This document shows positions 1-64,000 of a DNA stretch of 64,000 nt, piece after piece. A program made the position numbers and the translations under genes. The stretch is from NCBI RefSeq assembly GCF_000299035.1, contig NZ_JH921519.1:62001-126000 (forward strand), given 5' to 3'. The stretch is from Bacillus bingmayongensis. Its GTDB lineage: Bacteria; Bacillota; Bacilli; Bacillales; Bacillaceae_G. The notes under the pieces are model-generated. The model did not search any database and had not been told where the DNA came from. It was given only the letters and a program-made list of their open reading frames with translations. Position 1 is the first letter of the stretch; the number at the start of each line of letters is the position of its first letter.

Positions 1-191
1 ATTTTGAATAAGACGATAGGATGAATAGAAGGGCGACCATTGTTTTCACAATAATAAGGACGTAACTTTTCCTCGATAAAATCAAAATTAATAGTCGCTT
101 CAATTGCACGAAGAAAATGATCTTGTGGAACTAACTCTTCAACAGAAACTGATACACGCTCATCGCGATGATTTTTCAATGCACCCATCAT
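1..191 (-). CDS. IS1182-type transposase, N-terminal part (runs off the window)
   Basis: The reverse strand reads MMGALKNHRDERVSVSVEEL and continues with VPQDHFLRAIEATINF, then a stretch ending GRPSIHPIVLFK, open to the window edge. This is the start of the IS1182/IS5-like transposases (DUF772 region), which precedes the DDE catalytic domain lying outside the window. The ATG at 191 is preceded by AAGGAG at good spacing. The visible 63 codons are intact. The remaining length and activity cannot be judged. Confidence 0.75.
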   Translation of the reverse strand, partial: MMGALKNHRDERVSVSVEELVPQDHFLRAIEATINFDFIEEKLRPYYCENNGRPSIHPIVLFK

Positions 192-257
192 AATAAATCG
201 CTCCTTTTCCTCTTTTTATCATTGTTGACAGATAAAAAAGGGTTCAGACACAAAAAT

Positions 258-287
258 AGGCTGTGGAGCAAACTTTCTCCACAGCCT
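258..287. terminator. Hairpin beside the IS1182 gene
   Basis: AGGCTGTGGAG pairs with CTCCACAGCCT around an 8-base loop. On the reverse strand it is followed by TATTTTTG, so it could end a leftward transcript. It may instead belong to the IS end. Confidence 0.5.
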
Positions 288-289
288 GA

Positions 290-317
290 AAAAAAGAGCA
301 CATCATGTGCTCTTTTT
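290..317. terminator. Bidirectional terminator
   Basis: AAAAAGAGCACAT meets CATGTGCTCTTTTT, a near-perfect palindrome with A and T tracts. It ends the leftward transcript coming from the T-box leader. Confidence 0.8.
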
Positions 318-473
318 ACTTTAATGCTACATATAACTTCCCTACCTCATCTTCAATTTGCTTCACATCGATTCTCTCAAACAACGGCTGCACATGACTG
401 ATTCGCTCTGGCAATACATGTTCACATTTCCAGCTTACACTCGTAATTGATAATATGTTCCGCACCCTTTCAC
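316..473 (-). pseudogene. Broken short reading frame behind a T-box leader
   Basis: A GTG at 473 follows AAGGAGG and opens a 12-codon frame, [12 protein letters not shown], that stops at 435. Immediately after the stop a second frame stays open to a stop at 316, reading [19 protein letters not shown] and ending GKLYVALK. The two frames differ by one base, so a single indel near 435 would join them into about 52 residues. I do not recognise the product. The strong ribosome site and the T-box say that a gene once regulated by amino-acid supply started here. Either it was always tiny or most of it was lost when the neighbouring IS1182 element arrived. Confidence 0.4.
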
Positions 474-498
474 TTTACATTCCTCCTTTTAAATATAA

Positions 499-811
499 AA
501 AAGCCCCACCCCTATCTTCTAAAAAGATAAGGGCGGGGCTGTATGAACAGTCGCGGTACCACCTTATTTCGTCAGCTATTCACATAACTAACCTCATCAA
601 GTACGGAGCAATCATATGCTCTTATACTGTGGTTTTGATAACGAGAACCAACTCTCGTCGCCGCCTACTATTATCATTTGATAAGTTCAGGACGCAGCTC
701 AAAGGCCATTGTTCAAATGAACATTCTTGCTTCTTCTCAGCTTCTGAAGCTCTCTGGAAAGAATGGTTTCATTCTACTTTTCCTTTTCAACGCTTTTCAT
801 ATATAATACGT
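499..811 (-). promoter_or_regulatory. T-box leader (tRNA-sensing attenuator), apparently orphaned
   Basis: Read on the reverse strand: a stem I region with CAGAGAGC and GCTGAGA, then the T-box AAGGTGGTACCGCG (552-565), then a strong terminator at 499-541 in which AGCCCC pairs with GGGGCT and a T run follows. This order is that of Firmicute T-boxes, where uncharged tRNA binds stem I and stabilises an antiterminator. By analogy with the tyrS leader in this window the specifier would lie in TTTGAGCTGCG, suggesting CTG (Leu) or TGC (Cys), which I cannot settle. Only a broken short frame follows. Confidence 0.85.
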
Positions 812-840
812 ATTTTACGACTAAAATACAGAAAAATCAA
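812..840 (-). promoter_or_regulatory. Promoter of the T-box leader
   Basis: On the reverse strand TTGATT, a 17-base spacer and TAAAAT lie directly upstream of the T-box stem I. Confidence 0.6.
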
Positions 841-915
841 ACTTTAATTCGAAGAAAAAAGGAAATAAATAATTCTTTCCGAATATGTACATGTTCAAAG
901 AAAGGAGTGAGTTCA

Positions 916-1695
916 TTGAATCAACAACAGTTAAGCACAATTAATAAACAAGGCTGGAATGCTGCTGCCTATAAAGCATGGACGAATCGGCACGGTACTC
1001 CAAAGGAATATGCAAAGAAGCTCATACAAAATCCCGCCCATGAAGTAGCTTACTACTTACCTTATATTAAAAATATACAAGATAAACGTATCCTAAATTT
1101 ACTTGGCCCCAAAGGAAATAAAGCTGTCGCATTCGCATTATTAGGGGCTGACGTAACTGTTGTGGATATTTCAGAAAGCAATGCTAGATATGCAAATGAG
1201 CTAGCCGATGCTGCGGAGGTATCTATTGAATATATCGTTTCAGATGTACTAGAAATATCTCCCTCCAAAACATTCGATATTGTTTTATTAGAACTAGGTG
1301 TACTTCATTATTTTTTAGATCTCAAACCACTTTTTAAATTGATCTCACAACTATTAATAGATGGTGGCACTTTCATACTCCGTGATTATCACCCGCTCTA
1401 TACAAAGCTATTAGCGATAGATCATCCAATGTTTCAAGCAAATGGTGATTATTTCTATGAAGGGATTATTGAAAGTGACGTCGCTTATAGCATTCTACTT
1501 GATGAGACGCAACGAAAATCACTACCAAAAACAAAAATTCGCCGCTGGACACTAGGAGAAATTATTACAGAAATCGCCAAAGCAAACCTCCGTATTGAAG
1601 AGCTTACCGAGGAATGTGGTACACACCAGCGCTGGGTCTTTCCGTCTTCTGCACCAAAAGGAATTGAAGAACGTATCCCGGACTTTACACATTAA
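916..1695 (+). CDS. Class I SAM-dependent methyltransferase
   Basis: A 259-residue soluble protein. The TTG start at 916 is preceded by AAAGGAG; an upstream extension to 763 lacks a ribosome site and is not expected. The Rossmann motif I is present as ILNLLGPKGNKAVA (59-72) and the acidic end of beta-2 as VTVVDIS (80-86), where the ribose of SAM binds, followed by motif IV-like DIVLLELG. The family methylates small molecules or other substrates; nothing here identifies which. It is monocistronic, ended by the hairpin at 1779-1814. A methylase role is secure by fold, the substrate is unknown. Confidence 0.85.
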   Translation: MNQQQLSTINKQGWNAAAYKAWTNRHGTPKEYAKKLIQNPAHEVAYYLPYIKNIQDKRILNLLGPKGNKAVAFALLGADVTVVDISESNARYANELADAAEVSIEYIVSDVLEISPSKTFDIVLLELGVLHYFLDLKPLFKLISQLLIDGGTFILRDYHPLYTKLLAIDHPMFQANGDYFYEGIIESDVAYSILLDETQRKSLPKTKIRRWTLGEIITEIAKANLRIEELTEECGTHQRWVFPSSAPKGIEERIPDFTH

Positions 1696-1702
1696 TCGCT
1701 AC

Positions 1703-1775
1703 AACATAAAGTGAAACTTTAATCAGTGATTATCCCACACCAATCAGGCTTTTACAGCCCGCAAATAGCGGAATA
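1703..1775. repeat. Shortened bcr1-type repeat
   Basis: ATAAAGTGAAACTTTAATCA near the start and GCCCGCAAATAGCGG near the end match the longer copy at 9883-10042, with the middle deleted. These are intergenic repeats of the B. cereus group. Confidence 0.6.
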
Positions 1776-1778
1776 ATG

Positions 1779-1814
1779 CAAAAAGGATCCCTTCACGGAT
1801 AGGATCCTTTTTGC
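1779..1814 (+). terminator. Terminator after the methyltransferase
   Basis: GCAAAAAGGATCC pairs with GGATCCTTTTTGC around an 11-base loop. Confidence 0.85.
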
Positions 1815-1955
1815 ATGCTTAACGCATATAAGTTGAGGTTGGAGATTACCATAATTCTGTAGAATAGGACACAAGGTATTTCAACATTTTGTCTCTGACT
1901 TACGCAGTCAAAAGGGGTATGACCAACATAACGAAGAGTAATGTTTAGTTGATAT

Positions 1956-1970
1956 TGATAATCGTTATCA
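1956..1970. promoter_or_regulatory. Fur-box-like palindrome with no gene behind it
   Basis: TGATAATCGTTATCA matches the 7-1-7 Fur consensus at 14 of 15 positions, and the symmetry extends to GTTGAT and ATCAAC-like flanks. The neighbouring genes on both sides end toward it, so it serves no visible promoter. The rest of 1815-2074 holds nothing else recognisable. Confidence 0.5.
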
Positions 1971-2074
1971 ACTAATTAGAATTATACATGATATGTTTTA
2001 AAAACACAATAGGAATTTCATATTTTTTATCCCCTATCATAACCTTTGCTTGTTATAGGTCACGTTATTGTTCA

Positions 2075-2947
2075 CTACTTCTTCAAAATTGGTATCCATA
2101 TTTCGCTTTTAAAGTTCGGCGAAGTTACATCTTTATTCTCGTTCCACAAGATTTCTGGTCCTTCTGCTTGCTCATAGTTTGAAGCTGGAAACCACTCGGA
2201 ATAAATGCGTCCCCATACATCTTGCAACGTATCCGGAAACGGTCCGACCGCTTCGAATATGGCCCATGTTAAAGCAGGAACTTCAAGTTGTGTCAGATTA
2301 ACCGGACACTCCTTAGTTGTTGCCACCCCTATATAATGATCAAGCTCCCCGTTTCCTTCCATTCGACCTTCAGAAAAATTCGTTGACGCACTAAGCAGCC
2401 CCAAAGGCTCGACATTAGAAAGATCCTTAAGTTTCTTTATCATTTCACTATCTAAACCCTTCCACATAGAGGCAATCTCCGGATTAACTCCATGGAAAAT
2501 TAAAGGTACTCTTTTCTTGATGCCAATTATGTGAAATGCCTCTTTTTCTTCAATTCGATAGTTCATTTCATTTCCTCCTTTGATGGATAGTTGAAAGGTC
2601 ATTCGTGGATAAGCCTTTAATAAATGTCCATTATTTCTGGCTGCTGACGGTGTTACACCATGCAAAGTTTGAAAAGCTCTTGCAAAAGAATCTGGTGAGT
2701 TGTATCCGTATTTTATAGCAACGTCAATGACCTTTATGCCGCTATCTTTAAGATCGAATGCTGCAAGAGTAAGACGTCTCCGGCGGATGTACTCCGACAA
2801 TGAAATACCCGCAAGGAAAGAAAACATCCTTTTAAAATGATATTCGGAGCAAAAAGCCAGCCTTGCTACTTCTTTAAAATCAATATCGTTAGTAAGGTTT
2901 TTTTCAATATAGTTTAATGCTCCATTCATGTTTTCAAGCAAATCCAT
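2075..2947 (-). CDS. AraC-family regulator with GyrI-like effector domain
   Basis: A 290-residue protein. Residues 8-105 hold two helix-turn-helix motifs of the AraC type ([17 protein letters not shown] and [20 protein letters not shown]). Residues 125-290 are a GyrI-like/Bacterial-transcription-activator effector-binding domain, the layout of B. subtilis YdeE and of Rob/SoxS relatives, which sense small hydrophobic molecules. It is monocistronic and its target is not evident; no divergent gene shares its promoter. ATG at 2947 with GGAGG upstream. Confidence 0.85.
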
Positions 2948-3236
2948 TTATATGACCTCCCTCTTTAGAAATAGAATAGCAGAAGTGAAATGTACCTATC
3001 CGACATTTCATGCACAATTATGTAGGATTTCTTAATAAGCTCCATAATATGAATATGGTAACTGAAAAGACTCCTATCAGCTAATTTATTTCATTCATTT
3101 AACTCTTTCCTTTCTTCCCACATACTTATAGCCAGTATAGGAAAGATTAAAAAAACACTGTGAGCTATTTCACTGCACCTTTATCTTATTTCCTTTATAA
3201 TGAGAATGGATATCATTAATATTAGGAGTGTTGTGC

Positions 3237-3551
3237 ATGTCGCAAGAATTAGAAGAGAAATTATATGCCAATTTAGAGGCTGTTATCGATCCTGAATTAG
3301 GTGTAGATATTATCAATCTTGGTTTAGTATACGATGTGACAGCAGATGAGAATAACAATGCTGTCATTACAATGACAATGACTTCTATCGGTTGTCCGAT
3401 GGCGGGGCAAATCGTATCAGATGTTAAAAAAGTATTATCGACAAATGTACCGGAAGTAAATGAAATAGAGGTCAATGTGGTTTGGAATCCACCTTGGTCA
3501 AAAGAGCGTATGTCACGTATGGCGAAAATCGCTCTAGGTATCCGTGATTAA
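3237..3551 (+). CDS. Iron-sulphur assembly factor, DUF59/MIP18 (SufT/YitW-like)
   Basis: A 104-residue protein. AGGAG at 3224-3228 places the start at the ATG at 3237. The DUF59 core is clear: VIDPELGVDIINLGLVY (16-32), the conserved Cys in SIGCPM (Cys53), and the C-terminal VWNPPWSKERMS. The family helps mature Fe-S proteins in the cytosol. Downstream, its terminator has been split by an IS3-family insertion at 3573-4889. Confidence 0.9.
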   Translation: MSQELEEKLYANLEAVIDPELGVDIINLGLVYDVTADENNNAVITMTMTSIGCPMAGQIVSDVKKVLSTNVPEVNEIEVNVVWNPPWSKERMSRMAKIALGIRD

Positions 3552-3560
3552 ATAACAAAA

Positions 3561-3572
3561 AAGGCCTGACAT
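3561..3572 (+). terminator. Left arm of a terminator split by an insertion sequence
   Basis: AAGGCCTGACAT pairs with ATGTCAGGTCTT at 4899-4910, followed by a T run. Removing the IS and one copy of its ACAT duplication restores a compact hairpin with a TATCG-type loop between the DUF59 gene and the protease gene. Confidence 0.75.
3569..3572. repeat. Target duplication ACAT (left copy)
   Basis: ACAT here and at 4890-4893 flank the IS element exactly at its TGG...CCA tips. Confidence 0.7.
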
Positions 3573-3655
3573 TGGTATTACCCCCTTTAAGTAGACAGTG
3601 TAAAAAGACCATGTACATACATGGGTGTTACACTATTACTTGGAGGGGATTTTTC

Positions 3656-3976
3656 GTGGTTAAAAAAGGTACAACATTCAATACGTATTCAGATGGATTA
3701 AAACTATCAGCTGTTCAAAGTTATTTAAATGGAGAAGGCAGTTATCAAGCTATAGCTAAGCAATATAATATCAGGAGCTCTACACAACTTAAGGATTGGG
3801 TGAAAAAATATAAAGAATTGGGTGATATTACAGATACTCGTGGAAAAAATAGCGGAACTCAAGGTATTCCTAATCCTCTAAAAGGAAAACGTGTCCATTT
3901 TAACAGTGTGGAGGAAGAGAGAGACTACTACAAGGCACAGGTTGCATATTTAAAAAAGCGTTATCCAAATCTGTAA
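3656..3976 (+). CDS. IS3-family transposase OrfA
   Basis: A 106-residue helix-turn-helix protein that binds the IS ends. The GTG start at 3656 follows GGAGGGG. The N-terminal half holds the HTH (KLSAVQSYLNGEGSYQAIAK) and the C-terminal part is helical, up to the frameshift site. A run AAAAAAG at 3952-3958 (in TTTAAAAAAG) lies just before the stop, and the minus-one frame from there is open into orfB, so a fused OrfAB transposase is expected from programmed frameshifting. Confidence 0.85.
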   Translation: MVKKGTTFNTYSDGLKLSAVQSYLNGEGSYQAIAKQYNIRSSTQLKDWVKKYKELGDITDTRGKNSGTQGIPNPLKGKRVHFNSVEEERDYYKAQVAYLKKRYPNL

Positions 3977-4029
3977 ATGGAGGTGCACTGAGGCACAAGG
4001 AGCGATATCGTATCATTGAATCGTTAAAA

Positions 4030-4851
4030 ATGAAATATCCGATCACTTGGCTTACTAAATTCGCAGGTGTACATCGAGCGGGTTATTATAAATGGATCCG
4101 TGCGAAAACAGCTAAAAATGTACGATCAGAAGCGGATCAACAATTAAAAAAAGTGATACAATCTATCCACCTGAAGTACAAACAATACGGCTATCCACGT
4201 ATGAAAATAGCTTTACAGGAGGAAGGTTTCTTTGTAAATCATAAAAAGGTTTATCGATTAATGAGTGAGCTCAACATTCAATCTATTATTCGTAAGAAGC
4301 GACGCTTCTTTAAAGGGAATTATTCGAATACTTTTCCGAATGTTTTAAACCGTGAATTTAAAAATCGAAAACAAAATGAAGCGCTCGTTACAGATATTAC
4401 GTATTTACGAATCCAAGATGGATTTCGCTATCTTTCTGTCGTGCAAGACATTTATAATAATGAAATTGTTTCTTGGAAAATCTCTAGACGCAATGACAAT
4501 GAACTCGTATTAGATACGCTTGAAAATTTGGTACAAAAAAGAGATGTGCGTGGAACCATTCTTCATTCAGATCAAGGGTTCCAGTACACATCTCATGTCT
4601 ACAACAAACGACTTTCAGATTTGGGTATCATCGGCAGCCACTCTCGCAAAGGAAACTGCCATGATAATGCCTGCATCGAGTCATTTTTCTCCCATTTTAA
4701 ATCGGAGATGTTGTATTTACACCATTTTAAAACAGAAGAAGAAGTAGTACAAGCAATTGAGGAATATATCTACTTCTATAACTATAAACGATTCCAAAAA
4801 CGACTCAACCACCGAGCTCCGATAGAATATCGAATCTTGATGGCTGCTTAG
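4030..4851 (+). CDS. IS3-family transposase OrfB (DDE integrase)
   Basis: The catalytic half, 273 residues from the first in-frame ATG. The rve-type core carries the DDE signature: Asp in VTDITYLR, Asp in LHSDQGFQYTS and Glu in CHDNACIESFFSHFKSE. It lies in the minus-one frame relative to orfA, and its frame is open back to the AAAAAAG slip site at 3952-3958. The working enzyme is therefore most likely the OrfAB fusion, with translation entering here only through the shift. Confidence 0.88.
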   Translation: MKYPITWLTKFAGVHRAGYYKWIRAKTAKNVRSEADQQLKKVIQSIHLKYKQYGYPRMKIALQEEGFFVNHKKVYRLMSELNIQSIIRKKRRFFKGNYSNTFPNVLNREFKNRKQNEALVTDITYLRIQDGFRYLSVVQDIYNNEIVSWKISRRNDNELVLDTLENLVQKRDVRGTILHSDQGFQYTSHVYNKRLSDLGIIGSHSRKGNCHDNACIESFFSHFKSEMLYLHHFKTEEEVVQAIEEYIYFYNYKRFQKRLNHRAPIEYRILMAA

Positions 4852-4918
4852 TCTTTTTTATAGCTGTCTACTTGACAGGGCTAACACCAACATTATCGAT
4901 GTCAGGTCTTTTTTTATC

Positions 4919-6571
4919 TTATTTTACACCAACTGCGTCATAAGCTTTCGTTACAGCTTGTACTTCTTTAGAGTTTTTACCATATAAATCTTCTGCAGAT
5001 TGAAGTGCCGCTTGGCGCATCATTTTAAAGTTAGAGTTTGCAGTTAAATATTTTGAAAGAGCACGGTAATAAATTTTCTCTGTCGCTTCACGGCCAACGC
5101 CAGTTACTTTCACACCGTAATGCTCCCCGCCCTCAGATACTAAATATGCCGCTTTATTATTGATACTACTGTTAATATGAACACCACCGTTATCAGCTGT
5201 TCCTGTATAACGTTTGTCGTAATGATCTGGATAGCCTTCAGTTGGTTTTAATGGGTTTGGAATAGATGCAGGATCACTTAATGAACGCAGTGAATCTCCA
5301 TCCTTACCTGGTGTATAAATATCTTCTCCGAGCTCCCAATCATCACGATCTACCATCGCACCAAAAATATCCGATAGCGATTCGTTTAATGCACCAGATT
5401 CATCTTTATATACAAGGTTTGCTGTATGCTCTGTTACAGCATGTGTTAACTCATGGGCAATAACATCTAAGCCTGCAGATAGCGGAATGAATACTTCTCC
5501 GTCTCCATCTCCATACATCATTTGTACACCATTCCACGCGGCATTATTCCAATTTCCCCCTACGTGAACAGAAGAAATTAACTTCGCACCTTGATTATCA
5601 AAAGAATTACGGTTAAATACCTTTTTATAATAATCATATACTTTGCCTGCATTTACATGTGCATCAACAGCCGCTTTATCTTCAAAGAATTTTGATTTAC
5701 TTTCTACTTCTTCACCTGTATATCCAAACCATTGTGAGAAGATATTAAACAAAAATTCATCCATATTTTTAGCATCAAACGTATGAACACCATTTCCACG
5801 TTTGCCATCAAATAAATTGAATGCTCCTGTTTTTTCATCTTGAGCAATTTCAAATGATTGCTTGTCTCCTAACACACCATATCCAAATCCAGTAATATGA
5901 TCGATTGCATTATATTTCTCAATCACATTTCCATTTGTTGCATCAACAAAGTAATGCCAGTAACCTGGAGCTGGTTTTGAAACAGATGCTTTTACAAGGT
6001 ATGCAAGATAATATTGTCCATCTTTTTCATATACATATAAATCTTTTTTCACACCATCATATTTATCCACTTTTCCAATTTCTTTCTCGATATCAGCTTT
6101 CGCAACATTGACCGCTTGCTCATCAGTAATGCTCGCTGCAGCCGGAATATTTTTATCTTCTAAATTCGGGATAACTTGTCCGAAGAATGCCTTTACATTA
6201 TTGTCTTTATCAAGTGCAACTGTTTGATCTGATCCATACACAGGAATGTTATTATGTTTTTCTACTAACTTCACGTGTGTTGTACCTGATTCAGCATCCT
6301 TTTCTTCCCCTACAACATTAAAATGACTTTCTATATTTCCTCCTAGTTTAAACATGTCCTTCTTGCTCTCTAAATATTGAAATACTGTTTCTTTTTTATC
6401 TAATCCTTGCGGAGCTTTCCATTCCTCACCTATGTAAGCTGGTGTTTTAAATTCTTGGTGATATTGAATTTGTTGCTCTTCTGCCGCTTGTGTTTTTGTT
6501 GCTCCGAATGCTCCAAAACCTAAAGCGATAACGGATAAAGCTAATGCTGATGAAACGACTTGCTTTTTCAA
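4919..6571 (-). CDS. npr: Bacillolysin (secreted neutral zinc metalloprotease, M4)
   Basis: A 550-residue pre-pro-protease. The TTG at 6571 follows GGGGAGTG at good spacing and gives a signal peptide (LKKQVVSSALALSVIALGFG, cut after the TKTQAAE region). The FTP/PepSY propeptide follows, roughly to residue 245. The catalytic domain has HELTH (373-377) and the third zinc ligand in GALNES (Glu397), with the catalytic His in GGVHINSS near 460. It is homologous to thermolysin and degrades extracellular protein. The N-terminal propeptide is expected to self-cleave. It stands alone between two terminators. Confidence 0.95.
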   Translation of the reverse strand: MKKQVVSSALALSVIALGFGAFGATKTQAAEEQQIQYHQEFKTPAYIGEEWKAPQGLDKKETVFQYLESKKDMFKLGGNIESHFNVVGEEKDAESGTTHVKLVEKHNNIPVYGSDQTVALDKDNNVKAFFGQVIPNLEDKNIPAAASITDEQAVNVAKADIEKEIGKVDKYDGVKKDLYVYEKDGQYYLAYLVKASVSKPAPGYWHYFVDATNGNVIEKYNAIDHITGFGYGVLGDKQSFEIAQDEKTGAFNLFDGKRGNGVHTFDAKNMDEFLFNIFSQWFGYTGEEVESKSKFFEDKAAVDAHVNAGKVYDYYKKVFNRNSFDNQGAKLISSVHVGGNWNNAAWNGVQMMYGDGDGEVFIPLSAGLDVIAHELTHAVTEHTANLVYKDESGALNESLSDIFGAMVDRDDWELGEDIYTPGKDGDSLRSLSDPASIPNPLKPTEGYPDHYDKRYTGTADNGGVHINSSINNKAAYLVSEGGEHYGVKVTGVGREATEKIYYRALSKYLTANSNFKMMRQAALQSAEDLYGKNSKEVQAVTKAYDAVGVK

Positions 6572-6680
6572 TCTAACACTCCCCATTCCCCAAAAATTTT
6601 TGACACTCTTATACATTTCGAGAAAAGGAAAATATATCCTATATAAAAAATTGAGAAATATTTTTCTTACAATTTCATCC

Positions 6681-6713
6681 AAAAAAGGAGCGTCACATTA
6701 GACGCTCCTTTTT
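6681..6713 (-). terminator. Terminator after the pirin gene
   Basis: AAAAAAGGAGCGTC pairs with GACGCTCCTTTTT; it lies upstream of the protease gene and isolates it from the marR-pirin transcript. Confidence 0.85.
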
Positions 6714-6723
6714 CCTTTACTCA

Positions 6724-7422
6724 TTATTGTTTCTTCATCTCAATCGCTAAATAATGAGATTTCTCTGTTGCTTGAATACGAATATCTTCTTCAACTACTT
6801 CTGCTGCATCGCGCATTACAAGTGTTTCACCATTTACAACGCCGCTTCCTTCAATTTGTACAAGATACACTTGACGCCCTTCTCTAACAGGGAAACTAAT
6901 TTCTTTTCCAGCTTCTAATGATAGGGAATATAAATTCGCATCTTGATGAATTGCAATTGGTGCATCGCCATCAACTGGAGATACCATATGGAACCATGTA
7001 TTTTCACGCTTGCTCCAATCAAACTTAAACTCACCGTAATTCGGCGTATGCCCCGCACGATCTGGTAAAATCCAAATTTGTAATAGACGTAATGTTTCAT
7101 TTCCTAAATTATGTTCGCTATGAAATACCCCTGTACCAGCGCTCATATATTGTACATGTCCACGCTCAATTGTACCGCGGTTCCCCATGCTATCTTGATG
7201 CGTTAATTCACCATCCACAACGTAAGAAATAATCTCCATATCACGGTGCGGATGCATATCAAATCCTGTTTGCGCTGCTACTAAATCATCATTAATAACG
7301 CGAAGGGCTCCAAAGTGCATATTGTCTGGATTATAATAATCTGCGAATGAAAAATGAAAATGTGTATTTAGCCAACCGTGATTTGCTCTTCCCATATTTT
7401 TATGATCAATTTTTCTAAACAT
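6724..7422 (-). CDS. Pirin-family protein (YhhW-like, possible quercetinase)
   Basis: A 232-residue bicupin. The ATG at 7422 is used because GAGGTGA sits at the right distance; an in-frame GTG at 7431 overlaps that site. The metal ligands of the pirin cupin are all present: His57 and His59 (MHPHRD), His101 and Glu103 (VFHSEHN). Members bind iron and some oxidise quercetin. It follows a marR-type gene by 47 bp on the same strand with no terminator between, so the two are probably cotranscribed and the substrate of the pirin may be related to the ligand or stress sensed by that regulator. Confidence 0.9.
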   Translation of the reverse strand: MFRKIDHKNMGRANHGWLNTHFHFSFADYYNPDNMHFGALRVINDDLVAAQTGFDMHPHRDMEIISYVVDGELTHQDSMGNRGTIERGHVQYMSAGTGVFHSEHNLGNETLRLLQIWILPDRAGHTPNYGEFKFDWSKRENTWFHMVSPVDGDAPIAIHQDANLYSLSLEAGKEISFPVREGRQVYLVQIEGSGVVNGETLVMRDAAEVVEEDIRIQATEKSHYLAIEMKKQ

Positions 7423-7469
7423 ATCCTTCACCTCATATTATCTCGAATTTGAGATATTTATTAAAATTT

Positions 7470-7880
7470 TTATTGTAACTTTCGAAGTAATTCTAGCAAT
7501 TGTTTTTGTTCATTGCGATTTAACTTACTAAATTGTTCTGCTTGAAACGTCTCCTGCGGTGGAACAACTTCTTCGTATAAAGCTCTTCCCTTTTCTGTTA
7601 ACGAAAGATATTTCGTCGTACCTTCTTGCTCTCGTTTAACCAAACCAAGCTGCTCCAACTTATTTAAAAGCTGCGTGATATTTCCTTTTGTAACAAATAG
7701 CTTTTTCCCAAGCTCCTGCTGTGTTAATCGATCTTGTCCGCCAATTTGAGCTAAAACATCAAACTGTGCAGCAGATAAATCCCAATTTTTTAAGTGTTGA
7801 TTTGTCTCACGAATGCTTCTGTTATAAAAGCGTGATAAACGGAACCATAATAACAATCCGAGTCTTTCTTCTGCTTTCAT
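7470..7880 (-). CDS. MarR-family transcriptional regulator
   Basis: A 136-residue winged-helix protein. The ATG at 7880 follows GAGGTGATGG; longer frames to 7937 would start inside the promoter. The winged helix covers LSAAQFDVLAQIGGQDRLTQQ to TEKGRALYEEV. There is no conserved N-terminal Cys of the OhrR type. It is first in a two-gene unit with pirin and its promoter is overlapped by a palindrome that it probably binds itself. Confidence 0.88.
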   Translation of the reverse strand: MKAEERLGLLLWFRLSRFYNRSIRETNQHLKNWDLSAAQFDVLAQIGGQDRLTQQELGKKLFVTKGNITQLLNKLEQLGLVKREQEGTTKYLSLTEKGRALYEEVVPPQETFQAEQFSKLNRNEQKQLLELLRKLQ

Positions 7881-7908
7881 TCCATCACCTCGCTTATTTA
7901 ATAAACTT

Positions 7909-7937
7909 AGTTTAGAATTAAACTTTATAATTGTCAA
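7909..7937 (-). promoter_or_regulatory. marR-pirin promoter overlapped by a palindrome
   Basis: On the reverse strand TTGACA (7937-7932), 17 bases, TAAACT (7914-7909). The -10 is one arm of AGTTTA-N4-TAAACT (7909-7924), a likely MarR operator giving autorepression. Confidence 0.7.
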
Positions 7938-7965
7938 CTACTTTATTTTAGTAAGTACAGAACGA

Positions 7966-7996
7966 AAAGATAGTGGCGTTACCACCACTATATCTT
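7966..7996 (-). terminator. Terminator after the HExxH gene
   Basis: AAGATAGTGG and CCACTATATCTT form a stem; on the reverse strand it ends in CTTTTC. It overlaps the last codon of the gene at 7995. Confidence 0.6.
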
Positions 7997-8429
7997 AGTT
8001 TATATTCCTTCGCATATATTCATTCATTTTACGTTCAGCGAATGCCCTGGCATCCCTTTCAATCCAACGTGCCTCATATACTTCTTTTTCTATATACAAT
8101 ACATTGTTTTCATGCTGCATAGAATGCCGAAATTCATGCAGTAAAGTTTTGAGCACTTGCTCATATTGCTCCCACATACAAACAAAAATCATTTGTCTTT
8201 CTTTATGATAAAAACCGTTTAAAGGAAATAAGAATTCTTCTTCTTCTTCTCCTAATTTTACGAGTACATCATTTGTATCACACGTATCGCAAAAAATAAC
8301 TGGAATTTCGCGTTTCTCAATTAATGAAAATACATCATTCTTCACTCGCTGAATATCCCACGGAAACTCTGAGTCCAGTACATACCAATTCCCATCTTGC
8401 TGATACACGTTTTGAAACTGGAGTTCCAT
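7995..8429 (-). CDS. Small HExxH protein (DUF3920-like)
   Basis: A 144-residue protein without signal peptide or membrane segment. LLHEFRHSMQH places an HExxH zinc-binding motif at 98-102, with an acidic helix (YEARWIERDARAFAE) about 20 residues later that could give the third ligand, as in gluzincins and IrrE-like proteases. Two Cys (CDTC, 47-50) precede it. I recall it only as a B. cereus-group family of unknown function. Monocistronic, reading away from dps. Confidence 0.7.
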   Translation of the reverse strand: MELQFQNVYQQDGNWYVLDSEFPWDIQRVKNDVFSLIEKREIPVIFCDTCDTNDVLVKLGEEEEEFLFPLNGFYHKERQMIFVCMWEQYEQVLKTLLHEFRHSMQHENNVLYIEKEVYEARWIERDARAFAERKMNEYMRRNIN

Positions 8430-8581
8430 TGACCTCCATTCTCCTTTCTAAAATCCCTTTTCCTATACATATGCCACAATATGGTAAAAAATAAACACAT
8501 ATTGCAATACAACATTACATCTTGTTCAAAAAATGTTCAAAAATAATGCTTCTAAAAGGTTGTTTTATATCAATTACTAGA

Positions 8582-8596
8582 TTATAATAATTATAA
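8582..8596. promoter_or_regulatory. PerR box over the dps promoter
   Basis: TTATAATAATTATAA fits the PerR consensus TTATAATnATTATAA at every position. It contains the -10 TATAAT (8583-8588), which stands 17 bases after a -35 TTGTTT (8560-8565). Binding by PerR would block the polymerase and peroxide would relieve it. Confidence 0.85.
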
Positions 8597-8641
8597 ATTA
8601 ATAAATGATACAAAATAATAACTCAAAAGGAGATTGATTAT

Positions 8642-9079
8642 ATGAACACACAAGTAATCGAAGTATTAAACAAACAGGTAGCAGACTGGAATGTATTATT
8701 TACAAAACTACACAACTTCCATTGGTATGTAAAAGGATCTCAATTCTTTACACTACATGAGAAATTTGAACAATTTTATACAGAAGCAGCTGGACACATC
8801 GATGAAATTGCAGAACGCATTTTAGCAATTGGCGGGAAACCAGTAGCAACAATGAAAGAATACTTAGAACTATCTTCTGTTCAAGAAGCGGCTTACGGAG
8901 AGACTGCAGAAGGGATGGTCGAAGCAATTATGAAAGACTACGAAATGATGCTAGGCGAACTGAAAAAAGGGATGAAAATCGCACAAGACGCTGACGACGA
9001 AACAACATCTGACTTACTACTTGGCATTTACACAGAACTAGAAAAACACGCTTGGATGCTACGTGCATTCTTAAATTAA
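8642..9079 (+). CDS. dps: Dps-type DNA-protecting mini-ferritin
   Basis: A 145-residue four-helix protein. The intersubunit ferroxidase ligands of Dps are in place: His27 in NFHWYVKG, His39 in FTLHEKFE, Asp54 and Glu58 in HIDEIAERI. It forms dodecamers that oxidise Fe(II) with hydrogen peroxide and store it. AAGGAG precedes the ATG. The perfect PerR box at its promoter fits peroxide induction. A three-copy repeat follows the stop codon directly. Confidence 0.93.
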
Positions 9080-9415
9080 AAGCGCAAGCGGCTCGTTTAG
9101 AACAGGAGGGCATTGGAACTCCTGATTCCGAGGCGCTCTTTGCCTCGAATGAAGGAGTGAAATGACTGACTGTTCTTGCCGCTGGAGCTGGATATCTCTA
9201 AAAGCGCAGATGGCTCGTTCAGCTCTGACTGGCTAAGGTTCTTTCGCATAGAAGGCGCTTTTTGCCTTCTTATGCGGAAGGTTCTTAGACACAAAGAGCT
9301 TGCCACCGGAGCTGGATACATTAAAAGCGCAAGCGGCTCGTTTAGAACAGGAGGGGGATGGAGCTTTTGACGTAGAGGTGTTCTTTGCCTCGCAGGAAAA
9401 AGCAAAAACAACTCT
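9077..9415. repeat. Three tandem copies of a ~122 bp intergenic repeat
   Basis: Each copy starts with AAAAGCGCA, then a G or T-rich variant of AGCGGCTCGTTTAGAACAGG; the shared G falls at 9082, 9204 and 9327, so the period is 122-123. Each copy has a hairpin whose arms contain GAGGCGC...GCCTC or GAAGGCGC...GCCTTC, and the conserved GGAGCTGGATA closes copies one and two. A single fragment lies at 54316-54347 beside rnr. No convincing gene is present. Confidence 0.75.
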
Positions 9416-9419
9416 CTCA

Positions 9420-9452
9420 CTAAAAACCCCCCAATCCATTTGGGGGTTTAAT
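9420..9452 (+). terminator. Terminator after the repeat array
   Basis: AAAACCCCCC, a short AATCCATT loop, then GGGGGTTTAA. Confidence 0.7.
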
Positions 9453-9597
9453 GCTTTACTGATATATTCCAATTCAATTTATGTTAAAATACAGGAAACA
9501 ACTGTTTAATAGTTACATCTAAACTATAATTTTCCAATTTATCATTTAGGTATATAGAATATTCTAGTATTACCATCAAATGACGGGAGTGGTTCAG

Positions 9598-9795
9598 TTG
9601 AAAGACTATTTAATTCGAGTATTTTTCGCCTCATTAACTGTTGGAATCTCCTTAATAATAGCCAATATTTTCAACATGAATGTAGATGTAGAAAGCTATC
9701 CTTTCCTCATCTTTATAGCAATAATTGGCGGTTGGGGTGGTTGGTATTTGTATAAGAGAAGAAAGAAAAATACATATAAAGGCATTCCTAAATAA
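9598..9795 (+). CDS. Small two-helix membrane protein, unknown
   Basis: 65 residues. GGGAGTGG followed by five bases favours the TTG at 9598 over an ATG at 9580 that has no ribosome site. Two membrane segments are visible, VFFASLTVGISLIIANIF and FLIFIAIIGGWGGWYLY, followed by a basic tail YKRRKKNTYKGIPK, so the C-terminus is probably cytosolic. No family recognised. The last codons form the left arm of its own terminator. Confidence 0.7.
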   Translation: MKDYLIRVFFASLTVGISLIIANIFNMNVDVESYPFLIFIAIIGGWGGWYLYKRRKKNTYKGIPK

Positions 9796-9811
9796 GAGGA
9801 ATGCCCTTTTT
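9781..9811 (+). terminator. Terminator overlapping the stop codon
   Basis: GGCATTCCT and AGGAATGCC flank the TAA of the small membrane gene, followed by CTTTTTAT. Confidence 0.85.
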
Positions 9812-9882
9812 ATGTACGCCTTATTTTGTTTTTATTTCTTATAATGTAAACGATAGCATTTACGATGAATAGACCCGAACCC

Positions 9883-10042
9883 TATAAAGTGAAACTTTAA
9901 TCAGTTGGGTTTTCTCCATCCCCCACTGATTATTAGCCCTCACTAATCGGGCTTTTACGGACAGTTTATCTCCCACCTAACTTCTTTGCTTTCGCCGAAT
10001 TTTGAGATGGGAGTATTACTGCCCGCAAATAGCGGGATAAAA
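9883..10042. repeat. bcr1-type intergenic repeat, near full length
   Basis: Starts TATAAAGTGAAACTTTAATC and ends GCCCGCAAATAGCGGGATA, about 160 bp, with internal self-pairing (ACTGATTATTAG/CTAATCGGGC). This matches the bcr1 family known from B. cereus-group genomes. Shorter relatives sit at 1703-1775 and 56836-56870. Confidence 0.7.
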
Positions 10043-10044
10043 AA

Positions 10045-10081
10045 CGCATGTCATTTTCCATCCAAAAATTCATGCGTTTTA
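10045..10081 (-). terminator. Terminator of the LOG gene
   Basis: AAAACGCATG pairs with CATGCGTTTT around a 17-base loop. Confidence 0.75.
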
Positions 10082-10104
10082 GATGTAATTACTTATTCTT
10101 TGTA

Positions 10105-10683
10105 TTACGATAACTGCTTCCACTTATTCCCCATTACAGGTCTTTTATAATCTTTCATTTTCTGAATCAATTCATCAGCAGTAGTTGCTGAAACAATTAA
10201 CTCTTTATTAGATGGGTTCATAAACCCTTCTTCCGCTGCACGATCAACCATTTGCAGAATTGGACTATAAAAATCTTTAATATTTAATAACCCAACTGGC
10301 TTGTCATGAATCCCAATTTGTGACCAACATACAACTTCAAATAATTCTTCAAATGTTCCGTAGCCACCTGGTAACGCAATAAATGCATCCGCAAGCTCTC
10401 CCATTTTCGCTTTACGCTCATGCATTGTTTCCACTTCAATTAATTCCGTTAATCCTTCATGAACAATCTCTCCACGGAATAAACCACGTGGCATAACACC
10501 TGTTACACGTCCGCCTAAGCGTAACACTTCATTGGCTACTTCTCCCATTAAACCAACACATGAACCGCCGTATACTAATTCACAATTATTTTGAACAAGC
10601 ACTTCTCCGAGCTTGATTGCTTGCTCCTTAAATTCAGGTCTCTCTCCTAGATTAGAACCTGCAAACACACAAATCTTTCTCAT
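10105..10683 (-). CDS. LOG-family nucleoside-5'-monophosphate phosphoribohydrolase
   Basis: 192 residues. The two LOG signatures are intact: MHERK (87-91) and PGGYGTFEE (105-113), with the nucleotide-binding start VFAGS and VYGGS. The family cleaves the ribose phosphate from AMP or cytokinin nucleotides; the B. subtilis relative is YvdD. Here it is probably a purine-recycling or house-cleaning enzyme. It is divergent from a MazG-like gene with a 73-bp shared promoter region. Confidence 0.9.
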   Translation of the reverse strand: MRKICVFAGSNLGERPEFKEQAIKLGEVLVQNNCELVYGGSCVGLMGEVANEVLRLGGRVTGVMPRGLFRGEIVHEGLTELIEVETMHERKAKMGELADAFIALPGGYGTFEELFEVVCWSQIGIHDKPVGLLNIKDFYSPILQMVDRAAEEGFMNPSNKELIVSATTADELIQKMKDYKRPVMGNKWKQLS

Positions 10684-10756
10684 ACCTACACCCCAAAACT
10701 ATATATTGTTATGATACAATGAACATTGTACAACATATTGAGGGGATGAGAAAGAA

Positions 10757-11080
10757 ATGAATATAGCTGAATTTCAAAGATGGGTCGAGGAATTTTACGA
10801 AAAACGAAGCTGGTCACAATATAACTCTTTTATTCGCTTAAATTTCTTAACGGAAGAAGTGGGCGAAGTTTCACGGGTTGTACGCGCGATTGAAATTGGA
10901 CGTGATCGCCCAGATGAACAAACGAAACAAGCGGAAGAATTAAAAATGGAATTAAAAGAAGAACTTGGGGACGTACTTGCCAATCTCATTATTCTTTCCC
11001 AAAAATATGATTTAGACTTACAGGATATTATGGATGCACATGTAGAAAAACTAACTAAACGCTTTCAAGAAATTAAATGA
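10757..11080 (+). CDS. MazG-like nucleotide pyrophosphohydrolase
   Basis: 107 residues, all alpha. The metal-binding EExxE (Glu33-Glu37 in TEEVGE) and ExxD (Glu69-Asp72 in EELGDVLAN) motifs are complete. Such small MazG proteins hydrolyse (d)NTPs to monophosphates, clearing damaged nucleotides. GAGGGGATGAG precedes the start. Ferritin follows 55 bp downstream with its own promoter-like sequence. Confidence 0.88.
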   Translation: MNIAEFQRWVEEFYEKRSWSQYNSFIRLNFLTEEVGEVSRVVRAIEIGRDRPDEQTKQAEELKMELKEELGDVLANLIILSQKYDLDLQDIMDAHVEKLTKRFQEIK

Positions 11081-11135
11081 GAATATTTATCAATTATGAT
11101 ATAATATTCCCGACAAGATACAAAGGAGGAAATTT

Positions 11136-11642
11136 ATGTTATCTACCAAATTACACGATGCGCTTAATGACCAAATGAACTTCGAATTTTACTCTGCCCA
11201 TGTTTACATGGCAATGGCTGCTTACTGCACAGCAGAAAGCTATGATGGATTTGCGAACTTTTTCCTTGTCCAAGCAGAAGAAGAGCGTTTCCACGCAATG
11301 AAACTTTATAATTACATAAATGACCGCGGAGAACGTGCTATTATTACTGGATTTAAAAATCCGAACAATGACTACGAGTCTGTTTTAAGTGCATTTGAAA
11401 TCGCACTAGAGCATGAACGTGAAGTAACGAAGCGAATTTATAACTTATCCGATATCGCGTGGGATGAACGCGAACACGCGACAATCACTTTCTTAAAATG
11501 GTTCGTTGACGAACAAGTTGAAGAAGAAGCTTCTTTCGATAGCATCATCCAAAAACTAAAACGTATTACAAGTGATTCTAATGCTCTATTTATGTTAGAT
11601 GCTGAATTAGAAAAGCGTACTTTTACTCCTCCTGCTGAGTAA
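11136..11642 (+). CDS. ftn: Ferritin (non-haem iron storage)
   Basis: 168 residues. Ferroxidase residues are visible: Glu17 in MNFEFYSAH, Glu50 and His53 in AEEERFHAM, and the second helix pair EHEREVTKRI and WFVDEQVEEEA. Bacterial ferritins build 24-mers that store iron. AAGGAGG stands before the ATG. It follows the MazG-like gene and ends at the terminator 11650-11681. Confidence 0.93.
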   Translation: MLSTKLHDALNDQMNFEFYSAHVYMAMAAYCTAESYDGFANFFLVQAEEERFHAMKLYNYINDRGERAIITGFKNPNNDYESVLSAFEIALEHEREVTKRIYNLSDIAWDEREHATITFLKWFVDEQVEEEASFDSIIQKLKRITSDSNALFMLDAELEKRTFTPPAE

Positions 11643-11649
11643 TATCCTT

Positions 11650-11681
11650 ATCACCTTAACGAATTTGTTAAGGTGATTTTT
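11650..11681 (+). terminator. Ferritin terminator
   Basis: ATCACCTTAAC pairs with GTTAAGGTGAT, then T-rich. Fragments of the CACCTTAA arm recur at 11705-11733, a small decayed copy. Confidence 0.85.
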
Positions 11682-11819
11682 AGTTTCCACTATTAATTCC
11701 CTTTCACCTTAACATTTATTTAAAATCACCTTAAATCTTCATTCATTCTGCATAGTACTACCATTATTAATGCTATTATTTTCAAGAAAAAGAAAATAAA
11801 AACAAGAGGAGACAAAACA

Positions 11820-12989
11820 ATGAAACAGCGTATAGAAGCTATCGATGCAGTTCGTGGCTTTGCTTTATTTGGCATTTTGCTCGTTAATATGACGTTAATT
11901 CAATTTGGAATATTTAGCAGTGAGCACCCTATTTATGTGTTCGGAAAGCTTGATGAAGGAGCCAATTGGTTTATTCAATTTTTTGGTACGCACAACTTCG
12001 TTTCCCTATTCTCTTTTCTATTTGGACTTAGTATTATAATGCTGCAAAAGAGCATTCTCACAAAAGAAAAACGTTTCTTTCCAGTTTATATACGACGAAT
12101 CATTATTTTACTAATCCTTGGTTATATCCACGGGATATTTATTTGGAGTGGAGATATTTTATTTGGATATGGGATTATAGGGATTTTCTTAATGTTGTTT
12201 ATCAATCGAAAACCAAAAACATTACTTATTTGGGCCTTTATCTTACTAACATTTACTATGTTTCTTTCTTACCCTTTTGAGTCCAATGCAAATGCAGATG
12301 ATTTTTCCTCTTACATTGGAAAAGAACAATCCGTCCACGAAACCGGGAGTTACATAGATCATATAAAGTTCCGCCTATACGAAAATCCATTCGAAGATAT
12401 TGGAATCACTGGATTTTCCGGTGGATTCCTCCTGACCTTTTTGATGATCATTCTAATGACTCCACTATTCTTGCTAGGAATGTATGTCGGGAAAAAGGGA
12501 TGGCTGTTTGAAATAGATAAACATGTATCTTCTCTCAAAAAGATTTGGCTCATCAGTGGTATTTTTTCTTTCACAGTAAAAATCTTAGCATTATTAACAC
12601 AACAACCGATTCTCATTATGTTAAAAGATAGTGTTTCACCACTAGGCATGACTCTCTTTTATGGCAGCTCAATCATTCTATTATTTCATTACAAAAAAGC
12701 ATCGCGCTTACTAGAGTATATGGCTAACATGGGTAAAATGTCGGTTAGTAACTATTTAGCACAAACTATCATTGCAACAACAATCTTTTATGCATATGGG
12801 CTTGGCTTGTATGGGAAAATCGGATACTTCTTTGGTATCGTGTTAACACTTTCAATTTACATCGTTCAACTATATGCTAGTACCCACTGGTTACAGAAAT
12901 ATCGTATGGGGCCAGTTGAATACGTATGGCGACTTGGCACCTATTTAAAAAGACCTGCTTTTAAACGTAAGTTAAAGAAAGTGAGTTAA
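11820..12989 (+). CDS. DUF418 membrane protein (YeiB-like)
   Basis: 389 residues with about ten membrane segments. The family start RIEAIDAVRGFALFGILLVN is typical of DUF418, and the C-terminal DUF418 domain contains GKMSVSNYLAQTI and ends WLQKYRMGPVEYVWR, as in the family. It resembles acyltransferase-3-like membrane enzymes; no substrate is known. AGAGGAG before the ATG. Monocistronic with its own terminator. Confidence 0.88.
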   Translation: MKQRIEAIDAVRGFALFGILLVNMTLIQFGIFSSEHPIYVFGKLDEGANWFIQFFGTHNFVSLFSFLFGLSIIMLQKSILTKEKRFFPVYIRRIIILLILGYIHGIFIWSGDILFGYGIIGIFLMLFINRKPKTLLIWAFILLTFTMFLSYPFESNANADDFSSYIGKEQSVHETGSYIDHIKFRLYENPFEDIGITGFSGGFLLTFLMIILMTPLFLLGMYVGKKGWLFEIDKHVSSLKKIWLISGIFSFTVKILALLTQQPILIMLKDSVSPLGMTLFYGSSIILLFHYKKASRLLEYMANMGKMSVSNYLAQTIIATTIFYAYGLGLYGKIGYFFGIVLTLSIYIVQLYASTHWLQKYRMGPVEYVWRLGTYLKRPAFKRKLKKVS

Positions 12990-12990
12990 A

Positions 12991-13029
12991 CAAAAAAGCA
13001 ATGAGCCCACTCGCTCATTGCTTTTTGTT
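12991..13029. terminator. Bidirectional terminator
   Basis: AAAAAAGCAATGAGC pairs with GCTCATTGCTTTTT; serves the DUF418 gene and the converging nupC. Confidence 0.9.
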
Positions 13030-13030
13030 T

Positions 13031-14212
13031 TTAAAGCATAACCCCAACGATAACCGCTGATAATATACTTACTAACGTTGCACCATATACAAGTTTTAAT
13101 CCGAAAGAAGATACAACGTTCGCTTGTTTTCCATCGATACTCTTCGTTGCACCTGCGATAATCCCGATAGATGAGAAGTTTGCGAAAGATACAAGGAAGA
13201 TTGATAAAATACCTACTGTACGATCTGATAAATCGCCAGCTACTTTTCCTAAATCAAGCATCGCAACAAATTCGTTCGTTACTAATTTTGTTGCCATAAT
13301 TTGTCCTGCTTGCAGCATCTCTGATGTTGGAATACCCATAACAAATGCTAATGGTGAGAACACATATCCTAAAATGCTTTGGAACGTAATTCCGAAAATA
13401 GAATCAAACACACCGTTAATTGCTGTAATTAATGCTACGAAACCGATTAACATCGCCGCTACTGTTACTGCGATAGAGAATCCAAGCATAATATACTCGC
13501 CTAACATTTCGAAGAACGTTTGCTTCTTATCTTCTTGTAATTCTAAAATGTCCTCTTCTTCACTAATGTCATAAGGATTAATAATATGAACGATAATGAA
13601 TCCACTAAATAAGTTTAATACAAGTGCTGTTACTACATATTTTGGATCAATCATTTTCATATAAGAACCGACGATTGACATCGATACCGTTGACATTGAA
13701 GACGCACAAAGTGTATATAAACGATTTTTTGGTAATTTACTTAATTGATCTTTTACTGTAATAAATACTTCACCTTGACCAACGATTGCTGCTGCTACTG
13801 CATTATATGATTCTAGTTTTCCTAAACCATTCACTTTACTTAATACGAAACCGACTGCTTTAATAATAATTGGTAAAATTTTAATGTGTTGCAGAATACC
13901 AATCAATACCGCTAAGAAAATAATTGGTAGTAATACTGTTAAGAAAAACGGTGCTTGTCCATCATTTGCTAAACCACCAAATACGAAGTTAACCCCTGCT
14001 TCTGCGTATTTTAAAATGGCACCAAAACCATCTGAAATTCCTTTTACTAACGCAAATCCAATATTTGTATTTAACAAGAAGTAAGCCAATGCTAATTGAA
14101 TAACAAGCATAATTGCAATTGGTTTATATTTAATTTTCTTTCGATCTGAACTTACAAGGAAACCTAGTACAAATACAACAAGTAAACCGACTAGAAACAT
14201 AACTAGTTTCAT
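13031..14212 (-). CDS. nupC: Nucleoside transporter NupC (CNT family), copy 1
   Basis: 393 residues. GGAGG at eight bases makes the ATG at 14212 the start. The concentrative nucleoside transporter signature is clear: GLGKLESYNAVAAAIVGQGE, the gate domain and the C-terminal FANFSSIGIIAGA. It imports nucleosides with protons or sodium. A second copy, very similar over its whole length, lies directly upstream at 14555-15736. cre-like sites and an ACGTCTGACCAT block lie in its promoter region. Confidence 0.93.
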   Translation of the reverse strand: MKLVMFLVGLLVVFVLGFLVSSDRKKIKYKPIAIMLVIQLALAYFLLNTNIGFALVKGISDGFGAILKYAEAGVNFVFGGLANDGQAPFFLTVLLPIIFLAVLIGILQHIKILPIIIKAVGFVLSKVNGLGKLESYNAVAAAIVGQGEVFITVKDQLSKLPKNRLYTLCASSMSTVSMSIVGSYMKMIDPKYVVTALVLNLFSGFIIVHIINPYDISEEEDILELQEDKKQTFFEMLGEYIMLGFSIAVTVAAMLIGFVALITAINGVFDSIFGITFQSILGYVFSPLAFVMGIPTSEMLQAGQIMATKLVTNEFVAMLDLGKVAGDLSDRTVGILSIFLVSFANFSSIGIIAGATKSIDGKQANVVSSFGLKLVYGATLVSILSAVIVGVML

Positions 14213-14258
14213 ATGCGAATCCTCCACTTTCCATGAGTTATTGGTCGTCCAACGAATG

Positions 14259-14270
14259 ACGTCTGACCAT
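14259..14270. promoter_or_regulatory. Conserved block upstream of nupC copy 1
   Basis: ACGTCTGACCAT is repeated at 15793-15804 at a similar distance before copy 2 and is almost the only shared sequence of the two upstream regions. A palindrome TTGG-TCGT-CCAA lies at 14241-14252. A GntR-type repressor site is plausible. Confidence 0.45.
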
Positions 14271-14327
14271 CGGTATTAAAAAATAGAATCCCTAAATACT
14301 ATTTACTTTACAATGTACCCTAAAATC

Positions 14328-14342
14328 AGTAAGCGTTTACAT
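14328..14342. promoter_or_regulatory. cre-like site before nupC copy 1
   Basis: The reverse strand ATGTAAACGCTTACT matches the CcpA consensus WTGNAARCGNWWNCA except at the last base. Confidence 0.55.
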
Positions 14343-14419
14343 AAATTGCAATTTATAATTAGTAGTCTCTTCTTCTCTACTCAATTTAAAGTATGAAACT
14401 GATACCACCACAAACAAAA

Positions 14420-14434
14420 TTGTAAGCGTTATCT
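14420..14434. promoter_or_regulatory. Second cre-like site
   Basis: TTGTAAGCGTTATCT again misses the consensus only at the final base; it is 92 bp from the first, between the two nupC genes. Confidence 0.45.
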
Positions 14435-14519
14435 AACAGAAATGCAACATAATTTTTTCAATAAATCATATGTTAATTTCTCCCTCATAAACATTTCTGT
14501 CATTTGTATTCTGAAATAT

Positions 14520-14549
14520 AAAAAGCAATGAGCACTTGCTCATTGCTCT
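14520..14549 (-). terminator. Terminator of nupC copy 2
   Basis: AAAAGCAATGAGCA pairs with TGCTCATTGCT; nearly identical arms to the terminator of copy 1, as expected from a duplication. Confidence 0.8.
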
Positions 14550-14554
14550 TCACT

Positions 14555-15736
14555 TTATAACATTACACCAACAATGATCGCTGATAATATACTTACTAAT
14601 GTTGCACCATATACAAGCTTTAATCCAAATGAGGAAACAACGTTTGATTGATTTTCATCAATCCCTTTCGTTGCTCCTGCGATAATTCCAATAGATGAGA
14701 AGTTCGCAAAGGATACAAGGAATACAGAAAGAACACCAACTGTACGATCTGATAAGCCTCCTCCTACTTTTGCAAGGTCAAGCATCGCAACAAACTCGTT
14801 TGATACTAATTTTGTCGCCATAATTTGTCCCGCTGTTACCATTTCTGATTGCGGGATTCCCATTACAAATGCAAGTGGTGAGAAAATATAACCTAATATA
14901 GCTTGGAATGTAATCCCGAAAATAGAATCAAACAGACTATTGATTGCTGTAATCAATGCTACGAAACCAAGTAACATCGCAGCTACGGTAACTGCAATTG
15001 TAAATCCAAGCATAATATATTCACTAAGCATTTCAAAGAACGATTGCTTTTGTTTGTTTTCTAATTTAAGTGTATCTTCTTCTTCAATAACGTCATATGG
15101 ATTAATAATATGAATAATAATGAAGCCACTAAATAAATTTAATACAAGTGCCGTCACAACATATTTCGGCTCAATCATTTTCATATATGATCCAACAATC
15201 GACATTGATACTGTCGACATAGAAGATGCACAAAGTGTATATAAACGATGCTTCGGTATTTTGCTTAATTGATCTTTTACCGTAATAAATACTTCAGCTT
15301 GTCCAACGATTGCTGCCGCTACGGCATTATATGATTCTAGTTTTCCTAGACCATTCACTTTACTTAATAAGAAACCAACCGAACGAATAAATAACGGTAA
15401 AATTTTAAAATGCTGCAGAATTCCAATTAATACGGCAAAGAACACAATTGGTAATAACGCCGTCAAGAAGAATGAAACTTCCCCTTTATTAACGAGACCA
15501 CCAAATACGAAAACGATTCCAGATTCCGCATATGTAAGAAGCGCTCCAAATCCATCAGAAATTCCTTTAACTAAAATATAACCAACTTGCGTATTTAATA
15601 GGAAATATGATAATGCCAACTGAATAACAAGCATAACCAAGATTGGTTTATACTTAATTCTCTTTCGATCCGCACTTATAAGAAAACCGAGTATAAATAC
15701 AACGAGTAATCCTACAAGAAACATAACAAATTTCAT
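14555..15736 (-). CDS. nupC: Nucleoside transporter NupC (CNT family), copy 2
   Basis: 393 residues, the same length as copy 1 and alike along the whole chain (both contain GFGAxLxYAESG-type and SKLPKxRLYTLCASSMSTVS-type segments). It differs mainly in loops (VNKGEVSFF against ANDGQAPFF), which may tune nucleoside choice. GGAG before the ATG. Both copies have separate terminators and so separate transcripts. The 15737-16013 gap holds only the repeated ACGTCTGACCAT block (15793-15804). Confidence 0.92.
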   Translation of the reverse strand: MKFVMFLVGLLVVFILGFLISADRKRIKYKPILVMLVIQLALSYFLLNTQVGYILVKGISDGFGALLTYAESGIVFVFGGLVNKGEVSFFLTALLPIVFFAVLIGILQHFKILPLFIRSVGFLLSKVNGLGKLESYNAVAAAIVGQAEVFITVKDQLSKIPKHRLYTLCASSMSTVSMSIVGSYMKMIEPKYVVTALVLNLFSGFIIIHIINPYDVIEEEDTLKLENKQKQSFFEMLSEYIMLGFTIAVTVAAMLLGFVALITAINSLFDSIFGITFQAILGYIFSPLAFVMGIPQSEMVTAGQIMATKLVSNEFVAMLDLAKVGGGLSDRTVGVLSVFLVSFANFSSIGIIAGATKGIDENQSNVVSSFGLKLVYGATLVSILSAIIVGVML

Positions 15737-16013
15737 AGATAAAATCCTCCATTTAAACCTTATTCAACACTCTAGAAAATTATTTAACGTTGAACGTCTG
15801 ACCATATAAAATAAAAATAATCCGAACTTTCATCTAACACATAAAAATATATATGTATGGCTTAAAATCCGCCTTATCTCTTATTTGGAAAGACTTTATC
15901 CATTCTAACACAAATTCCAACTCACATCTTCATATTTCTAAAAAAATTACATTTTCTTATAAACTCCAAGTTAATGTTCGTCTTTTACCTCATCCCCCCT
16001 AATGTATCCTCAT

Positions 16014-16050
16014 CAAAAAACGAGCATCAAGTTCGACTTGATGCTCGTTT
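16014..16050 (-). terminator. Terminator of the alanine carrier gene
   Basis: AAAAAACGAGCATCAAG and CTTGATGCTCGTTTC form a long perfect stem with a TTCGA loop. Confidence 0.9.
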
Positions 16051-16059
16051 CCCATTTCA

Positions 16060-17487
16060 TTATACAGCTTTTTCTTTTTCTACCACTGGCTTGTCCCAGC
16101 ACTCTGTATTTGTTAAACCTGGAATAGAATCTGCGTTGAAGACCGGATCTTTTCCTTGTTTCTTTTGCTTTACATAGTCTGCCAACGCAGCATATGCAAA
16201 TCGACCAAGAAGTGTAATCGCAATTAAATTTGTGATTACCATTAGACCCATAAATAAGTCTGCCATATTCCATACGACTTGAAGCGTTGCAACAGAACCG
16301 AATAACACCATTCCAACTACCGCTACACGATAAATCATTAACCAAGTTTTGCTTTTCTTAATGAATTCAATATTTGTTTCACCATAATAATAGTTTCCTA
16401 GAAGTGAACTGAACGCAAATAAGAAAATAATAATCGCCAAGAAGCTACTTGCCCATGGACCAATTTGTGAACTTAATGCTCTTTGCGTTAATTCAATACC
16501 TTCTAAGTTTGTTGCCTTATATGCACCAGAACATAATACGATAAACGCTGTTGATGTACATACTAAAAATGTATCTACTAAAACTCCAATTGTTTGAATA
16601 AATCCTTGTTTAGCTGGATGCGTTACATCTGCTGTCGCAGCCGCATTCGGCGCACTACCCATACCTGCTTCATTCGCAAATAATCCGCGCTGAATACCAT
16701 ACTTCATCGCTGCTCCAATACCGCCACCTACAGCTGAATCTAAACCGAATGCACCTTTAAAGATTTCTGTGAAAACATCTGGTAGTAAATAGAAGTTTTT
16801 AATAACAACGAAAACAGCTACTCCAATATAAAGAATTGCCATTGGTGGAACAATCACTTCTGACATACGTGCAATACTTTTAACACCACCAAAAATAATA
16901 ACTGCGATTAATACGGCTAATACAATCCCTACAATGTAACGCTCTAAACCGAAAGCATTTTTAAATGCTAGTGTAACTGTATTCGCCTGTACTGAGTTGA
17001 AAATTAAACCGTAACTAATTGTGATAAGAATAGAAAACCAAATTCCCATCCAACGTTTATTTAAACCTTTTTCCATATAATAAGCAGGACCACCACGGAA
17101 TCCACTGCCATCTTTTATTTTATAAATTTGTGCAAGTGTACTTTCTACGAAACTTGAAGATGCCCCAATAATTGCGATTACCCACATCCAAAATACTGCA
17201 CCGGGTCCCCCCATAGAAATCGCTAACGCTACACCAGCTAAGTTACCAATCCCAATGCGGGCTGCTGAACTCATACAGAAAGCTTGGAAAGAAGATACGC
17301 TCCCCTTTTTACGTGTCTTTCCAGTTAATCCGTCACTCATTAATCGTACCATTTCTCCTAAATGGCTAATTTGTACGAATTTCAATTTAAAAGAAAAATA
17401 AAGCCCTAGGCCTATTAACATTGCGATAAGAATATATGACCAAAGAATCGTATTCGTTGATGAAATGAACTGTTCTAAAATGTTCAT
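16060..17487 (-). CDS. alsT: Alanine/glycine:cation symporter (AGCS family)
   Basis: 475 residues, about ten to eleven membrane segments. Family hallmarks are GIGNLAGVALAISMGGPGAV and GGPAYYMEKG in the N-terminal half and GLFANEAGMGSAPNAAA in the centre. It takes up alanine or glycine with sodium. GGGGAC upstream of the ATG. The 315 bp before it contain no further gene on this strand; the divergent promoter at 17685 belongs to the next gene. Confidence 0.93.
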   Translation of the reverse strand: MNILEQFISSTNTILWSYILIAMLIGLGLYFSFKLKFVQISHLGEMVRLMSDGLTGKTRKKGSVSSFQAFCMSSAARIGIGNLAGVALAISMGGPGAVFWMWVIAIIGASSSFVESTLAQIYKIKDGSGFRGGPAYYMEKGLNKRWMGIWFSILITISYGLIFNSVQANTVTLAFKNAFGLERYIVGIVLAVLIAVIIFGGVKSIARMSEVIVPPMAILYIGVAVFVVIKNFYLLPDVFTEIFKGAFGLDSAVGGGIGAAMKYGIQRGLFANEAGMGSAPNAAATADVTHPAKQGFIQTIGVLVDTFLVCTSTAFIVLCSGAYKATNLEGIELTQRALSSQIGPWASSFLAIIIFLFAFSSLLGNYYYGETNIEFIKKSKTWLMIYRVAVVGMVLFGSVATLQVVWNMADLFMGLMVITNLIAITLLGRFAYAALADYVKQKKQGKDPVFNADSIPGLTNTECWDKPVVEKEKAV

Positions 17488-17684
17488 ACAATTAGTCCCC
17501 TCCCTTTTCTCTTCATAAATTGAATTATATTTAAAAAATATTCAAAAATCAACTTTTTTCGACAGGTTATTACTTCCAAATGTTAGGTTTTATAACACAA
17601 CCTTGTTACTTGTTAAGAAATATGACTTGTTATTTTTAGAAACGTACATACTACTTGAAGAAATATTTTTTATAAACAAAGCGA

Positions 17685-17720
17685 TTGACAAAAAACAAAC
17701 CTGTAACTATAATGGTTACA
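17685..17720 (+). promoter_or_regulatory. Promoter with overlapping palindrome
   Basis: TTGACA (17685-17690), 17 bases, TATAAT (17708-17713). TGTAAC-N7-GTTACA (17702-17720) encloses the -10 and is a likely repressor site of the HxlR or MarR kind. Confidence 0.75.
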
Positions 17721-17802
17721 AAAGGTGATGACAAACCTACTTAAAAGACATTCATTCATTTTTCAGATATACACTTATAACAATTATTTGGAGGGATTCC
17801 TT

Positions 17803-18441
17803 ATGAAAATCGGAATTATCGGAGCAAGCGGAAAAGCTGGAAGTCGCATTTTAAAAGAGGCGTTAGATCGTGGACATGAAGTAACAGCAATCGTAAGAAG
17901 CGCAGCAAAAATTACAGAAGACAATGTAAAAGTTTTAGAAAAAGATGTTTTCGACCTGACTGCTAACGATCTTCAAGCATTTGATGTAGTTGTAAACGCA
18001 TTTGGCGCTCCAGCTGGTCAAGAACACCTTCACGTAGATGCAGGAAACGTATTAATTGAAGCAATGAAAGGTGCACCTAATACAAAATTACTTGTTGTCG
18101 GTGGTGCTGGAAGCTTATTTGTGGATGAAGCAAAAACAACTCGTGTATTTGACACTCCAGGATTCCCGAAAGAATACCTTGCAACTGCTCAAAACCAAGG
18201 TAAAAACCTAGAAATCTTACAGCAAACAAACGATATCACTTGGACATTCATTAGCCCTTCTGCATTATTCGCATTAGGAAAACGCACTGGATCTTACAAA
18301 GCAGGTAAAGATCACCTTCTTGTTAACGCAAAAGGCGATAGCTATGTAAGTTATGAAGATTTCGCTGTAGCTGCACTTGATGAAATTGAAAACCCAAAAC
18401 ATGTGAACGAACGCTTTACAGTTGTTTCTGAAGCTGAATAA
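17803..18441 (+). CDS. NAD(P)-binding oxidoreductase (NmrA/YwnB-like SDR)
   Basis: 212 residues. GGAGGG at 17790 sets the ATG at 17803. The dinucleotide-binding start MKIGIIGASGKAGSRIL carries GxxGxxG at 7-13, followed by DVFDL and NAFGAP typical of atypical short-chain reductases related to NmrA. These act as flavin reductases, quinone reductases or redox sensors. The promoter palindrome suggests induction by a reactive compound. Monocistronic. Confidence 0.85.
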   Translation: MKIGIIGASGKAGSRILKEALDRGHEVTAIVRSAAKITEDNVKVLEKDVFDLTANDLQAFDVVVNAFGAPAGQEHLHVDAGNVLIEAMKGAPNTKLLVVGGAGSLFVDEAKTTRVFDTPGFPKEYLATAQNQGKNLEILQQTNDITWTFISPSALFALGKRTGSYKAGKDHLLVNAKGDSYVSYEDFAVAALDEIENPKHVNERFTVVSEAE

Positions 18442-18450
18442 TATAAGAGA

Positions 18451-18485
18451 AGACGCCTCTAATTAAGATGAGGCGCCTTTTTTAT
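18451..18485 (+). terminator. Terminator of the oxidoreductase gene
   Basis: GACGCCTC pairs with GAGGCGCC, then six T. Confidence 0.8.
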
Positions 18486-18574
18486 TTTCCTTCTTTTAAG
18501 GCAATTATGCCATTTGCAAATAAACCAAACACAAGTCCAATCCCGCAACCTAAAATAAGATGATTATACATAAA

Positions 18575-18601
18575 GAAAAGCTGGCATATGCCAGCTTTTC
18601 C
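18575..18601. terminator. Palindromic terminator
   Basis: GAAAAGCTGGCATATGCCAGCTTTTC is palindromic along its length (18577-18602 region) and ends the leftward thioester-domain gene. Confidence 0.75.
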
Positions 18602-18611
18602 GCAACTTGTA

Positions 18612-19523
18612 CTATCTTTTATAAGGTGTAGAAGGCTTATTCGGTTTCTGCGGAGCTTCAGTCTTTTTCCAGCTTACCGCTAACTCTGGACTTGTTTTTT
18701 CCTCACTACGCTCTAATAAAACTACCGCATCTTGAATCGTTTCCGTTCCCTTATGTTCAATACCTTGTAATTTCGTTAAATTACCAGATACTTTAAAGCT
18801 AAATTCACCAGACGGCGTCTCTTTCGGAATTAACACGCGGAATTTTTCTCCTACATTAAACTCCGTTTTTGTTTCGCCTTTTTCATTCACAAACTTAACT
18901 CCTTGCGGCGCACCAGTTGCTTGCACTTTGTACGTTCCACTCTTTGCATTTGTTTCCACTGTATATAAACCTGTTTCGAAAAACTCATCTTTTAATACTG
19001 CTTCTTGTTTTTCCGACGGCGTAACGCTCATCGTGATTTCTTGTACTTCTTCACTGCTAGCCGCTTTCGCAACAATGTCTTTCGTTAATTTCTCTACATT
19101 TTTATTACGAAAATCTAAATCATCGATACTCACTTGTCCAAGTGCATTCCATACAGCGAGCTGCGTCGCATAATGCGCCTCTCTCCAATCAGATACACCT
19201 AATTCTTGTGGACTTTTTTGTGGGTAACCATTTAACAATACACGATACACACCAATATCTACCTTACCTATTTCAGGTAAATCTTGACCGCTTGGTGATT
19301 TCAAAAAAACATCTAAGCAGTAAGCTATTTTTCCATCTGCTGTTTTAATGAGTTCAGTTCGGATTGGTCTCTTTTTTGATTTACTATAACTCCAATCCAT
19401 TTGATACTTCGTATGATCCATTACTTCTGCGGATGCTTTTTGGAGTGGGAATAATAAGTTCGCAAATACAAATAAAACACTCAAAAAAGCAACCAATAAC
19501 TTATACGATTGTTTAATATTCAT
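18612..19523 (-). CDS. Secreted thioester-domain protein (TQXA-type adhesin) without wall anchor
   Basis: 303 residues. A signal peptide ends at KASAE (29-33). The thioester domain follows, with the Cys in AYCLDV (Cys69) and the Gln in ATQLAVW (Gln121) that cross-link into an internal thioester; Gram-positive adhesins use this bond to attach covalently to host or surface proteins. A second beta-rich domain (about 170-285) resembles a Cna-type stalk. The C-terminus is a short proline-rich tail ending PSTPYKR: no LPxTG, membrane helix or repeats. Either the protein is released or the anchor was lost. Confidence 0.85.
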   Translation of the reverse strand: MNIKQSYKLLVAFLSVLFVFANLLFPLQKASAEVMDHTKYQMDWSYSKSKKRPIRTELIKTADGKIAYCLDVFLKSPSGQDLPEIGKVDIGVYRVLLNGYPQKSPQELGVSDWREAHYATQLAVWNALGQVSIDDLDFRNKNVEKLTKDIVAKAASSEEVQEITMSVTPSEKQEAVLKDEFFETGLYTVETNAKSGTYKVQATGAPQGVKFVNEKGETKTEFNVGEKFRVLIPKETPSGEFSFKVSGNLTKLQGIEHKGTETIQDAVVLLERSEEKTSPELAVSWKKTEAPQKPNKPSTPYKR

Positions 19524-19619
19524 GTTTACAACCCCTTATAAAATAACAAATTTACTACTGTATAGTATCTAGTTAAAAGGTCTTTTTATGCATTACTTTC
19601 TCCTTTTTAAAACGCTATA

Positions 19620-19653
19620 AAAAACACGCGCAGGAATCCTCCTACGCGTGTTT
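19620..19653 (-). terminator. bioY terminator
   Basis: AAAACACGCG(C)AGGA pairs with TCCTACGCGTGTTTC. Confidence 0.8.
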
Positions 19654-19672
19654 CTATCATCATTTAGTTTTC

Positions 19673-20224
19673 TTACAATAATAATTTCGAACGTACTAAT
19701 GCTCCTCGCACCTTAATTCCAACCCACGCCGCTAACGCAGCCTTTATCACACCTACAATCAAGAAAGGAACAAATCCTCCTAGGAAAGCCGCTTGCCATC
19801 CTAGTGATGCTACATACTTTAAAAATACAGTTCCAATCGTTAATGTCACGAGCATTCCTAAAATATTAGCGATTAACGAATTCAAAAATGTAAGCTTCGT
19901 CTTTTCAGTTAACAAACCAATTAAAAAAGCAGTTGGAATGAAGGCGAATAGGAAGCCACCTGTAGGCCCGAATAAAACAGAGAGACCACCACTGAATCCA
20001 GCATAAACAGGGATTCCAGTTGCACCAATCAAAACATATAATACTACAGATAAAGTCCCATAACGCGAACCTAAAATTGTAGCAGTAAGCCCAATCGCTA
20101 ACGTCTGTCCTGTTATCGGAACAAGTGGCAGCGGGATGGTCACTTGAGCTAAAATCCCAATAATTGCAGCAAATAGCGCGGTAACAATTAACATACGAAA
20201 ATGATTTGTACGATGATTACTCAT
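19673..20224 (-). CDS. bioY: Biotin transporter substrate-binding subunit BioY
   Basis: 183 residues, six membrane helices. GGGGGAG five bases before the ATG at 20224 selects this start over an upstream one. The S-component signature GPTGGFLFAFIPTAFLIG and VLIGATGIPVYAGFSGGLSV are those of BioY, which binds biotin and works with the shared ECF module EcfAAT or alone. No BirA operator is visible upstream. Confidence 0.9.
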   Translation of the reverse strand: MSNHRTNHFRMLIVTALFAAIIGILAQVTIPLPLVPITGQTLAIGLTATILGSRYGTLSVVLYVLIGATGIPVYAGFSGGLSVLFGPTGGFLFAFIPTAFLIGLLTEKTKLTFLNSLIANILGMLVTLTIGTVFLKYVASLGWQAAFLGGFVPFLIVGVIKAALAAWVGIKVRGALVRSKLLL

Positions 20225-20320
20225 AAGTGCTCCCCCTAAAAATTTCATATCATAAATTTAAGATATCCTATTTTATATAAGGAGTAAATATTTTGTTTGA
20301 ATATTTAGTCTTCTAATAAT

Positions 20321-20359
20321 AAAAAGAAGAGCACAAACTTTTTTTGCGCTCTTCTTTCT
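20321..20359 (-). terminator. Terminator of the MFS-AKR unit
   Basis: AAAGAAGAGCGCAAA-type arms (AAGAAGAGCACAAA and TTTGCGCTCTTCTTT) with a T run. Confidence 0.8.
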
Positions 20360-20368
20360 CAATCTATT

Positions 20369-21208
20369 TTAGAAATCAAAGTTATCCGGATCTGGACCAA
20401 CGCGGTGATTTTCGTTTAACGCATCAATTTTCTCCATATCTTCTTTTGTTAATTCAAAGTTAAAGACATCTGCATTTGCAATAATACGGTGTTCTTTCGT
20501 TGATTTTGGAATTGTGATAACTCCATTTTGTAAGTCCCAACGTAAAATGACTTGCGCTGTTGTCTTACCGTACTTATCAGCAATTTCTTGTAATGTTTCG
20601 TTATCTAATAATTGACCTTGCATAAGTGGTGACCATGCCTCCATTTGAATACCTTGTTCTTTACAGAAAGCTTGTAATTCTTTTTGTGTCAAGCATGGGT
20701 GATATTCCACTTGGTTAATCATCGGCTTAATTTCTGCATCTTTCATTACATCTTGCAAGTGATGGATTTGGAAATTACTTACGCCAATTGCACGCACGCG
20801 CCCTTCTTTATAAAGTGTTTCTAACGCTCTCCACGTATCTTTATATTTCCCTTCTACAGGCCAGTGAACAAGATATAAATCTAAATAATCTAGTTCTAAT
20901 TTTTTTAAACTCTCTTCATATGCAGCAATTGTTGTTTCATACCCTTGATCTGCATTCCAAACCTTTGAAGTAATAAATAGATCTTCTCTTGAAATACCCG
21001 CTGCTTTTATCCCTGCGCGAATACCTTCTCCTACAGCTTTCTCATTTCCATAAATCGCCGCTGTATCGATGCTGCGGTATCCTTCTTTAATCGCTGTTTT
21101 TACAGCCTCTACAAGCTCTGGTCCATCTTCTACTTTAAATACTCCTAAACCGAACCAAGGCATTTCTACACCATTATACAATACTGTTTTACTTTGTAAA
21201 TTTTTCAT
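20369..21208 (-). CDS. Aldo/keto reductase
   Basis: 279 residues, a TIM-barrel NADPH reductase of the YvgN/2,5-diketogluconate reductase group. The catalytic tetrad is present: Asp48, Tyr53 (DTAAIYGNE), Lys82 (TSKVW) and His115 (LVHWP); the NADPH site is IPKSTKEHRI. It reduces aldehydes such as methylglyoxal. It starts 16 bp after the MFS gene on the same strand, so both probably answer to the HxlR-type regulator encoded divergently. Confidence 0.92.
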   Translation of the reverse strand: MKNLQSKTVLYNGVEMPWFGLGVFKVEDGPELVEAVKTAIKEGYRSIDTAAIYGNEKAVGEGIRAGIKAAGISREDLFITSKVWNADQGYETTIAAYEESLKKLELDYLDLYLVHWPVEGKYKDTWRALETLYKEGRVRAIGVSNFQIHHLQDVMKDAEIKPMINQVEYHPCLTQKELQAFCKEQGIQMEAWSPLMQGQLLDNETLQEIADKYGKTTAQVILRWDLQNGVITIPKSTKEHRIIANADVFNFELTKEDMEKIDALNENHRVGPDPDNFDF

Positions 21209-21224
21209 TATACTCTTCTCTCCT

Positions 21225-22439
21225 TTATTTCACTTGATCTCTTTTTTCTAATGCCATACTCCAAGCTGTTAAAATAACAGCGCCTACTACCATAATGCCA
21301 CCTACCCAGGCTGTATGAATTAACCCTAACGAGTTCGTTACAATACCACCTAAATAAGCACCAAGAGCAATTCCTGCGTTAAATGCAGCAATATTAATTG
21401 CTGAAGCAACATCAACAGCACTTGGAACAAAGCGCTCAGCCAATATAACTACATATACTTGTAGCCCCGGAACATTCATAAATGCGAATAGTCCCATAAA
21501 AATAATTGTGATTAACCCAGCTACCTTAAATGGTGCTGTAAATGTTAAAACAAATAATATAATCGCTTGAATAAAGAACATGTAAAATAGCGCTCGAATT
21601 GGATTATGGTTCGATAATTTTCCGCCAATCATATTCCCTATCGCAATTGCGATTCCATACACTAGTAAAATGATAGTAACTGTACTTGATTTAAATCCTG
21701 TTACCTCTTGTAATAGCGGTGATAAATACGTAAATGTTACGAATGTTCCACCGTATCCTAATGCAGTAATGATGAAAACAAGTAATAGTCTTCCATTCGT
21801 AATCAGTTTGAACTGATCACGAAATGATACAGACGTACCTTTTTTTAAATTAGACGGAATTAGCATACTGTTGGCGATTAAAGCAACGATTCCAATTACT
21901 ACAATCACCATGAACGATGCTCTCCAGCCGAATTGTTGACCAATAAATGTTCCAATTGGTACACCTGTAATGGTCGCAACAGTTAAACCAGTAAACATAA
22001 AAGCAATCGCACTAGCACGTTTATTCTCTGGTACGAGTGCAGCCGCAATTGTAGATCCTATCGACATAAAAACGCCATGTGCAAAAGCAGATACAACCCT
22101 CGCGATAAGTAGGACACTAAAACTTGTTGCTACCGCCGCAATTCCATTACCAATAATGAAAATAATCATAATCCACATTAATAACGTCTTTCGCGACATA
22201 CTAGCTGTTAACGACGTTAACACTGGAGCACCAAATGCTACTCCTAACGCATATAAAGAAACAGTTAAACCCGCTGTTGTAACAGAGACATGTAAATCCT
22301 CTGAAATAGATGGTAATAAACCGACGCTAATAAACTCGGTTGTACCAATCCCAAACGCACTAATTGCTAACGCTAATAAAGCAAACATACTTCTTCGATT
22401 CGTCTGAACTTCCGAAGATGATACTGTATATGAACTCAA
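21225..22439 (-). CDS. MFS drug-efflux transporter (DHA1 type)
   Basis: 404 residues, twelve membrane segments. The start is TTG at 22439 behind AAGGAGG. The family pattern includes FGIGTTEFISVGLLPSIS at the start, GAPVLTSLTASMSRK in the 2-3 loop and a conserved arginine region. Relatives (AraJ, YdhL/PbuE-like, YbcL) expel drugs, sugars or purines. Being paired with an aldo-keto reductase and facing an HxlR gene suggests an aldehyde or quinone stress module. Confidence 0.9.
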   Translation of the reverse strand: MSSYTVSSSEVQTNRRSMFALLALAISAFGIGTTEFISVGLLPSISEDLHVSVTTAGLTVSLYALGVAFGAPVLTSLTASMSRKTLLMWIMIIFIIGNGIAAVATSFSVLLIARVVSAFAHGVFMSIGSTIAAALVPENKRASAIAFMFTGLTVATITGVPIGTFIGQQFGWRASFMVIVVIGIVALIANSMLIPSNLKKGTSVSFRDQFKLITNGRLLLVFIITALGYGGTFVTFTYLSPLLQEVTGFKSSTVTIILLVYGIAIAIGNMIGGKLSNHNPIRALFYMFFIQAIILFVLTFTAPFKVAGLITIIFMGLFAFMNVPGLQVYVVILAERFVPSAVDVASAINIAAFNAGIALGAYLGGIVTNSLGLIHTAWVGGIMVVGAVILTAWSMALEKRDQVK

Positions 22440-22569
22440 TTGAATTCCTCCTTATTACAAGAAATCCAATCATAATAGTGTGATAAAAAGGCCCTTTTAT
22501 CTTCTAAAAAATATATTTAATACCTATAAACGCTATTATGAATGGTTTCATTCTTTTTTTGAAGAACGC

Positions 22570-22602
22570 ACTTTAAAGTACTATAGATACCAAAAAGTAA
22601 CA
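22570..22602. promoter_or_regulatory. Operator repeat, copy 1
   Basis: ACTTTAAAGTACTATAGATA and the following ACCAAAAAGTAACAT recur at 22684-22716 with few changes. In addition GATACCAAAAAGTAAC and GTCACTTTTTAGTACC (22586-22620) form an inverted repeat. Likely HxlR operators between the MFS gene and the regulator. Confidence 0.65.
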
Positions 22603-22683
22603 TAGTCACTTTTTAGTACCGTACTACTCATTTGCCTCTTACATGTGCTATTATGAAACATATTTAACATGATAAAAAGTACG

Positions 22684-22716
22684 TACTTTAAAGTGCTATA
22701 GGTACTAAAAAGTAAC
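22684..22716. promoter_or_regulatory. Operator repeat, copy 2
   Basis: TACTTTAAAGTGCTATAGGT then ACTAAAAAGTAACAT, about 114 bp from copy 1 and close to the HxlR gene start, fitting autoregulation plus control of the pump. Confidence 0.65.
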
Positions 22717-22781
22717 ATTTGTATTATTTAGCTTATTTTACTCAAAAGCTGAAATCTACATTTACCAAAGGAGGGTTTCAT

Positions 22782-23129
22782 ATGAAGAAATACAATATTC
22801 CTGTAGAGGCGACTTTAGAGGTTATCGGCGGAAAATGGAAGGTTGTTATCCTTTGTCACTTAACAAAAGGAACTAAGAGAACGAGTGAACTAAAACGTTT
22901 AATGCCTGGTATTACACAAAAAATGTTAACACAGCAATTACGTGAATTAGAAGAAGACGGGGTTATTCAAAGAAAGGTATACAATCAAGTCCCACCAAGA
23001 GTAGAATATTCTCTTACCGACTACGGTTGGTCTTTAGAGTCGATTCTTGACTCTCTTTGTACTTGGGGCGAATGCCATCTTGAAAAAAGCGGTAACACAT
23101 CGATGCTAATTACAGAAGGTGAACAATAA
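22782..23129 (+). CDS. HxlR-family transcriptional regulator
   Basis: 115 residues. AAAGGAGG before the ATG at 22782 excludes a longer start at 22719. The HxlR winged helix includes LEVIGGKWKVVILCHLTKG and GITQKMLTQQLRELEEDGVI, then PPRVEYSLTDYG. Cys25 lies in the first helix region, other Cys are near the C-terminus, so redox or quinone sensing as in YodB/HypR is possible. Divergent from the MFS-AKR pair; repeats between them are its probable sites. Confidence 0.9.
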   Translation: MKKYNIPVEATLEVIGGKWKVVILCHLTKGTKRTSELKRLMPGITQKMLTQQLRELEEDGVIQRKVYNQVPPRVEYSLTDYGWSLESILDSLCTWGECHLEKSGNTSMLITEGEQ

Positions 23130-23130
23130 G

Positions 23131-23177
23131 AAAAAAGGAAAAAACGAACATAAATTTGTTCATTTTTCCCTTTTTTT
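23131..23177 (+). terminator. Terminator of the HxlR gene
   Basis: AAAAAAGGAAAAAACGAAC pairs with GTTCATTTTTCCCTTTTTTT. Confidence 0.85.
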
Positions 23178-23287
23178 CTTTATATATATGTACATTTCCA
23201 ACATAAACAAAATATTTTATGCGCTTTCATGCCTTGTCAGTACTAGGTTATAGGCTCAATATCAAATAATTAGGAATCATTTTTATG

Positions 23288-23316
23288 TTAACATAGGTGT
23301 ATATAGTATATAATAT
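23288..23316 (+). promoter_or_regulatory. Promoter of the DUF1641-ndh unit
   Basis: TTAACA, 17 bases, TAATAT. It would give a leader of about 240 nt. Confidence 0.55.
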
Positions 23317-23337
23317 AGGATATATATTATATACACT

Positions 23338-23526
23338 TTCCGATAAGGGATCTTTTCCATTATGCGGACAAGCCATGTATCGGACAGTTCATAAATAATA
23401 GGTAAGACGTTATGGTTTTAGATTTATGTTTTCAGCTTACTTGCTGTCATAAATTTAAAGGCATTTTATTGTGTTTTGTGAAACTTTGTATAAAGTTTCG
23501 TAAACGGTTCCTATCTTACCTATCAA
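23338..23526 (+). promoter_or_regulatory. Long structured 5' leader, possible regulatory RNA
   Basis: CCGATA (23340-23345) pairs with TATCGG (23378-23383), enclosing GGGATC and GGACAAGCC-type elements. A second domain is closed by ATAGGTAAGA with TCTTACCTAT, ten perfect pairs more than 110 nt apart, enclosing TAGATTTATG/CATAAATTTA and the hairpin GAAACTTTGTATAAAGTTTC. There is no evident intrinsic terminator, so control of translation or stability is more likely than attenuation. I know no named riboswitch with this shape. Confidence 0.5.
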
Positions 23527-23562
23527 AAATAAGAGTATTGCTATCGTAAAGGAGAATTGGAG

Positions 23563-24003
23563 ATGCCAGAAACTATGACTCAAACAAAGCCAGAACAAGA
23601 AACTGTACAAATTTCTGCTAGCCAAGGACAACTTGATGTACTTGATCAGTTGTTAAAACCTGAGGTACAAGAATCATTAACAACACTAGTGGAACAGCTT
23701 CCAAAATTAACTGAGCTTGTTAACATTTTAACTAAGTCTTATGACTTCGCTCAAACTGTTGCTACTGATGAAGTATTAAAAAGCGACACTGTTGGTGCAA
23801 TCCAAGAGCTTGTAGAACCTGTAAAAGATACAGTGAAAAGCATGGCTGCAACTGCTATCGAAGCTAAAGATCGTGCTGACGAAAGCAACGAAGTTATCGG
23901 CCTATTCGGTCTATTAAAATTACTAAAAGACCCACAAGCACAAAAAATGTTCCGCTTTGTAAATGCTTATCTTCAAATTAGTGCAGAACGTAACAATAAA
24001 TAA
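23563..24003 (+). CDS. DUF1641 protein (YjlC-like) paired with NADH dehydrogenase
   Basis: 146 residues, helical, no membrane segment. AAAGGAG eight bases upstream sets the ATG at 23563. The DUF1641 core is seen around LLKPEVQESLTTLVEQLPKL and the end region GLFGLLKLLKDPQAQKMFRF. In B. subtilis the same gene (yjlC) precedes ndh and is regulated by Rex; DUF1641 is also found next to formate dehydrogenases. Here ndh follows by 44 bp, so the pair is an operon. Molecular role unknown. Confidence 0.85.
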   Translation: MPETMTQTKPEQETVQISASQGQLDVLDQLLKPEVQESLTTLVEQLPKLTELVNILTKSYDFAQTVATDEVLKSDTVGAIQELVEPVKDTVKSMAATAIEAKDRADESNEVIGLFGLLKLLKDPQAQKMFRFVNAYLQISAERNNK

Positions 24004-24047
24004 TTTAACTTATAACAACAATTAGTAAAGACGGGGGATATCATACT

Positions 24048-25226
24048 ATGTCAAAACAAATTGTCATCTTAGGCGCTGGTTATGGCGGACTTCTTGCCGC
24101 TTTAAACGTACGTAAATATTACAGCAAATCAGAAGCACAAGTTACAGTGATCAACCAATACCCAACACACCAAATCATCACTGAACTACACCGCCTTGCA
24201 GCTGGTAACGTGTCCGAGCAAGCAATTGCAATGCCACTTACAAAGCTTTTCAAAGGTAAAGACATCGATCTTAAAATTGCAACAGTTGAGTCATTCTCAG
24301 TTGATAGCAAAGAAATTAAACTAGTTGGCGGCACTACTTTATCTTACGATGCACTTGTAGTTGCTTTAGGAAGTAAAACAGCTTACTTCGGTATTCCAGG
24401 ACTAGAAGAAAACAGCATGGTATTAAAATCTGCTGCTGATGCAAACAAAATCTACAAACACGTTGAAGATCGTATTCGTGAATACGCTAAAACAAAAAAT
24501 GAAGCTGATGCTACAATCTTAATCGGTGGTGGCGGATTAACTGGCGTTGAGCTAGTTGGTGAGCTTGCTGACATTATGCCTAAACTTGCAAAAAGCCATG
24601 GCGTAAATCCAAAAGAAATTAAACTTCTTCTTGTTGAAGCAGGTCCAAAAATTCTTCCGGTATTACCAGACCACTTAATCGAACGTGCAACTACTAGCTT
24701 AGAAGCACGCGGTGTTACATTCTTAACTGGTCTTCCTGTAACAAACGTTGCTGGCAATGAAATCGACTTAAAAGACGGTCAAAAAATCGTTGCTAACACA
24801 TTCGTTTGGACAGGCGGCGTACAAGGTAACCCATTAATCGGTGAATCAGGTCTTGAAGTAAACCGTGGCCGTGCAACAGTTGATGCATACCTACAATCTA
24901 CTTCTCACAAGAACGTATTCGTTGCTGGAGACAGCGCTGTTGTCTTCGCTCCAGACGGTCGCCCATACCCACCAACTGCACAAATCGCTTGGCAAATGGG
25001 TGAGTTAATTGGATACAACTTATACGCAGCACTAGAAGGCAAAGCATTCGAAGAGTTCGCACCTGTAAACTCTGGAACACTTGCTAGTCTAGGACGTAAA
25101 GATGCTGTTGCTACAATCGGAGCAAGCTCAACTCCACTTAAAGGTCTACCAGCATCATTAATGAAAGAAGCAAGTAACGTTCGTTACTTATCACACATTA
25201 AAGGATTATTCAGCTTAGCTTACTAA
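24048..25226 (+). CDS. ndh: Type II NADH dehydrogenase (NDH-2)
   Basis: 392 residues. Two dinucleotide-binding folds: FAD at VILGAGYGGLLAALN (5-19) and NADH at ILIGGGGLTGVELVGELAD. The C-terminal part carries VFVAGDSAVVF and the amphipathic end KGLFSLAY that seats the enzyme on the membrane. It passes electrons from NADH to menaquinone without pumping protons. Second gene after DUF1641. GGGGGATATC before the ATG. Confidence 0.93.
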   Translation: MSKQIVILGAGYGGLLAALNVRKYYSKSEAQVTVINQYPTHQIITELHRLAAGNVSEQAIAMPLTKLFKGKDIDLKIATVESFSVDSKEIKLVGGTTLSYDALVVALGSKTAYFGIPGLEENSMVLKSAADANKIYKHVEDRIREYAKTKNEADATILIGGGGLTGVELVGELADIMPKLAKSHGVNPKEIKLLLVEAGPKILPVLPDHLIERATTSLEARGVTFLTGLPVTNVAGNEIDLKDGQKIVANTFVWTGGVQGNPLIGESGLEVNRGRATVDAYLQSTSHKNVFVAGDSAVVFAPDGRPYPPTAQIAWQMGELIGYNLYAALEGKAFEEFAPVNSGTLASLGRKDAVATIGASSTPLKGLPASLMKEASNVRYLSHIKGLFSLAY

Positions 25227-25236
25227 TCCAAACACT

Positions 25237-25265
25237 AGCCCAAATCATGATTTGGGCTTTTTTAT
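25237..25265 (+). terminator. ndh terminator
   Basis: GCCCAAATCATGATTTGGGC followed by seven T. Confidence 0.92.
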
Positions 25266-25269
25266 TTTT

Positions 25270-25400
25270 AAAAGCTTTCTTTTTAGATGGGAGAGCGCAT
25301 CCAGCCATGCATAGGAGCGGTCAGGGCCTTTTTCTGCCTCATGCCATGTTTAAAACAAAAAGATACAATGAGCGCAAGGCTCCTTTTTTCTTCGTGGCAA
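25270..25400 (+). repeat. Intergenic repeat of a second family
   Basis: TTCTTTTTAGATGGGAGAGC, then ATCCAGCCATG, ATGCCATGTTT and AACAAAAAGA recur as an inverted copy at 56960-57080, and the first part again at 25490-25540 (CCTTTTTGATGGAAGAGAGC). No gene seen in 25266-25635. Confidence 0.55.
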
Positions 25401-25636
25401 TGATTTATCTTTCAAGAAAACAAAGAAATTTATTTAGATTACTATGAGTAACTTTTTTATAAATATAAATTGAAGAACTGACATAAAAACTTTCCTTTTT
25501 GATGGAAGAGAGCATCCGCCACTCCTTCTATTCTTCGTAACAACGATTTATATATTATTTTTATTCGGCATAAAAGCCAGATAAACCTCTATAATAATCT
25601 TAATATACTGACTTTTTTATGACAAAATTGTGTACA

Positions 25637-25677
25637 AAAAAGAGTAGAAACAAGGAACACTCCTCGCTTCTACCCTA
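25637..25677 (-). terminator. tyrS terminator
   Basis: On the reverse strand GGGTAGAAGCGAGGA pairs with TCCTTGTTTCTAC, then TCTTTTTT. Confidence 0.85.
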
Positions 25678-25686
25678 CAGCAAACT

Positions 25687-26949
25687 TTATGCGCCTAATT
25701 TCACCAAACTGTAATTCTTTTTACCTTTACGGATAATAATAAATCTTCCATCGAATGAATTTTCCGCCGTAACATCTGTATTCACATCCGTTACTTTATC
25801 TCCATTCATCAAAATTGCTCCATTATTAATATCTTCGCGCGCTTGACGTCTAGAAGGTTCAATTCCTAAATCAACTAACCACTCAACGATATTTTTTGTT
25901 TCTTTTGAAGCATGGAAAGTTGGCATATCTTTAAAGCCTTGTTCAATTTCATCAGCAGTTAATAATTTAATATCCCCACTAAATAATGCCGCTGTAATTT
26001 TTAAAGCTTGTGAAAGCGCATGCTCACCATGAACAAATTTCGTCATTTCTTCAGCTAACACTTTTTGCGCTTCACGTTTATGAGGCTCTGTTTGAACTTT
26101 AACTGCTAATTCATCAATTCTTTCTTTCGTTAAGAACGTAAAGTATTTCAAGTATTTAACTACATCACGGTCATCTGTATTCACCCAGAACTGGTAAAAT
26201 TCAAATGGCGTTGTTTTTTCAGGATCCAACCAAACTGCTCCGCCTGCACTTTTTCCAAACTTCGTACCATCTGATTTTAATAATAACGGAATTGTTAACC
26301 CAAATACTTTCGCTTCATGCCCTTCTAATTTACGAATTAAATCTAAACCGCTTGTAATATTTCCCCACTGGTCACTGCCACCAATCTGTAATTGGACACC
26401 TTCCTCTTTGTATAAGTGATGGAAATCCATCGCTTGCAAGATTTGGTATGTGAATTCCGTAAATGAAATCCCTGTATCTAAACGGCTTGCTACAATATCT
26501 TTTGCTAACATGCTATTTATACTAAAGTTTTTACCGTAGTCACGTAAAAACTCGATAATATTGATTTGATGTGTCCAATCATAGTTATTTACCATCTTTA
26601 CTTCACTATTACCACCAAATTCAAATAACTTCTGCATTTGCGCTGTTAAAGCATCCACATTCTGTTGAACCTGCGCTAATGTTTGTAACTGACGCTCAGT
26701 TTGTCGACCACTTGGATCCCCAATTGTTCCTGTCGCTCCTCCAATTAAAATAACTGGATGATGTCCAGCTAATTGAAACCGTTTCATCATCATAAACGGA
26801 ATTAAATGTCCAATATGCATACTATCACCAGTTGGATCGACGCCACAGTACAAGGAAATCTTTTTCTCTTCTACTAGCTTGCGTAATCCTTCTGCATCTG
26901 TTTGTTGATTAACGGCATCGCGCCATTCTAATTCATCAATAATGTTCAT
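25687..26949 (-). CDS. tyrS: Tyrosyl-tRNA synthetase
   Basis: 420 residues. Class I signatures HIGH (45-48) and KFGKS (230-234), the tyrosine-binding YQILQAMDF and QIGGSDQWGN, and a C-terminal S4 RNA-binding domain (from about 350, RRQAREDINNGAILMNG). It charges tRNA-Tyr in the cytosol. GGGGATGG before the ATG. Expression is governed by the T-box leader upstream, which reads uncharged tRNA-Tyr. Confidence 0.97.
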   Translation of the reverse strand: MNIIDELEWRDAVNQQTDAEGLRKLVEEKKISLYCGVDPTGDSMHIGHLIPFMMMKRFQLAGHHPVILIGGATGTIGDPSGRQTERQLQTLAQVQQNVDALTAQMQKLFEFGGNSEVKMVNNYDWTHQINIIEFLRDYGKNFSINSMLAKDIVASRLDTGISFTEFTYQILQAMDFHHLYKEEGVQLQIGGSDQWGNITSGLDLIRKLEGHEAKVFGLTIPLLLKSDGTKFGKSAGGAVWLDPEKTTPFEFYQFWVNTDDRDVVKYLKYFTFLTKERIDELAVKVQTEPHKREAQKVLAEEMTKFVHGEHALSQALKITAALFSGDIKLLTADEIEQGFKDMPTFHASKETKNIVEWLVDLGIEPSRRQAREDINNGAILMNGDKVTDVNTDVTAENSFDGRFIIIRKGKKNYSLVKLGA

Positions 26950-26979
26950 CTCTTTCCATCCCCTTTATTAAATTTCCTT

Positions 26980-27245
26980 TGCAAAAAAACAAAAAAGCCC
27001 CTATGTCTATACTAGACATAGGGACGATTATTAACCGTGTTACCACCCAGATTGCACAAATAGGGACAATTCCACTATTCATACCACTCTTAGCAATAAT
27101 ATCGATTGCTACTCCGCTTAGCATTACCTAAGATACTCCAGAGTGTAATTCACAAGTTTGTTTGTGCTAGGTTCCAGCAACCCCTAGCTTTCTCGATAAC
27201 AGTGACAAACTGCTACTGGGCTCTTTCAACGTATTTGATATATTA
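26980..27245 (-). promoter_or_regulatory. tyrS T-box leader
   Basis: On the reverse strand: stem I, the specifier region CTCTGGAGTATCTTAGG with a Tyr codon TAT (a TAC lies just before), the T-box CTGGGTGGTAACACGG, and a terminator CCCTATGTCTA/TAGACATAGGG followed by CTTTTTTG (26985-27026). The Tyr specifier agrees with the gene. Confidence 0.93.
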
Positions 27246-27342
27246 AATTATAGCCATTATAGTGAATTGAAAACGCATTGTCAATTATCCCCAAAAAAAT
27301 TCTAGAAATTATTCACATTCATCATTTATTGGTTAATTTAAC

Positions 27343-27691
27343 ACTCTATCCGAAAGCATTCTCCTTCCTCAAGCGTATGTAGGGCGATAGCCCAATGCTA
27401 GGTGGGAGATGAATTTCGTTTTGGCACAGCCAAAAGATCTCTGATAAACTAGACACATAAAGTTCTTTGATAACTTGATATATAAGGTTGCAGGAAGAAA
27501 ATAAAGTGCGAAAACCAAGCCGTTCGGTTCCTGCATAAAATATCAACCGTAAAAAAGAACGTCCAAACGTTGGACATCTAGGGGTGGAATAACCCGAAGT
27601 AACACTCAGGGAGACGAAAGGTTACTTTCGTCGTGGAATTGAGAAGCCCCCACTTCAAAATCCGTTAGAATTTAAGTGGCGGTTAGTTCAC
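27343..27691 (+). mobile_element. IS605-derived non-autonomous element with omega-RNA-like right end
   Basis: About 349 bp with no transposase frame. The left part has a small LE-like hairpin (GGGCGATAGCCC) after a TTTAAC that could be the former target motif. The right part has the ordered features of TnpB guide RNAs: GTCCAAACGTTGGAC, GACGAAAGGTTACTTTCGTC, GAGAAGCCCCCACTTC, and CCACTT/AAGTGG just before the end GGTTAGTTCAC. The RE end overlaps the last codons of murB. This is the shape of palindrome-ended relics of IS200/IS605 elements. Confidence 0.7.
27548..27691 (+). ncRNA. Omega-RNA (reRNA)-like scaffold
   Basis: A strongly self-pairing 140-nt stretch ending at the element's right border; in IS605-family elements the scaffold ends there and the next ~16-20 nt of flanking DNA act as guide. 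Here that would be ATCTTCTCCAATAATCCT, inside murB. No tnpB is present in the window, so any function would need a TnpB in trans. Confidence 0.55.
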
Positions 27692-28600
27692 ATCTTCTCC
27701 AATAATCCTTACTTCTCTTTCTAACGTAACACCAAATTTCTCTTTAACCGTTTTTTGAACAAAATGAATTAAATCGATATAATCTTGCGCCGTTCCATTA
27801 TCAACGTTTACCATGAATCCAGCATGTTTTGTTGAAACTTCCACACCGCCAATTCGCGTTCCTTGCAAATCAGAGTCTTGGATAAGCTTACCAGCAAAGT
27901 GGTTAGGTGGACGCTTGAAAACACTACCGCATGAAGGGTATTCTAATGGCTGCTTCGATTCTCTTTTATACGTTAGATCATCCATTTTGGCTTTAATCTC
28001 TGCATATTCACCTTTTGCAAGTTCAAATGTACCCTCAAGTATAATGTAATGATTATTAGCAAATGTACTTTTGCGATATCCAAAATCAAAGTCGTCTTTT
28101 GAAAGAGTAATTAGCTCTCCCTCTTTTGTCATGACAACCGCTTTTGTTAATACATATGCAACCTCACCGCCGTATGCACCTGCATTCATATATAAAGCTC
28201 CTCCAACAGATCCTGGGATGCCGCAGGCAAATTCAAGACCTGTTAAAGAATGCTCTAATGCGATTCTTGATACATCAATAATAGCTGCACCACTTTGAGC
28301 TACAATTGTTTGCTCATTCACAGTAACATCCGTGATATGAGTCAAGCTTAATGTAATTCCACGAATACCACCGTCTTTTATAATCACATTAGAGCCGTTT
28401 CCTAAAAACGTAATTGGAATGTTATGTTCATTTGCATACTGTACAACTTGTTGAATTTCAGTATAGGTAGTAGGCTGTACAAAAACATCTGCTTTCCCCC
28501 CTACTTTTATATGCGTATGATTCTTTAACATCTCATCTTGTTTTACATGTTCTTCTGGTAATACTGTACGTAAATATTTATATACTTCCTGCATATTCAT
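27683..28600 (-). CDS. murB: UDP-N-acetylenolpyruvoylglucosamine reductase MurB
   Basis: 305 residues. The FAD-binding motifs [14 protein letters not shown] and [21 protein letters not shown], and the catalytic Ser region [11 protein letters not shown] followed by the C-terminal Glu region [11 protein letters not shown], are those of type IIb MurB (no Tyr loop). It makes UDP-MurNAc for peptidoglycan. The last two codons and the stop (GTGAACTAA on this strand) lie within the right end of the IS605-derived element, so the native C-terminus was altered by that insertion. Confidence 0.95.
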
Positions 28601-28628
28601 TCTATGATTCCTCTATTTCTATTAATAA

Positions 28629-28841
28629 TTAATGGCCTATCCTCTCAATAGTTCCAGCATTCTTAAAACCATTTCTCTTATTCTCTTCCATTCCGCTTAC
28701 AAGTTCATTTACTACACTACATGTAATGCCATGCTGAAAATAAGTAGGTAATCGGCCACCACATAGATTACCTAAATAGTTTAGTAAGATAGCTTCCGTC
28801 TCTATCTTATCAAAAAATCGAGAAGAAAACTTTACCTTCAA
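28629..28841 (-). CDS. Doubtful small reading frame upstream of murB
   Basis: 70 codons from a TTG without a ribosome site, 28 bp before murB. The translation (ending NGFKNAGTIERIGH) matches no family I know and has no signal or membrane segment. It may be a decayed gene or chance. Confidence 0.25.
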   Translation of the reverse strand: MKVKFSSRFFDKIETEAILLNYLGNLCGGRLPTYFQHGITCSVVNELVSGMEENKRNGFKNAGTIERIGH

Positions 28842-29030
28842 AAATTTTCCGATATAACCAAGTTTAAGATAGAAAAGAAATTGTACCTAATTTCTTCCTT
28901 TACAAAACTCTATTATATCGCATGTCAATGTGAAAAAATATGTTTAAAGAAGGAACTTTTCAAACTGATAAGAATGTCTATGTTTTGTCATATCCAAAAT
29001 AGACATTACAAAACTGTAAGGTCCTTGTAA

Positions 29031-29129
29031 CATAAAGCAGAAGTAACTTATGAACAAGTAAAATCATATGAAGAAGTGCAAAAAGATGAGTTACCTGCAA
29101 AAGTGAAAGAGAAATTAGATGTAAAGTAA
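29031..29129 (+). pseudogene. C-terminal gene fragment
   Basis: An open stretch with no start, bounded by a stop at 29028, reads HKAEVTYEQVKSYEEVQKDE and ends KVKEKLDVK before TAA at 29127. Its codon usage is that of a real gene and a good terminator follows at 29135-29171, so it looks like the surviving tail of a lost gene. Family not recognised. Confidence 0.4.
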
Positions 29130-29134
29130 AAACA

Positions 29135-29171
29135 AAAGGATGCCTCCTTATATGTTAAGGACATCCTTTTT
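29135..29171. terminator. Bidirectional terminator
   Basis: AAAAGGATGCCTCCTT pairs with AAGGACATCCTTTTTTT. Confidence 0.85.
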
Positions 29172-29175
29172 TTGA

Positions 29176-30570
29176 TTATTTTAATTGAATTTTGACTGGC
29201 GGTAATGGTTTTTCAGGATGATATGGTGACATCTCTACTTCTAATACATATTTCTTTAAACTAAAATTCTTTACACCATATTCCCCATCTAACTGAAACG
29301 TTGCCTGGAATTGTAATTTCTCCTTATTCAATACCTTTACATCGCTCCCCTTTACAACATGACCAATTGGTGCAAATTCTTTATCCAAATATGAAGAATC
29401 CTTTAAATTCATAACTTCTCCGTAATTTATCAATTCGTCCATAGATTTATGTTTTGTATCGACATTTTGAAGTGTATATTGCACAATTAATCGCTGTTTT
29501 TTATGCTGAATTTTATTAACAAGCACCTTCAAATCACTACGAGTACTTTGTATTTCAAATGGTGTCTTTTTATTTAAGTCCTGAATAGATGGTTTTTCAG
29601 ACAATCTCACATTTGGATGTAACGTAATAAATTCCGAACCCTCTGGAATCTTTCCAAAAATAGATCTTTCATCAGATTCTATCTGATTTCTGACCTTTTC
29701 TCTTCCAAATTCAATACCTGATGTTTTAAAATCAATTTCATTTCCTTTATCATCAGTTACTTTTTCAATTCTCGCTAAATCATTCTCCCCTATAAGCGGA
29801 TAAATCGCTTTATAGTCGATTGCAAGTGATTCTTTTCCAACTGTAATCTTTTCAAAGTTAAATGTATGTTCTTTATCTTCACTACTTATTGATTGCTGAG
29901 GATGAATGATTTTATTTTCTAATTGTTGTACTGGAATATCAAATTTCCAAACCCCTTTTGTTTCCCCGATAGATGTAATGGTAATTGGTAATGTTGTATT
30001 TTGGGGAAGCTCTTTTTCTGGATAAACAATATGAATATTCCCAAACCACCCATCTTTAGTTACTCTTCCATCCCATGAAGCTGCACGCATCCATTTCGGA
30101 CTTCCATCAACAAGCTTAAAGTCATAATAAAAATCCCTACCAGAATTATTTCTGATCACTACTTGATCTGGATTATCTACTTTAAATGTAACGCCAATTC
30201 TACCACCATCATAATACACACTATTCATTATTACGCTAATTCCATTGCTCACTGCTTGCTGATTTAATTCTGTTACAAGCTTACTTGCCGATAAATTTTG
30301 ACCAATTGTATCATGAAAATGCGAATAAATTTTCCCGATAATTGGAACTTCCGCCAATACACGACTCATTTGCGGAAACACAAATCCAGAGCCTAGTACA
30401 CCTATACATATTGAAGCTGCAGTTAACAAAGCAATTTTTCTTCTCTTATATATCTTTTTAACTGGCTTTTCTGTCTTTGCCCTAGCAATACCTTTTTGTA
30501 TAGCCAGATTCAATTCTTGTTTCGGAACATCAACTTTATTTATTTCATCATTAAACCACTGCTTATCCAA
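29176..30570 (-). CDS. Membrane anti-sigma factor (DUF4179/DUF5643 type)
   Basis: 464 residues from a TTG behind GGGGGAGTG. A cytosolic N-terminal region (1-45), one membrane helix (IALLTAASICIGVLGSGFVF) and a large extracellular beta-rich part with DUF4179 followed by a DUF5643-like domain. Its start overlaps the end of the ECF sigma gene by 31 bp, the usual arrangement for a cognate anti-sigma factor whose N-terminus holds the sigma factor at the membrane until a surface signal frees it. Confidence 0.85.
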   Translation of the reverse strand: MDKQWFNDEINKVDVPKQELNLAIQKGIARAKTEKPVKKIYKRRKIALLTAASICIGVLGSGFVFPQMSRVLAEVPIIGKIYSHFHDTIGQNLSASKLVTELNQQAVSNGISVIMNSVYYDGGRIGVTFKVDNPDQVVIRNNSGRDFYYDFKLVDGSPKWMRAASWDGRVTKDGWFGNIHIVYPEKELPQNTTLPITITSIGETKGVWKFDIPVQQLENKIIHPQQSISSEDKEHTFNFEKITVGKESLAIDYKAIYPLIGENDLARIEKVTDDKGNEIDFKTSGIEFGREKVRNQIESDERSIFGKIPEGSEFITLHPNVRLSEKPSIQDLNKKTPFEIQSTRSDLKVLVNKIQHKKQRLIVQYTLQNVDTKHKSMDELINYGEVMNLKDSSYLDKEFAPIGHVVKGSDVKVLNKEKLQFQATFQLDGEYGVKNFSLKKYVLEVEMSPYHPEKPLPPVKIQLK

Positions 30571-31100
30571 TTCTCATCACTCCCCCCTAATAATTTTTTT
30601 AGAGATTTTCTCGCTCGATGCAAATATGTCTTTACAGTTCCCTCTGGTACACTCATTTGCCAAGCAATTTGATTAATTGGAATATCATAATAATAATATA
30701 AAATGATTACTGTTTGATAATTTTCATCCAACCTTTGAATTGCTCCCTGCAAATCAATATGTTGCTCAATTTGATGTAGTTTGTTTGGCATCCCGCCATA
30801 TGTATCTGCTTCTCTTCCGTCCTCTATCTTCTTCACTTTTTTCTTTTCACCTAATAGCTGATAGGCATTATGTATAAGAATACGTGTCAACCATGTCAAA
30901 AAGTAGCTTGGTTTCTTTAATTGCTCTATGGATAAGTACGCTTTATACACCGTCTCTTGCACAACGTCCAGTGCATCTTCTTTATTCTGTACATACAGAT
31001 ACGCAGTGCGGTACAACTGATCTTGATATAAACTAATGAGCTGTTCGAAAGCTGCATCGTCACCTTTTCTTGCTTTTTTGACTAATTTTATTTCATCCAT
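30540..31100 (-). CDS. ECF-type RNA polymerase sigma factor
   Basis: 186 residues. AAGGAGG six bases before the ATG at 31100. Region 2 (FEQLISLYQDQLYRTAYLYV, DALDVVQETVYKAY) and region 4 (LDENYQTVIILYYYYDIPI to VPEGTVKTYLHRARKSLKKL) are complete, and region 3 is missing as in all ECF factors. First gene of the pair with the anti-sigma factor. Its own target promoters are not identifiable here. Confidence 0.93.
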   Translation of the reverse strand: MDEIKLVKKARKGDDAAFEQLISLYQDQLYRTAYLYVQNKEDALDVVQETVYKAYLSIEQLKKPSYFLTWLTRILIHNAYQLLGEKKKVKKIEDGREADTYGGMPNKLHQIEQHIDLQGAIQRLDENYQTVIILYYYYDIPINQIAWQMSVPEGTVKTYLHRARKSLKKLLGGSDENWISSGLMMK

Positions 31101-31170
31101 CGTATCCCTCCTTTCACTTATTAGATAGACGAAAGTACAGTTTGGTTTCAAAAAATTTATTTTTATTCCA

Positions 31171-31207
31171 TATAAAAAAGCACACCCAATGGAATGTGCT
31201 CTTTTTA
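31171..31207 (-). terminator. Terminator between the SET gene and the sigma gene
   Basis: AAAAAAGCACA pairs with TGTGCTCTTTTT, ten-base loop. On this strand it separates the sigma unit from the SET gene. Confidence 0.7.
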
Positions 31208-31211
31208 CACT

Positions 31212-31607
31212 TTACTTACCGTTTTCTTCTTTTTCCTTATCAAACCATAATAGTTCATCATCATTAACATCACCATTATAGTTGATCAGGATTTCTTCTC
31301 CTGCTTTTATATCCTTATAAGCATAGAAGTCAAATGTATGATTATCAAAGTTAATTTCATACGTTGCATTTGGCTTATACGCATGGTTAAATAGCATACC
31401 GTATCCTAAAAGGATTGCCGAATGATTTATTCCATACTCAAATGCGTAGTCAGCAAGTAGCGTTTTCTCTATAAATTGATGTTCCTCATTTGGATAAGAG
31501 ATAACTGGCGCTTCATGTAGAAGCTCCCCTTTTTTTATATCACGTGTTGCAAATACTCCTCTATTAAATTCTCCATCGCTAAGTGTGGAAGTCTTGATTT
31601 CGATCAT
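31212..31607 (-). CDS. SET-domain protein (putative lysine methyltransferase)
   Basis: 131 residues. AGGTGA before the ATG at 31607. SET motifs: RGVFATRDIKKGE (16-28), FNHAYKPNATY (73-83, the NHxxxPN substrate/SAM motif) and GEEILINY (103-110). There is no post-SET Cys cluster. Small stand-alone SET proteins occur in Bacillus; a protein target is unknown. Confidence 0.88.
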   Translation of the reverse strand: MIEIKTSTLSDGEFNRGVFATRDIKKGELLHEAPVISYPNEEHQFIEKTLLADYAFEYGINHSAILLGYGMLFNHAYKPNATYEINFDNHTFDFYAYKDIKAGEEILINYNGDVNDDELLWFDKEKEENGK

Positions 31608-31803
31608 ATTCGTCACCTATACATTTCTTTCTCTGAAGTATTTTGTCTCCTTAAGCTTGGCAGATAATGAGGAGAAAAGCAATTGGTTTTATTTTTCCTT
31701 TTTATATAATGCTTAAATTTCATCACTCTAAAGATTCATATATGACAACATACAATCGACAGAATTCCCTGAACAAAACCCTTACAAATAAGGAGGCAAT
31801 ACA

Positions 31804-31859
31804 ATGATTCATATGCAGTCCAAAGCAAAAGAATTAAAAGAGAAGTTACAAATCTTGTT
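31804..31859 (+). pseudogene. 5' remnant of a lost gene
   Basis: AAGGAGG seven bases before ATG at 31804 opens MIHMQSKAKELKEKLQILF, a good gene start, which then runs into the reverse strand of an ABC-protein fragment at 31860. The downstream frame (to 32064) is antisense to that fragment and not a real continuation. A deletion removed the body of this gene. Confidence 0.4.
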
Positions 31860-32012
31860 TTATCTCAATATTTTTATTAACGTACTTTTCCCTGATCCAT
31901 TTTGTCCTACTACTCCCATATGTTCTCCTTTGTATAAATCAAAAGTAGCATTTTTATATAAAGTTTTATCTATAAAACAATGTGGAACATTTTCAACTTT
32001 AAGTAAACTCAT
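31860..32012 (-). pseudogene. N-terminal remnant of an ABC-F ATPase
   Basis: GAGG seven bases before ATG at 32012 opens MSLLKVENVPHCFIDKTLYK, continues KGEHMGVVGQNGSGKSTLIK and stops after ILR. The Walker A GQNGSGKST is intact but everything after residue 50 is missing. Family members of this start are ABC-F proteins acting at the ribosome, normally over 500 residues. Confidence 0.75.
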
Positions 32013-32037
32013 TATGATTCCTCTTTTCCTAAAAATA

Positions 32038-32084
32038 AAAAAGCAGAGGGCTAGTGTCTTTTGACACTAGCCCTCTGCTTTTTG
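32038..32084. terminator. Long bidirectional terminator
   Basis: AAAGCAGAGGGCTAGTGTC and GACACTAGCCCTCTGCTTT, with a TTTT loop: a 19-pair stem. Confidence 0.92.
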
Positions 32085-32133
32085 GTTTTATTGCATCTTA
32101 AGATGGATACTCATATTTGACTTTTTTACATTT

Positions 32134-32463
32134 CTATGCAATTGGTGTACCATTTGCAACAGGCTCATCCGGTTTTAACAGCACAACATCCCCCTCTTCT
32201 GGTACACCGCCTACTACTAATACTTCGGATTTAAAACCTGCGATACGTCTAGGGGGAAAGTTCACAACTGCGATTACTTGCCGGCCGATAAGTTGTTTTG
32301 GTTCATATCTTCGCGTAATTTGAGCTGAAGATTGTTTAAGACCCATCTCACCGAAATCAATTTTTAATTTTATAGCTGGTTTCCGCGCTTCTGGAAATGG
32401 TACAGCTTCTATTACAGTCCCAACACGAATATCTAATTTCATGAAATCCTCAATGCTTGCCAC
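32134..32463 (-). CDS. csaA: tRNA-binding-domain protein CsaA
   Basis: 109 residues, a single EMAP/Trbp111-like OB fold: [26 protein letters not shown] at the start and [21 protein letters not shown] in the middle. CsaA was described as a secretion-related chaperone and the fold binds tRNA. AGGAGG-like site (GGGAGGTAATAA) before the ATG. A frameshifted paralogue is at 33894-34222. Confidence 0.93.
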
Positions 32464-32558
32464 ATTTATTACCTCCCGTTTTCACAATATCTATATTTAC
32501 ATTTTAAACACATACAATTATAGGTTTTTACTAGAAATCAGTAATTTTTAACCATATG

Positions 32559-33281
32559 TCATGTATTCGTGACATATGAAAAGTTACCTTTTCGATATTG
32601 ACTTGGTGTGATTCCCTCATATTTTTGGAATAAACGTGTTAAGGAAGATTGGTGCTCTAATCCTACTTGAATTGCAATGTGTAAAATGGGTAAATTGGTA
32701 TTTCGTAATAATTCTTTCGCTTTATTCAATCGCACTTCTTGTATATATGCTGACGGAGATTTTCCTGTTTCTTTTAGAAACCAATCTGAATAATAGGAAC
32801 GATTATAATGCTCCAGTCGTGCAAGTTCCTGTACCGTTATATTTTCATGATAATGTTCGTGAATATATTTAATCGAATTAGGTTGTTGCTCTTGGAGTAA
32901 ACAATGTGAGATATACGGATAGAGCTCTTTAAGCGCAGATCCTCCTTGTTCCATTTCATTCAGGATAAGATAACGAATTCCTTTCCACTGATTCGTGAAT
33001 GGACAAGAAATCCCCCTATTTTGTAACTCACCCGCAGGAATCATGAAATAAGGAATATCCAGAACTAAAAATTCGTTACGCACAGAAGAATGAAAGGTAT
33101 GATCACATTCAGGAGGAACAAAAAATAATGTTTGTTGGTCTATGAGAAGGTTTTGTACCCCAGTCTTTATAACAAGCTCTCCTTGAAGGGGTAAAATGAG
33201 CTGAGCATAACTATGGGAATGTGTATCTTTAGCAGCTTTATAAGTTCGGCGTTCCACTACAATCTCTTTACATATTTCCAT
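32559..33281 (-). CDS. AraC-family regulator with N-terminal cupin
   Basis: 240 residues. The N-terminal cupin (HSHSYAQLILPLQGELVI, residues about 20-85) is followed by the AraC DNA-binding domain (about 140-232) with NITVQELARLEHYNRSYYSD and LPILHIAIQVGLEHQSSLTR. It stands in the same direction as psiE, the csaA relic and the EamA gene; a link to the EamA exporter is plausible, not shown. A hairpin CATATGTCA/TGACATATG overlaps its last codons. Confidence 0.88.
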   Translation of the reverse strand: MEICKEIVVERRTYKAAKDTHSHSYAQLILPLQGELVIKTGVQNLLIDQQTLFFVPPECDHTFHSSVRNEFLVLDIPYFMIPAGELQNRGISCPFTNQWKGIRYLILNEMEQGGSALKELYPYISHCLLQEQQPNSIKYIHEHYHENITVQELARLEHYNRSYYSDWFLKETGKSPSAYIQEVRLNKAKELLRNTNLPILHIAIQVGLEHQSSLTRLFQKYEGITPSQYRKGNFSYVTNT

Positions 33282-33324
33282 TGCATTTTCTCCCTTTTAA
33301 TATTTGGATTCATAATACCAAAAA

Positions 33325-33363
33325 AAGTAGTGCAAACCAATCTCTTGGTCTGCACTACTTCTT
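33325..33363 (-). terminator. psiE terminator
   Basis: AAAGTAGTGCA-AACCAA pairs with TTGGTCTGCACTACTTC. Confidence 0.85.
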
Positions 33364-33366
33364 TAT

Positions 33367-33771
33367 TTAATGTTTCTTCAAATCTCTCATATTAGATATA
33401 TATAAAGCAATAACTAAAATAAGAATAGCTCCTGCATATAATAATGTTTCAAGTGGTTCCTCATGAGAAACGATAATTAATCGAATTAGCGCCGTAATTC
33501 CTATATAAATAAAATAACGTAACGGAAAGTGATAATTCGATTTGAAGTATTTAATAATTAATGCAATGAATTCAAAGTATAAAAAGTAAACAATAATACT
33601 TTCAACTAATTTATAAGACGTATATTTTTTTGTAGAAAATATGTATTGTATAAATGTAATCGTTTCATTAATTAAAAAGATAGATAGAACAATGGATAAT
33701 ATGATAAGAGCTATATTTAATATCCATTGTAAAACACTGGAAATAAATTCATCGACATTAAATGATCGCAT
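33367..33771 (-). CDS. psiE: PsiE-family membrane protein
   Basis: 134 residues, four membrane segments. The PsiE pattern is seen in [38 protein letters not shown] and the conserved [12 protein letters not shown] end. PsiE is induced by phosphate starvation in enterics; function unknown. Start ATG at 33771 after a GGAG-like GGAGTGC. Confidence 0.85.
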
Positions 33772-33893
33772 TTTCTAGCACTCCTCTATAGGTGAATCAT
33801 ACTCATATATTATAGCAAAACTATTCACCACGAGACGTCATGTTGACCACATGTAAATTTGGCAACCATTTAAAGTTATGTGTATAGTTAACT

Positions 33894-34222
33894 TTATCCT
33901 AAGCGGTCTCCTTTTTTTACTTTTTGTTGCGGCTCTATAAGCACAACACCTTGTTCTGCATAAACCCCCATCACCAATACTTCTGAACTAAAATCAGCAC
34001 CCCTCATTGGAGGGAAGTTCACAACACCTAATACTTGTTTACCAATAAGATCCGATAACTCATAACAATCGGTTATTTGCGCACTACTTTTTTAATCCCT
34101 ATCTCATCACCAAAATCAACCCAAAGTTTATATGCAGGTTTTCTCGCTTTAGGGAATTCTTCCGCACGGATAATCTCTCCCACACGCATATCTAATTTTT
34201 GAAAATCCTCAAAAGTTGCCAT
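33894..34222 (-). pseudogene. csaA: Second csaA copy, broken by a one-base deletion
   Basis: AGGAGG and ATG at 34222 open [20 protein letters not shown] and continue to DEIGIKK, then the frame runs into VVRK-stop. Adding one A to the A6 run there restores [20 protein letters not shown], then GVVNFPPMRGADFSSEVLV and a stop at 33894. The restored length is 109 codons, the same as the intact CsaA. A homopolymer slip, or a sequencing error in a homopolymer, explains it. Confidence 0.85.
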
Positions 34223-34285
34223 ATTTATTCCTCCTAAAAATTTATCATTTTACACACAATCATTTATTAACGAAGAAATTTTTAA

Positions 34286-35164
34286 TTAATCCTGTTTTTC
34301 TCTAATAACTAATAGAACACCTGTCAGAATTAGGATAGAACCTATCCAAAACGTTGCACCTATCTTTTCTCCAAGAATAAGCCATCCAAGTAATGTTCCA
34401 ACAACAGGTTGAAAGAAGAAAAATAATCCTCCACTTGAGGCATTAAGCATTTGTAATCCACGATTCCAAAGTAAAAACGCAACGGCTGTTGAGATAATAC
34501 CTAAATATAAGAGTCCTCCCCAAATAGTTGGGCGAGTTAGTTGAGAGACATCAATTGCATGTAACCTTGGTAAAACAAAAGGAGTTAACACAATAAGAGC
34601 TACCAAGGTGGAATAAGTGGTTACCACAATTTGTGAATAATCACTCGGCAAACGTTTTACAAGAACAGACATAAGCGCCCATGTTAAAGCCGCAATAAGA
34701 AGAGAAATACCACCAAGCACACTTGACGTATTCAAGTCACCAATTCCGACAATGGTAACTACTCCAATTGTCGCTAAAAAAACAGATATCCCCTTTTTTA
34801 AAGTCAACCGTTCTTTAAGGATTAACCAAGCAAACAACACCATAAATGCTGGTGTTGAAGAAGTTATAACAGCTCCCATTTGTGCTGAAGATAGCATTGT
34901 ACCCGTTTCTTGAGTAACAATTGAAATAGCATAACCAATAACTCCAATTGCTATGATTATTAAGAAATGACGTTTTTCGATTCGCCATTTTTGTTTTGTT
35001 ACGAATCCGATAATAAGAAGTGCAACAATAGCTACTAAATAGCGCAACCATACAAGTTCCAATGGAGGAATGACCGATACTAATACTTTAACAACAACAT
35101 ACATACCGCCCCAAATACTGGAAGCTAGAATTAAATATAAAGAACCTAATAAGGTATTTTTCAT
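34286..35164 (-). CDS. EamA/DMT-family exporter
   Basis: 292 residues, ten membrane segments in two EamA halves (about 8-140 and 152-288). Motifs SSIWGGMYVVVKVLVSVIPP and LLLGWLILGEK-type (VGTLLGWLILGEKIGATF) are typical. Members export amino acids or metabolites. GGAGGG before the ATG. A short translated leader of 18 codons lies upstream and may regulate it. Confidence 0.9.
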   Translation of the reverse strand: MKNTLLGSLYLILASSIWGGMYVVVKVLVSVIPPLELVWLRYLVAIVALLIIGFVTKQKWRIEKRHFLIIIAIGVIGYAISIVTQETGTMLSSAQMGAVITSSTPAFMVLFAWLILKERLTLKKGISVFLATIGVVTIVGIGDLNTSSVLGGISLLIAALTWALMSVLVKRLPSDYSQIVVTTYSTLVALIVLTPFVLPRLHAIDVSQLTRPTIWGGLLYLGIISTAVAFLLWNRGLQMLNASSGGLFFFFQPVVGTLLGWLILGEKIGATFWIGSILILTGVLLVIREKQD

Positions 35165-35234
35165 TTTTTTACCCTCCGCTTTTTGTTTAGGTCTATAAAG
35201 CCCCTAACGGAGAGATGTAGTCACTTTCTCTCTA

Positions 35235-35291
35235 TTAAGAGCGGAAAAGTGCTACTGGTACATCGTTTTCAAATAATGGAGCCAAATACAT
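35235..35291 (-). CDS. Candidate 18-codon leader peptide of the EamA gene
   Basis: GAGGTGA six bases before an ATG at 35291 opens MYLAPLFENDVPVALFRS and stop at 35235, about 70 bp before the exporter. The sequence between contains AGAGAG/CTCTCT pairing right after the stop. This is the layout of attenuator peptides that sense translation inhibitors or amino acids. Expression and role are inferred. Confidence 0.45.
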   Translation of the reverse strand: MYLAPLFENDVPVALFRS

Positions 35292-35533
35292 ACTGATTCA
35301 CCTCTATTTTTTATACTAAAATATTCTATAGTTTTTTATCCTACATGGGATATTAAGATTTATCAAGATAAAAAGACTCATTAAAAATTTCAAGTAATTT
35401 TTATTCAAACATTTTATAAAACAGAATGCTCGTTCAAAAAAGAAAAGAATCCAATTTGATTAAACCTTTTTTCAAAGCAACAGTTTCTTCTATATTTATT
35501 AAGTAAATTCCATACAAATAATTAGACATACTC

Positions 35534-35645
35534 TATTTTTTAAACCATAACTTTGCTAAAAACAAAAAGAACCATAAAGTTGCCGCTAAAGGAAGCATAT
35601 CTTTGCCGTGGATTAATTATTAACCCATAAGCTTGCCGTGAATGC
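35534..35645 (+). repeat. Array of four degenerate transposon-end repeats (left end of relic element A)
   Basis: Four direct copies of a CCATAA/GCATAT-centred motif: AAACCATAACTTTGCTAAAA, GAACCATAAAGTTGCCGC, GAAGCATATCTTTGCCGTGG, AACCCATAAGCTTGCCGTG, centres at 35545, 35572, 35595, 35625. AACCATAACTTTGC is shared with the right tip of element A at 39614. Where a TGT tip is expected (35534) the sequence reads TAT and no CAAAA flanks it, so this end is decayed or truncated. Confidence 0.5.
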
Positions 35646-35702
35646 TGTTGGTTTGTAATAAAGTTTGATCAAAAGCATGCTACAAAAATTGATTTTTCAA
35701 CA

Positions 35703-35752
35703 GAAGAAACCCAAACATTTTGAAAAAAGTTTGATCAAAATGTTTGGGTTAT
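35703..35752. terminator. Hairpin in element A
   Basis: AACCCAAACATTTTG pairs with CAAAATGTTTGGGTT around 13 bases. The rest of 35646-36013 shows no gene. Confidence 0.6.
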
Positions 35753-36013
35753 TTGTTGCTAGTGAATAATTTTTTATAAAAAGTTTAATCATTTTTCTAC
35801 CTGTGTTTGCTCAACAATCGCGCCCGATTATTAAAGATCATTATTCAAATCTTATTGAAGAAAAGCACCCGTTACTTTAAGTGTAATATTTCACAAAGTT
35901 AGTAAAGAACAATAAATAAAAACACTCCTATGAGACACCACTATTTATGGTAATTTTTAGATGGTATACTAGAGGTAGATTACTCATCTAATAATGAAGG
36001 GAGGTTTACGCGT

Positions 36014-36409
36014 ATGGAGGTAACATTTACAGTAAGCAAATGGGATGAAAATCCAGTCGATGACACTAGAAAAGGTTTCCCTATTAATATTGCCCATGTC
36101 GAATATGATATTGATGGTGAATTAAAAGGAAAAGCTTTTGTTGAATATTTATTATATTATTTAGATTCAAACGTAGATGATGGTCACTTGGCCACTTCTA
36201 AAATTTCTGGATTTCTGCATTTCGAAGGAACTTACAAGGGGAAACGGGGGACATTTACAGCCATAGAGCAAGGAATTTTTGATAAAGGAAATCTAGATTC
36301 TCCTGCAACAATCATCAAATCTACCGGTGACTTAAAAAGCCTAAAAGGGTCCTATAATTATAAGTTTACAGGTCAAACCAGTAAAATGATTCTACACTTT
36401 GAATTCTAA
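36014..36409 (+). CDS. DUF3224 beta-barrel protein
   Basis: 131 residues, all beta, no signal. The family pattern is FVEYLLYYLDS...GFLHFEGTYKGKRGTFTAIEQGIFDKG...STGDLKSLKGSYNYKF, close to DUF3224, whose known structure is a closed barrel similar to allene-oxide-cyclase-like proteins. Function unknown. GGGAGG nine bases before the ATG. It is cargo in the accessory region and ends at its own terminator. Confidence 0.8.
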   Translation: MEVTFTVSKWDENPVDDTRKGFPINIAHVEYDIDGELKGKAFVEYLLYYLDSNVDDGHLATSKISGFLHFEGTYKGKRGTFTAIEQGIFDKGNLDSPATIIKSTGDLKSLKGSYNYKFTGQTSKMILHFEF

Positions 36410-36430
36410 CAAAATACCCTATAGTTTAGT

Positions 36431-36472
36431 AAAAAGGGCATCCCTTATAATACTAGGAATGCCCTTTTCGTC
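36431..36472 (+). terminator. Terminator of the DUF3224 gene
   Basis: AAAAAGGGCATCCCT pairs with AGGAATGCCCTTTTC. The remaining 36473-36861 is decayed intergenic sequence in which I see no gene. Confidence 0.8.
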
Positions 36473-36861
36473 GAGCGTGCTTGTTCAACTATCCTGCCCC
36501 GTTTGTTGCATAAGAAAAAGAGGTGCCGCAGCACCTCCCACTTTTAAACTCTAGCCCCCTTTAGTGTAAGTACATCTTTTCACATTTAATCTAAATCAAA
36601 CTCAAACTTAAAACCTGCAAGTTTAGCTTATCAAATACGTTTCATGAAGTCCTTTTTCGTTGGGCACATGAAACTGGCCATATTTTAAAGAATCCAGTTG
36701 CAACAATATATTATGTCTTCTAGTTTGAATACCCTCTTTTTAACTTTAGTAATGAAAATAAGCCAAACTATGCAACTCTGTATAAAAAGCTGCATAATAT
36801 CGGCTCTAAGGATTTTATACGTTATAGAAGATTAGCTTTTCGTTACATTAACAGAGCCTTT

Positions 36862-38109
36862 CTAATTAAAAATTATAGGAAAAGTAAATGTAACGAAAGC
36901 TGCCCAAATTCCGTAGACCGGCAAATACTTAGTAACGGCATCTTGGATAGTTGAAGGTCCAGATTTGTTTTGTAGAAGACGTATATAGGAGAGCATAATC
37001 CAAATTAGATTTGCCCAGATAAGTATGTTTACACCTAAAACAGCAAGTCTATTAGGCGTAATCCCATAAGAAGAAAGTCTGAACACGATGGCTGACAAAG
37101 CCACACTGTCAATGATAAGCGCAAGAACAATTAAGGCAAAATTTATATAATCTGAAATGTTCTTTTTCTCGTCTGAGTCGCTCTCAGTAATGGAAAATAT
37201 GGTAACGGCCAATACACCAAGGAGTATTCCGTTGAAGGCTATCAGGAAATTGCGGTCCAAGAATGGATTTTTTCCGACCCATATAACCGTTATAAGATAG
37301 ACCAACAATGTGACCAGGACAAGAGGACTAAAAATTTTAGCTATATATGGTGTAATATTCTTAGCAAGTTTAAGATTCATTGATACCAGGTATGCAGCCA
37401 CAATAGCGAGAGCGGCAGCACCAAATAAAACGACATTACTAAAATAGAAGTCTTTTATATCCAAGCCAACAAAGCTAAATAACTGCATGGTTAATGCTGC
37501 TAGTACCATTCCGCTAACTGCCATGCTGGCGTAGAGAATACAATATTCCAAATTAAATTTAATATAGGCTAATCTTGTACTGCCTTTTGAATATTCATTT
37601 CCTGTAAATGCAAGTCCTACCAATACCCATAAGAATATGGGAAGGTGTAAATAAGCAAGGATAATACTGTCTTTATAATTTAATGGCAGCATATTAAGAT
37701 AAAACCCGGAAATTAGGAACAACGCTGCAAGGGAATAAATAACACTTTTTTTCGGAGTATTATTGTAAACAAAATAGCCAGCAATAAAGGGAATTATACC
37801 AAAAGCCAGGTTAATTGGAGCAATTGCTTCCTGTTCGACAAAATGGAAAATAATCCTGGTGCTTATCCCGGCCAGAATGGCTAAAATGCCCATGAATAAG
37901 AAACCTTTTTGAAGCAAGGAAGATTTTTCTGTATTTGCCGTCTCCTTGAAATGCAATCTTTCATACCAAACGCCAAGAACCTGAGAATCAGGATTTTGTT
38001 CCCATGCGTGTGAGAATGACTTTTTAAAAGTTTTCGGGTCTTTTCTATACATTCTCTCTAGCTCATGAGGGTTAGAAATATTTTCAATAATCAAATTGTT
38101 AATGTCCAT
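36862..38109 (-). CDS. Multispanning membrane protein, unknown
   Basis: 415 residues; GGGGAGG seven bases before the ATG at 38109. A soluble N-terminal segment of about 70 residues (MDINNLIIENISNPHELERM) is followed by about twelve membrane helices. The soluble part resembles the start of DUF2157/DUF4153-like proteins but I cannot assign the family. It lies 47 bp after a YozG-like regulator gene and DUF2975, in one leftward operon, so the three probably act together at the membrane. Confidence 0.75.
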   Translation of the reverse strand: MDINNLIIENISNPHELERMYRKDPKTFKKSFSHAWEQNPDSQVLGVWYERLHFKETANTEKSSLLQKGFLFMGILAILAGISTRIIFHFVEQEAIAPINLAFGIIPFIAGYFVYNNTPKKSVIYSLAALFLISGFYLNMLPLNYKDSIILAYLHLPIFLWVLVGLAFTGNEYSKGSTRLAYIKFNLEYCILYASMAVSGMVLAALTMQLFSFVGLDIKDFYFSNVVLFGAAALAIVAAYLVSMNLKLAKNITPYIAKIFSPLVLVTLLVYLITVIWVGKNPFLDRNFLIAFNGILLGVLAVTIFSITESDSDEKKNISDYINFALIVLALIIDSVALSAIVFRLSSYGITPNRLAVLGVNILIWANLIWIMLSYIRLLQNKSGPSTIQDAVTKYLPVYGIWAAFVTFTFPIIFN

Positions 38110-38156
38110 AGTTATACCTCCCCTAATAATTGTTATATTAAGTCTCCTCAATATGT

Positions 38157-38372
38157 TTAACTGTCTTCGTCACTTTTGTATTCTAAAATATCTCCAGGCT
38201 GACATTCTAAAGCCTTACAAATTGCCTCTAAAGTGGATAGTCGAATCGCTTTTGCCTTTCCATTTTTCAATATAGAAAGGTTCGCCATTGTTATTCCAAC
38301 CTTCTCCGAAAGTTCTGTTACGCTCATTTTCCTTTTTGCTAACATCACATCAATATTGATTATAATTGCCAT
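38157..38372 (-). CDS. Cro/CI-type helix-turn-helix regulator (YozG-like)
   Basis: 71 residues, an XRE helix-turn-helix alone: VMLAKRKMSVTELSEKVGIT, SILKNGKAKAIRLSTLEAIC and the family end CQPGDILEYK. The DUF2975-YozG pair is widespread in Firmicutes, where the small regulator is always next to the membrane protein; the partner may modulate it. 11 bp after DUF2975. Confidence 0.9.
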   Translation of the reverse strand: MAIIINIDVMLAKRKMSVTELSEKVGITMANLSILKNGKAKAIRLSTLEAICKALECQPGDILEYKSDEDS

Positions 38373-38383
38373 TGTTATTCACC

Positions 38384-38866
38384 TCAGACCGTTAAATCAT
38401 TTTCTGATTTGATATTAATTGCTTCTTGTAAAAGTTTTTGGAGAACAGCCGCAAAGACTGCGATAACCATCGAAGCAAAAGGAACAACCAATCCGACAAA
38501 GATAACTCCTGGTGCGTCGTCTACTTCCGCAAAGATATAGAAGAGCGGCCAAACTAGCACATGCAAAATACTGATTGTGATGGCACAGTATTTGATTATC
38601 TTTAAAGCTTTTACAGATAAATCGGAGAAAGCTTTATTTTTGTCAATATAGCGTAAGAGTTTGAAAGCCTGATACAAAGCAAAGTAAAAAGGTATCGCCG
38701 ATGCATCAAAAGCGATGAAAACGAAATATTTTATAAAAGCAAACTCTGGAAGCAATTTTGCTGCAAGATTCGCCATCTCAGGCACCAAAAAGATGCACAG
38801 AGCAAGAACTGGGACTCCTAAAAGAATAACAGCTATTTTTAAAAATAACGTTGTTACTTTTTCCAT
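38384..38866 (-). CDS. DUF2975 membrane protein
   Basis: 160 residues with four membrane helices (about 8-30, 50-70, 90-115, 125-150). GAGGTGC before the ATG at 38866 fixes the start. DUF2975 is a four-helix family of unknown role, nearly always paired with a YozG-type regulator, as here. First gene of the three-gene unit in element A. Confidence 0.88.
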   Translation of the reverse strand: MEKVTTLFLKIAVILLGVPVLALCIFLVPEMANLAAKLLPEFAFIKYFVFIAFDASAIPFYFALYQAFKLLRYIDKNKAFSDLSVKALKIIKYCAITISILHVLVWPLFYIFAEVDDAPGVIFVGLVVPFASMVIAVFAAVLQKLLQEAINIKSENDLTV

Positions 38867-39008
38867 AAAAAGCACCTCACTTATTTATTCTGATTTTGAT
38901 TTTAATATATATTTTATCGTTTTACAATAAATTTTTATTAATTTGGATAAAATTTTTATTGCGGGTTTTTGTTTTAAGCAAAAATAAAAAGGGGGACATT
39001 CAGGCCGA

Positions 39009-39224
39009 ATGAAATTAGATGATAAAAAGAAAAAAGTACAATTAAAATATAGAGAAAAAATTAAGCGACAAAGAGAAGATGATAAAAATTACACGAAACA
39101 AGCACTTATTATTGCAACCATCCTTGTGTTAATTTTTCTATCGATTATTTATTTTCACGATATTTTTTTCAAACCAGAACCAGACGATGGCTTTAGGATA
39201 GAAAAATGGCCAAAGCCAGAATAG
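39009..39224 (+). CDS. Small single-pass membrane protein
   Basis: 71 residues: a very basic N-terminus (KLDDKKKKVQLKYREKIKRQ), one membrane helix (QALIIATILVLIFLSIIYF) and a short acidic tail, so the N-terminus is cytosolic. AAAGGGGG is 13 bases from the ATG, rather far. Divergent from DUF2975. No family recognised. Confidence 0.6.
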   Translation: MKLDDKKKKVQLKYREKIKRQREDDKNYTKQALIIATILVLIFLSIIYFHDIFFKPEPDDGFRIEKWPKPE

Positions 39225-39541
39225 AGAGCAACCTTACAGCTCTCCTTTTTTATTAAACTAAACTGCCAGTTAGCTTAAGTACGTTTCTTCACAATATTCT
39301 CTATATGCTTTAACAGAAATATCTAATTTTCTTATTAAGTGTTATTCCACAAAATGGCCCTTTAGTTGATTAACTTTATTGCTACTCAACAATTCCTTAA
39401 TCCGCCTTTCAGTTCAGATTTTCTTTTCACTATAAAAACATCCTTTTAGATAAACAGATTCAAAGGGACAAAACATCGCGTCTTTTTTATAAACACTATG
39501 ACTTTATTTAAAAGCGACATTAAAAATATTCTTCAAATCCT

Positions 39542-39602
39542 GGAAGCATAAGTTTGCCGCAAACAAAAAGAACCATAACCTTGCCAAAATGGCAAAGTTA
39601 TG
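39542..39602. repeat. Right-end repeat cluster of element A, also a hairpin
   Basis: GAAGCATAAGTTTGCCGC and GAACCATAACCTTGCC face right, GGCAAAGTTATGGTTC faces left. The last two make a perfect stem, and on the reverse strand a TTCTTTTTG run follows, so it may double as terminator for the tns operon. The same order (inverted site, then outward site, then TGT tip) is seen at the right end of element B. Confidence 0.6.
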
Positions 39603-39614
39603 GTTCAAATCACA

Positions 39615-39619
39615 CAAAA
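39615..39619. repeat. 5-bp target duplication CAAAA (left copy)
   Basis: CAAAA lies between the right tip of element A (39614) and the left tip of element B (39620); the same CAAAA follows element B at 53289-53293. Confidence 0.85.
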
Positions 39620-39770
39620 TGTAACTTAAACTATATAATGGCCAATTATTAAATCATAAATTGGCCAATTATAAGCTTGTATTTAATAAATTTCATAACA
39701 TATCTTAATTCTTATTAACCATATAATGTTCAAAAACCAATTATTTAACCATATAATGACCAAAATAAAC
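39620..39770 (+). repeat. Left-end array of four TnsB-type sites
   Basis: Four direct copies of TTAACCATATAATGRCCAAT: centres at 39631 (AAACTATATAATGGCCAAT), 39654 (AAATCATAAATTGGCCAAT), 39719 (TTAACCATATAATGTTCAAA) and 39749 (TTAACCATATAATGACCAAA). Repeats of this length and head-to-tail order are how TnsB recognises Tn7 ends. Confidence 0.75.
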
Positions 39771-39784
39771 AACAATTAGCCTTT

Positions 39785-40702
39785 TCAAGATTCTATACCA
39801 TAATAAAATAAATCATTTAATTTTAATTTTGTCCGATAACTTAATAATAGAAGAGAGTTTAATGATAATCTATATTTTCCGCGTTCAATTTGCTGAAGCC
39901 TATTATTATCAATGTTTATTTGATAACAAAAACGCCTTCTATCTCCTTGAAAAAAATCCTGTATCCATTTATCTATAATGCCATATACTTGATTATTTTT
40001 AGGTATTTTTAGATTAGAAATTTTAATTACCATTTCTCCTAAGTTATCAGCAACCCATACATTCCATTCTTCTATATCCTTGTTAACAAATTTTAATTCT
40101 AAATTTTTATTGATACCAAGCCATTGATTACAAATTTGACAATATTCTATTGGTAGTTTTTCATGACGTGATGACTGAGAGGCTCTACATTCTACATTTG
40201 AACAAAACTGATGTAACTTTACATTATGCTGAGAACAAATATTTAATAAATTTATCCCCCATACTAATGGCTCATAACACTTTATTCCATTATTTTTCCA
40301 TTCTTCTAAACAAATTGGACACCATTTTTTTTCACTTGTAAATAACTTTGAATAACTCATTACATTTTCCCATGGTAACATTGTCATGTTTTTTGGATTA
40401 GAAATTAATCCTAGTTCCTCCAGCGATTCTACAACGAGCCCCATCGTTTTACTCATACCATTCCTCAGTATCGGATAATACATAGGAGTTGGATGTATCA
40501 ATTGATTAGGATGTAATTTAATTATATAAGAAACTAAAGCATGTAATGTTACATTATGAGCATTCGCTAACCTTCTTAAATAACTTACTAGCCCTTCTAC
40601 CCTATCTGTTCCAATTCCTATAGGTTCCAAAGCATAAAACTCACTCCTTTTCGAAAATGAATAAGTAGCTTGTTTTTCTTCAAATATTTTAATATTATTC
40701 AT
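39785..40702 (-). CDS. tniQ: TniQ-family targeting protein (second copy, short)
   Basis: 305 residues. TniQ start region with YLRRLANAHNVTL (41-53), then zinc-binding pairs Cys128/Cys131 (WCPICLEEW), Cys156-His159-His164-Cys167 and Cys188/Cys191 (CQICNQW), and a helical C-terminal region with an HTH-like end. TniQ/TnsD proteins pick the target and recruit TnsC. It is last in the operon, overlapping tnsC by 8 bp. Having two TniQ proteins usually means two target pathways; this one could be the mobile-target adaptor. Confidence 0.88.
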   Translation of the reverse strand: MNNIKIFEEKQATYSFSKRSEFYALEPIGIGTDRVEGLVSYLRRLANAHNVTLHALVSYIIKLHPNQLIHPTPMYYPILRNGMSKTMGLVVESLEELGLISNPKNMTMLPWENVMSYSKLFTSEKKWCPICLEEWKNNGIKCYEPLVWGINLLNICSQHNVKLHQFCSNVECRASQSSRHEKLPIEYCQICNQWLGINKNLELKFVNKDIEEWNVWVADNLGEMVIKISNLKIPKNNQVYGIIDKWIQDFFQGDRRRFCYQINIDNNRLQQIERGKYRLSLNSLLLLSYRTKLKLNDLFYYGIES

Positions 40703-41831
40703 CCTTCATTCCGCCTACTTTATCTCTTTTAGGATTTCTAATACCAACATTCTTTTTCTTCGAATTACCCTTTTGATTTACATTTTCATTATCAAGACCT
40801 AACTTTATCCTTACATCCAATATCTTATCTGAATTCTCTATGAAACACGCCTCTCCTTGTGAAAGTTCATCAACAAGTTTAGATACCTTATTTATAGAAA
40901 GAGCCGTATTTCTGAGATGTTGAATTTTTAATGACTTCTCATTATTTTCTAAAGCTAACCTCAACGCTCTTGTTAACCAATCCTTTAATATCCCTACACA
41001 TCCTACTGTTCTTTCATATAAATAATCCCAATTTTCAAATAATGAAGATGATGTTTCTATAGGAAGATATTCAAAAAGACCTTTAATAACTCCTAAATAA
41101 TTGATGAAATCTTGTTTGTTAGATATGTCATACCTAGGGAAATGTATGTCAAAGGTTCTTCTCGCTAGTTGCCCATTTAAATTTACAAAGTTCTTAAGTT
41201 CGTATGTACCAACTAGTAGTTGTGGAACTTTTGTTAGATTAGATAATGATTTAAGTGAATCTAGCTGATCCAAATACTTTCTTGCTGATGGCACTTTAGT
41301 AAAATGCTGAGCTTCATCCACAATAAACACTTGCGGTTTCCGATAATAAAAAGCATTTTCTAATGATCTTCTTAGCTCCGGAGAAGTTAAATAATGCCCC
41401 GGTCCCACTTTTATCTTTTCCCTCTTTTCTGGTTCGATATTATTTTTATATATAATTTTCTTTTCAATTAATGGCTCTTCCATAGCTCGCAGTACTCTTA
41501 CATAAAAATCTTTCCAATTAAAAATACCACTATCAGGAGATATAAGTTCTATAGATACAAAAGGAAGAATAGACCTCTCCTTCTCTAATTCATCAAATAA
41601 GTTATTTATAATTTCTTTTTTTAATTCCTCTATAAGCGTTGATTTCCCAACACCTGATGGTCCCAAAACCATAATAATTTCATTACCAGAAGGTTTCTCT
41701 ATCAATGATTTAAGTTCCGACATTACTTGATTCATTTTAGGATGGATTATCTTTACTCTTTTAAACTTATTTACTTTCTCTTCTAAAGTTTGTTTCCCTG
41801 TAGGTAACATATTTTCAACCAAATTCCCCAC
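40695..41831 (-). CDS. tnsC: TnsC/TniB AAA+ transposition regulator
   Basis: 378 residues. Walker A GPSGVGKST (57-65), Walker B VFIVDEAQH (168-176), sensor-type QLLVGTYEL and an arginine-rich lid, followed by a basic C-terminal tail. TnsC assembles on target DNA with ATP, linking the TniQ target selector to the transposase. The annotated GTG start abuts the ribosome site; TTG three codons later fits AGAGGGG better. It begins 18 bp after tnsAB. Confidence 0.9.
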   Translation of the reverse strand: MGNLVENMLPTGKQTLEEKVNKFKRVKIIHPKMNQVMSELKSLIEKPSGNEIIMVLGPSGVGKSTLIEELKKEIINNLFDELEKERSILPFVSIELISPDSGIFNWKDFYVRVLRAMEEPLIEKKIIYKNNIEPEKREKIKVGPGHYLTSPELRRSLENAFYYRKPQVFIVDEAQHFTKVPSARKYLDQLDSLKSLSNLTKVPQLLVGTYELKNFVNLNGQLARRTFDIHFPRYDISNKQDFINYLGVIKGLFEYLPIETSSSLFENWDYLYERTVGCVGILKDWLTRALRLALENNEKSLKIQHLRNTALSINKVSKLVDELSQGEACFIENSDKILDVRIKLGLDNENVNQKGNSKKKNVGIRNPKRDKVGGMKDE

Positions 41832-41849
41832 CCCTCTTCACTAATATTT

Positions 41850-44507
41850 TTAGTCTTCAATGACTTTGAAGTTTGGAATATTATTCACATCAATTTTTCT
41901 TGAATCAAAATTGGATTTTTGAGAAGCTATATTCTCTTCCAATCCAATTTCTTCAAAAGTAATACGAGATTTTCGGTTTTCTTTCTCTATTAAAGCTTGA
42001 TTCATTACTTTCTCATGATTTTCAATTGTTGTTATAAAACTTGCTATGTGTTTCAAATTTACTCTTCCTTTAATATTTAATTTATATCTAATTTCTTCCG
42101 TAATGCATTGCAGCTGTTTATGTGTTTTCCCATCAAGAAGATAATGGTATTCTGATATGCATTTAATCCACCTCTTATTTACATATGCATATAAGATTCC
42201 AACGTTAAAAGGATCATACTTTAAATCAACCTTTGTTTTTTCCGTTTTTGGATTTTTAAACTCTTCATTCCAATACCAAACATTATTAAACACAACTCCT
42301 TTACCTGGCTGAACTAAACCTTTTCCTCTAGGCGTAGATGGCAGAGTTGATAAGATGAAAGTTTGATCATATGAAATAAAATTCATTTCTCTCTCTCCTC
42401 CTAATGCAATTCCTAGCTCAAACTGTTTTTCAGGTGTTGTTCCCAATCCAGCATGTATAGTATTTTCATAGTGCTCAATCCACTCATAAAACAAAGTATT
42501 TAACTTTTCTAACGTCCAGATTGCAGAATTTTTCGGATTTGTACTCTTGGTAACAACCCTTACCTCTTTTGTCAGCTGGGTATTTCCTTGCAAATTGTGT
42601 ATGAAAGAAGAATTAGTTGTTCCAAATAAACGTTCTATAACACTTCCAAATCTAGCTTTAGCCGGTGGTCTTTTCTTTTTTATTATCCTATTTTGAGCAC
42701 ATAATACATCAAAATATAAGCTATGAAATTCTTTTCCACCATCGACTACAATGTTATGGGGTAATCGAAAATTTCTTCTTACACATTCTCGTAAAACCAT
42801 CATAATTGAACGATGACTTGGTGGATCAAAAGTTATATAATGCGCTAAAATCCTCCTGCAATATGCGTCCATTAATAACGTAAGATATGGTCTACGAGTT
42901 ATTCTTTCTTTTCCATCCATTAATACAAGCTCAATATCTAATTCTGTATGATCAATATGTGTAACTCCAAAAGGTCTATCACCATGTTTAGGAGTATGTA
43001 TCTCTAAATACCAATGCTCCATTGGATACGCAGCTCTTTTACCTTTCCTACTTTTTACTGTTTCATAGTTTGAGTAGCTATTAACGTATTTCGTGAATGT
43101 TACATAACTAGGAATACTAAGATCTTTTCTCTTACATTTTTCTTCAAACAAACTATATATAGCTTTTACATTCAGCTGCTTAATGCTATGGTAGTGTTTC
43201 TCTATAACCTCTTTTATTAAATCTTGAACAACCTTATCAATTTTTGACATCCTATTTCCTCTATGTTTCTTTTGTGGTATCAAACCTAAAAAACCATTAC
43301 CATATAATCTTTCAGCTTCTTCAAACGATTTTTCCCATCTTCTTATAGTTCTACCACTGTATTCAGTATTTTCAGCACCTTGATTATGAGCCTTCAACAA
43401 CTCATATCGACCATACGCTTCTTCAATATCTTTTGGAGAAGCGCCTTCTAATAAAATTTGCTTATATTCCTGTTGTTCGTCTGCGCTATTACTCTGATCT
43501 AGAAATTGAATAGCGCCTCTCTCATTAAGGATTTTAAAATTTTTTTGAGAAACGTTAACTAAAACATCTTCTTCATCTACCAACGATATATTATTACTTC
43601 CGATATTTATAACGCAGTATATTTTTCCATCCCATATTAACCTAGTACCTTGTTTAAGACGAGTAGATGTTAACCTATATGCTTCTTCACTATTAGTATT
43701 TTCAGCAAAAGTCATTTCATATATCTTTGATAAATCTTTATTTAAAAACAAAGGAACCTCGTGATGTTCAATTAAAATATACTTGTATAAATCAACATAA
43801 ATATGATTTTGAGCAATCATATTATAAATGTCATCTATAGTTAAAGTACTATAAGATTTCAAAATATCCTCAATTGTAATACCATATTTTGAAGATAGAA
43901 TGTCTCGAATTAATTTTATTTTCTGTTCATCTATTTCTAGGCACTCTGATACATTTATGTAGTCCTCAAGTATTTGAATATTTCTAGAAAAACTCCAATT
44001 AATTTCTTTAGAGCTCTTTAAATAAAACTTCAAACCAAGTCTATTTGCAAATTTTTCTCCTGGTGGGCATCTCCAATTCCCTTCTAAATCTTTAACATAT
44101 CTATTAGGAGATTGTTGACTTAATTTTAAAAGTTCTTCTTCTGTTTTCCACTCTTCCCATCCGGCCTCATTTTCTCTTATAACAAAAAAATCTGGAGTAG
44201 AATTAACCGAAACCTTACGATTATTCTTAGACAGATATTCCAAACAAACTGTATTAGGTTGGTCATAGTATTCTAAAACTGAAGAATCATATTCCATTTT
44301 ATATATTGCATTTAACTCAACCTTATGGCTTTCAAATTGAATAGTCATCCCCATTTTTCTACTGGGATAAAAACCTGATACATTCCCTCTTCCGCTTTGT
44401 ACCTTTCTACTAGGCGGGGAAGTTCTGATCTTATTAATTAAATCTTGTGCAGAGACAGACAATTCATTTTCCTTGCACCACTTAATAAATTCAACCTCTT
44501 GTAACAT
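41850..44507 (-). CDS. tnsAB: Fused TnsA-TnsB transposase
   Basis: 885 residues. Residues 50-125 carry a TnsA-type nuclease: Glu64 in SHKVELNAIYKMEYD, Asp106 in STPDFFV, and Glu119-x-Lys121 in EEWKTEEE. A TnsA C-terminal-like and linker region follows to about 370. The DDE integrase core has Asp519 (THIDHTELD), Asp589 (IVVDGGKEF) and Glu625 (GSVIERLFG), followed by a Mu-C type beta-barrel. Both strands can therefore be cut, giving cut-and-paste movement. It overlaps the upstream tniQ by 17 bp. Confidence 0.92.
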   Translation of the reverse strand: MLQEVEFIKWCKENELSVSAQDLINKIRTSPPSRKVQSGRGNVSGFYPSRKMGMTIQFESHKVELNAIYKMEYDSSVLEYYDQPNTVCLEYLSKNNRKVSVNSTPDFFVIRENEAGWEEWKTEEELLKLSQQSPNRYVKDLEGNWRCPPGEKFANRLGLKFYLKSSKEINWSFSRNIQILEDYINVSECLEIDEQKIKLIRDILSSKYGITIEDILKSYSTLTIDDIYNMIAQNHIYVDLYKYILIEHHEVPLFLNKDLSKIYEMTFAENTNSEEAYRLTSTRLKQGTRLIWDGKIYCVINIGSNNISLVDEEDVLVNVSQKNFKILNERGAIQFLDQSNSADEQQEYKQILLEGASPKDIEEAYGRYELLKAHNQGAENTEYSGRTIRRWEKSFEEAERLYGNGFLGLIPQKKHRGNRMSKIDKVVQDLIKEVIEKHYHSIKQLNVKAIYSLFEEKCKRKDLSIPSYVTFTKYVNSYSNYETVKSRKGKRAAYPMEHWYLEIHTPKHGDRPFGVTHIDHTELDIELVLMDGKERITRRPYLTLLMDAYCRRILAHYITFDPPSHRSIMMVLRECVRRNFRLPHNIVVDGGKEFHSLYFDVLCAQNRIIKKKRPPAKARFGSVIERLFGTTNSSFIHNLQGNTQLTKEVRVVTKSTNPKNSAIWTLEKLNTLFYEWIEHYENTIHAGLGTTPEKQFELGIALGGEREMNFISYDQTFILSTLPSTPRGKGLVQPGKGVVFNNVWYWNEEFKNPKTEKTKVDLKYDPFNVGILYAYVNKRWIKCISEYHYLLDGKTHKQLQCITEEIRYKLNIKGRVNLKHIASFITTIENHEKVMNQALIEKENRKSRITFEEIGLEENIASQKSNFDSRKIDVNNIPNFKVIED

Positions 44508-45831
44508 ATATTCTCCCCTTCGGAATACTGAATTGTTTTTCTAATTCTAAACGCACTTGATAAAAATACTCTTTCATTGGACGATTTTTAAAAAGGAATG
44601 GTAAGTTTAATTCTTCCTCTAATAATTTTCTAGTAGGAAAAACGCCTTGTGAAAAATAGTTATAACAGACTTCTTGTATCTGCTCTTTTAAATTAGACAA
44701 ATAAAGGGACTTTTCTTCAGTTTTTATTTGATAATTACGCTCTGAAATTCCCCTACACTCTTCTGGAAAATTAGTATAAAGAAATTTCGTACTACATTTT
44801 AAATCTTTAGCAATATCAATTATTGCCTTGACACCAGATTGCTCCTTTTCTATCCCACTCATATATGTAATAACTTCTTCGTTACTCAATTTGAATTTCT
44901 CCCTTTTTCCTACTGCTTTATTTATGCCACTAACTAATACCTTATTTATCTGTATCTTTGTATGTTCTGTATATAATACTTGAGCTGGAATATTTAAAGT
45001 GTAAGCAATGTCTAAAACCTTATTTAGCGGTGGAATAACTTCTTTATTTAGCCATCCCCATGCTGTTGTTTTAGGTACACCTATGTAATTAGCAAATTGT
45101 TTTATATTTCCATCAAAATCAAGGTGAAGAATAGAGGATAGATTTTCATACAACGTATAGATCCTAAATTTATTTTCTTTTCCTACAGCTTTTAAAATTT
45201 TTTCTACACTTTGAGAAATATAATAATCTTTGTGGTCTGTAAACTGGAGAGTATTGAGTGGTTTAAATAGTTGAGATTGACAGTAAGGACATATGCCAAT
45301 TCTAATCTTTCTATGTAAAAACGGAATCAACTCATTGCAAGTCGGGCATTTTTCTTCTAAGTGGATTTTATGTTTTGTACATACATTGTAAGCTGTCAAA
45401 CACCAAATTAACGGATAATATAAAGAATCCTTCTCCATTAATTCATTCAAACATTTAGGACACCAGGCTAAAGTCTTTCTTATTAAATTTCTAACAGAAA
45501 AAACCTCTTTAAACTTAGAGAGAGTTAACAAATTTAAATTTCCTGTTCCTGTAAGATACTCTAAAGTTGTTACCATGTCTTTTGCATTCTTTTCAATACC
45601 ATTAATTGTCCTGGCACCATCATAAAAACGATTTCCTCCCCTATCTACACTATTTAACAAATATTTTTTCCCTAACACAGGAGCTATCTCATACGCTAAT
45701 AAATCCCCTAAATACACAGTATGTGCGTCTGCTAGCCTAATAAGGTAACTCGATAGCGATTCTACAAATGGAGTATCTATTCCCTTTGGATATATCCCAT
45801 ATAATCGACTTCTTACCAAATTTTCAAACAC
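44491..45831 (-). CDS. tniQ: TniQ/TnsD-like targeting protein (long copy)
   Basis: 446 residues. YLIRLADAHTVYL (29-41) is the TniQ signature. Zinc ligands: Cys124/Cys127 (AWCPKCLNE), Cys151, His154, Cys162/Cys165 (KCPTCNEL) and Cys181/Cys184 (CPYCQSQLF). The longer C-terminal part (200-446) has two HTH-like segments (KQFANYIGVPKTTAWGWL), as in TnsD proteins that read a fixed attachment site. It is the best candidate for the ssrA-recognising protein. First gene of the operon. Confidence 0.88.
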   Translation of the reverse strand: MFENLVRSRLYGIYPKGIDTPFVESLSSYLIRLADAHTVYLGDLLAYEIAPVLGKKYLLNSVDRGGNRFYDGARTINGIEKNAKDMVTTLEYLTGTGNLNLLTLSKFKEVFSVRNLIRKTLAWCPKCLNELMEKDSLYYPLIWCLTAYNVCTKHKIHLEEKCPTCNELIPFLHRKIRIGICPYCQSQLFKPLNTLQFTDHKDYYISQSVEKILKAVGKENKFRIYTLYENLSSILHLDFDGNIKQFANYIGVPKTTAWGWLNKEVIPPLNKVLDIAYTLNIPAQVLYTEHTKIQINKVLVSGINKAVGKREKFKLSNEEVITYMSGIEKEQSGVKAIIDIAKDLKCSTKFLYTNFPEECRGISERNYQIKTEEKSLYLSNLKEQIQEVCYNYFSQGVFPTRKLLEEELNLPFLFKNRPMKEYFYQVRLELEKQFSIPKGRIYVTRG

Positions 45832-45854
45832 TACCCCTTACCCTCCTTCACTTT

Positions 45855-45910
45855 ATAATTAAGAATATTGACCAATTTCTGATAATTTAACCGTATAATG
45901 TAGATATATA
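45855..45910 (-). promoter_or_regulatory. tns operon upstream region with internal TnsB-type sites
   Basis: TTTAACCGTATAATGTAGAT (centre 45891) and TTAAGAATATTGACCAATTT (45860-45879) match the end repeats in the same direction. Lying directly before the first tns gene, they suggest autoregulation by the transposase. No strong promoter hexamers stand out. 45911-46150 shows nothing else. Confidence 0.5.
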
Positions 45911-46181
45911 ATAATTTTCCATCGGAAATTCCGTAGTAATACTATAAATTCATATAAGTAATATTAGAATCTACCTATAGCCAAACATGCATAAAATTCT
46001 TTTTTGAGAAGGACTTTTAATCAAACCTTATTTTAATTTTGGAGTCTATTTGATAACAATCAAGCTATAATGCTATATCATTTGTGATATTCTTATAGAA
46101 AGGGCATCTTGACATATTTCTATTCATTGTACTAACAAATGTAAACAATAAAAAAATATTCTATTGGAAGGAGCAAATTAA

Positions 46182-46418
46182 ATGTCTACCCACTCATTAA
46201 AACAAGCTAATATTAAAACAACTAGTAAGGCTCTAGGAATCTATCCTAAACATCCAAAAATGGATGAAGAGCTACACAAAACCATTGGAATTCAGCTATC
46301 TAGTGAACAGGCTATAGATTTGGCAACAAATTTACTCATTGGTGCAAAAAATTGGGATAAATTACGCTTAACTGCATTTAGAAAAGACAACTCAATAACA
46401 ATTACTACTCAAAAATAG
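46182..46418 (+). CDS. Small cargo protein, unknown
   Basis: 78 residues; GGAAGGAG eight bases before the ATG. The N-terminal half is basic and threonine-rich (KQANIKTTSKALGIYPKHPK), the C-terminal half looks folded (LSSEQAIDLATNLLIGAKNW, then KLRLTAFRKDN). No signal or membrane segment. It is the only rightward gene in the transposon, between the tns operon and the restriction genes, and has its own terminator. It could be a regulator or an accessory of the defence cargo; nothing proves it. Confidence 0.7.
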   Translation: MSTHSLKQANIKTTSKALGIYPKHPKMDEELHKTIGIQLSSEQAIDLATNLLIGAKNWDKLRLTAFRKDNSITITTQK

Positions 46419-46473
46419 AGAAATATAAGGATTCCAAACGTCCCAAAAATATCTTTATTATTTCGCAACATAA

Positions 46474-46504
46474 AAATAGCACCTACTATAGGTGCTATTT
46501 TTAA
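46474..46504 (+). terminator. Terminator of the small cargo gene
   Basis: AAAATAGCACCTA pairs with TAGGTGCTATTTTT. The 530 bases to 47038 are AT-rich and show no gene. Confidence 0.85.
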
Positions 46505-47038
46505 AATGCTTTTATATCCTTATCATTATTGAAAAATTTTTAGGAGTAGCATCACATACTCATCATGCTAAATTGAGTATGTGATAGTTCAGTTAGACCT
46601 TTTGCTGCATTGCAAAAATTAATGTAAACTGCATAGTAATTTGTATACAAAATAAATTCTAAAACAGATTTTGAATTTATTACCAATCCAATTACTTTGT
46701 TCTTTATAGATGATTTGTTTCCTACGCTCTTTAAGTTACAAAATCTGTTTACACGGATGCCATTTTGAAGGTACTCATGCTAAATAAGAACCCTTTATAT
46801 TAAGGTATTAGAATTTAATTAGAAAATGAAACTCTAATTTGTCTATTGTATATATTTTTCAATCTAATTACCTATATAAATTGATATTGTTTTTTCAAGC
46901 ATCTCTATTTTTTACATTAGCGATAAAAAGTTAATAATATATCTTAATCTAATTTAAGTATGAACTAACTACAATCTCTTTACGTTTCCTCCCTCCCAAC
47001 ATCAGTCTAATTAAAGAGAATACTTATTTATTCAAAAC

Positions 47039-48016
47039 TTAAAGCATATTTAAAACGGCATGTACAACGTTAACTTTCTCAATAGGAGTATAAGGAACAG
47101 GCAAAATTTTGACCTCGACGGCTTCTAAATTACCAACATTCCCAGTTACTTTTTCTAATTTAATAACATTTTCTTTAGGATCTTTCGCTTCCCAAATAGG
47201 GTAGTAAAGATTAATTATAGGTATATCCTTGTCTAAATAATTACGTAATATAGCTATACGATTATATTTTCTATTATCATCAGCTCTCCCAGTCGCAGAA
47301 TAGTAATTATTTAGGGATTCATTATGTATAGAACGATGATATGGTCTTCCAGGTTCAATTGTATTTTTTTTAAACTCTATTATTGCTATTGGTCTCTCAT
47401 TATTATCAAACAATAATAAATCAACGTCCCCTGGCCATGCAGCTTCATCTTCATCTGTATTAGACAAATAACATTCTAAGTTTGTTGATGCCACTTTGAG
47501 ACCATATGTTTTCGAAACTTTAACTTTCCCTCCAGATAAACGTTGTATTTCACTTTTGATAGAACTCAAGTCCTGCTTTATCACATTTTCTATGTTTCCA
47601 TTGGCACCAATATCTACGGTCACAAACTTCGCAGGGTATTTCGCCCAATCCCTCGAATCAATAAAAACTTGGTACCTAGCCTTAAAATTCAACGAATTCG
47701 CAAATTTACCATAGTTAACTAAAAATTCTTTTCCTTCACAGTCTTCTAAAGCAGTTTGTAATAACTGTATATCAGTACAAGGCCAAACGCTTTCGAATCT
47801 TTCAGCAAATTCAGCTCTATTAATGTTCCTCTTTACCCAAAACTCATTTGACAAAAAATTTGTCTGTCCCCAACTAATAAAAAAATCAAAATTCAAAGTA
47901 AAAAATGCCTTACCAAGATAATTATTAGAGAACCATTCAATTGGTTCTGTAGTATTTGCATGTGTTTTTGCACTCCTTCCGCTAGAACAATATGCAAGTT
48001 TAGGAATGTAAATCAA
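47039..48016 (-). CDS. PD-(D/E)XK nuclease-like protein in the restriction cargo
   Basis: 325 residues. PGDVDLLLF (195-203) and IAIIEFKKN (210-218) form a PD-(D/E)XK-type active site, with Asp199, Glu214 and Lys216. The N-terminal 130 residues are of no known family. No helicase or methylase motifs. It follows res by 148 bp on the same strand without a clear terminator, so it may add a nuclease or a further defence function to the type III system. Confidence 0.75.
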   Translation of the reverse strand: MIYIPKLAYCSSGRSAKTHANTTEPIEWFSNNYLGKAFFTLNFDFFISWGQTNFLSNEFWVKRNINRAEFAERFESVWPCTDIQLLQTALEDCEGKEFLVNYGKFANSLNFKARYQVFIDSRDWAKYPAKFVTVDIGANGNIENVIKQDLSSIKSEIQRLSGGKVKVSKTYGLKVASTNLECYLSNTDEDEAAWPGDVDLLLFDNNERPIAIIEFKKNTIEPGRPYHRSIHNESLNNYYSATGRADDNRKYNRIAILRNYLDKDIPIINLYYPIWEAKDPKENVIKLEKVTGNVGNLEAVEVKILPVPYTPIEKVNVVHAVLNML

Positions 48017-48164
48017 GATAACTCCCTCCTTTTTTTAATCATTACACAAAAAGTAATATTTTACAAAGGGTATATGAGATAACTTTAAAATCACTGGTAT
48101 ACAAAGAAGTAACCATCAAATAGTTTGAGGGTTACTTCTTTAAAAATGTAAGTTTATCTATCTG

Positions 48165-50792
48165 CTACTCCTTTTCCTCAAATACAAGAAATTCAAAACG
48201 CTCTTCCAATAAATCATCACAAAATACCTTCTTAGAAAAGTCCTTTTTAAATTCTTGTTTTAATTCGGGGGTATTGGAATAAAACTTTATACCATGTAGC
48301 TTTACATGTTCATTTTCACCTAACACTGTAATCTCCTGGCTACTAGAAATAGACATCAAGAAATCTTCTTTCCATTGATCCTGTATGCGTAAATTATCAC
48401 CTTTAGGCTCTAAAAAAATCTGATACGTAAAATCGGCGTCTTTTAAATACAATAAAAAGTCTGGCATGAATCCTCGTGTTCCATTAAATTCAACTAACTT
48501 TACTTTTCTTTCATTTCTAATGAGATATACTTCTGAATACTTTTCTTTTAACTGATCCATATAATCAATTATAAAGTCAATCATACTACTTTCTAGCCCA
48601 TTTACAATTGCTTGATCATATATATACCAATCGTGATCGCGCATGTTTCTTGGTTTAATCACCTGATTAACTTGGACTTTAGTATTAACTTTATTCATTT
48701 CTATAGCATAATCATCAATAAGTTTAGAAATTGCTACTCCTTCAAAAATTTTAGTTCCACGCTCTTTCTTATAGTTTGAACGAATTTTTCTCTCACATTC
48801 AGATAAAATCTTCTCTACTATAATCAACTTTTCTTTAGGTAAAAGATCTTTAACTGAAATACCTATAGGTAATGAAACATTAATTATTAAACTCCCTAAA
48901 AAATCTGGTCCTTCAATAAAATCACGTATACTTTTTATACTAGGAACAAATTCTTTCAGATTACTGAAATGATAAAATTTATTACGCTGTATTGCCTTTT
49001 GCAATAGTCTTTTATCTAACTCTAGCTGTTCTTCATGTTTCTTAACCCCAGATTTTGTCTCTTGGTCGGAGCCAAATTTTTTCTCCACAGCAGCATCATA
49101 TTCTATTAAATGAACGCGATTTATTCCATAGTCATTCATTGATTTATAATCATTAGCTGTAGTGGGTACAACCTGATTGATATATACCTTTCCATCCTTG
49201 AAAAAATCTTTTTTCCGTATCCTTGGTTTGATTTTAGCCTCTAATCTTTCATATTGATCTTCTTTGAATTGAATTTCTGCTACTTCCAAGGATTTTTCAA
49301 GATTTTTAATATACGTACTTTCATTTATAGTGTGGTAATGTAAAGTCTCAATAACCCTCAAGTCGTTATCACTTAAATCGAATCTACGTTTATAAGAAAA
49401 CTCTCCATCGTACTCAAAAGGATAATAACGAGCTCCACGACCAATTAATTGCGCTTCACTATCTGTAGTTGCTTTGGTTCCTGAAGCTCCTTCACTAATA
49501 CGTACAATGTCAAATAGGTTTAAAACATCCCAACCTTCATTCAATTTTGCCACAGCAAAGATTGTACGAATAGGATTATTTAAATCTTCTAACGTATTAA
49601 GAAGTATAGCATTTTTATCTGAAATTAAAGACTGGTCATTTGCATTTATTGTAGTTTCTCTCGTGAAATCCCATTGTAAATCTTGAATAACCCGCTCCAA
49701 GTCCTGCATCTCATAATACTGATACATTTTACGCCATATACTATTTTCATTTTGGTAAATTGCAAGACCGTTCTTTATAACCTGCTTCATATAATCTACA
49801 GTTAAGTTATCTACCAGTGCTAAAAAGATATTATTGGCCTCTAATGAAACTGCAATTTTATTTGACTTAAATAAAATAATAGGTTTTAATTCAATTCCAT
49901 TATTTCGAGCAATATACTTCCTATATTGGCTTAATAAAATTGCATTAAGCATCTTATTTGAGTCATCTTCATTGGAACGCAAAAGTACTACATTCTTTGA
50001 GTAACCATCGGTCATAAACCGTTTTAAATCATACTGATAAACAATCTTGTCACAGTACTTATTAAAAAGGCCATCATTTTCTAGGTTAATTGTTGCCGTA
50101 AATTCAACTAATCTGTTCAATGGGTTAAGTTCTAATAATTTATTCACAGTACTTTCCCACGTTCGCTCCGCGATTTCTTTTGTCGAAAGCTTCCGTTTAT
50201 TACTTTTAGTTAACGTATTAATATGATGAGCTTCATCAGCTAAGAAGACCATTCTTATTTCTTCTAAAGCATCAAACGTTATTTTATTTTCTCCAGGATT
50301 AGTTAAATCCATATGAAGCTTCTGGATAGTTGTAAGTTTAAGGTAAATTGTATTCTCTGCTGGTATAACAGGAAATGTATCTACGATTTGGATAGTAACT
50401 GATTCTCCATCAATTACTATCCCAGCTTTATCAAATAAATACTTTGATGAAGCTGTATTAGTTAAATTATCATATGTCTTCTTTATAATCGCATCACTAT
50501 TCACAAAGAAAATAAAATTTTGATATCCTTTTTCTTTAAATAAATACAGAATTGTCGATGCCAAGACCAGGGTTTTCCCTGATCCTGTTGCCATATGGAA
50601 TAGTAAGTAATTAAAAGATATGTCTGCAGTATCAGAACGTTGTGTGTATATAAATTGCTGTAATGCTTGCTCTTGATATGGACGCATTTTATGCCTTAAA
50701 TTATCACTAATATAATTAGGAATTTCAGGCGGAATCTCAAAAATATCATTAAAACGTTTTTCTATTCGCGAATGTAATATTTCATTAATCAT
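48165..50792 (-). CDS. res: Type III restriction enzyme subunit Res
   Basis: 875 residues. Superfamily 2 helicase motifs: ATGSGKT (68-74), DEAH (186-189), EGWDVLNLFD and QLIGRGARY (motif VI). A C-terminal endonuclease has Asp778 in MPDFLLYL and Glu795-x-Lys797 in FLEPKGD. Type III Res translocates from two head-to-head unmethylated sites and cleaves. Its ATG overlaps the mod stop codon (TAATG), so the two are translationally coupled. Confidence 0.95.
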   Translation of the reverse strand: MINEILHSRIEKRFNDIFEIPPEIPNYISDNLRHKMRPYQEQALQQFIYTQRSDTADISFNYLLFHMATGSGKTLVLASTILYLFKEKGYQNFIFFVNSDAIIKKTYDNLTNTASSKYLFDKAGIVIDGESVTIQIVDTFPVIPAENTIYLKLTTIQKLHMDLTNPGENKITFDALEEIRMVFLADEAHHINTLTKSNKRKLSTKEIAERTWESTVNKLLELNPLNRLVEFTATINLENDGLFNKYCDKIVYQYDLKRFMTDGYSKNVVLLRSNEDDSNKMLNAILLSQYRKYIARNNGIELKPIILFKSNKIAVSLEANNIFLALVDNLTVDYMKQVIKNGLAIYQNENSIWRKMYQYYEMQDLERVIQDLQWDFTRETTINANDQSLISDKNAILLNTLEDLNNPIRTIFAVAKLNEGWDVLNLFDIVRISEGASGTKATTDSEAQLIGRGARYYPFEYDGEFSYKRRFDLSDNDLRVIETLHYHTINESTYIKNLEKSLEVAEIQFKEDQYERLEAKIKPRIRKKDFFKDGKVYINQVVPTTANDYKSMNDYGINRVHLIEYDAAVEKKFGSDQETKSGVKKHEEQLELDKRLLQKAIQRNKFYHFSNLKEFVPSIKSIRDFIEGPDFLGSLIINVSLPIGISVKDLLPKEKLIIVEKILSECERKIRSNYKKERGTKIFEGVAISKLIDDYAIEMNKVNTKVQVNQVIKPRNMRDHDWYIYDQAIVNGLESSMIDFIIDYMDQLKEKYSEVYLIRNERKVKLVEFNGTRGFMPDFLLYLKDADFTYQIFLEPKGDNLRIQDQWKEDFLMSISSSQEITVLGENEHVKLHGIKFYSNTPELKQEFKKDFSKKVFCDDLLEERFEFLVFEEKE

Positions 50793-52678
50793 TATACTTC
50801 GTCTCCACTATTACTATTATAGAAGGACTTATTAAACTTTTTGTCTACATCCAATATTTCGAATTCAGCGTCATCCATTTCCGAAAAATTAAGATATAAC
50901 TGGTTGGCATCAAGAGATTGAATTATAATATCCTTCTTATGTTCTAAATCCAAATTCTGAAAATCAGTATTCTCATTGGTTAAACGATCAATTAAAACCT
51001 TGTAATCATAAAAAGCATAAGCATTAATTTTTTGCAAAACTTCTTGGAAATCTAACTCTGTTTTAACCTTTTGGACAAGCTTTATATATAGATGATTTAA
51101 CTCTTGTAATTCCGCATAAATGAAACTGCCACCCCCCTGCCAATTCACTTCTTTTGAAATACCACCCTGTTCTCCTTCGAGAACCTTGCTTAAGCGAACT
51201 AAAGGCACATTCTTAATATAATCCATTTGTTCCACACCTATAAATTGTCTTCTCATTTTCATTGCCACAGCCTGTGTTGTACCAGATCCCATAAAGAAAT
51301 CCAAAACAATATCATTTTCATCTGATCCAAGATGAATAATCTTTTTTAATAAACGTTCAGGTTTTGGTGTAGAAAATACTTCTTCTGTATTAAAAGCCTT
51401 AGTTTCTTCCCTTGCTTCATGATTATGACCGACTTCATCAAACCGCCAAATAGTCTTTGATGGGGTTCCCTGATTTTTTAGTTCACATAAAAATGTTTTT
51501 CTCGATGGTATAGCCGTCCCATCTATCCCAAACCAAATTTCATCATTTTCGTCCATTCTCTTTAAAGTTTCTTTCGAATACCTCGAAAACGTTCCTGCAG
51601 GCGGGGTGAATACTACACCATTCTTAAACTTATATGAAAAATTTGCACTATCTGTTGATCCACTTTTTGCATGAAGCGGTGTTGCCTTCCATACACCTTT
51701 TGGATGATTATCAGGATTTTTATAGGCACTATTCATTTCAGCTGTCCTTGGTAATGGATTTGGACGCCAAGTATCTTTATTTTTAGCAAAAACCAAAATA
51801 TGGTCATGGTTATCTGACAACCACTTAGCATCATTTGAAATCGTATATTTTTTTTCCCAAACTACATTATTAATAAAGTTTTCTCTCCCAAAAATTTCAT
51901 CGCAAAGAACTTTTAAATAATGTGATTCATCATCATCTATTGTTATCCAAATAGAACCATCCGGAGCAAGTAAATCTTTAGCTACCTCTAATCGGTTTTT
52001 CATAAATGTTAACCATGTAGAATGATTAAATTTATCATTATACTTAAAACTATCTCCGCCTGTGTTATAAGGTGGATCAATAAAAATTAATTTAACCTTC
52101 CCTACAAATCGCTCCTTTAAGGTGTGTAAAGCTATTAAGTTATTTCCCTTTATAATTAAATTATCTTTTTGGTTAAATGTTATTACGTCTTCTAGTCCAT
52201 TTTCAGTATACCGTTTCACATTAGTAAAAACCTTAGGAGATAATAAGACATCTATTTCTTCTCTTGCCAAAACCTTATGATAGTAGTTCTCTCTTTTTCC
52301 CTTATCTTCTTTCTTCATTCCGCCTTCAAGAACACAGTCCTTATGAGGGAAATCTAAAACAACATCACTATTATACTTTAGATATTTTTCATTACTAGTT
52401 AAGCCAATTTCATTACTAAATTTGGTATAACTGTCTTCCCAATAATTTTTAAATCTTAACATACTGATAAACTCATTGACTTTAAAGATAGTTCCACCAG
52501 TTATCTTTACAGAATATGTTTGCCTAATTAAATCTTTTGAAAGTAAGCTCTCTATAAGATCTTGATTGTAAGCCCTTAAATCTTCAATTACTTTTGAGCT
52601 TACTAATACTCCTTCCTTCCAATATTGTGGAAATTCATTCAAAACATCCTTTACTTGTGTCATTAATGAAGTATTCAT
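50792..52678 (-). CDS. mod: Type III DNA methyltransferase subunit Mod
   Basis: 628 residues. DPPYN (201-205) precedes FMGSGTT (462-468), the order of beta-class amino-methyltransferases as in Mod subunits, so adenine N6 methylation is expected. The long stretch between them is the target-recognition region. It methylates the recognition site and is needed for Res activity. First gene of the leftward cargo operon. The ATG at 52678 follows AAGGAGA. No phase-variable repeat tract is visible in it. Confidence 0.95.
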   Translation of the reverse strand: MNTSLMTQVKDVLNEFPQYWKEGVLVSSKVIEDLRAYNQDLIESLLSKDLIRQTYSVKITGGTIFKVNEFISMLRFKNYWEDSYTKFSNEIGLTSNEKYLKYNSDVVLDFPHKDCVLEGGMKKEDKGKRENYYHKVLAREEIDVLLSPKVFTNVKRYTENGLEDVITFNQKDNLIIKGNNLIALHTLKERFVGKVKLIFIDPPYNTGGDSFKYNDKFNHSTWLTFMKNRLEVAKDLLAPDGSIWITIDDDESHYLKVLCDEIFGRENFINNVVWEKKYTISNDAKWLSDNHDHILVFAKNKDTWRPNPLPRTAEMNSAYKNPDNHPKGVWKATPLHAKSGSTDSANFSYKFKNGVVFTPPAGTFSRYSKETLKRMDENDEIWFGIDGTAIPSRKTFLCELKNQGTPSKTIWRFDEVGHNHEAREETKAFNTEEVFSTPKPERLLKKIIHLGSDENDIVLDFFMGSGTTQAVAMKMRRQFIGVEQMDYIKNVPLVRLSKVLEGEQGGISKEVNWQGGGSFIYAELQELNHLYIKLVQKVKTELDFQEVLQKINAYAFYDYKVLIDRLTNENTDFQNLDLEHKKDIIIQSLDANQLYLNFSEMDDAEFEILDVDKKFNKSFYNSNSGDEV

Positions 52679-53219
52679 TTACCATGTCTCCTTAATTACT
52701 CTTTTCTTCTATTCCTATGTTCCATTAATTTTAGAAATATACTATTCAAATTAATAAGCAAGGACCTGATTTTCGAAATTAAATAATAAAAAACGAAATT
52801 CCCTTTAGCTCCTTATTTAAAAATAAATTTTTAAATTATATAAAATCCCGTATAGTAAAAAACATCAGGATACTTTTCCTTTTAAAATACACATATTAAA
52901 TTTATTATATCACTACTAACCTCACAAGATATCCATAAAAACCTTATCTATACTACCCTTTTAGATTTTAATTCCCTGATGATAAATAACGTTCTATCGA
53001 TATGATGAATTGATAAAGAATTTACCATTCTCCTACTATTTACTCTTATATAACTTCCTGGAATAATATTAATTTCCTCCTGATATAACAACTGAGATAC
53101 TTAAATTAAATGCAAAGCCCGCTAAAACAAATCCAATCTTAATCATGCTCAACTTCACACAACATCATAAACTTCCAAACATCTCCACAAAATATATCCA
53201 CTAGGGCTTTTTTAATTAA
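52679..53219. other. AT-rich gap before mod
   Basis: No gene, RNA or strong repeat recognised. It must contain the promoter of the mod-res unit. Confidence 0.5.
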
Positions 53220-53221
53220 AG

Positions 53222-53288
53222 GATATATTGACCAAACACAAATAAACCATAAAGCGACCAACTTGGCCACTTTATGGTTTAATATACA
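53222..53288 (-). repeat. Right end of element B with TnsB-type sites
   Basis: From the tip inward on the reverse strand: TTAAACCATAAAGTGGCCAA, an inverted copy (forward strand AAACCATAAAGCGACCAA at 53244-53261) and a weaker third site around ATTGACCAAACA. The first two make a hairpin. Spacing from TGT to the site is the same eleven bases as on the left. Confidence 0.75.
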
Positions 53289-53293
53289 CAAAA
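53289..53293. repeat. 5-bp target duplication CAAAA (right copy)
   Basis: Identical to 39615-39619 and directly outside the ACA tip at 53288. Confidence 0.85.
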
Positions 53294-53324
53294 AATAAAA
53301 AAACCACCAAATATGTATTGGTGG
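53294..53324 (-). terminator. ssrA terminator
   Basis: CCACCAATACATATTTGGTGG followed by TTTTTTTATTTTTT on the reverse strand; it uses the tmRNA CCA end as its left arm. Confidence 0.85.
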
Positions 53325-53677
53325 AGACGGTGGGAGTCGAACCCACGTCCAAAGATATTGGCACTTAAGCTTCTACGAGCATAGTCGATATATTGGCATT
53401 TCGCAAACTCTTCAGCCTATCGACAGGCTTCCAAGTTGCTAGTCTGATTGTTCTCTTCCTTCGTCCTCAGACGGCGAACTCCGGCGTAGTCCACTTAGTT
53501 TGAGTCCCTTACCCTACCACATGGACGATGGAGGGAGGAACCGCTAAGCTGTATTAAGCAGCTAAAGCGAAGTTGTTTTGTTGTTTGCCAGTTATTGGCT
53601 TTGACGTTTTAACGAGGCCGATCCCCTCGACTCGCAACTTAAGCTCAAACTACCCCTGTCGAATCCGTAACGTCCCC
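53319..53677 (-). ncRNA. ssrA: Transfer-messenger RNA
   Basis: 359 nt from GGGGACGTTACGGATTCGAC to the end GACTCCCACCGTCTCCACCA. The tRNA-like ends pair, the T-loop GGTTCGACTCC is intact, and the resume frame encodes GKQQNNFALAA then TAA. It rescues stalled ribosomes with SmpB, whose gene precedes it in the same direction. Its 3' flank is the insertion point of the Tn7-like element. Confidence 0.97.
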
Positions 53678-53804
53678 ATATAAGAAATGGAGCATACGAA
53701 GTATATTCGTGATAGCTACTAATGAGCTGTTTTTCAATGTTCAACTGGCCTTACAAAAATTATTATATCATACGTTCGTCATTTTACAAATGTAAATTTC
53801 TGTA

Positions 53805-54272
53805 TTACATCTTTTGACGATCACGGAACGCGCGTGCAATTTCACGTTTTGCTTCCTTCTCTTTTAAATCATGACGCTTATCATATTGTTTCTTACCTCT
53901 TGCTAAACCAAGTGCCATTTTCGCAAATCCATTTTTCAAATAAATTTTCACAGGTACAAGTGTATACCCTGTCTCTTTTGAATAACCGATTAGCTTTTGG
54001 ATTTCCTTCTTATGAAGAAGTAATTTTCTTGTACGAAGTGGATCATGATTGAAACGATTCCCTTGCTCGTACGGACTAATATGCATATTATGTACCCAAA
54101 CTTCACCATTATGTACACGTGCGAAAGCATCTTTTAAGTTTACGCGTCCAGCGCGAATAGACTTAATTTCCGTTCCTTGAAGGACAAGCCCTGCTTCGTA
54201 TGTTTCGTCGATGAAATAATCATGAAATGCTTTTTTATTTTGTGCAATAACCTTACCGCTACCTTTTGGCAT
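53805..54272 (-). CDS. smpB: SsrA-binding protein SmpB
   Basis: 155 residues, the usual length. Conserved segments: [38 protein letters not shown], and the basic tail [20 protein letters not shown] that enters the ribosomal mRNA channel. It delivers tmRNA to stalled ribosomes. Follows rnr in the conserved order secG-est-rnr-smpB-ssrA. GGAGGG before the ATG. Confidence 0.97.
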
Positions 54273-54315
54273 TGTATGTCCCTCCTCTATTTTTACTATT
54301 GTAACAAATGTTACT

Positions 54316-54347
54316 GAAAAGCGGAAGTGGCTCGCTCAGTATATAAG
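54316..54347. repeat. Single fragment of the 122-bp repeat family
   Basis: AAAAGCGGAAGTGGCTCGCT resembles the unit starts at 9077, 9200 and 9323. Confidence 0.5.
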
Positions 54348-54363
54348 CAAAGCCACCCCTTTC

Positions 54364-56778
54364 TTACTTACGCTTCTTCTTTTTCTTCTTAAATCCTGGA
54401 ACATTTTCAAAGAATGGCTTTTTCTTTTTACCATTTCCATCTTTTTGTCCTGGACGACCAGATGATCCTTTTCCTTGCCCACCACGTTCGTGTTTGCGTC
54501 CACTACCGCGTTCATTGCCACGTGCGCTACCACGCTCGTTATTAAGTTCACCGCGACCACTGCGTCTCTTTCTACCGCCTTTTGGCTGTTCAATAACAAC
54601 TGGACGATCTTTGAATTTACGTCTTGGAGTACCTTTCATACCGACGATTTCAAAATCAATCGCGCGTTCATCTTTGTTTACATTAATAACGCGAATTGTA
54701 ATTTCATCACCGATGCGGAAGACATTACCTGTACGTTCACCAATCATCGCAAAGTGCTGTTCATCATAACGGTAGTAATCATCCGTTAAATAACTAACGT
54801 GAACAAGGCCTTCAATTGTATTTGGAAGCTCTACGAATAAACCAAAATTTGTTACAGAGCTAATCATACCATCATACTCTTCACCAATCTTATCAAGCAT
54901 ATACTCTGCTTTTTTCAGCTCATCTGTTTCGCGTTCTGCTTCAACAGCGCGGCGTTCCATGTTAGAAGAATGCTCTGCGATCTCCGGTAACTTTTCACGC
55001 CATTTTGCTTGTGTTTCGTTATCGATTTTACCGTTAATGATATATTCACGAATTAATCGGTGAACAATCGTATCTGGATAACGACGAATTGGTGATGTGA
55101 AATGCGTATAGAATTCTGTTGATAGGCCGAAGTGACCTAGGCTATCTGCATCGTAACGAGCTTGTTTCATTGAACGAAGCATAACTGTTGAAATCACGAC
55201 CTCTTCAGGTTGGCCTTGTACCATTTCAAGAATTTGTTGCAAGGCGCGAGGATGTACTTCATTCGCACGTCCTTTTACCGCATAACCGAAGTTTGTAACA
55301 AATTCGAAGAAACGCTCTAATTTGTCTTCTTTCGGATCTTCATGGACACGGTACATAAACGGTACGTTCATCCAGTGGAAATGTTCTGCTACTGTTTCGT
55401 TGGCAACAAGCATGAACTCTTCAATTAGCTTTTCTGAGACAGAACGATCACGCATGACAACATCTGTTGGTTTGCCTTCTTCATCTACTAACACTTTCGC
55501 TTCTTTAAAATCAAAGTCAATTGCCCCGCGTCTCATACGTTTTTCACGTAAGATTTGCGCTAGTTGAGCCATCTCCTTGAACATTGGTACAAGTGGCTCG
55601 TAACGTTCAATTAACTCCTCGTCTTCATCTTCTAAAATGCTTCTTACATCAGCGTACGTCATACGCTCTGTTGTTTTAATAACACTTTGGAAAATTTCAT
55701 GGCTAACAACATCACCAAGAGGGTTAATTTCCATTTCACAAGATAGCGTTAAACGATCCACTTTCGGATTTAATGAACAAATTCCGTTAGATAGACGATG
55801 TGGAATCATCGGAATTACACGGTCAACAAGATACACACTCGTTGCTCTCTCCGCAGCCTCCACATCAATTGGAGATCCTTCATGGACATAATGACTGACA
55901 TCCGCGATATGAACGCCAAGTTTATAGTTACCGTTCTCAAGTTTTGTTACTGTAACCGCATCATCTAAATCTTTCGCATCTGCACCGTCAATTGTAACGA
56001 TCATTTGATCACGAAGGTCACGACGATTTTTTAAATCTTCTTCTGAAATCGTTTCTGGTACACTGTTGGCATGTTCCATTACATCTTCTGGGAACGCTAA
56101 CGGTAAATGGTGTTTATGAATAACAGATAAGATATCTACACCTGGGTCATTTTTATGACCAAGAATTTGAATAACTTCCCCTTCCGCACTTAAACGATCC
56201 TGCGGATAGCTTGTAATTTTCACAACAACTTTATGCCCTTCTACCGCACCCATAGATGCACTTTTCGGAATAAAAATGTCACTTGTCCAGCGCTTATTAT
56301 CTGGAAGTACAAAACCGAAATTTTTTGACTCTGTATATGTACCAACTAACTCCTTCGTACCACGTTCTACAATACGAATGATTGTACCTTCTTGGCGTGA
56401 CCCACTAGATTGTGAACTAATACGCGCTAATACTGTATCGCCATGAAGTGCACCATTTAATTCTGTAGGTGGAATAAAAATATCGTCGTCCCCTGTTTTC
56501 TTCTCTTCTGGGACCACAAAAGCAAAACCACGTGCATGCCCAATTAATTTACCGCGCACTAAATTCATCTTTTCTGGAAGGCCATAGCGATTGCTACGTG
56601 TGCGAACAACAAGTCCTTTCTCTTCCATCATAACTAGTGCCTTTACAAAATCTTTAAAGCCAGCGGAATCCACAATACCAAAGGCCTCTTCTAATTCTTG
56701 TATCGTTAGCGGCTTATACGCTTCTTCTTTCATAAACAATAATAATTTATCAATATGTTCTTGAATGATTTCTTCCAA
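54364..56778 (-). CDS. rnr: Ribonuclease R
   Basis: 804 residues from a TTG behind AAAGGAGG. Order: N-terminal winged helix (1-70), two cold-shock domains (about 75-230), the RNB core with [12 protein letters not shown] (the Asp cluster that holds magnesium), an S1 domain (about 635-715) and a long Lys/Arg/Gly-rich tail. It degrades structured RNA from the 3' end and, with SmpB-tmRNA, clears faulty messages. Part of the conserved RNA quality-control cluster. Confidence 0.97.
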
Positions 56779-56835
56779 ACAAAAATACCTCCTTTAAACC
56801 CTCATATTATCTAGTGTATCCGAAAGATGAGCGAT

Positions 56836-56870
56836 GTATAAAGTGAAACTTCTATAAACACTCGTTTTTC
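56836..56870. repeat. Trace of a bcr1-type repeat
   Basis: GTATAAAGTGAAACTTCTAT keeps only the start of the bcr1 unit. Confidence 0.45.
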
Positions 56871-56959
56871 ACCATTTATTCTGCTACTTATGTGCAGTAA
56901 AATTCTCATCTTAAAAGTTTATTTCTATATAAATTCATTTTGATTCCCCATCATCTAAG

Positions 56960-57080
56960 TCACGACTTTAAAAATAAAAGAAGATCTCCACTCGCTTTCT
57001 CCTTCTGTTCTAACATGGCATGGGGCTAAACGCTTCTATCCATGGGCGGATCCTCTCTTCCCACCTAAAAAGAATGATTT
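56960..57080 (-). repeat. Inverted copy of the 25270 repeat
   Basis: Read on the reverse strand it gives TTCTTTTTAGGTGGGAAGAG, ATCCGCCCATGGATAG and ATGCCATGTTAGAACA, matching 25275-25370 in order. Confidence 0.55.
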
Positions 57081-57114
57081 TAATACCCCCATGAAAAAAA
57101 GAGGCAACTAGATC

Positions 57115-57858
57115 TTACCAATCTAGTTGCTCCAAGAAGTTATATACATCTTCGTGTAGCTCATCACGTTGTTTATCAAGCGTAATGACATGCGTAGAAT
57201 CTTCATACCACTTAATATCCTTTAAAGTGGATTCTACACCGTTATAGATAATATTTGCACTGTCTGTATTAATCATTTCATCATGACGTGCTTGTACAAC
57301 AAATGTTGGTGCATAAATCATGTCGATATTGTTTCGTACATCACGAATTAAGTCTTGTAATGCTTTTAACGTATTCATTGGTGTCTTTTTAAATTCCATC
57401 ATTTCTTCTGCAATTTGCTCTGGTGATTTCTGCTCACGCTTTTTATATTCACGCGCATAAGCCAATATACCTTGGTACATAATTTCTTCGCTCTTAATGT
57501 ACATTGGGGCACACATTGGAACAACACCTAAAATTGGCAGTGTGTAGGCAAGTTTTAATGAGAATACACCACCTAGTGATAATCCAACAGCCGCAATTTT
57601 CTCATATCCTTGATCTTTCAAGTGTTGATAAGCAGCCATAACATCTTTCCACCAGTCTTCAGGACCTGTATGAACAAGTTGCTCTGGTGGTACACCATGA
57701 CCTTTATAAATTGGGGCGTGGCAAGTATAGCCTTTTTTCTCTAAAAAACGCCCAAGCATACGTACATCAGCTGAGTTCCCTGTGAATCCGTGTAATAATA
57801 AAACAGCGCGGTCTCCACCTTCAAATGTAAATGGTTTCGGAGATGCTAATTTCATCAT
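57115..57858 (-). CDS. est: Carboxylesterase (Est30-like)
   Basis: 247 residues, alpha/beta hydrolase. [17 protein letters not shown] gives the oxyanion [12 protein letters not shown] holds the nucleophile Ser, ARHDEMIN the Asp and STHVITLD the His. It aligns along its whole length with the Geobacillus thermostable carboxylesterase, including the MMK start used here. It hydrolyses short-chain esters. Conserved place between secG and rnr. Confidence 0.95.
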
Positions 57859-57977
57859 CTTCTTCTCCTCTTTCTCTTCTGTAATCTAGTCGTATTGTTT
57901 CTACCCTTAGTTTACCATAGTTCTATTTCCATAATCTAATTAGAAACTTTTTTCGAATAATGAAATACAAATGAGCA

Positions 57978-58026
57978 CAAAAAAAGAAGAACCATTAGCA
58001 CGAATCCGCTAACGCTTCTTCTTTTT
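57978..58026 (-). terminator. Hairpin after secG
   Basis: AAAAAAGAAGAACCATTAGC and GCTAACGCTTCTTCTTTTT pair with a small bulge. Confidence 0.75.
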
Positions 58027-58053
58027 CCATATCTTTTAAAAGCAAAGCCTTTA

Positions 58054-58287
58054 CTATAAGTTCAAGTACGTAACACCAATTGTTAGTGCGAAAAATAGTA
58101 CAGCTAAAACCACAGTAATACGACTTAATACCGCTTCAATTCCGCGTGCTTTTTGCTTACCAAATAATTGTTCTGCACCGCCTGAAATGGCACCTGACAG
58201 GCCTGAGCTATTGCTAGACTGCATAAGTACTAAAACAATCATTAAAATCGATACAATAATAAGTAAAACTGATAATAACGTATGCAC
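58054..58287 (-). CDS. secG: Preprotein translocase subunit SecG
   Basis: 77 residues with two membrane helices: [20 protein letters not shown] and [19 protein letters not shown]. The loop [20 protein letters not shown] is the SecG family signature. It assists SecYE in protein export. AGGAGG before the start. It heads the est-rnr-smpB cluster. Confidence 0.96.
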
Positions 58288-58382
58288 CTGGCGTACCTCC
58301 TACATAGATTCGGTTAGTTTAAATGTTAGCATAAATTCTATAGAAAAGCGAGAGCTGTTCCTATCGCTCTCGCTTTCATCTA

Positions 58383-59075
58383 TTACATAAACATCATTGC
58401 AAATAACGGTCCAAGCAGACAAGTTAATATCGCTGTTAATGTCATTGTTACCGACCCAATAACACCTTCATGTTCATTGTTTTTCATCGCTCTCATTACC
58501 CCCATAATATGAGATGCACATCCAAAACCGATTCCTTTACCAACAGAGTTTGTAACGCGGCTCCATTTTAATAAAATTGGTCCTGTAATAGTCCCTGTAA
58601 TCCCAGCTACAACAACGAATGCCGCTGTTAATGATGGAACACCGCCAACTTGCTCTGATACGCTCATTGCAACTGGCATTGTTACTGATTTTGGTAAAGA
58701 AGATAAGATTAAGCTTTTATCTGTTCCCATAAGTGTTGCAATCACTAAGTCACTTGCAATCGCAACTGTTGTTCCAACTAATACACCACCAGCAATCGGT
58801 ACAACATATTTTTGCAGTACGTGACGCTGTTTATAAAGCGGAATTGCAAATGCTACAACACCTGGCCCAAGCAGTTTGGAAATCCAGCCGCCACCACTTT
58901 CCATGTATTGTTGATATGGTATATCCAGCACAAGTAATAAGACAATCATTAATGCTGTTGCTACAAGCATTGGAATGGTAAATGGCGTTGGCAATACTTT
59001 ATAAATCTTTTTAGATAATTGATATAATAACACTGTAAGAATAACCCAACCAATTCCGATTAATATTTGGCTCAT
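58383..59075 (-). CDS. cidB: CidB/LrgB-type membrane protein
   Basis: 230 residues, about six to seven membrane helices. LrgB hallmarks: LGPGVVAFAIPLYKQRH, SLPKSVTMPVAMSVSEQVGG and GIGFGCASHIMGVMRA. It partners the holin-like CidA in the Cid/Lrg system affecting murein hydrolase activity, lysis or overflow-metabolite transport. Its ATG overlaps the cidA stop by four bases (ATGA). Confidence 0.93.
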   Translation of the reverse strand: MSQILIGIGWVILTVLLYQLSKKIYKVLPTPFTIPMLVATALMIVLLLVLDIPYQQYMESGGGWISKLLGPGVVAFAIPLYKQRHVLQKYVVPIAGGVLVGTTVAIASDLVIATLMGTDKSLILSSLPKSVTMPVAMSVSEQVGGVPSLTAAFVVVAGITGTITGPILLKWSRVTNSVGKGIGFGCASHIMGVMRAMKNNEHEGVIGSVTMTLTAILTCLLGPLFAMMFM

Positions 59076-59440
59076 CGCGTTTCTTTTTCCTTTCTATTCG
59101 CAAGATATTGTCCTGTATGCCCTGCGACGATAATAATTAAAAATGTACTCGCTACAATCGTAATGAAAAGAGAAATTCCTTTACTCATAAAAAAAGCACC
59201 GTAATTCATTAAGCCAATCGTTGGCGGAATTAATAAAAACGGCATAATAGCAACGAGTGTTTCTGCTCCTAAATCAAACCATTTCACTGGAAGAACCTTA
59301 AGGCTTAGTAAAACAAGTAATAGAAACATCCCAATCAAACTTCCTGGAATTGGAATGTCCAACATTTCTTGCACCCATGTTCCAATCATGTAAAACACGT
59401 AAAGAGCTGCAACTTGGACAATAATCTTTGTAAACTTCAT
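59072..59440 (-). CDS. cidA: CidA/LrgA holin-like protein
   Basis: 122 residues with four membrane helices. GAGGG nine bases before ATG at 59440 is better placed than the two upstream ATGs. Signature IPGSLIGMFLLLVLLSLKVL and FLLIPPTIGLMNY are those of LrgA/CidA. Holin-like partner of CidB; first in the two-gene unit. Confidence 0.92.
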   Translation of the reverse strand: MKFTKIIVQVAALYVFYMIGTWVQEMLDIPIPGSLIGMFLLLVLLSLKVLPVKWFDLGAETLVAIMPFLLIPPTIGLMNYGAFFMSKGISLFITIVASTFLIIIVAGHTGQYLANRKEKETR

Positions 59441-59485
59441 GTTCATCATCCCTCATGTTTATACGATCTTCTGTTTTCTATTCTT

Positions 59486-59514
59486 ATCATAGTATAAATT
59501 GTAAAAACCTGCAA
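59486..59514 (-). promoter_or_regulatory. Candidate cidAB promoter
   Basis: On the reverse strand TTGCAG, 17 bases, TATGAT. 59515-59797 otherwise holds no gene. Confidence 0.5.
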
Positions 59515-59797
59515 TTTATCAACTTGACAACAAAAATGACATATGTTATACGCTTACACCCTTGATATGACTGCATTTTCGAGCGGAATTTATGTCAAAA
59601 ACATTGACCTAATCCTAAAAGTTTTTATTTTCTGAATTTTAATGTTGTTATTTTGATAAAATAAACCTTCTATCAAAAAGATGTAAAGCTTATTGTCCTT
59701 GATTAAAACGATTCTATCCTTACCGGAATGACATATATTTCCAACTACACAGCACGAATATCATTTTCATTTTATTAAAGCTACGGGTGGTGAACAT

Positions 59798-60751
59798 ATG
59801 ACCAAAAAGGTTTTGATTTTTGCTGATCCTGGCATTGATGATACAATCGCTCTCATACTCGCATACTTTGCAAAGGAAATCGAAATCGTTGGCATTGTTG
59901 CGGATTATGGAAATGTTCCCAAAAAAATGGCGGTGGAAAATACCTTGTTCCTCCAAAACAAGGTAGGAGATACAAATATTAAAATATTTAGTGGTGCTGA
60001 AAGACCTCTTACTAATGGTAGTGCTGATTTCTTTACTGATGTTCATGGTACACATGGATTAGGTCCTCTTGTACCGAATGAATCTCTTCCAGATGGACAA
60101 TTAGAGAATTTTTTTGAAGTTATAAATGTTATTAAGAAGCATAAAGAGGAATTAATTATTGTAAGTTTAGGTCGCCTAACATCACTTGCAATCTTATGTA
60201 TTTCATATGAAAATTTAATGAAACAAATCAAATCTTACTATGTAATGGGCGGTGCTTTTTTGCACCCGGGTAATGTAACCCCTGTATCTGAAGCAAACTT
60301 TTATGGTGATCCTGTCGCTGCCAATGTTGTATTGCGATCTATTCCTAACATGTCTATATATCCACTGAACGTTACACAATACTCTATCGTTACTCCTGAA
60401 ATGGCCGAATACATTGATGCAAAAGGAAAAGCACCTCTCTTCAAACCTCTATTCAATCACTACTATTATGAGTACTATCAAAAAACATTGCCACAATTAA
60501 AAGGTTGTCCTTTTCATGACACTATGCCTATTATGGCACTTCTTGACGATTCCATGTTTACCTACTATGATAAATCACCCATTTGTGTCATGAGTGAATG
60601 GGTCGCTCGCGGACAAAGCATTGCGGGTTTCCGCTCATTGGCTGGTTCCAAACCTTTCATCAACTGGCCTTCGCAGCGAATTGCAATTGACTTTAATTAT
60701 AACCAATTCTTTAAACACTTTATGACGATTATGACAGATGAGGAATTTTAA
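59798..60751 (+). CDS. Nucleoside hydrolase (IunH/CU-NH fold)
   Basis: 317 residues. The calcium-binding Asp cluster is DPGIDD (10-15) in the variant FADPGIDDTIAL, with the substrate region DVHGTHGLG and FYGDPVAANVVL, where most family members have NFxxDPEAA. It cleaves nucleosides to base and ribose. The altered first motif (FADPG instead of DTDPG) is unusual and may change substrate. Weak GGTGGTG ribosome site. Converges on eno. Confidence 0.88.
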   Translation: MTKKVLIFADPGIDDTIALILAYFAKEIEIVGIVADYGNVPKKMAVENTLFLQNKVGDTNIKIFSGAERPLTNGSADFFTDVHGTHGLGPLVPNESLPDGQLENFFEVINVIKKHKEELIIVSLGRLTSLAILCISYENLMKQIKSYYVMGGAFLHPGNVTPVSEANFYGDPVAANVVLRSIPNMSIYPLNVTQYSIVTPEMAEYIDAKGKAPLFKPLFNHYYYEYYQKTLPQLKGCPFHDTMPIMALLDDSMFTYYDKSPICVMSEWVARGQSIAGFRSLAGSKPFINWPSQRIAIDFNYNQFFKHFMTIMTDEEF

Positions 60752-60754
60752 TCA

Positions 60755-60794
60755 AAAAAACAGACCGTGATTTCTCACGGTCTGCCTTTATTTT
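60755..60794. terminator. Bidirectional terminator, nucleoside hydrolase / eno
   Basis: CAGACCGTGA pairs with TCACGGTCTG; A6 on one side and a T-rich tail on the other. Confidence 0.9.
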
Positions 60795-60800
60795 CTACAA

Positions 60801-64000
<3,200 letters not shown>

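Follow-up and report, generated by a model that had tools for sequence, protein, structure and literature searches.

What kind of mobile DNA lies beside the tmRNA gene ssrA of Bacillus bingmayongensis, where it begins and ends, and what directed it to this position are the questions raised by the 64,000-nucleotide stretch analyzed here (the window), in which an initial annotation had proposed a Tn7-like transposon of 13,669 bp with exact ends. The unit in question (39620–53288; element 1) begins with TGT at 39620 and ends with ACA at 53288, 21 of its 26 terminal bases match when inverted, and it is flanked by the target-site duplication CAAAA, at 39615–39619 on the left and at 53289–53293 on the ssrA side; the terminal features claimed for it are all present in the sequence. 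Among the TGT...ACA pairs in the whole window that lie 1–45 kb apart and have identical 5-bp flanks (n = 803), the element 1 pair is the best and the runner-up has only 16 matching bases. When the flank condition is dropped, 21 is still the highest value among 472,961 TGT...ACA pairs in the window, but the runner-up reaches 20, so that the terminal repeat by itself is unconvincing. The left end (39620–39763, + strand) consists of the tip followed by four putative TnsB sites of 20 bp in direct orientation, identified with a site model at 39626, 39649, 39714, and 39744, all on the + strand, with a 23/65/30 spacing that is identical in locus L001. The right end (53216–53288, − strand) consists of the tip and three sites, of which one points outward (53282, −) and two are inverted (53242 and 53216, both +). 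In a leave-one-out model the sites of element 1 score 16.1–27.4 bits, as compared with 13.8–15.2 bits for the top position in the first 36 kb, and a scan for the right-end layout based on geometry only matched the window twice, at 53288 and 39614, and yielded no match in any of 30 Markov-1 random windows. A repeat before tniQ2 (45865–45900) was also considered as a transposase site and was dropped, as it scores less than 9 bits with the site model. The proposed borders are thus supported by the tips, the duplication, the pair statistics, and the independent arrays of 20-bp sites, and the ends have all the features of a Tn7-like element: TGT/ACA tips, arrays of transposase-type sites of about 20 bp, and a 5-bp target duplication.

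The gene content is that of a Tn7-like element as well, a TnsA-type endonuclease, a DDE TnsB, an AAA+ TnsC, and TniQ being encoded together, all on the − strand. The first gene, tniQ1 (39785–40702), encodes a short TniQ of 305 residues (Pfam TniQ, 7.3e-14) with its Cys/His motifs present; it is followed by tnsC (40695–41831), encoding an AAA+ ATPase of 378 residues (Pfam AAA_22 / TniB) with Walker A- and B-type motifs, and by tnsAB (41850–44507), encoding a TnsA endonuclease fused to a TnsB transposase in a protein of 885 residues, whose top solved relative is 9bw1_M (E 8.5e-218). Glu72, Asp106, and Lys121 and Asp519, Asp589, and Glu625, which we take to have catalytic roles, are present in TnsAB. 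The fourth gene, tniQ2 (44491–45831), encodes a TnsD-type target selector of 446 residues that groups in the clade of upstream TniQs and, over its own residues 7–429, matches TnsD of 8v32 and 9bw1 (E 6.4e-50). No Cas effector was found among the eight ORFs scanned in element 1, and no regularly spaced CRISPR-type array is present among the repeats listed. Element 1 is a member of the fused-TnsAB branch that also gave rise to the I-B2 and I-D CRISPR-associated transposons.

The remainder of element 1 is cargo, beginning with a small ORF of 78 residues (46182–46418, + strand) that has no match in Pfam, PADLOC, or NCBIfam. The − strand carries a gene for a 325-residue protein (47039–48016), a candidate nuclease in which the stretch GDVDLLLFD...AIIEFKK, read from the sequence, presumably represents a PD-(D/E)xK-like motif; it has no family match in the same three collections and no match in the plasmid collection. 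Also on the − strand are res (48165–50792; PADLOC REase_III, 3.1e-255) and mod (50792–52678; PADLOC MTase_III, 3e-196), which encode a type III restriction subunit of 875 residues and a methyltransferase of 628 residues. The adjacent Mod and Res, with methylase and helicase motifs, identify a type III restriction-modification system, carried here as transposon cargo, which differs from others of its kind in being adjoined by the 325-residue protein without known family. Restriction-modification modules are described in a section of PMC8649781 as the commonest defense cargo of Tn7-like elements. The initial annotation had listed tniQ, tnsAB, tnsC, a second tniQ, and a defense cargo, all open, and this list holds: the reading frames are intact, the expected motifs are kept, and a type III restriction-modification system is found.

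The description of the locus as a complete Tn7-like element next to ssrA also stands, on the evidence of ends, genes, motifs, and relatives, but what lies behind the left CAAAA is not simply host DNA. Directly outside this CAAAA lies the right tip (39614) of a second Tn7-like end, missed previously, in which sites at 39608 (−), 39568 (+), and 39541 (+) were found by the site model and the geometry scan (39541–39614, − strand). A model built from these three sites alone ranks four sites at 35540, 35567, 35590, and 35620 (35540–35639, + strand) 4th to 7th of 127,962 positions, below nothing but its own training sites. The two arrays delimit an older Tn7-like unit of about 4.1 kb without tns genes (35534–39614; element 2), whose left boundary is approximate, the left tip being decayed to TATTTT without a CAAAA flank. 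Its cargo (36014–39224), found by an ORF scan, consists of a DUF3224 protein, a membrane-type protein of 429 residues, a Cro/C1-type HTH regulator, a DUF2975 protein, and a 71-residue ORF, with no transposition gene among these five; the HTH-DUF2975 pair has relatives on plasmids of Priestia, Metabacillus, and Bacillus. When the proteins of element 1 were used in tblastn searches (E ≤ 0.01), there were no matches in the window outside element 1. A longer island with tns genes of its own, of which the older right end would be a part, was considered and rejected, as the window contains no additional array of this kind and there was no tblastn match.

The newer element 1 landed at the very base that the older element 2 had used. 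Before this insertion the order would have been ssrA, a single CAAAA, and the right end of element 2 (ssrA - TTTTTTG - TGTGATTTGAACC). In both G001 and G005 an older right end likewise meets a left end, the two overlapping by a few bases; in the window the junction is exact. Since the outer arrays belong to the same family and are correctly oriented, the region 35534–53288 might be regarded as a single larger transposon that moves as a unit, with the left end of element 2 and the right end of element 1 as its borders and with incidental inner ends. This is highly improbable, as the outer left tip reads TATTTT instead of TGT and has no CAAAA flank, whereas both the tips and the duplication of the inner pair are perfect. 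In addition, the element 1 model gives 13.6 and 10.4 bits to the two element 2 sites in its list as compared with 22.0–29.6 bits for its own, and the two arrays therefore differ in site sequence. The stacking of two diverged elements at one base bears on the question of escape from target immunity.

The gene beside which both elements lie, ssrA (53319–53677, − strand), was identified with ARAGORN, Rfam RF00023, and a terminator scan, and the right tip of element 1 is 30 bp past it. The fixed distance past a conserved, intact gene expected of a Tn7-like element recurs elsewhere: of 19 Bacillota loci with a relative of TnsAB, 14 have a right end of this type 27–32 bp past ssrA, and in the other five (L001, L009, L016, L017, and G221) the genome's ssrA has no such array. 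It should be noted that L010 and G385 are counted as ssrA loci with tnsAB not placed on the contig of ssrA and, for L010, with the array read by eye; that the array of L008 has just two sites above the limit; and that the array of L006 (G002) is weak (score 23), with tnsAB about 36 kb away and with a left end that was looked for and not found. For six ssrA elements (those of the window, G001, G003, G004, G005, and L008), a 5-bp duplication was read at each of the two ends, the ends in G004 being on two contigs; L010 is not included, as its flanks have no matching 5-bp repeat. The tmRNA gene therefore seems to serve this family of Tn7-like elements as a landing site, with relatives in other bacteria using the same spot. 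In related genomes, the ssrA-smpB stretch is 73–78% identical in 41 of 43 members of one family, and in the other two (G405 and G418) it matches piecewise, with ssrA at 86–90% and smpB at 70–74%; a second stretch of the window has top matches of no more than 79% in these genomes, short pieces aside. No close match to the window was found in the genus of G405 (one genome) or in the plasmid collection, and the viral contigs scanned gave no match. These comparisons lend no support to a host from the Bacillus cereus group.

The tmRNA gene is described in a passage of PMC10121019 as a widely used integration position, and an integrase-type genomic island of the kind formed by phages and conjugative elements could be envisaged here. 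Almost no weight can be given to such an island, given that the 13 ORFs scanned in the interval of 36–52.7 kb include no integrase, that the last 16 bases of ssrA have no second copy in the window with 3 mismatches allowed, and that a 5-bp duplication and a DDE transposase are present instead. Among the literature matches listed, from a search that did not take in one key paper, none reports a Tn7-like insertion at tmRNA. The word tmRNA is absent from the main text of PMC10293859, PMC8649781, and PMC11406308, and the passages on tmRNA in PMC10121019, PMC12452197, and PMC8249745 concern subjects other than Tn7-like insertion at this gene. The present observations extend the landing sites of Tn7-like transposons to tmRNA, and they indicate a position in Bacillota at which a conserved RNA gene stays whole after insertion.

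How this site is chosen can be proposed from the genes and their relatives. The best explanation, in which we have considerable confidence, is that element 1, a member of the fused-TnsAB branch, is a complete Tn7-like transposon that moves by cut-and-paste and is stacked on element 2, with TniQ2 most likely reading ssrA. TnsAB would bind the arrays of 20-bp sites, cut both ends, and join them 5 bp apart in the target, at a position chosen by TnsC held there by the TnsD-type TniQ2. The sequence read by TniQ2 is most likely the strand of the tRNA-like acceptor and T-stem at the 3′ end of ssrA, which would set the right end 27–32 bp past the gene in the manner of the related I-B2/I-D TnsD proteins at tRNA genes; a related I-D element is described in part of PMC10293859 as homing 30–33 nt downstream of a tRNA gene. 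Because ssrA is left whole, the landing site stays usable, and element 1 would have reused it, pushing element 2 outward. In several relatives a group I intron lies in the T-loop of ssrA, so that only the last ~18 nt of the gene adjoin the insertion; an intron-bearing ssrA would limit the recognized sequence to a short stretch. These considerations suggest how a mimic of tRNA could serve as the target of a TnsD that reads tRNA, and the elements provide comparative material on target choice by non-CRISPR relatives of CRISPR-associated transposons.

The short second selector, TniQ1, probably serves another target or partner. Both TniQs are present in the fetched stretch at 13 of 14 ssrA loci, the stretch for the fourteenth (L021) being cut, and position by itself is therefore no proof that TniQ2 is the reader of ssrA. 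This co-occurrence, together with the account in part of PMC10293859 of a TniQ in Tn6022 that works with a separate target selector, TnsF, would also fit selection of ssrA by TniQ1, or by TniQ1 and TniQ2 jointly. We regard such a role of TniQ1 as rather unlikely: the 305-residue protein matches TnsD over its N-terminal part only, and most of the downstream TniQs have long branches and group poorly in the tree despite the common target of most of the loci. The upstream TniQs fall in one clade in 21 of 21 cases (support 99/97). When the two TniQs of the G198 element are compared with TnsD of 8v32, the upstream one matches over residues 2–419 with 237.7 bits, and the downstream one has 177.6 bits with residues 6–300 as its best stretch. 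The sister row of TniQ2 of the window in the tree is from G221 (88/84), a locus without an ssrA array, which counts against the reading of ssrA by TniQ2; the nearest row by path is L008, an ssrA locus.

The right ends have a further property in relation to ssrA. In element 1, the sites at 53282 (−) and 53242 (+) form a terminator-like stem of 18 pairs on the strand of ssrA (hairpin 53281–53243), and the right end of element 2 contains a similar stem of 17 pairs (hairpin 39606–39570) followed by a T-run on the same strand; the terminator-like hairpin of ssrA itself is at 53324–53304. Similar arrays lie past ssrA in 10 (strict limit) to 17 (loose limit) of 60 loci in genomes without a TnsAB match. 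It is a tentative possibility that the right end is a dual device, in which the inverted pair of TnsB sites would bind transposase as DNA and terminate ssrA intrinsically as RNA, with hosts keeping the right ends of dead transposons as ssrA terminators. Landing on the ssrA terminator, and even splitting it, would then be harmless to tmRNA, which would allow repeated stacking at one base, and the arrays without TnsAB would be a fossil record of repeated visits. The odds of this reading are lowered by an ordinary hairpin elsewhere in L135, which scores 20.8 with the right-end model. The same hairpin, the stem and T-run of element 2, and the similar hairpins after ssrA in genomes without TnsAB could also be taken to mean that 39541–39614 is the old ssrA terminator of the host, which transposon right ends merely resemble. 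That is very unlikely, as a terminator needs no TGT tip, third site, or distant array, whereas this segment carries TGT at its tip, includes a third site that is inverted and shows the 40/27 spacing known from other right ends, scores 73.1 (its own sites being in the training set), and is matched by a four-site array of the same type 4 kb away. It is therefore still regarded as the right end of element 2.

Among known elements, Tn7 itself shares with element 1 the TnsABC and TnsD logic, the 5-bp duplication, and insertion immediately beyond a conserved gene without disrupting it. The tns genes of Tn7 are read away from the attachment gene, as are those of element 1, and, as far as is known, its right-end sites all point one way, unlike the one outward and two inverted sites found here. 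Element 1 also differs from Tn7 in the fusion of TnsA and TnsB in one ORF and in having ssrA in place of glmS; no ORF labeled TnsE is present among its ORFs scanned. These three features place it outside Tn7 sensu stricto. Tn7 is described in a section of PMC8649781 as having three sites on the left and four on the right. Loci with dual TniQ-TnsD proteins usually encode one of >400 residues and a much smaller one, according to part of PMC10293859, and element 1 is similar with selectors of 446 and 305 residues. Tn6022 also has two selector proteins, but its partner is TnsF and its target comM, whereas element 1 has two TniQ-family proteins and ssrA as its target. Among solved structures, TnsAB and TniQ2 have their closest relatives in 9bw1 and 8v32, which we take to be the PmcCAST complex. 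The I-B2/I-D CRISPR-associated transposons (PmcCAST, CyCAST, and McCAST) and their non-CRISPR relatives differ from element 1, which has no detected Cas gene or CRISPR array, is in a Bacillota-type host rather than a cyanobacterium, and lies at ssrA instead of a tRNA gene, none being present in the window; they share with it the fused TnsAB, TnsC, long TnsD, and short TniQ, and a point of insertion some 30 bp beyond the 3′ end of a gene for a tRNA or a tRNA-like RNA.

The Tn7-like transposon that the initial annotation placed at 39620-53288 (element 1; 13,669 bp) is upheld as complete by the agreement of its tips, its CAAAA duplication, the inverted match of 21 of its 26 terminal bases and seven putative TnsB sites arrayed inside its ends. 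Read from the sequence, the left junction is CAAAA-TGTAACTTAAAC..., the duplication starting at 39615 and the element at 39620, and the right junction is ...TTTAATATACA-CAAAA, the element ending at 53288 and the duplication at 53293. Among the 803 TGT...ACA pairs in the window that lie 1-45 kb apart and have identical 5-bp flanks, this pair is top with 21 matches, the runner-up having 16. When the flank condition is removed, it is still the best of 472,961 pairs, but the second pair reaches 20; the terminal repeat is therefore weak by itself, and the case for the borders is carried by the duplication and the site arrays. The 20-bp sites lie at 39626, 39649, 39714 and 39744 (all +) in the left end and at 53282 (-), 53242 (+) and 53216 (+) in the right; scored leave-one-out, the seven give 16.1-27.4 bits, compared with a maximum of 15.2 in the first 36 kb of the window.

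The proposed content of tniQ, tnsAB, tnsC, tniQ and restriction cargo is likewise borne out by Pfam and PADLOC names and by the retention of key residues. The genes of element 1, with the exception of one small ORF, point leftwards, away from ssrA, in the order mod, res, the gene for a 325-aa protein, tniQ2, tnsAB, tnsC and tniQ1. The labels obtained are TniQ (twice), TniB/AAA, Mu-transpos_C, type III Res and type III Mod, with the TnsA C-terminus just under its cut-off and rve under its own. TnsAB has E72, D106 and K121, and D519, D589 and E625, residues whose catalytic roles are known from Tn7; Walker-type motifs are kept in TnsC, and Cys/His pairs in TniQ1 and TniQ2. The best solved relative of TnsAB is 9bw1_M (E 8.5e-218); that of TniQ2 is TnsD of 8v32 (residues 7-429, E 6.4e-50), as is that of TniQ1, in its N-terminal part only. 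We take 8v32 and 9bw1 to be the PmcCAST I-B2 complex; no Cas gene is present among the eight scanned ORFs of element 1, and no CRISPR-like array appears in the repeat lists. The 325-aa protein (47039-48016), which adjoins the type III genes, has a PD-(D/E)xK-like motif and no match in Pfam, PADLOC, NCBIfam or plasmids.

Element 1 abuts a second, older unit of Tn7-like type, about 4.1 kb long (element 2, about 35534-39614), which is recognized as such because of its right-end layout and a four-site array at 35540-35639. Its right tip, ...GGTTCAAATCACA, lies at 39614, immediately beyond the left CAAAA of element 1, and is followed inward by sites laid out as in the element 1 right end, one outward at 39608 (-) and two inverted at 39568 and 39541 (+). 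A model built from these three sites only ranks the four positions at 35540-35639 4th to 7th of 127,962, below its own training sites only; triples of such sites (<100 bp, one strand) number two in the window, which by ranked positions are overlapping triples of this single array, and zero in 30 random windows. No transposition gene is found among the five scanned ORFs of element 2, and the proteins of element 1 have no tblastn match (E <= 0.01) elsewhere in the window. The cargo consists of DUF3224, a membrane-type protein, an HTH regulator and DUF2975, the HTH-DUF2975 pair occurring also on Priestia, Metabacillus and Bacillus plasmids. Since the left tip is TATTTT and has no CAAAA flank, the left border is approximate. 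The left-array spacing is 27/23/30 in element 2 and 23/65/30 in element 1 and the related locus L001, and an 18-base stretch, AAACAAAAAGAACCATAA, is common to the first two left sites of element 2 and its inner right-end sites (35560-35580, 39562-39582); this left array may be rearranged, perhaps a relic pieced together by recombination from more than one element. Elsewhere in the window, at 3572-4889, is an IS3-family insertion sequence with two ORFs and 84-85% identity to its two best plasmid copies.

In the window, the CAAAA duplication of element 1 is followed exactly by the older right end, and the left end likewise abuts an older right end in genomes G001 and G005, where a few bases of the duplication are overlapped. 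The 38.5-kb G003 element lies within a hairpin that follows ssrA (C141:127150-127200 and 165690-165760; L123, L159), with ACCGC duplicated, and has the hairpin's remaining half, not an older right end, as its left flank; the split hairpin is probably the ssrA terminator. Locus L124 (G004:C60:140549-140665) has a second right-end-like array within about 120 bp of the first, perhaps a further stacked relic. Target immunity is known for Tn7 (PMC11406308). The site sequences of elements 1 and 2 differ, which would fit an escape from target immunity, short of proof.

The position of element 1 next to ssrA (53319-53677) also stands, its tip being 30 bp from the gene. A genome contig search for TnsAB relatives gave 27 loci, assigned by title to Bacillota (15), Acidobacteriota (11) and a cyanobacterium (1); at E <= 1e-80, 398 Bacilli genomes yielded 7 with a relative, four of them new (G198, G385, G126 and G221), making a Bacillota set of 19 loci. 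A right-end array of this type lies 27-32 bp past ssrA in 14 of the 19 (L003, L004, L006, L008, L010, L011, L014, L015, L019, L021, L026, G198, G385 and G126). The two genes share a contig in 11 of these 14; in L011 (G004), the tnsAB and ssrA contigs are joined by matching duplications, and L010 and G385 are counted without tnsAB being placed on ssrA's contig. The L010 array was identified by eye, that of L008 has two sites above the limit, and that of L006 is the weakest scored. No such array was found past ssrA in the genomes of L001, L009, L016, L017 and G221, nor, outside Bacillota, after ssrA at the match end in that of L027. Duplications at both ends are CAAAA in the window and, in ssrA orientation, ATGTG in G001, ACCGC in G003, CTATG in G005 and ATTTT in L008; that of G004, TCAAT in the same orientation, has its ends on two contigs. 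In L009 (stretch 1950-2019), the element lies 28 bp beyond a tRNA-like 3' fragment that no tool called a gene; an inverted copy of the fragment's T-arm is present between the fragment and the tip.

A scan by geometry only, free of any sequence model (a TGT tip, one 20-mer and two inverted copies of it, with their ends about 40 and 67 bases further along), matched 13 of 41 scaffolds (1,113,067 bases, both strands; L014 and G117 overlap) and none of 30 random windows. The matches are the window, at 53288 and 39614, the ssrA flanks of G001, G003, G006, G198, L026, L015, G425, G418 and G406, and L009 and the cyanobacterial plasmid loci L168 and L170. Several of the 28 unmatched scaffolds bear tnsAB (G002, G004, G005, L008 and others); these have non-TGT tips, weaker arrays or a right end beyond the stretch. 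With slightly looser spacing and TGT not required, G117, G126 and G385 had their right ends detected too, together with weaker matches (38-41) in G221, L001, L009, L010 and G385, of which some fall on the strand opposite a true array and the remainder are probably chance. The right-end layout seems to be a property of the wider fused-TnsAB family, beyond the ssrA elements.

A three-site score taken 12-60 bp past ssrA was calibrated on 46,062 windows from other parts of the same 60 loci; it was above the 99.9% level in 24 loci, or in 20 of 56 when the model training loci L081, L121, L123 and L126 are set aside. TnsAB is encoded in the genomes of seven of these 24, and the other 17 lie in genomes without a TnsAB match at the cut-offs applied (13 at E 1e-50, 4 at 1e-80). 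The top score elsewhere, 46.1, is L112's own array past a misplaced ssrA end, here scored as a miss; the next, 20.8, is a hairpin of L135 away from ssrA, so an ordinary terminator can reach that score. Above 20.8 are 17 of the 60 loci (7 in TnsAB genomes, 10 without), and the weaker seven arrays without TnsAB may be plain terminators. On ssrA's strand, a terminator scan picked up, besides ssrA's own terminator, the right end of element 1 (18 pairs) and that of element 2 (17 pairs); since it gave 11 sites in total versus 8.0 expected in shuffles, and the G198 and G003 right ends have no T-run, we can but infer from the sequence that the right end may act as an ssrA terminator.

A T-loop intron of about 290-300 bp interrupts ssrA in G006 (L126:4540-4813), G001-G005, G385, G410 and G411; the group I call (Rfam RF00028, 36.5 bits, E 1.4e-07, under the gathering score) applies to L126 only, the others being seen as split ssrA matches. 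By a plain count that ignores kinship, at least 3 of the 7 TnsAB-bearing Bacilli genomes have an ssrA intron (G001, G004 and G385). In the L196 stretch (G117:C4:21127-21974), the G117 element carries an additional tmRNA gene immediately within its right end; this gene has the tag GKQQQPYALAA versus GKQNNNLAFAA, and after it comes another right-end-like hairpin (read by eye). G418 has two tmRNA genes 0.75 kb apart (L140:24-385 and 1134-1495), with a right-end array after the second. The tag peptide of the window ssrA, GKQQNNFALAA, recurs among 37 tagged related-family loci only in L120 (G405), a genome whose rnr and smpB stretches beside ssrA are only 70% identical to those of the window.

Of 46 TniQ proteins placed in a tree, all 21 upstream ones, TniQ2 among them, form one clade (99/97), and the downstream ones are mostly long branches with poor resolution. 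The upstream TniQ of G198 matches solved TnsD along its length (237.7 bits), and the downstream one gives 177.6 bits in all, best over the first 300 residues. The sister row of TniQ2 is G221 (88/84), whose element is not at ssrA, which counts against TniQ2 as the reader of this gene; by path, its nearest row is L008, at ssrA. In relatives with the T-loop intron, the ssrA sequence bordering the insertion is reduced to roughly its last 18 nt. Published I-B2 and I-D TnsD proteins target tRNA genes (PMC11406308); for I-D, homing falls 30-33 nt beyond tRNA-Leu, and TniQ lowers it (PMC10293859). The matching distance and the matching protein suggest, by analogy, that the tRNA-like end of tmRNA is what TnsD recognizes. 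Although ssrA as an attachment gene, stacking at one base and a tns-less neighbor are undescribed as far as the literature was searched, the component parts are already known.
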